Program-made: the position numbers and the translations under genes
DNA from: Thraustochytrium sp. TN22
Lineage: Eukaryota; Sar; Bigyra; Thraustochytrida; Thraustochytriidae
Assembly: GCA_013306675.1 (NCBI GenBank)
Contig: JABLUY010000368.1
Location: forward strand, 1 to 25,968
DNA length: 25,968 nt
Reading direction: 5' to 3'
Notes under the pieces: model-generated
What the model was told of the DNA's origin: nothing
The model's database searches: none
What the model saw: the letters and a program-made list of their open reading frames with translations, nothing else
Part shown: positions 1 through 25,968 of the stretch, one piece after another
Numbering within the stretch: position 1 is the stretch's first letter
How the letters are laid out: each line of letters begins with the position of its first letter

Positions 1-55
<55 letters not shown>
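1..55. repeat. (GGGCGC)n hexanucleotide repeat at left end
   Basis: About nine perfect tandem copies of a GGGCGC hexamer run from the first base to about position 55. The repeat then degrades into GGC-rich sequence leading to the TRAPPC5 start codon at 74. The same hexamer, on the same strand, ends the window at 25915-25968. It lies in the 5' untranslated or core-promoter region of TRAPPC5, and its true length cannot be judged because the window begins inside it. Confidence 0.95.
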
Positions 56-57
<2 letters not shown>

Positions 58-73
58 AGGCAGCGGCGGCGAC

Positions 74-710
74 ATGGGCGACCCGGTGCAGCGCGCGCTG
101 CCGGCCGGCACGCGGCAGGTGAGCCGCAGCGCGTTCTCGCTGCTCTTCGCGGAGGTCTTCCAGTACTGCCAGCAGCAGGTGGTGGACGCGCACGACCTGG
201 AGGAGCGGTACGTGGGCGCGGCGGCAGGCCCGGAAGGAGCGATGGCGCTGCGCTGCAGGACGGCAGACTGACGGAGCTCCGCGGCGGCGGCACGCACGCA
301 GGCTCAAGGAGCTCGGCCACAGCGTCGGCTGGCGCATGCTCAACTTGATCGTGGCGCGCGAACGGCCCAGGAAGAGGGATACGACCGCGGTGGCGCTCCT
401 GCAGTTCGTCACCAGCACGTGCTGGAAGACGATCTTCGGCAAGGAGACGAGCTCGCTGCAGCGGTCCACGGCCAACGAGAACGAGTACTTTATCTACGAG
501 AACGACCCGGTGCCGGCGCTCTTCATCTCGATGCCACGGGAGCTGCAGGGCCGCCTCAACTGCGCCGCCTTCAACGCCGGCGTCATCCGTGGCCTGTTGC
601 ACGCCGCGCAGATGCCTGCGACGGTGCGCGCAGTCACGCCGCAGGCAGACCCGAACAGCGGGCCGTCCACCACCATCACCACGGTGTACGTCGTCAAGTT
701 TGAGGCATAA
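74..710 (+). CDS. TRAPPC5: TRAPP complex subunit 5 (Trs31 homolog), two exons
   Basis: Coding exons are 74-207 and 302-710, giving 180 residues; human TRAPPC5 is of similar size (about 188). The protein is a Bet3-like core subunit of the TRAPP complexes, which act as Rab1/Ypt1 exchange factors and tethers in ER-Golgi and Golgi traffic. Family landmarks are visible: SRSAFSLLFAEVFQYCQ near residue 16, then LKELGHSVGWRMLNLIVARE across the splice junction, WKTIFGKE, YFIYENDPVPALFISMP, NCAAFNAGVIRGLLHAA, and VYVVKFEA at the end. Splicing at 207/302 restores one frame through the conserved LEER-LKELG stretch; without it the frame stops at 269-271. The ATG at 74 is the only upstream Met and gives an N-terminus of normal length. 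The stop lies 17 bp from the stop of the convergent giant gene. Confidence 0.93.
208..301 (+). other. Spliceosomal intron of TRAPPC5 (94 nt, phase 2)
   Basis: The intron begins GTACGT and ends CACGCAG. A branch-site-like CTGAC sits about 30 nt before the 3' splice site. No polypyrimidine tract is visible; the 3' part is GC-rich. Removing it joins codon CG|G and continues the conserved TRAPPC5 protein, which is direct support from reading-frame and homology continuity. Confidence 0.88.
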
Positions 711-727
711 GAAGAAGTCTATGTTCA

Positions 728-3700
728 TTACACTACGAAGCTGCCCAGCCTGCGCCTGCGCCTGCTTGAGCTGCGCCGGATGACCGGCTTCTTGTTCCGG
801 CTCCGTCTGTTGTAGCCCTCATCCGAAAATCCGCTCAGAACGCTGCTGATGTCCGAGAGGTCGTCATCTTCGCTGTCGCTGTCGCCGTAGCTGAAACTGC
901 TGCTGCTGCTGCTAACCTCGCTCAAAAGGTCGTCCACGTCTTCATCGCTTGACTCACTGCCGAAGCCACTTAGCACACCGTCCTCAAAGCTCGCGTCACT
1001 CAGGTCCGACAGGTCATCTTCGCCCGAGGTATCCTCGTCCTCGTCGTCCGTTGGCCACCACGTGCGGTAGAGATCCTGCACGCCGACGAAGTCGAGGATA
1101 CGCACGAACTTGGCGTCCTCCTTGTCCTCGAGGCCGTTGCCGTCTCCTTCTTCGTCCGAGAGCAATTCGTCCACGTCGCTGTCCGCGGATACCATCGAGA
1201 TGCCCGACATGCGCCAGAGTGCCTTCCGGGCACCCTTTCCGGCGCTCCGCCGCCTCCTATGGGGTTGCCGCACCGTGATGGGCGCAGCGGCCACACGCTG
1301 ACGACGCCTCACCGCAATGGGCGCGGCGGCCACGTGCGGGCGCCGCACCGTCGCAAACGGCTCCGTCTCGGCGGTATCGCGCCGACGCCGACGCGGCGAC
1401 GATACATCCACGTCGCTGCGCCGACGATGCTTGCGCCGCGACGGCGCCGAAGGCTTGCTGCCCAGGTCGTCCTCGCTCTGTGGATACTTCTTGCGCCGTG
1501 CCGGTGAGGATGATGACGGCGACGACGACTTGGAGCGCTTGGCCTTGTCGCGGCGAGGCGACGGCCTGCGGCGAGGCGACGGCCGGCGGCGAGGCGATGC
1601 CCGGCTGCTCTTGTCGCGCGGGCGTTCGGGTGACGCCCGGCTGCTCTTGTGCGGGCGGCGCGACCTGACGTGGCGCGACGAGTCGTGATGCGAAGAAGCC
1701 TCGTGCGAGGAGTTGTAGCGCGACAAAGCTTCGTGCGACGAGGCTCGACGCAGCGGAGGAGGGTGGCGTGACGATGCGTGGCTTTCCACGTCTTCCTCGT
1801 CGGACTGGCCTTCGTCGTCGCTATGGATGCTGAAAGCGCCCAAACTCATGTCGTCATCAGCGCTTGCCTCGTCGCCCTCGAGCCCGTGCTCAGAGACCTC
1901 TTCCTCTTGCAACTGCGTCGACTTGCGGCGAGACGCCGGTGCCGCCGCCGCGCCTCCACGATGGGCGGCGGACACAACACTTGCCGTGCGACTCAGACGT
2001 TTGCTGAGCCGCGACAAGCTCCGTTCTCGACTGCTGGGCTTGGCCTCGTCGTGCTTGTTCGAGTGGTGGCTTGCCCGTGACGCGCTCCGGCGTCGCGTCT
2101 CCTTCGTGTTGGGAACTGCGGCGGCCTGGGACGCAGAGGCCTTTTGCACTTTGGTCTTTTGCGCCGTGGTCTTTTGCGCCGTGGCCTTTTGCGCCGTGGT
2201 CTTTTGCGCCGTGGTCTTTTGCGCCGTGGTCTTTTGCGCCGCGGCCTTTTGCGCCGAGGCCTTGGGTGCCGCGATCTTGGTCGTCCCGGCCTTGTGCGCC
2301 GTGGTCTTGTGCGCCGTGGTCTTGGGCACTGAGGTTTTGGACGCAGTGGCCTTGGACTTGGGCGCCGCGTCCTTGACCTCGGCCTCGGGGTCCACGTCCT
2401 CAGGGTCCACGTCCTCAGGCGTGCGAGATAAGGAACGACGGCCCCTGGTGAGGCGGGCCAGGCTTTGGCGCGCGCGACTCGTAACGCTGGCGCGCGGGGC
2501 AGGCTCATGGTCCACGGGCGGAGGGGTGGCGCTGGCACGACTCGCGGCGCGGTGGCGGCGGTCTTCGTCCTGAGTCGCGTGAAGGCTCTGACGCTTGATA
2601 CTCTGGCGCTTGATGCTGCGGCGCTTCTGGATGCTGCGGCGCTTGGCGGCGGATGATGATGAGGTAGCAGCACCCTTGAGCGCGAGACGATTGACGAGCG
2701 CGTGCATGAGGTCCTTGAGCGTACCGTCGCGGAGATCGTCCTCGATTTGCTGGGCAGAGAGACCGGTGAGGTGGGCGTCGAGCGCGGCAAGGTCGGTGTG
2801 GAGCTGTGGATACTCTTCGCGAGCTGCTGTGAGTGCAGCCTCGAGCTCCTGCACGTCGTCCTCGAGGTCCTTGAGGTCGCTGGTTGAAAGAACACGGCTG
2901 GACTGGCGATCATGGGAGCGCGGCGCGGGTGTCTTGGCACCCTCGCAGAGCTCAATGCGCCAGCGCAGGTCCTCCTCGCACTCGCACAGCTGATCAAAGT
3001 ACATGCGCGAGGCGACGAAGCGTGGGATGAAGGCGACCTGGCGGTCAGAGTCGGGCCCGAGGCAGCGCTGCACGAGGGAGAGCGCGAGGTCGAGCGTAGG
3101 CTGGATGAAGTCGAGCAGAAAGGCGTCGCGGCCATCAAGCAGGGTGATGGCACCGCGGAGGTCGTCGAGAACCTGGCGCATACTGGCAGACCTGCGCTTG
3201 ATCACCTGCATCTTGTCGAGCGCCTCGACGAGATTGTCGAGCAGCTCGGTGACTGCGCTCTCGGCGGGCGCCAGGGAGCGCATGGACTGGCGCAGCACGC
3301 TGACGCGCTTTTGCGCGGCCGCACGACGCTCCTTGACCGCAGCAGGCGTCGGCGTGGGTTTGGCTGCGACGGCGGAGGGCGCAGCGCCGCCCAGATCGCT
3401 GGCGTCAGTCGTGGCGACGGCGGGACTGGACGTAGGGCGCGCCTCGCGTTGCTGGCGTGGCGCGGCGCCGGACTCGTCCTCGAGCTCGGCCTCGAGGGCG
3501 GCATTTACATCGTCCATGAGCGAGCGGATCAGGGCCTCCGTCTCGCGCCAGCCGACACGTGCAGCGGCGCGCTCTGCCTTGCTAACCGCCTTGGCGCCCG
3601 GGCCAGAATGTTTGGCCAGGAAGCTGCCGAGCTTGCGATGAATCTGCTTTGTGTTGGCGTCCTGCGTTGAGCGAAACGTCTTCTTCTTGGCGGCCGCGGC

Positions 3701-6700
3701 CACGGATGGCGCCATGGAGCGCCGGCTGCGGCGCCTGTCCACGAGAACCTTGGGCGGGACCTTGAGCACGCTAGGAGGCGGCTCTTGCTTGTGTAGGTCC
3801 TCCGCCACATCCTCCGCCTCCTCCTCCTCCTCCTCCTCCTCCTCCTCCTCCTCCTCTTGTTGCGGTGGTTCAACCTCTTCGACCACTGGCTTGGGACGCG
3901 GAGGCGGCGCGGGCGGCGCGAAGGAGACCCGATGCTCTTGCGCCCCAGGGAGACGAGACGGGAGTGGAAAGGCCTTCGGCGCTGGCTCCGCTCGTGGTTG
4001 TGGCGGCGCTGGCGGCGATTCGCTGCGCTCTTCGACAGACTCCAGGCGCGACGGTAGAGGCTTCAGACGCGAAGCGCGGGGCTTGGCGCCGGCAGCAGCG
4101 TCATCGAGGCCCTGCTGCTCCGCGACGCCGGACTTGCGGCGCGAGATGCGCATGCTGCTAGCTCGCTTGGACAGGCGCTTCATAAGACTGCCGCGCTTCG
4201 GCTCGGGCTCCGCCTTCGGCGGCGGCGGGATTGCGACCATGGGCTGCGGTTTGGCGCCAGCGGAGGCATCGCCCACGGCCTGGCGCGTGGCGCACTCGCG
4301 GCCAATGGCGTAGCGCTGATGCATGGGGATGCCTGCCAGCCTGAGGGGCTCGGTGTTGCCGGACTCGGCCGTGGCAAGCGAGAAACCGTGCTTGAGCGCC
4401 TCCTCGAGCTTGTTGAGGACGCCCATATCAGTGAAGACACCCGTGATGAGCGCGCGCTCCTCGGGCGAGATGGCCGATGAGTCCGCGGCCGGCACGACCG
4501 CTGGCGCGGGCGCAGCCGACTTGCTCCCGCTGCGACTTCGAGCAAGGCTAGCCCGAGGCGCAGGGGCGGACGACTTGCTCCCGCTACGGCTCCGGACAGG
4601 GCTGACCCGAGGCGCCGGCGCCGCCGACGCGGGCTGATCCGCATCTGGTGACCAGGACTTGCACTTCTTCACGATCAACATACGCTTGGTCCAGGCCACG
4701 CCGGCATCCTTGAGGTGCTTCATCGAGCCCTTCTTGCCCTCGGCCATGGAGAAGCCCAGCTCCAAGGCCTCCTTGAGATGCATGTCTGCATCGGCCTCCG
4801 CAAAGATCGTCTCGAGCGCCGCTCGCTCTTGGTCCGTAGGTTGGGCTGCAACATCGCGGCGACTGCTGCTTCGTGCCCGGACTGGCGCTGTTGACTTGGC
4901 GGCTGGCGCAGGCGCGGCAGGCTTGGAGAGAGTGCCGTTCTTGTCCTGGCATGCCTTGAGGATCTTGAAGCGTGTCGCCATGTTGATGCCAGCTTTCTTG
5001 AGCTCCACGTGCGAGCCGCCCTGGCCTACCTCCAAGGTAAAGCCTTCGGCGCACGCGGCCGCGAGCTTGTCCGCAGCACCGGCTTCCTCGAAAATGGCGG
5101 TCAACACCACATCCTGGGCAGCAGCGCCGCTCTTGCGCTTGCTGCTCCGTTTCGACGCCGGAGCCGCAACTTCAGCAGGCATGGTCATGGTTCTCGAAGC
5201 GGCAGCGGGCGCAGCTGCAGCCGAAGCCGAAGCAGGCGGAAAAGACGCAGGAGCGGCGGATGTAGCTGGCGCATCGCCGTCCGCTCTGCATGCTTTGAGG
5301 ATGTTGAAGCGCATTGGCATGGGGATGCCTGCCGCCTTGAGCTCCTTGTGTGAGCCCGTCTTGCCTAGCTCCAGGGTGAAACCAGCATTGACCGCCGCAT
5401 CAAGCATGTCTCTCTGCCCGCAACTTTCAAAGATGGCCTCGAGTGGATCTGAGCTGCTTCGCTTGTTGCCACGTTCGCTCTTGCGTTCGCTCTTGCGTCC
5501 GCTCTCGCGTTCGCTCTTGCGTTCGCTCTTGCGTTCGCTCTTCCGAGACTTCTGGCTCCTTTTGCTACTCTTGCTCCTGGCACTGCTCGTGCTGCTGGCA
5601 CTGCTCTTGCCGCCGTCACTGCTCGTGCTGCTGGCACTGCTCTTGCCGCTGTCACTGCTCGTGCTGCTGTCACTGCTCTTGCCGCTGTCACTGCTCGTAG
5701 ACCGAGTGCGCTTGCTCTTACGTTTGGATCGACTCGTCGTGCTGCGGCGAGAGCCAGAGCTGCTCTTGCTGCGTCGCTTGTCGGCGCCATCAGGAGCACT
5801 CCAAGCCTTGCACGCTTTGATGATCTCGAAGCGCTTGTTCTGTGGGATGGCGGCCTCTTTAAGCTCTTTGTGCGAGGAGCTGCGGCCGAGGTCCATGGTG
5901 AAGCCGGCGTCGATGGCGGCATCAATCTTGTCGGCCACTCCCGCCTGCTCAAAGATGGGGCCCAGGGCAGCCATCTCATCGACCGGGCGGGCGCTGCTCC
6001 GAGAGGAGCCACGGCGACTCCTGCTCTTGCTCTTGCGGGACTTGCTCCGGGTCCTACTCTTACTCTTGCTCTTGCTCTTGCTCTTGCTGCGGCCACGACT
6101 CCGAGCCTGGCTCCGGCCTCTGCTGGTACGATGCGGGGCGCTGCTTCGAGGCTTGCCTTCATCAGCGGTGTGCGCATTACAAAGACGGAGAATCTTACCG
6201 CGTTTGTCTATGGGGATTCCCGCGTCCTTGAGCTCCTTGTGCGAGCCGCCCTTGCCGACTTCCAGGGAGAAACCGGCGGCCAGAGCGTCCTCGAGCTTGT
6301 CGTGGACACCAGCCTCCTCGAAGATGGCCACGAGAGGGTCGTCCTCACCCCTTTTGCTCTTGGTGGACTTGATCCTGTCGTCGGCCATTTTGCCCTTGGC
6401 AGCGACAAACGACTTGCGGGCATCGTCGAGGTCATCGTGGCCGTCACTGTCGCTGTCGCTGCTGGCGCGACTGTCGTCACTGTCGCTGCCGATGCTGGTC
6501 TGATCAGGGGGCTTCCAATCCTCGCATGCCTTGACGACTTTGAACTGTTGAACACGGTTGAGACCGACCTTGCGCAGAATGGTGCGCGAGCCGCGCTTTC
6601 CAACATCGATGCTGAAGCCGTGCTCGATGGCAGCGTCGAGCATGTCTGCAACCTCGGCCTTTTCGAAGATGGGACCAAGCGCGGCCATTGTGTCGGGCGG

Positions 6701-8338
6701 CTTGCGACGGCGCCGTGACGTACGGGTCTTGCTGGATTTGCTGCTTGTGCTCTTCGTGCTGGCGCGCTTGGAGCCCTTTGTGCTTTTGGAGCTATCACGC
6801 TTGGAGCTCTTGGAGCTATCACGCTTGGAGCTCTTGGAGCTGGCACGCTTGGAGCTCGTGGAACTGGCACGCTTGACGCTCTTCGTACTGGCACGTCCGG
6901 CGCGCTTGGTGCTCTTGGAGCTGTCTCTTTTCGTGGCGGAAGGCGCCTTCTCGGTGCTGAGGTCGCCTTCCCAGGCTTTGCACTCGCGAAGAATCGCAAG
7001 ACGCTTGACAAAGGGGACTCCCGCATCGGTGAGTGGCTTCGAGCCGCCGTTGGCTTTCGCAAGGGAAATGGAGAAGCCGAGCTCGAGCGCGCGGTCCAGC
7101 TTGTCGAGGGCTTCTTGATCTCGGAAAATGTCCTGGAGCTTCTCGTACGCGGTTTGGCCCGTCTGGACTGGCTTAGCGCCGACGCGCGTGGCGGCGGGCT
7201 TCGCGCTGACGCGCGTGGCGGCAGGCTTAGCGCTGGTCCCGGACTTGACGCTCGTGGGCTCCGCAGCGGGGGGGGCTTCCTTGCAGGCCCGCAAGATCTT
7301 GAAGCGGGCAGCCAAAGGCACGCCAGCGTCGCTGAGCTCTTTGTGCGAATTAGCCTGGCCCTTGGCCAGAGTAAACCCACGCTCGAGGGCGGTGTCGAGC
7401 AATTGGGGGACACCCTGTGCCTCGAAGATGGCCTCGAGTGTCGCCCGATCCGGATCCTTGCCCTTGGCCGACTGCCGTGGAGGGCGGCGTGTCTCCGGCT
7501 CGCTCCCACCGCTCTCCGAGTCACCGTCGGTCGCCTCTTCGGCGGGCGCCGGCGCGCTGCTCGCGCGTTTGGTGGACTTGGCGGACTTGGAGGAGCGACT
7601 GCTCGAGCGATCGCCGGCCGTCTCCGGGTTGACGTTGTACCAAATGACCTTGACAGCCTTGGCGAAGTTCCTGGTGGCCTCGTCAGCGGTGGACTTGCGC
7701 TCGACCTCGGGGGCAAGCGCGTCGAGGAGCACCCTAAAGTCCCCCCGCAGGTTGCTCTCACGGTCCCGCAGGTCCTCGTCGATCTCATCTGGATTGAGCT
7801 TGTCAAGGTCGGCGAGGAATTTCTGCAGGCTTGCCTTGAGTCTGGGCGCGGTAAAGTCGTCCTTGGCGGACCTGACGGCCTTGCGCAGATTCTTGACATC
7901 ATCCTCGAGATCGCGCTCGTCCTTCGGGCTGAGGTCGTCTTCAGACTCGGCATCGGAGTAGCCGCCGATATTGTCTTTATCGCCGATTCTGTCGACCTGG
8001 TCATCAAGCTTCTTCTGAACATGACACAGCCGACCGAAGTACATTCGCGAGGCTGCGAACTGCAGAATGAAGACGGCGTGTTTGTCCTTCAGGTCCTCCG
8101 GGTTGCCCATGTTGCCACTGCAATACGTGAGAACATCCACGAGGTCCGTCAGGTCCGTCAGCAGGGACTGGCTCCTGAGCTTGAGCAGGCTCTTGCGCTC
8201 GCGCGCATCGTCCAGCGCCTCGCGCAGCTCCTCCAGCACATCCAGCACGTCGGCCGCGCGCTTCTTGAGCACGGGCAGCGCCCGCAGCAGCGCCTCCGCC
8301 TCGCCCAGCTTGTCATCCAGCTTGCCATCCAGCGCCAT
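728..8338 (-). CDS. Giant SAM-like-repeat, RS-rich protein of unknown function (~2,536 aa)
   Basis: I do not recognise this protein. In order it shows: a helical domain (about 10-232) with the motif FAASRMYFGRLC; nine ~55-residue modules (about 299-1350) with the consensus IFEEAG-x2-D-x-L and GF-[ST], then SHKELKDAGIP-x3-RFKILKAC; a Pro-rich segment with RRxS sites and a run of 14 Glu (about 1490-1510); a second, divergent copy of the first domain (about 1675-1890, FVASRMYFDQLC); RRSI/KRQSI repeats; an AQKTT pentapeptide array (about 2000-2070); an Arg/Ser and SPRRRP region; and an acidic, Ser-rich C-terminus. The module ends resemble the last helices of SAM domains, so a scaffold or self-associating role is my inference. 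No kinase, RNA-binding or transmembrane segment is seen. The frame is open to a Met at 8728, but I chose the Met at 8338 (MALDGKLDDK), because the upstream 130 residues are Arg/Ala-rich translation of GC repeats. No intron is needed across 7.6 kb. Confidence 0.8.
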   Translation of the reverse strand: MALDGKLDDKLGEAEALLRALPVLKKRAADVLDVLEELREALDDARERKSLLKLRSQSLLTDLTDLVDVLTYCSGNMGNPEDLKDKHAVFILQFAASRMYFGRLCHVQKKLDDQVDRIGDKDNIGGYSDAESEDDLSPKDERDLEDDVKNLRKAVRSAKDDFTAPRLKASLQKFLADLDKLNPDEIDEDLRDRESNLRGDFRVLLDALAPEVERKSTADEATRNFAKAVKVIWYNVNPETAGDRSSSRSSKSAKSTKRASSAPAPAEEATDGDSESGGSEPETRRPPRQSAKGKDPDRATLEAIFEAQGVPQLLDTALERGFTLAKGQANSHKELSDAGVPLAARFKILRACKEAPPAAEPTSVKSGTSAKPAATRVSAKPAATRVGAKPVQTGQTAYEKLQDIFRDQEALDKLDRALELGFSISLAKANGGSKPLTDAGVPFVKRLAILRECKAWEGDLSTEKAPSATKRDSSKSTKRAGRASTKSVKRASSTSSKRASSKSSKRDSSKSSKRDSSKSTKGSKRASTKSTSSKSSKTRTSRRRRKPPDTMAALGPIFEKAEVADMLDAAIEHGFSIDVGKRGSRTILRKVGLNRVQQFKVVKACEDWKPPDQTSIGSDSDDSRASSDSDSDGHDDLDDARKSFVAAKGKMADDRIKSTKSKRGEDDPLVAIFEEAGVHDKLEDALAAGFSLEVGKGGSHKELKDAGIPIDKRGKILRLCNAHTADEGKPRSSAPHRTSRGRSQARSRGRSKSKSKSKSKSRTRSKSRKSKSRSRRGSSRSSARPVDEMAALGPIFEQAGVADKIDAAIDAGFTMDLGRSSSHKELKEAAIPQNKRFEIIKACKAWSAPDGADKRRSKSSSGSRRSTTSRSKRKSKRTRSTSSDSGKSSDSSTSSDSGKSSASSTSSDGGKSSASSTSSARSKSSKRSQKSRKSERKSERKSERESGRKSERKSERGNKRSSSDPLEAIFESCGQRDMLDAAVNAGFTLELGKTGSHKELKAAGIPMPMRFNILKACRADGDAPATSAAPASFPPASASAAAAPAAASRTMTMPAEVAAPASKRSSKRKSGAAAQDVVLTAIFEEAGAADKLAAACAEGFTLEVGQGGSHVELKKAGINMATRFKILKACQDKNGTLSKPAAPAPAAKSTAPVRARSSSRRDVAAQPTDQERAALETIFAEADADMHLKEALELGFSMAEGKKGSMKHLKDAGVAWTKRMLIVKKCKSWSPDADQPASAAPAPRVSPVRSRSGSKSSAPAPRASLARSRSGSKSAAPAPAVVPAADSSAISPEERALITGVFTDMGVLNKLEEALKHGFSLATAESGNTEPLRLAGIPMHQRYAIGRECATRQAVGDASAGAKPQPMVAIPPPPKAEPEPKRGSLMKRLSKRASSMRISRRKSGVAEQQGLDDAAAGAKPRASRLKPLPSRLESVEERSESPPAPPQPRAEPAPKAFPLPSRLPGAQEHRVSFAPPAPPPRPKPVVEEVEPPQQEEEEEEEEEEEEEAEDVAEDLHKQEPPPSVLKVPPKVLVDRRRSRRSMAPSVAAAAKKKTFRSTQDANTKQIHRKLGSFLAKHSGPGAKAVSKAERAAARVGWRETEALIRSLMDDVNAALEAELEDESGAAPRQQREARPTSSPAVATTDASDLGGAAPSAVAAKPTPTPAAVKERRAAAQKRVSVLRQSMRSLAPAESAVTELLDNLVEALDKMQVIKRRSASMRQVLDDLRGAITLLDGRDAFLLDFIQPTLDLALSLVQRCLGPDSDRQVAFIPRFVASRMYFDQLCECEEDLRWRIELCEGAKTPAPRSHDRQSSRVLSTSDLKDLEDDVQELEAALTAAREEYPQLHTDLAALDAHLTGLSAQQIEDDLRDGTLKDLMHALVNRLALKGAATSSSSAAKRRSIQKRRSIKRQSIKRQSLHATQDEDRRHRAASRASATPPPVDHEPAPRASVTSRARQSLARLTRGRRSLSRTPEDVDPEDVDPEAEVKDAAPKSKATASKTSVPKTTAHKTTAHKAGTTKIAAPKASAQKAAAQKTTAQKTTAQKTTAQKATAQKTTAQKTKVQKASASQAAAVPNTKETRRRSASRASHHSNKHDEAKPSSRERSLSRLSKRLSRTASVVSAAHRGGAAAAPASRRKSTQLQEEEVSEHGLEGDEASADDDMSLGAFSIHSDDEGQSDEEDVESHASSRHPPPLRRASSHEALSRYNSSHEASSHHDSSRHVRSRRPHKSSRASPERPRDKSSRASPRRRPSPRRRPSPRRDKAKRSKSSSPSSSSPARRKKYPQSEDDLGSKPSAPSRRKHRRRSDVDVSSPRRRRRDTAETEPFATVRRPHVAAAPIAVRRRQRVAAAPITVRQPHRRRRSAGKGARKALWRMSGISMVSADSDVDELLSDEEGDGNGLEDKEDAKFVRILDFVGVQDLYRTWWPTDDEDEDTSGEDDLSDLSDASFEDGVLSGFGSESSDEDVDDLLSEVSSSSSSFSYGDSDSEDDDLSDISSVLSGFSDEGYNRRSRNKKPVIRRSSSRRRRRLGSFVV
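2140..2345 (-). repeat. 15-bp coding minisatellite (AQKTT pentapeptides)
   Basis: The plus strand shows a 15-bp period with unit TTTTGCGCCGTGGTC and small variants. On the coding strand this gives pentapeptides of the A-Q-K-T-T, A-H-K-T-T and A-P-K-x type, around residues 2000-2070. The central copies are almost identical at DNA level, which points to recent slippage or unequal exchange. The reading frame is kept. Confidence 0.9.
2669..3316 (-). other. Helical domain, copy B, of the giant protein
   Basis: Residues about 1675-1890 repeat the plan of copy A: VTELLDNLVEALD, FVASRMYFDQLC, a Ser-rich loop, KDLEDDVQELEAALTAAREE and QIEDDLRD. The identical residues cluster in the ASRMYF-x2-LC, DLEDDV and EDLRD-type motifs. 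It is followed immediately by basic RRSI/KRQS repeats. Confidence 0.72.
3808..3855 (-). repeat. (TCC)n trinucleotide run encoding poly-Glu
   Basis: A near-perfect CTC/TCC run on the plus strand codes for 14 consecutive Glu in the giant protein, between the last SAM-like module and domain copy B. Such a tract is prone to length change. Confidence 0.9.
5450..5560 (-). repeat. 12-bp repeat encoding KSER units
   Basis: Repeated GCTCTTGCGTTC-type units on the plus strand encode tandem K-S-E-R tetrapeptides in the linker before module 6 of the giant protein. One copy has drifted to E-S-G-R. Confidence 0.85.
5570..5700 (-). repeat. 36-bp repeat encoding 12-aa Ser/Asp/Gly/Lys units
   Basis: A 36-bp period, nearly identical between neighbouring copies (about three and a half), encodes the unit STSSDSGKSSDS and close variants. 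It is in the same linker as the KSER repeat, directly before module 6 in protein order. It is a coding minisatellite with no unique spacers. Confidence 0.85.
7643..8311 (-). other. Helical domain, copy A, of the giant protein
   Basis: Residues about 10-232 are rich in Leu/Asp/Lys and look alpha-helical. Landmarks are VLDVLEELREALD, FAASRMYFGRLC, a Ser/Asp-rich loop, RDLEDDVKNLRKAVRSAKDD and EIDEDLRD. The same landmarks return in the same order in copy B at 2669-3316, which shows this is a real duplicated domain and not random low complexity. Confidence 0.72.
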
Positions 8339-8870
8339 CCTCCCTCGCCGGCCCGCCGCGCGCGCCGCGCGCCAGCCCGCCGCCGCCGCCGCCGCCGCGC
8401 CGCGCCGCGCCGCGCCGCTCGCAGCCGCGCGCGCGCGCGAGACGGCCTTTGCGCGCCCGACTCGCCTCGCCTCGGGTCGCGCGGCGCGCGTGCTGTTGCA
8501 CCGCCGGGGCAGCCTCGAGGGGGCTCCGCAGGACTTTGGGCCTCGGTACGGGGTGTGCGAAACACGACCAATGCAGGGGCTCGGGGAAACTTGCTTCGCA
8601 GCCTGCCCCTGCCCGGAGGAACGCCAAGGTCTGGGGCGTTCTTTCCGTTCCGAGAGAGGTTCGTTCCGTTGTTCAGGTGCGCGCGTTCTTTGCTGCCAGT
8701 GCGCGACTTGGAGATGAGGCTGCGGCACTGCAGTGCCGCTCGAGGTGGCCGGCCTGGGCGGCCGCGGGGAGCTAGTACTCGCTCACTGTCAGTCAGGCTG
8801 TTGAGCTGCAGCGACAGCGACCCGGCGGATCTCGGACAGATCAAAAGCGCACGCCGGCCCGGCGAGGAGC
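8339..8870. promoter_or_regulatory. Divergent spacer between the giant gene and the TRIC-like gene
   Basis: This 532-bp spacer must hold the promoters of both genes, which point away from each other. On the giant-gene side a GCGCC pentamer is repeated about four to five times at 8394-8418, preceded by a (GCC)n run. The TRIC-side half (about 8500-8870) has mixed composition and no clear pentamer. The giant frame stays open through most of it, but the translation is Arg/Ala-rich and shows no conserved motif. No TATA box is evident. Confidence 0.55.
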
Positions 8871-9752
8871 ATGGAGCAGGTCATGCAGGCCGAGCTGGCG
8901 CGCGCCAGGGCGTGGCTGCTGGTGGGCAGCGGCGCCCAAGACTGCGGGGCGGACGAGGCGGGCGGCGGCGCACAGGCGTGCTGGGTGCCGGCGGCGCCAC
9001 AGGGCCTGGAGACCGCGTGGCTGCTCGTGTACTGCGTGTATGTGGTGCAGGCAGGCGCCGCGGCCATGGACGAGGAGACACACAGGGCGCGCTGGGTCAA
9101 GTCGCTCGTCATGTGCTGCCTCGCGGGCTTCGGAGGCAGCCTCATCAACCCGGGGCTGCTCGGCGTGCCGGCGCCGCCGCTCGCGGACGCGCGCTTCGTC
9201 GGCAGCATGGCGCTGGCATGGATCCTCTACCACAACGCGCTGCTAGGCAACATGTGGCGCGCGCTGCTGCGCCTCTGGCCCGTGCAGGTGCTCCTACCCG
9301 TGGGCTACGAGATCTTTCGGTGCAAGGTCATCTTCGCCTGGTTCGGCAAGGCCGTGTTCCATCTGCCGCCCTCGGCGCGATGGCTCGCGCCCGTTCTCTG
9401 CGGCACGCTCGGCGGCAGCGGCGGCGGCCTGCTGCCCTGGGACAAGGGGCTACGCCCGCTCGACGACGGGGCGCCCTGGACCATGGAGAGCGCCTTTTAC
9501 GTCACACTCGTCTACCACTACTTCGACTTTGTCGTGCAGCCCACCTGCTCCGAAGACTTCAAGGAGGCGCTTCGCGCCGCGCTCGTGCTGGTGCTGGTGC
9601 TAGCGCGGCTCTTCCCGCGCCTAGCCGAGACGCTGCTGGGGCCGCTGCGCCTCGTGCTGCGGGCCACCTTTGGGCTTGGCGTGCCGCCATCCGCCGACGC
9701 CGCCGACGCCGCTGGGGCTCGAGCGCCGCCCAAGCGTACCAAGGCAAGCTGA
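8871..9752 (+). CDS. TRIC-like cation channel (TMEM38-type membrane protein)
   Basis: A 293-residue protein with about seven hydrophobic segments (approximately 45-65, 76-98, 106-127, 131-154, 168-188, 205-222 and 233-252). TRIC channels are trimeric monovalent-cation channels of the ER/SR that carry counter-currents during Ca2+ release. The resemblance is in the pattern WVKSLVMCCLAGFGGSLI at residue 75 (compare the Gly-rich second helix of TRIC) and GTLGGSGGGLLPWDKGLRP at about 178 (compare the TRIC 'KGxG' helix), followed by PWTMESAFYVTLVYH. Spacing of the segments also fits. This is pattern recognition and not a strong identity; another small polytopic family is possible. The Met at 8871 is the first in frame with a normal N-terminus. 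The C-terminal tail is Ala/Lys-rich and probably cytosolic. It is convergent with the next gene, 81 bp apart. Confidence 0.5.
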   Translation: MEQVMQAELARARAWLLVGSGAQDCGADEAGGGAQACWVPAAPQGLETAWLLVYCVYVVQAGAAAMDEETHRARWVKSLVMCCLAGFGGSLINPGLLGVPAPPLADARFVGSMALAWILYHNALLGNMWRALLRLWPVQVLLPVGYEIFRCKVIFAWFGKAVFHLPPSARWLAPVLCGTLGGSGGGLLPWDKGLRPLDDGAPWTMESAFYVTLVYHYFDFVVQPTCSEDFKEALRAALVLVLVLARLFPRLAETLLGPLRLVLRATFGLGVPPSADAADAAGARAPPKRTKAS

Positions 9753-9771
9753 CCGCAACTTCGGTTTTCTC

Positions 9772-9777
9772 TTTATT
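9772..9777 (-). terminator. AATAAA polyadenylation-type signal for the 9834-10446 gene
   Basis: On the minus strand AATAAA lies about 57 nt past the stop codon of the small Gly/Pro/Tyr-rich gene. Cleavage 15-25 nt further would place the mRNA end at about the TRIC-like stop codon, so the two convergent transcripts may overlap. Similar hexamers were not noticed after the other stop codons. Confidence 0.4.
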
Positions 9778-9833
9778 CTCACCCAGTTTACTTACTATCA
9801 GAGCCTCCCTGCCGGCGGTCGGCGTTGTGCTCC

Positions 9834-10446
9834 TTACTTGAAGAACTTGCCAAACTTGCCAAACTTGCCAAACTTGCCGAACTTTCCAAACTTGTGCTTG
9901 TGGTGCTTGTAGCCCTTGTAGCCCTTGTGTTTGTAGCCGCCGCCCATGTGCTTGGGAGGCTTGTACTGTTGCGTGGTGCGCGCGATCCTTCACATTAGTC
10001 TGCGAACCACCCGGCCTCGTTGTCGGCCCGTCATGCGGACAAGGACAAGATAAACGTACGCCATGGGCGTGGCCCGCAGGGCCCGCGTAGCCCGGCCCCG
10101 GCGGCGCGTAGACGGGCTGCGGCGGGCCGTGGTGGCCGTAGGCGCCATAAGCGCCTCCCGGCGGCGGCGGCGGGCCCTGGTGGTGGTGGTGCTGCTGCGG
10201 CGGCGGCCCCTGGTGGTACTGCTGCGGCGGCTGCTGCACGTTCACGTACACCGCCGTCTGCCGCGGCGGCACGTAGGCCGCCGCGGGCGCCGGCGCGTAC
10301 TGCTGCTGCGGCGGCGGCGCTTGCGGCGCCTGCTGGTACCCCGGCGGCTGCGCGTAGGCCGGCGGCGCGCTGGCCGAGGCGCCGATCGCCTGCTGGTAAA
10401 TGGCCTTGCCGGCGCTCGCCTGCGCCGCGTACGGGTTGTACGCCAT
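9834..10446 (-). CDS. Small Gly/Pro/Tyr-rich protein with (KFG)n tail, two exons
   Basis: Exons are 10060-10446 and 9834-9965 (minus strand), giving 172 residues. The N-terminal part (MAYNPYAAQASAGKAIYQQA) leads into a Pro/Gln/Tyr/His-rich region with PPGYQQ, YAPAPAAAYVPP, QQHHHHQGPPPPPGG and YGAYGHHGPP. The second exon starts YKPPKHMGGGYKHKGYKGY, followed by repeated KFG units and a final FFK. This plan (XYPP-like front, Lys/His/Gly-rich tail with KFGK repeats and a basic-aromatic end) resembles plant GPRP proteins and similar protist proteins, whose function is poorly known. The charge and repeat pattern suggest an intrinsically disordered protein; any role in membrane binding or condensate formation is inference. 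The start is the only Met before the conserved-looking front, and a GCGCC repeat lies just upstream. Confidence 0.8.
9966..10059 (-). other. Spliceosomal intron of the small Gly/Pro/Tyr-rich gene (94 nt, phase 0)
   Basis: On the minus strand it begins GTACGT and ends CGCAACAG, with a branch-site-like CTAAT about 30 nt before the 3' splice site. Without splicing the frame reads into an unrelated Gln/Val-rich sequence; with splicing it joins HAHG to YKPPKHMGGG and the regular KFG tail, ending in TAA at 9834-9836. No polypyrimidine tract is seen. Confidence 0.85.
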
Positions 10447-10862
10447 GCTCCCCGCCGCGCCGCGCCGCGCCTGCGATGCGGAGCGAAGCGTTGCTGATGG
10501 ATTGCCCGCCCCCGGCCGCCGCGCGGGCTCGTCTCGGACTCTCGGCCGCCGCCTCCGCGCCGCGGCGTGCCCGATCTTGGCGGATATCCTCGACCGCGGC
10601 GCAAAGCGGCGCAACGGGCAAATGGGCCTCTTTTCAAACGGTCACGGGGTTCTCGCGGTTCGAAGAGCAGGGAGGGCCGCCAGCGCGCAGCGCGGCGCGG
10701 CGCGGCGCGGCGCGGCGGCGCGGGCAGATCGCGCTGCAGCGCGGCGACGGGCAGCGCTCGCCTCCCCTGGCCTCGCCTCCCCTTTTCTCCCGCTCGCCGC
10801 GAGCTCGGTCGGGCCGGGTCGGCGCGGCGCGGCGCGGCGCGGCGCGTCTTTGGGTGTCAAGC
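10447..10862. promoter_or_regulatory. Divergent spacer between the Gly/Pro/Tyr-rich gene and DYNC2H1
   Basis: This 416-bp spacer serves two divergent genes. Three (GGCGC)n blocks are present: 10452-10471 next to the minus-strand start codon, 10690-10717 in the middle, and 10821-10846, which ends 17 bp before the dynein ATG. Both flanks therefore carry the same motif on their own coding strand. The dynein frame is open through the spacer, but its translation is Ala/Arg low complexity. No TATA box is evident. Confidence 0.55.
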
Positions 10863-13800
10863 ATGGAGGATGAGGTCGTGCAGTGCGCGCTGGGCCTGCT
10901 GGGCGCGCGCGGGGAGGACGAGCGGCGGCCCGAGGCGGACGAGGAAACGCGCGCGACGATTGCGAGGTTCCTGGGCGATGCCAAGGTGCGGAGCCTGCTG
11001 GTCAGCTGGGACGAAAACGCAGGCGCGCTGGGAGCCACGACGGAGGTGGAGGACACGCTGCGGTCCAAGCGCGCGCAAAAGGGGAGCGTAAGGCTCGCGG
11101 GCTTCGTCAAGAAGACCTGCGGCGCCGTGGGCGACGTGAGCCGCGACCTGGTAGCTACCAGCGGCTGCTCCGTGGAGGACTTGTACTATTGCCTGCATGA
11201 AGTGTACGGGCCCGCGGCCGGCGGGCCGGCTCGCGAACTCGTGAGCCGGCTCGACGACGACCTGCGCGAGGTGGTCTCGTCGCAGGGCGTTCTCGGGCTT
11301 GACGAGGAGCTCCTGCACTGGGAGAACCAGCGCAAGGGTAAGGCGGTGGCAGCTGCCGTGCGCCAGCTCGCCGAGGCGGCGCGCGTGTCGCCCTCGGAGC
11401 TCGTGGAGGTATGCGGCACGGCGCTGCACGAGCTCCCAGACGCAGGCTATCCTGCGGACCGGCTCAAGGCGCTCGTTGGCGTGCTCGAGGCGCAGCACGT
11501 CTTTGGGGGCTTCGCCGCCGATCCTGCCGCAGACTTCGGCAGCACAGGTGGCGGCAGCGGCGGCAAGACCCCCTCCGCCTACGCCTCCTCCTCGTCCTCC
11601 GTGTGGGAGCTCTCGCGGTCTGCCCTGCAAGAGGGCGTGCGCGTCGCCACCCAGTGGGTCTCGCTTTTGGAGGAGCTGCGGCTCGAGACGGCCTCGGCGG
11701 CCAAGCTCCTGCAGCGCCTCGAGGACGTCGCGCGCGTTCGCACCACGCAGGAGGAGCTGCGGCGCCTGCTGCCGGACGAAGCGCACGAGGATGACGACGA
11801 CGAAGGAGGCGAGAGCGTCGGCGACAGCAACAATCGCGATGAGGTCGCCGAAAGCAAGACGGCAGGGACGCGGCGGTCCGCCATTGCCTCGCTCTTCGCG
11901 TCCGACAAAGCCTGGGACAGCGCGTTGCTGCGGTTTGAAAGCCGCTTCTCGCAGCTGGAAAAGGCGGTGGCCGGCAAGCTGCGCGCGCGCCTCGCCTCCG
12001 TGGGGCCAGAGCGTATGCTCGGTCTCTTGGTGCAGTACAAGACAGTGATGATGCGCGGGCAGCTGCGCGGCATGCTCATGGCCGAGCGCGAAACAGCGCT
12101 AGCTGGCATCGCGCGTACCGTCGATGAGATGGAGGCGGAGTTCGAGGCGCGCAGCGGTGCGCCGCCGGCCACCAAGGCCAACACCTCGCCCACGCTGGCC
12201 GGCGTGGTGTGGGCCAAGCAGCTTCTGGGCGCGCTCGACGCGCTTACCGAGACGCTGCGCGAGCTCTTCGACGAGATGGACGCCTGCGAACGCGTGCTGG
12301 AAAATGCACGCGCGCTGGCGGCGCGCATCGAGTCGTGGCAAGCTGACCTCTTTCGCGAGTGGTGCGCCGACGTGGACGAGGACTCCAACGAGCTCGGGCT
12401 CTCGGGCCAGCTGCTGGAAATCGACTTGGACGGCCTCCTTCGTGTCAACTTCTCAGAGCGCCTGGTCACCTTGCTGCGCGAGGTGCGCCAGTTCACCGAG
12501 CTCGGGCTCAAGGTGCCTTCGCGCGTGCGCGACCTGGCCAAGCGCGCCGAGCAGCTGTACCACCATGGCGTCATGCTCAAGAAGACGGCGATGCTCTTCA
12601 ATTCCATGGAGGCGCAGATCATCCCGTCGCAAAAGGCCATGCTGCTGGACGCCCTGGTCGAGTTCGAGACTCAGGTCACGCAGCACAAGACGGTGTGGGA
12701 CGAGCGGAGTGACCCGGCCGCGTGCCGCGCGTACGTGAATCAGCTGCGTCGCGCCGCGGACAAACTCACCAGCGAGAACCGGCAGCTACAAAAGGCGCAC
12801 GTTGCGCTGGGCCAGCTTACTGTGCAGCTCATGGACATTGACCTCTTGAGGCACGGCGAGCGCTGGCGCGCGCAGTGGGGCAAGATGACGGCGCTCGTGA
12901 ACCGTCTCGAGGCCGCCTACCCAGCGAAACGTATGCGCGCTTGGAAGGAGCACTGGGACCACCAGGTGTACAAGGCGCTCGAGGCCTCGTATCGCATGGG
13001 GCTCGAGTCGCTGAACGAGCAGTTGGGCGAGATCAAGGCAGAGGTGGTCTACGCCGGCTCCTCGCGCGCCGTGCAGTTCCGTCCGCCGCTTGAGGAGCTA
13101 CGCGCCGCCTACTTTCGCAAGATGAGGCGCTTCATTGCCATCCCGGCCGCCTTCGAGGGACTGGGCGGTGCTTCGCGAGGCCTCTTCACCAAGATGGCCG
13201 ACCGCAACGCCGACGCGCTCGTGCAGGTGTACTGCAAGGCGGACGACCTCTTCTCGCGCCTGGAGCAGGTGTGCGCAGACCTCGCGCCGCACGTCGCGCT
13301 AGCCCGCGTCGCCGACCTCGATGCGCTCATCGAGCACCTGCAGCTGTCGTCCGCGTCCGATTTCGAGGTCAACCTCAAGGCGCTCAAGGCGCGGCGCAAG
13401 GAGGTGGACAAGGTCCAGGACTTTTGCAAGGTCGACTGCTTCGCGCTGAGCACCGTGCCGCTCAAGATGGCGGCGCAGGATCAGCTGACGCGCCTGAGCG
13501 ACGCGCTCCTGCTCGCGCTGCGCCGGAGCGTGCTGTCCGCGCTGCACGAGGTCGACCAGTACCTGGACGCTTCCATGACGCGGCTGAGCACGCGGCCTGA
13601 GACCATTGCGCAGATCAGCGAGGCGACGGCGGAGTGGAACCGCATTGCAGAGGCCAAGCCGGCGCTCAAGCTGCGCTGGGACCGCGCCGAGCCGGCGCGC
13701 AAGCTGCTGCTTACGCACAGCGAGCAGGTCGACGTCTCCGAGGTGCTGGAGGTGCACGCGCGGCTGCCGGCACTTTGGGAGAACTTTGAAGTGGCACTCT

Positions 13801-16800
13801 TGGCGTTTGAGGACATGGTCCAGGATCAGCGCGAGGCGCTAAAGGCGCGCGTGGACGACGATGTCGAGGCGTGTCGCCAGCGCATCGCGCAGTTCGCCTC
13901 GCGGTGGACCTCGCTCAAGCCGGATGCCGCGGCGCTGGACTGGTCGCAGGACGCTGCCGTGGAGGCTGTTCTGGAAGAGCTCAACGAGTGGGCCGAACAG
14001 TTCGCCGAGGTGGACCAGGCCGCCGCGGAGTGCACCGCGAACTGCGAGCACTTCGAGCTGCCGGCACCGGCCTTCGAGGCGCTCGACGCCGTGAAGCGCG
14101 ATTACGAGACCGCCAAGGCGGAGTGGGACAGCTTTCGCGGATTCAAGCAGGACCTGGACGCGCTGCGCGCGCAGGACTGGCTCTCGTTCCGCACGAAGAT
14201 CTACGACGCCGAGGACCTTGCACGCAAGTGGCTCGACAGCTTCAAGGGCCAGGCGCGCGGGCCGGTGCTGGACCACGTTGCGGCTGTCTGTGAACAGCTG
14301 CGCAGGGCCGTGCCGGCGCTCAAGTTCATGCGCGGCGAGCCATTCAAGGAGGAGCACTGGTCGACGCTCTTCCGCAAGCTGGGCATCCCCAAGACGGTCT
14401 CGCTGCAGAACCTGTGTTTCGGTCACTTTGCCGATGTCCTGGACGCCGTTGCAGACAATCTGCAGTTCGCCAAGGACATGACAGCGCGCGCGCAGGGCGA
14501 GGTGACGATCCGCGAGGCGATTCTGGAGCTCAAGGCGTGGGCCGAGACGGCGGCCGTGGAGTTCATGGACCACGAGGAGGACGGCCGCGTGACCCCGCTC
14601 ATCAAGAACTGGCGCGATGTGCTCACGGAGCTGGGCGACAACCAAAGCCTGCTGGCGTCGCTCAAGGAGTCGCCCTACTACAAACCGTTCGAGCAGCAGG
14701 CCGCCGTGTACGAGCACCAGATGGCCGATCTGGACGCATGTCTCGGCATGATGAAGCAGGTACAGCGCAAGTGGCTCTACCTGGAGCCGATCTTTAACAA
14801 AGGTGCGCTGCCGGCGGAGGCCGGCCGGTTTCGCCGCATCGATGAGGACTGGGTGGACATTATGCACAAGCTGGCGGCGGACCCGCGGCTCTTCGCGCTC
14901 TGCGACGAGTCCTCCTTCCCGCGCCTGCGAGACACGCTCACCACGGTCTGTGACCAGCTGGAGCGCTGCCAAAAGGCCCTGGCCGACTTCCTCGAGGAGA
15001 AGCGCAGCCGGCTGCCGCGCTTCTACTTCATCGGCGACGACGACCTGCTGGAAATTCTCGGCCAGGCGCGCAACCCGGCTGTGATCCAGTCGCACCTCAA
15101 GAAACTCTTCCAGGGCATCCACTCGGTGCGCTTCAGCGAGGACGGCGCCTCAAGCATCGAGGCGGTGTGTTCGAGCGCCGGCGAAGAGGTCCGCCTTGAG
15201 CGGCCCGTGGCCGTGACAGATCGCGTGGAGGACTGGCTCCAGGAGCTGAGCGACGAGGTGCGGCACACGCTGCAGGTACAGCTGGTGCGATGCGTGCACG
15301 AGAAGCAGGTCTCGCTGGGCGCCTTCCCAAGCCAGGTGCTCTGCCTGGCGGAGGCCATCAAGTTCACCTCGCGGTGCGAGCACGCCATCAAGCAGGACAA
15401 GGTGGGCTCGCTCAAGAAGCTGCTGCGCAAGACGTTGCACGGGTACACGAGCGCGCAAGACCTGGATGCGCTGAGCCAGCTCAAGGTGAAGGCGCTGATT
15501 CTCGACCTCGTGCATAAGATTGCGGTCTGCGAGGAGCTCGAGGAGGCCGGCGTCACATCAACGCAGGACTGGCACTGGGAAAAGCAGCTGCGCTACTATC
15601 TGACACAGGACAACGCCTGCGTGGCGCGCATGTGCGACGCGGAGATGCGATACACGTACGAGTACTGGGGCAATGCGCCCAAGCTCGTGCACACGCCGCT
15701 CACGGACAAGTGCTACCTGACGCTGACGCAGGGCATGCACATGGGCTTTGGCGGCTCTCCGTACGGCCCGGCTGGCACGGGCAAGACGGAGTCCGTCAAG
15801 GCGCTGGGCGCCTGCCTGGGTCGCCAGGTGCTCGTATTCTGCTGCGACGAGGGCCTCGACACGCAGAGCATGGGGCGCATCTTTACCGGCCTGGTCAAGT
15901 GCGGCGCGTGGGGCTGCTTCGACGAGTTTAACCGCCTCAAGGAAGACCAGCTCTCGGCCGTTTCGCAGCAGATCCAGGTCATTCAGGCCGCGATCAAGGC
16001 CAAGTCGCGCGAGGTGCGGCTCCTGGGCAAGCCGGTCGACGTCGACCCCAACGCCGGCATCTTCGTCACCATGAACCCGGCCGGAAAGGGCTACGGCGGT
16101 CGCTCGCGCCTGCCGGACAACCTGAAGCAGCTCTTCCGGCCGGTGGCCATGTCACGCCCGGACAATAACCTCATCGCCGAGGTCATTCTCTATGCGGAGG
16201 GCTTCGGCGAGGCGCGCACGCTTGGTGAGAAGCTCGTCTCGCTGTACGCGCTATCGCGTCAGCTGCTCAGCCCGCAGCAGCACTACGACTGGGGGCTGCG
16301 CGCCATGAAGGCGGTGCTCAACACGGGCGGCAAGCTGGTCGCGTCCGCAAAGCGGCGGCAGGGCGGCGAGGGCGGCGGCTCGGCCGCGGCTCTGGACCCG
16401 GACGAGGAACGCGCGCTGCTGATCCAGGCAATCCGCGTCAACACGCTCTCAAAGCTGACCTTCGAGGACACGCGCGCATTCGAGGGGCTCATCCGCGACG
16501 TCTTTCCCGGGACGCGTAGCGCCGACGTAGCGGACGCGGACCTGGAGGAGGCGATCCGTGCGGTTATGACGGAGGAGTTGAAGCTCGTGCACAACGAATC
16601 GCAGGTGCGCAAGATGCTGCAGCTCAAGGAGTCCCTGGACCAGCGCATGGGCTGTGTCGTGGTGGGGCCCAGCGGCTGCGGCAAGACGACGCTGTGGCGC
16701 GTGCTGCGCGCTGCGCTCCAGCGCACCGGTGCGCAGGTTAAGGTGTACGAGATGAACCCCAAGGCGATGCCGCGCGAGAGGCTCTTGGGCCACATGGACA

Positions 16801-19800
16801 TGGACACGCGCGAGTGGTTCGACGGCGTGCTCACGGATGCAGCGCGCCAGGTCGTCAAGGAGCCCGCCGAGGTACGGTCGTGGATTGTGTGCGACGGCGA
16901 CGTGGATCCGGAATGGATCGAGTCGCTCAACTCGGTGCTGGACGACAACAAGCTGCTCACCATGCCGAACGGCGAGCGCATCTCCTTTGGCGCGAACGTG
17001 AACTTCCTCTTCGAGACGCACGACCTGCGTTTCGCCTCGCCCGCCACGGTCTCGCGCATGGGCATGATCTTCCTCTCGGACGAGGACGTCGATGTGCGTC
17101 GCCTCGTGCAGTGCTGGGCGCCGGCCATGCCGGAGTCTTTCTTTCGCGCGCTGGACTATGTGCGCTCCCGCGTCGGTGACCGACAGGTGGTGGACACCAC
17201 GCTGGTGGGCACCGTGCGCAACGGACTCTCGCACGTGGCCAAGGTGGACCCGGAGGACCAGGCAGCGTACGTGGCGGCGCTCGTGCGCGGTCTGGGCGGC
17301 AACATGACCGTTGGCGAGCGTGAGGACTTTGCGCGCTTCGTCTATGAGCTCGTGGGCGAGGCGACGCCCTCGTCGCGGCGGCCGCTGGACTGCTTCGCGG
17401 ACCGCGGCGTCCTCGTGGCATACGGCGGGCGCAGCGAGCTGGAGGGCGACTTTGCTCGTCTCGGTGCGAGCGGCGCCATCATCCAGACCGTCTCGGTGCA
17501 GCGCAACCTGGACCTGATCGCGCCGTGGATGCAGGCGATGGAGCCCTTCATCCTGGTGGGCCCGCCAGGCTGCGGCAAGACGATGCTGCTCTCGCACTGC
17601 TTCCGGCTCGCGGCACGATCCACGGCCGTGACGACGCTGCACTGCAACGCGCAGACTACGGCGGCGCACGTGATCCAGAAGATCGATCAGGCGTGCTCGC
17701 TGTACTCGACGCCGTCTGGCCGCGTGTACCGGCCGCGCGAGGCAGAGCGGCTCGTGCTCTACCTCAAGGACATCAACCTGCCCAAGCCGGACCAGTACGA
17801 CACATGCATGCTGGTGGCCTTCTTGCAGCAACTGCTCACCAGCAAGGGGTTCTACGACGAGCACCTGGAGTTCTTGGGCGTGGAAAATGTGCAGATTGTC
17901 GCGTCCATGAACCCGGCCACGACCGTCGGGCGGCACGTACTCTCGTCGCGGTTCACGGCGGCTATGCGTATCGCATACGTGGACTATCCGGACGAGGAGG
18001 AGCTGGTGACAATCTTCACCTCGATTCTGGAGACGGCACTGCGCGACACGCGGGCCACGACGAACCTGCGCAAGCTGGCCGAGAGCATGGTGTCCGTGTA
18101 CCGCGAGGTGAAGCAGCGTTTCTCGGTGGACGAACAGCGGCACTACCAGTTCACGCCACGCGACCTAACGGAGTGGGTTCTGGGCATGCTGCGGTACGAC
18201 GACCCAGAGCTCCTCGACGTCTTCGCGTACGAAGCGGCGCGCATCTTCCGCGACCGCCTCGTGGACGAAGCGTCCAAGACGGCCTTTGACAACTTGCTGG
18301 CGAATGTGCTGCGCAAAGAATGGCAGCACCGCGTGGACCGTGGCGCGCTCTTCAGCTCGCTCGGCCAGGACGCTGGCGCGCCGCTGCTGCGCACGACGGC
18401 GGAGGACTTTGAGGCGACCGTGCAACACGGCCTCATGATGTACGAGCGCGAGGAGAGCGAGCTGGACATCCGGCTGTTCCCGGAGATGCTAGAGAACCTC
18501 GCGCAGGTGGACCGCGTGCTGAGCGAGGAGGGCGGCTCGCTCCTGCTGGTGGGCCGCAGCGGCGTTGGTCGGCGCACAGCGGCGATGCTGGTGGCGCACA
18601 TGCGCAAGATGCGCTTCATGACGCCGACGTGCGTATGGCAGAACAAGCGGCGCGCGTTCGCGGCCGACCTGCGGCGCGCCATCGAGTCGGCCGGCGTGGA
18701 GGGCACCGACACGGTGCTGTACGTGGAGGACCACCACCTGTTCGCGGACAGCGTGCTGGAGACGGTGAACTCGCTGCTGTGCAGCGGCGAGGTGCCCGGT
18801 CTGTACAAGCCGGAGGAGCTCGTGCCTCTGGTGGAGTCGGTGCGCGAGGCGATGCAGGACGAGTCGGCCTCGGGATCACCGTACGAGTTCTTTGTGCGCC
18901 GCGTGCAGCGCAAGCTGCACGTGTGCGTGTCGCTGGACCCGACGAACGAGTCCTTCCTACTGCGGTGCGAGAGCAACCCGGCGCTGTACAACCGGTGCTC
19001 GATCCTGTGGTTCGGCACATGGGCCGGCGACACGGTACGCGCGTTTCCCGGGCGGCTGCTCCCGGCCTTCTTCGGCGCCGAGGCGCCCGAGGACTGGGAT
19101 GTGGAGGCGCTGGAGGCCGCGGCGGCTGCCGTGCACGGCACGGTGAGCGGCGCGACGCCGCGCGAGCTAGTCTTTTTGCTGCGCAGCTTCCAGGCTCTGT
19201 ACGAGGGCAAGGCGGGCGCAATCCGCAAGAAGGTGGCGCAGCTGGTGGGCGGCCTGGAGAAGCTCGAGGAGGCAGCCGCAACTGTGGACGACCTGGGCAC
19301 CAAGGCGGTGGACCAGCGTGCAGAGCTGCAGCAAAAGCAGGCGGCCGCGGACGCGTCCATGGACGAGATCACCGAGGCGCTGCAGCTGGCGAGCAAAACG
19401 CGCAAGGAGACCGAGACGCTGTCGGAGGAGCTCAAGAAGGCGGAGGAGGAGACGCTGGCGCGCAAGTCCAAGATCGAGGAGGAGCTCTCGGAGATCCAGC
19501 CTGTCCTGGAGAGCGCGAAGCAGGCGGTGGGTCAGATCAAGTCGGAGAACCTCAACGAGCTGCGCAGCCTCAACACCCCGCCCGAGCCGGTGCGAGACGT
19601 GCTCAGCGCGGTGCTCATGCTGTTGGGCATCCGCGACACCTCGTGGATGTCCATTAAACGGTTCCTGGGCAACCGCGGCGTGAAGGAGGACATTCTGAAC
19701 TTTGACACGCACCGCATCACCACAGACATCCGCTCGCAGGTGATGAAGCTGCTGCGCAGCAAGGGGTCATCGTTTGAAAAGGCGTCCATCCAGCGTGTGT

Positions 19801-22800
19801 CGGTGGCGGCGGCGCCCATGGCGGCCTGGGTGAAGGCGAACGTGCGGTACAGCCTGGTGCTGGACAAGATTAAACCGCTCGAGGAGGAGCTTGAGGAGGC
19901 ATCGCAGGCGTTGGAGGCTGCCCAGAAGCGCATGAAGGACTGCGAGGAGGAGCTGGAGGAGATCGATGTCCGTGTCAAGGAGCTGCAGGACAACTTCAAG
20001 CGCACAACCAAGGAGGCCGCGCAGCTGGACGCCAAGCTGCAGGACACCGAGGAGGTGCTGGCCAAGGCGCAGACGTTGCTGGACAAACTGGGTGGCGAGA
20101 AGGAGCGCTGGGCCGACCAGGCCGCCGTCCTGCAGCGCGCCACCGGCACGCTGCCGCTGCGCATTCTGCTGGCTGCCGCCTTCGTCACCTACCTGGGCAA
20201 GGAGCCGGAGCAGAAGCGCCGCGCGATGCTGGACCAGTGGACGCGTCTCGTCAACACACACCAGGCGGAACGTCGTGACAACGATGAGGATGAGGATGAC
20301 GAGTTGAAGTCGCCGGACCGCGGTCACCACCAGCGACGGTCGCATCGCCAGCATCAGGCGCTGGAGGCCTTCGAGGTGCTTGAAGTGCTGAGTTCTGAGT
20401 CGGAGATGCTCGTATGGAAGGCGCAACAGGGTCTACCGGGGGATCAGCTGAGCATGGAGAACGCGGCGCTCATTGTGAACAACGCGCGCACTCGGTGCCC
20501 GTTCGTGGTCGACCCGGCGAGCGCCGCGGCAGGCTGGCTGCGCAAGTACCTGGGCAGCTGCGAGGGCGTTCCATTCGAACTGGTGGCTGCGCAGGACGCC
20601 CGCTTTGTGAACCAGGTGGAGCTTGCAGTGCGGTTCGGCAAGACCCTCGTCGTGCTGGAGGCGGACGGTGTGGACCCCATGCTTGTGCCTTTGATTCGGC
20701 GCGATCTGCGTCGCCAGGGCCCACGCTGGGTCGTGCAGATTGGCGAAAAGACGCTGGACTACAACGAGGGCTTCCGACTGATGCTGGTGACGCGCAACCC
20801 GCAGCCGTTGCTGCGGCCGGACATGGCGGCCTTGGTGAACGAGGTGAACTTCACGGTGACGAGGTCCGGCCTGGAGGGCCAGCTGCTTGGCGTTACGGTG
20901 CAGCACGAGCAGCCGGAGCTGGAGGAGCGCAAGTCCGAGGTGCTGCGCGAGGAGGAAGATCTCAAGGTGCAGCTGTCGGACCTGGAGCGCGAGCTGCTAG
21001 ACACGCTGGCGGCCAGCGAGGGCAACCTCTTGGAGAATCAGACCTTGCTGGACACGCTCACCAAGACCAAGGAGAAGAGCGCTCACCTGTCGACGAGCCT
21101 GGAGGCATCGGCGCGCGTTTCGGAGCAGCTCGACGCGGAGCGCGACCAGTATCGCGCCTTCGCGCAGGCCGGGTCGGCCGTGTACTTTTCGCTCGAGGCG
21201 CTCGTGCATGTGAACCACATGTACCAGTTCTCGCTGCGATCGTTCGTGGACCTATTCCGCGATACGCTGGCCAGCGCGGCGCGCGACGAGGACGGGCCGG
21301 TGGAGGCGCGCATGGAGAAGCTCGTGGCGGCGCTCGAGAAGCGCGTCCTGGAGGTGTGCTCTCGCGCGCTCTTCAAAGCGGATCGCCTCATGTTCGCCAT
21401 GCACCTCGTGCACCAGCTGCGCCCGCACCTCTTCCAGCGCGGCGAGTGGGCCGCCTTCGTGGGCGAGGCGTCTTCCTCCTCCTCCTCCTCGGAGGCCTCC
21501 GCTGCGGACGACGAAGGCAAAAAGCACGGGGACGGCGAGGACGAAGCCAAGGGCGGCGAGAGGGGCGGCCTTCCGAGCTGGGTGGCGGCGGACCGCGCCG
21601 CGGACTATGGCCATTTGCGCACTGCGCTGCCCCGGCTCACGCTAGATCTGAGCTCGGACGCCTGGGCGCGGTGGGGCCGTCACGCCGAGTGCGAGCGCGT
21701 GGTGCCGGCCGAAGCGCGGCTCACGGGCTTCCAAAAGGTCTTGGTGACGCAGGCACTGCGGCCGGACCGCCTGGAGGCCGCCATGTCGGGCTTCTGCTGC
21801 GACGCTCTGGACGTGGAGTCGCTCGCGTTTGCTCCAGCGTCCATTGCGCAGCTGGCCGCTGTGGCCAAGAGCCGGCCGCGGCCGCTCCTGCTCATTGCTA
21901 CGGCTGGTGCGGACCCGAGCAAAGAACTTGAGGAGTACGCCCGCGAACAGGTGGGCGCCGAGCGATACCATGAGCTGGCCATGGGCGGCGGCCAAGCGGA
22001 GGACGCCCTGGCGCTGGTGCGCGAGGCGGCGCGCGAGGGTTACTGGGTCTGCCTCAAGAACCTGCACCTCGTGTCGTCGTGGATCCCGCGGCTCGAGAAG
22101 GCGTTCAACGCGCTCGAGTCGCCGCACGACGACTTTCGGCTCTGGCTCACGACCGAGGAGACACGTGAGTTCGCGCCCATCCTCCTGCAACAGAGCATCA
22201 AAGCGACCTTTGAGGCGCCGCCGGGCATCAAGAAGAACCTGCAGCGCACGTACGCGTCCTGGGCCGGGTCGCCGCAGCTCTCCTCGGGGGGCGATGTGCA
22301 GGCGCGGCTCATGTTCTTGCTGGCGTGGATGCACGCGCTGCTGCAGGAGCGGCGCACGTACATCCCGCAGGGCTGGACGAAGTTCTACGAGTTCTCCCTA
22401 GGCGATCTGCGGTCCGGCGTCGGCGTGGTGGCGCTTGCAGCCCAGGAGGCCGAGGTGGACTGGGCATACATTCGCGGGCTCATGGAGAACGCTGTGTATG
22501 GCGGGCGCATTGACAACCCCTTCGACCTGCGCGTGCTCCGCGCGTACTTGGAGGAGTACTTTTGCGAAGAGAAGCTGCGCGGCGACCGCCTCACGGATGA
22601 GTTGACCATTCCAGAGCCGGACGAGGTGGACGAGTGGATTGCGCGGCTCGACGATGCGGACGCTCCGGCGCTCTTTGGCCTGCCGCCCAACGTGGAGCGC
22701 TCAGTGCTGCGCACGCGCGCTCAGGCCACGGTGGCGGCGCTCAAGTCGCTCGCGGCGCACGCCGGCGCGGCGGCCAGCTTCGACCGCGCGCTATGGCGGC

Positions 22801-23564
22801 AGAAACTGGAGCCTCTCATTGAGGCGTGGCGGTCGAGCATCGGCAAGGGGGGCGGCGCCTCGCGCAGGCACGAGGCCGAGGACAGCGAGGAGGAGGAGGA
22901 CCCTGTGGACGCCTTTGTGCGCCTCGAAACGGCGCGTGCCGACGCTATCGTGGAAAAAATCAACGTGGCGCTGCGCAATTTGGCGGCCGTACTTCATGGC
23001 ACGGGTCTGTTGACGCCACAGATCCAGGCGCATGCCAGCGCGCTCTTGCAGCAACGTCTTCCCGCGGACTGGGAGGCACTCTGGGAGGACGGGCCCGTGG
23101 CACCGCGGCGCTGGCTGGCGGCCGTCGCCCGCCGGCACGCGGCGATCCACGCCTTCGACGCTGGCCACTCCGTGGACCTCGCGGACCTCTTCAACCCGGC
23201 AACCTTCCTCAAGGCGCTCCAGCAGCGCGCCGCGCGCCGCCTCGGCGTGTCCATGGACAGTTTGCGCATGAGGTCGTCCTTTGCGGAGACTGGGTCTGCG
23301 GACGTGGCCATCACCAACTTATGCCTGCAGGGCGCGGTGCTCGACGCCCGTAACCGTCTCGACGACCCGGCGCCGGACGCTGCGGAGATCGTCCCGGCGC
23401 CGACCTGCTTCGTGAGCTTCGCCGAGGGCGAGGACGAAGGACACGATGGTGGCTTGTTGCTGCCCCTGTACACGACGTTGACACGCGAGACGCTTCTCTT
23501 GGAGCTGCGCGTTGAGACGGGCCGCATTACAAGCGGCGCCGCTTTCTTTTTGCAGCAGGACTGA
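10863..23564 (+). CDS. DYNC2H1: Cytoplasmic dynein 2 heavy chain (IFT retrograde motor)
   Basis: 4,233 residues in one open frame, close to the ~4,300 of other dynein-2 heavy chains. It is the motor that returns IFT trains from the ciliary tip. After the tail and linker come six AAA modules. AAA1 has P-loop GPAGTGKT at residue 1635, [12 protein letters not shown] and [13 protein letters not shown]. AAA2 has GPSGCGKT at 1935 and [20 protein letters not shown]. AAA3 has GPPGCGKT at 2233 and [14 protein letters not shown]. AAA4 has GRSGVGRRT at 2564, with Arg in place of the P-loop Lys. The stalk is about 2786-2900 and 2995-3085, with the microtubule-binding domain between. AAA5, AAA6 and the C-terminal domain end in AAFFLQQD. 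Dynein-2 rather than dynein-1 or axonemal type is shown by [17 protein letters not shown], the Arg-type AAA4 loop, and [20 protein letters not shown] after the stalk. Acidic or Ser-rich insertions lie near 305-336, 3135-3170, 3535-3570 and 3996-4018. The frame opens 281 codons further upstream, but that part is low-complexity GC repeat. Confidence 0.96.
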   Translation: [4233 protein letters not shown]

Positions 23565-23686
23565 TGAGGCTTCTTGCTTACTTATCTACACACATACATG
23601 CAGTTGACACTCTCTACTTGATACTTGATTGGTTTGCGCAGGTCTGGACGGACGATCCTTTTCCTCTCTCCTCTCTTCGCGCCTGG

Positions 23687-23725
<39 letters not shown>

Positions 23726-23913
23726 ATTCTCTCTCTCTCGGATAGACTCCATGTCTGTCAAGTGAAGAGAGAGAGAGGGAGACAGAGAGGGAGACAGAGC
23801 TGAGGGAAAGAGAGAACACACTGAGATCTCAACCTTGATCTCCAACGAAGCCGAAAAGGGCTCGCACGGGCTCCAGTGGACTGATGTGGAGGCGCACGGG
23901 CTCGAAGCCTTGC
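23565..23913. other. Convergent 3' spacer with (TC)n and (GA)n tracts
   Basis: The 349-bp gap between two convergent stop codons is less GC-rich than the genes. About 23690-23742 is a (TC)n tract, and about 23766-23815 is a (GA)n tract with GGGAGACAGA units. The two tracts are complementary and separated by about 25 bp, so RNA from either strand could fold into a long hairpin. This may help end transcription from both sides; that role is inference. No gene is seen. Confidence 0.7.
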
Positions 23914-25767
23914 TCAAGAAGGCTCACTGAGAAGATGAAAAGAGAGGATGAAGAGCAGCGAGATGGCACTCCAGAGCAGCACAAAGATGAGGACTGCGCG
24001 AGACTGAAAGGGGCTGCGGTACGGATTGGAGTCCCGGATGCTTGGGTCGATGCCAGCGACCTGCTTGCGGGCGAGGTAGACGAGTGCGGCGGGGAAGAGG
24101 AACTCGAGCGCGAGTCCGGCGTAGCTGCCTGTGAATTCGACAATGAGACTGACGTCATGCACGAAGAAGGCGATGATGATGGGCGGTACGGCAACAACGA
24201 GCGAGTGCACGAGGCGGCGGCCTTCGGAGACGGCATGCGGAATGCCAAAGAAGCGCAGAGCCGCGGCGTCGAACCATGGCGCGAGGTTGTTGCGCGTGGT
24301 GATGGCGATGAGCGGGTAGTTTGTGAAGCAGACGAAGACCGGGAGGAGCGTGAGGAAATCGCCAAAGAACGGATTGGTGCCGGAGCTGAAGTTGAGGATG
24401 TAGATGCCCTGGATGGCGCAGGATCGTGCGTCGGGGAACTCGTCGCAGATCATGTCCCGGTACGAGGCGAAGGCGAAGAAGGCGGTGACGCACAGGACGA
24501 GATAGGTGAGGAAGATGGCGAGATAGTCGGCGGCGAGGATGCGCATGATGGACTGACGCGCGGCCGGTTCAATGGGGAAGATGATGGAGGGCAGAGAGTG
24601 GTGGCACATGAAGGAGTAGGTGGCAGCGCCAAAGAGCTTGGGCAGAGCGAGCGGGTGTGCGCGCGGGAGCTCAAGGTCCGGCTCGTCGCTCTGGCCGCGG
24701 CCCGAAGCCAGGTGCCGCTGGTACCGAATGGCGGCAAGCGCGATCATGGATATGAGTGCGATGTTGCGGTAGGTGCAGGTGAAGATCTGCAGGTGTTTTG
24801 TCTTTTGGAAGTTGAGGCAGGACAGCGGCACGACGACAAAGGCGAAGAGGGCGAGCCAGGCCGAGTAGGCGAGCTCGCGGTCGGTGGGAAGCGTCACGTC
24901 AAGTCCGGGCAGCGTGAAGGTGTCGCCGTCACCGGGGAAAAAGGAGATCAGTGTGGTGGGTGTGGCGGACGCGTAGATGGCAAGGTCGCCGTACAGGTAG
25001 ACAGCGGTGACAGCTACGAGCCCTCGGTAGCCGCGCTCGCCCATGAAAATCTTGGCCATGTCGCCGAGCTCAAAGCGGTCGCGCAGCTCAAAGGGCGCGT
25101 CGCGTAGGAGGCGTTTCTCGGCGGACATGTCGTCGCCGTCGTCTGGGTCGTCCTCGTCGTCCGTGTTTGCGTCAGCGTCCGCGCCGCGCAAAGGGATGCC
25201 TTCGGCGCTGTCTTCGCGACGCAGTGAGCTGTGAAGGCGGTCGCGGAGGCGCGCTGGCGGCGCCTGCGCCGCTGCGACGCCTCCTCCTGACGATGCACCT
25301 GCGGCAGCTGCTGCTGTCAAGATGGACGTAGACGTCGACGTGGATGTTGATAGTGCTGGTGTTGTTGATGATGATGGCGATGATGATGATGATGATGATG
25401 ATGTAGTAAGCGCTGCTTCGCCGGGGAAGGCTGCGGCTCCGGCAAAGGACGCGGGTGGCGAGGTATGCGGCTTGGCGGCCACGAGCTCATATTGCCTGCT
25501 GCGCTTGCGGAGGCCGAGAAAGCGCACGGCGTTGGCGAGCGACATGGCCTCGACCACATAGGTGGCCGTAACGAAGGACACACTGCCCAGCACGGCCATG
25601 AAGGCGGTGCCCAGCATATAGCCGGCGCCGTAGAAGACCGACGGCAGCGTGAGCGCGCCGAAGCCGACCACGAGGTTGAAGACGTACACGAAGGCCATGG
25701 CTCCCGAGTACTGCGCGGCCTCGCCGGCCTCGCCGCCGCCGCCGCCGCCTGCGCGCCCGCCGCCCAT
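23914..25767 (-). CDS. TMEM104: TMEM104 homolog, amino-acid/auxin-permease-type membrane protein
   Basis: 617 residues with about ten to eleven membrane segments. It belongs to the TMEM104 branch of the SLC38-like amino acid transporter fold; the substrate of TMEM104 is not established. Matching landmarks are VYVFNLVVGFGALTLP at 27 (first helix with the unwound Gly motif), FVTATYVVEAMSLANA at 65, FELGDMAKIF at 232, VYLYGDLAIYASATP at 256, QKTKHLQIFT at 321, YSFMCHHSLPSIIFPI at 384, LPVFVCFTNYPLIAITTRNN at 475, VPPIIIAFFVHD at 527, SYAGLALEFLFPA at 548 and NPYRSPF at 581. A long cytosolic-type loop (about 90-225) carries a Ser/Thr run made by a (GAT)n tract and a DDEDDPDDGDD acidic stretch; the homologs have an acidic loop here too. 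The Met at 25767 follows the pentamer-repeat region; Met24 would also keep all membrane segments. Confidence 0.93.
   Translation of the reverse strand: MGGGRAGGGGGGEAGEAAQYSGAMAFVYVFNLVVGFGALTLPSVFYGAGYMLGTAFMAVLGSVSFVTATYVVEAMSLANAVRFLGLRKRSRQYELVAAKPHTSPPASFAGAAAFPGEAALTTSSSSSSSSPSSSTTPALSTSTSTSTSILTAAAAAGASSGGGVAAAQAPPARLRDRLHSSLRREDSAEGIPLRGADADANTDDEDDPDDGDDMSAEKRLLRDAPFELRDRFELGDMAKIFMGERGYRGLVAVTAVYLYGDLAIYASATPTTLISFFPGDGDTFTLPGLDVTLPTDRELAYSAWLALFAFVVVPLSCLNFQKTKHLQIFTCTYRNIALISMIALAAIRYQRHLASGRGQSDEPDLELPRAHPLALPKLFGAATYSFMCHHSLPSIIFPIEPAARQSIMRILAADYLAIFLTYLVLCVTAFFAFASYRDMICDEFPDARSCAIQGIYILNFSSGTNPFFGDFLTLLPVFVCFTNYPLIAITTRNNLAPWFDAAALRFFGIPHAVSEGRRLVHSLVVAVPPIIIAFFVHDVSLIVEFTGSYAGLALEFLFPAALVYLARKQVAGIDPSIRDSNPYRSPFQSRAVLIFVLLWSAISLLFILSFHLLSEPS
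25368..25402 (-). repeat. (GAT)n trinucleotide run inside the TMEM104 loop
   Basis: A nearly pure GAT run on the plus strand codes for the Ser run in the TMEM104 loop after the second membrane segment. It is in frame and likely variable in length between individuals. Confidence 0.85.
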
Positions 25768-25913
25768 GCTGGCCCTGGCGGTTGGCCCTCCCGGCTCGCC
25801 TCGGATCGGCTTGGCGGTCTGGATGGATGGATGCTTGGATGGATGGATGGATGTCTTCCCTCGCCTTGCCTCGCCTCGCGCCGCGCCGCGCGCAGAGGCG
25901 GCAGACCCCGACC

Positions 25914-25968
<55 letters not shown>
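25768..25968. promoter_or_regulatory. TMEM104 upstream region with (GGAT)n, GCGCC pentamers and terminal (GGGCGC)n
   Basis: Upstream of the minus-strand TMEM104 gene are a (GGAT)n tract at about 25819-25852, a short GCGCC pentamer repeat at about 25875-25892, and then (GGGCGC)n from about 25915 to the last base. The terminal repeat is in the same strand sense as the one at the left end. The promoter of TMEM104 must lie here or beyond the window. Confidence 0.65.

Follow-up and report, generated by a model that had tools for sequence, protein, structure and literature searches.

Thraustochytrium sp. TN22 possesses, on the minus strand of the window, a gene for a 2,536-residue protein with nine SAM modules that is a real and new arrangement of known parts. 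Our sequence comparisons place it as one member of a family in the same genome, unnoticed in an earlier note on this DNA, that is built from a domain designated A, a RIPK-like pseudokinase and SAM arrays, and it looks like a kinase-free member of this inactive-kinase scaffold family. We propose, as a reading that is rather more probable than not but far from assured, that it acts as a multivalent SAM scaffold which lacks a kinase and assembles together with its pseudokinase relatives. The window is an entire contig of 25,968 bp (labeled C297), and the genome searched comprises 37.9 Mb in 453 contigs.

Gene organization and the nine SAM modules

The gene starts with an ATG at position 8338, terminates with a stop codon at 728-730 and forms an uninterrupted single frame that stays open over 2,684 codons; the earlier note had named no strand, and the plus strand of the same interval contains several in-frame stops. 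The start codon is backed by a paralogue, the N-terminus of which (MSSLDGRIDGKL) aligns with MALDGKLDDKL of the nine-SAM protein. The earlier note had described a protein of ~2,536 residues with nine modules and a duplicated domain, and this description was confirmed by the intact frame, the alignment of all nine modules and the relatedness of the two copies, A and B, of the ~200-residue domain (32% identity over 173 aligned columns, E 7e-20). In the following list, all nine modules were located, aligned and given a left-out profile score; module 4 has a predicted structure in addition.

728..8338, minus strand: whole gene for the 2,536-residue putative multi-SAM scaffold protein, single open frame (open-frame reading)
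7634..8323, minus strand: domain A, residues 6-235, N-terminal, probably helical, family-defining (identity to paralogue C277a, helical periodicity)
7274..7447, minus strand: SAM module 1, residues 298-355
6971..7147, minus strand: SAM module 2, residues 398-456
6689..6970, minus strand: Ser/Lys/Arg-rich linker between modules 2 and 3, residues 457-550; 32% Ser, 33% Lys+Arg, net charge +24 (composition)
6515..6688, minus strand: SAM module 3, residues 551-608
6170..6340, minus strand: SAM module 4, residues 667-723, the modeled one
5975..6169, minus strand: RS/SK-rich linker between modules 4 and 5, residues 724-788; 31% Ser, 37% Lys+Arg, net charge +20 (composition)
5801..5974, minus strand: SAM module 5, residues 789-846
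5450..5800, minus strand: RS/SK-rich linker between modules 5 and 6, residues 847-963; 40% Ser, 30% Lys+Arg, net charge +23 (composition)
5279..5449, minus strand: SAM module 6, residues 964-1020
4940..5110, minus strand: SAM module 7, residues 1077-1133
4652..4822, minus strand: SAM module 8, residues 1173-1229
4283..4456, minus strand: SAM module 9, residues 1295-1352
2678..3259, minus strand: domain B, residues 1694-1887, second copy of A (A/B alignment; recovered by the A profile)
731..2677, minus strand: low-complexity basic region with AQKTT repeats, rich in RS/SP, followed by an acidic tail (composition, genome search)

The modules are 57-59 residues long (n=9), and their pairwise identity averages 42% (range 26-60%, 36 pairs). 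Scored against a profile of the other eight, each left-out module reached 53-86 bits, and the best of 1,000 shuffles attained 5-15 bits in all nine cases. Beyond its own gene, module 6 is closest to module 1 of the paralogue C277a, with 71% identity. The structure predicted for module 4 (pLDDT 96.6) is an all-helical fold of five helices; among the 50 solved structures listed as matching this model, 42 contain a SAM domain and eight are RadA/Rad51, and the best listed matches include the SAM domains of Tric1 (top) and tankyrase. Comparison of the modules by hhalign with 12 SAM repeats from the same genome, which sit in Pfam-positive frames, gave 91% at E 1e-6, and 40 shuffles reached at most 12.8%. 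The 12 repeats were drawn from 19 caught by a pattern; the seven not used were three window-like or intermediate repeats, three near-copies and the repeat C39a 1076. An HMM of the same 12 rows detected the nine-SAM protein at E 2.7e-9 overall and reported five of its nine modules individually, single modules lying at iE 2e-4 to 7.

None of the nine modules was matched by the Pfam SAM models, and a search of PDB sequences with the module profile gave a best E of 0.28, with three mS41 chains (E 0.96-1.1) aligned around the KELKxAGI segment. The only Pfam match of the nine-SAM protein at E 0.1 or better was the HicA toxin, and of the nine modules searched singly one matched HicA at E 0.027. We rejected this candidate since the whole-protein score of 21.5 bits stays below the cut-off of 27 and the module model is all helical; the HicA fold is alpha/beta. 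The SAM-like nature that the earlier note had assigned to the modules is thus upheld by the five-helix model, its structural matches and the hhalign result; profile comparison ties them to this genome's own SAM repeats, and the Pfam SAM models leave them unmatched. We consider it right, as far as sequence and model indicate, to regard the modules as SAM domains that have diverged too far for the Pfam SAM models.

Domain A and the pseudokinase relatives

Searches of the genome with the single protein located relatives of the modules on contigs C277, C60, C39 and C2, and of domain A on C277. When 1,038 open stretches (at least 100 codons, from 45 of 75 loci, with 30 overlapping loci left out) were searched iteratively with a profile, 10 A copies in at least eight frames were recovered; the E-values refer to this small set, and some copies entered only in rounds 2 to 4. 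Two copies each reside in the window protein and in C277a, while C277x, C277c, C277d, C39a, C39b and C60 hold the other six. A helicase frame on C383 (L032/L044) entered round 1 at E 0.02, no longer appeared in round 2 and was dropped; L053 (C300) stayed at iE 0.02 and was left uncounted.

Identity between the window A domain and the C277a one is 51%, and the nine copies in our alignment A3 share 19-51% identity with its first row; the tenth copy, from C39a, was left out because its domain spans two loci. Domain A is probably helical, as judged from the averaged hydrophobicity of this nine-row alignment, which has a helical periodicity of 100-105 degrees (z 4.9) and no strand-angle periodicity. 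Neither MLKL_N nor HeLo occurred among the best 25 of 29 Pfam families listed for the nine A copies, and no Pfam match was convincing. Weak matches were obtained from PDB sequences with A and B (best E 0.01) and with the nine copies (best E 0.001, a lectin chain); we do not believe either of them. The MLKL_N model matched this genome on C9 only (E 0.1) and did not match domain A. This C9 match (G000:C9:77048-77323, minus strand; 16.7 bits, below cut-off) lies in a 681-residue frame.

The other seven A frames combine A with a kinase domain and 2-12 SAM-type domains, and both protein kinase and SAM exceed the Pfam cut-offs in seven of the eight A frames, the window protein being the exception. 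In all seven family kinases the HRD aspartate is replaced by N or H (six by pattern, the seventh from the alignment), and four of the seven retain the DFG aspartate; a second pattern caught seven further kinase frames in this genome, all of which have HRD. Of the family kinases, that of C277a alone was searched against the PDB, and RIPK1 is its closest match there (E 7e-14). Neither a profile of the family kinases (best E 0.04, -0.1 bits) nor Pfam finds a kinase in the nine-SAM protein, and we therefore refer to it as a kinase-less relative; an overlooked kinase domain was rejected since the family kinase profile has no match.

Absence of the kinase could also point to a competitor of the pseudokinases: A and B would attach to the relatives, at their A domains or their pseudokinases, and so cap or inhibit these proteins, and the SAM array would do no more than concentrate the competitor. 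The 51% identity to the A domain of C277a and the missing kinase, which may be read as a common mark of dominant-negative paralogues, would fit this role. Nine long-kept SAM modules together with two A copies suggest cross-linking rather than capping, and we regard the competitor as improbable next to the multivalent scaffold proposed above.

Counted with three profiles, which were trained partly on the very proteins counted, the SAM-type domains number nine in the window protein, 12 each in C277a and C60, seven in C39a, six in C39b, six in C277x (the last cut at the locus end), five in C277c, two in C277d and 20 in the C2 frame. In a control, the SAM profile hit 14 stretches out of the 1,038, and these belonged without exception to the family or to loci fetched by Pfam SAM_1, or their neighbour. 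The C2 frame (L041:780-8678, minus strand; C2:24279-32177) is devoid of A and kinase, and its 20 domains comprise 18 ordinary ones, one intermediate and one of the window type; independent support for this array comes from Pfam SAM_2 (209 bits) and SAM_1 (197 bits).

Four A-pseudokinase-SAM genes lie in tandem on the plus strand of C277 within 18 kb (L046, L038, L037; ~176-194 kb). A short C-terminal stretch following the SAM arrays is common to L037:404-5980 (plus strand), L041:780-8678 (minus strand) and L038:1-1524 (plus strand); it reads YQLGQMVRFRGANSRIANNELGRIIQ in C277a, is beta-rich in appearance and was not noticed in the window protein.

The divergent neighbour of the nine-SAM gene (10020-23564, plus strand) is a single frame of 4,514 codons identified by Pfam as a dynein heavy chain, with cytoplasmic dynein 2 (DYNC2H1) as best PDB relative; past it, an amino-acid transporter gene on the minus strand is cut by the contig end. 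On C2, a myosin frame (L042:583-6600, minus strand) precedes the 20-SAM gene, 1.8 kb upstream and on the same strand; its motor is followed by two SAM-type domains, and it matches PH below the cut-off. SAM scaffolds thus stand beside motor genes twice (myosin/20-SAM and dynein-2/nine-SAM), possibly by chance.

Linkers, duplication age and selection

The linkers between the modules measure 39-117 residues. The earlier note had described them as RS-type, and this applies to three of the eight, which are strongly rich in Ser and Lys/Arg (31-40% Ser, 30-37% Lys+Arg, net +20 to +24), but not to the remaining five, which are milder (10-25% Ser, 11-19% Lys+Arg), one of them being net acidic (-4). The modules are near neutral (net charge -2 to +2); with three linkers at +20 to +24, we favour the linkers over the modules as the part that carries charge and could be phosphorylated. 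For the last 168 residues of the protein, nothing better than E 0.15 was found elsewhere in the genome.

Smaug/Vts1 SAM domains and Rad51 N-terminal domains bind RNA or DNA. One might accordingly envisage a nucleic-acid-binding or splicing-speckle protein, in which the basic RS linkers would work as they do in SR proteins, with RNA or DNA contacted by the SAM/HhH-like modules. The three highly charged linkers and the eight RadA/Rad51 entries among the 50 listed structural matches agree with such a function, as do two weak, below-cut-off matches of a linker stretch in the relative L046 to splicing-linked families and, in the passages of a Tric1 study that we draw on, a mutation that breaks the SAM oligomer and also abolishes RNA binding (PMC11063897). 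However, the modules themselves carry hardly any net charge, Pfam finds HicA and no RNA-binding domain at E 0.1 or better, and the kinase folds of seven relatives point to signaling; we deem this function unlikely. SR proteins combine an RRM with an RS domain; the window protein shares RS/SK-rich linkers with them but has no RRM by Pfam.

Among 847 pairs of identical residues in the modules, the same codon is used in 51%, versus 49% expected from the codon usage of the gene. Since synonymous sites are saturated and mean identity is nevertheless 42%, the module duplications are old and their residues have been held, in line with the residue retention that the earlier note had claimed. Domains A and B show the same saturation, with 29 of 65 codons shared (28.5 expected), and window A and the A domain of C277a share 74 of 114 (51.4 expected); judged by codon identity, the latter divergence is younger than the A/B and module duplications. 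The terminal arrays of C277a and C2 are nearly identical; between them, dN/dS is 0.44 for domains and 0.40 for linkers, and gap columns number none per 389 domain codons and 56 beside 325 linker codons. The claim that modules are conserved and linkers are not therefore holds for length but not for dN/dS.

The equal dN/dS of domains and linkers in these arrays, which reflect recent exchange or duplication, would also suit a little-constrained repeat expansion: in this GC-rich genome, slippage and unequal exchange would have multiplied modules and linkers that have little function or none. The low-complexity linkers and a degenerate module in C277a (18 bits) fit as well. Yet the window modules keep their residues despite saturated synonymous sites, each of the nine scores at least 53 bits when left out, and 2,536 codons are free of stops, all of which makes such an expansion very unlikely.

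A putative multivalent scaffold in a family of inactive kinases

Since the protein possesses nine SAM modules and two A domains and its relatives share both parts, a multivalent cross-linker is the simplest role. SAM domains form head-to-tail homo- or hetero-oligomers, according to passages of two publications (PMC10252437, PMC11063897). The nine modules would dock onto SAM domains within their own chain, in further copies of the protein and in the pseudokinase members, while A and B would pair with the A domains of the latter; the nine-SAM protein would thereby cross-link pseudokinase members into a cluster or polymer, and phosphorylation of the Ser/Arg linkers may switch or tune this assembly. 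Assembly, including the polymerisation or condensate formation considered in the earlier note, docking partners, clustering, phospho-control and cellular role are all putative.

Tankyrase and Tric1 carry one SAM per chain. The window modules have the same fold, and the likeness of the window protein to these oligomer-forming proteins rests on this fold, its own oligomers being putative; the Tric1 SAM builds a helical oligomer, as described in part of the respective study (PMC11063897). Animal multi-SAM proteins (liprins, SARM1, CASKIN, ANKS1, SASH1) likewise use several SAM domains per chain for scaffolding or oligomers. In the portions of the multi-SAM review on which we rely, however, they have three at most, with liprins as the only group with three, compared with nine in the window protein and 20 in its C2 relative; their SAM domains are mostly in close tandem, unlike the window modules with their long linkers, and no A domain is named (PMC10252437). 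Plasmodium pTKL, a TKL pseudokinase and proposed scaffold whose SAM domain binds a protein partner, resembles the relatives in pairing SAM with a pseudokinase; the excerpts at hand give it one SAM and MORN motifs and name no A domain, and the window protein itself has no kinase (PMC6544628). The P. infestans kinome contains two SAM-bearing kinases, STE and TKL, in the sections of that paper available to us (PMC3019232), and the word 'SAM' is absent from the Dictyostelium kinome text.

Among the open-licence papers listed on multi-SAM, SAM-kinase, MLKL/HeLo and protist topics, we found no description of the architecture of the nine-SAM protein, and the open-licence literature yielded none on thraustochytrid SAM-domain kinases. 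Beyond this genome, the searches covered viral contigs, prokaryotic genomes and phages: none of 111 and none of five pattern matches in viral contigs was confirmed as a relative, nor was any of 36 in prokaryotic genomes, and phages yielded none.

Like RIPK/MLKL proteins, the relatives join a dead kinase, which in C277a resembles RIPK1, to a probably helical domain at the N-terminus, although domain A is unmatched by the MLKL_N model and, to our knowledge, MLKL lacks SAM domains. On a more speculative note, and with little expectation that it is correct, the family might be an independently arisen protist counterpart of a RIPK/MLKL-type signalosome, in which helical A domains would serve for effector function or oligomerisation, dead RIPK-like kinases would do the switching and the polymer would be made of SAM arrays with as many as 20 modules; the nine-SAM protein would then be a kinase-free nucleator whose valence of nine sets assembly size.

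With 9 to 20 SAM-type domains per chain, and 2 to 12 fused to dead kinases, this genome offers a natural valence series (2, 5, 6, 7, 9, 12, 20). It allows one to ask how many docking modules the polymerisation or condensation of a scaffold needs, and how a kinase-free paralogue may tune pseudokinase assemblies.
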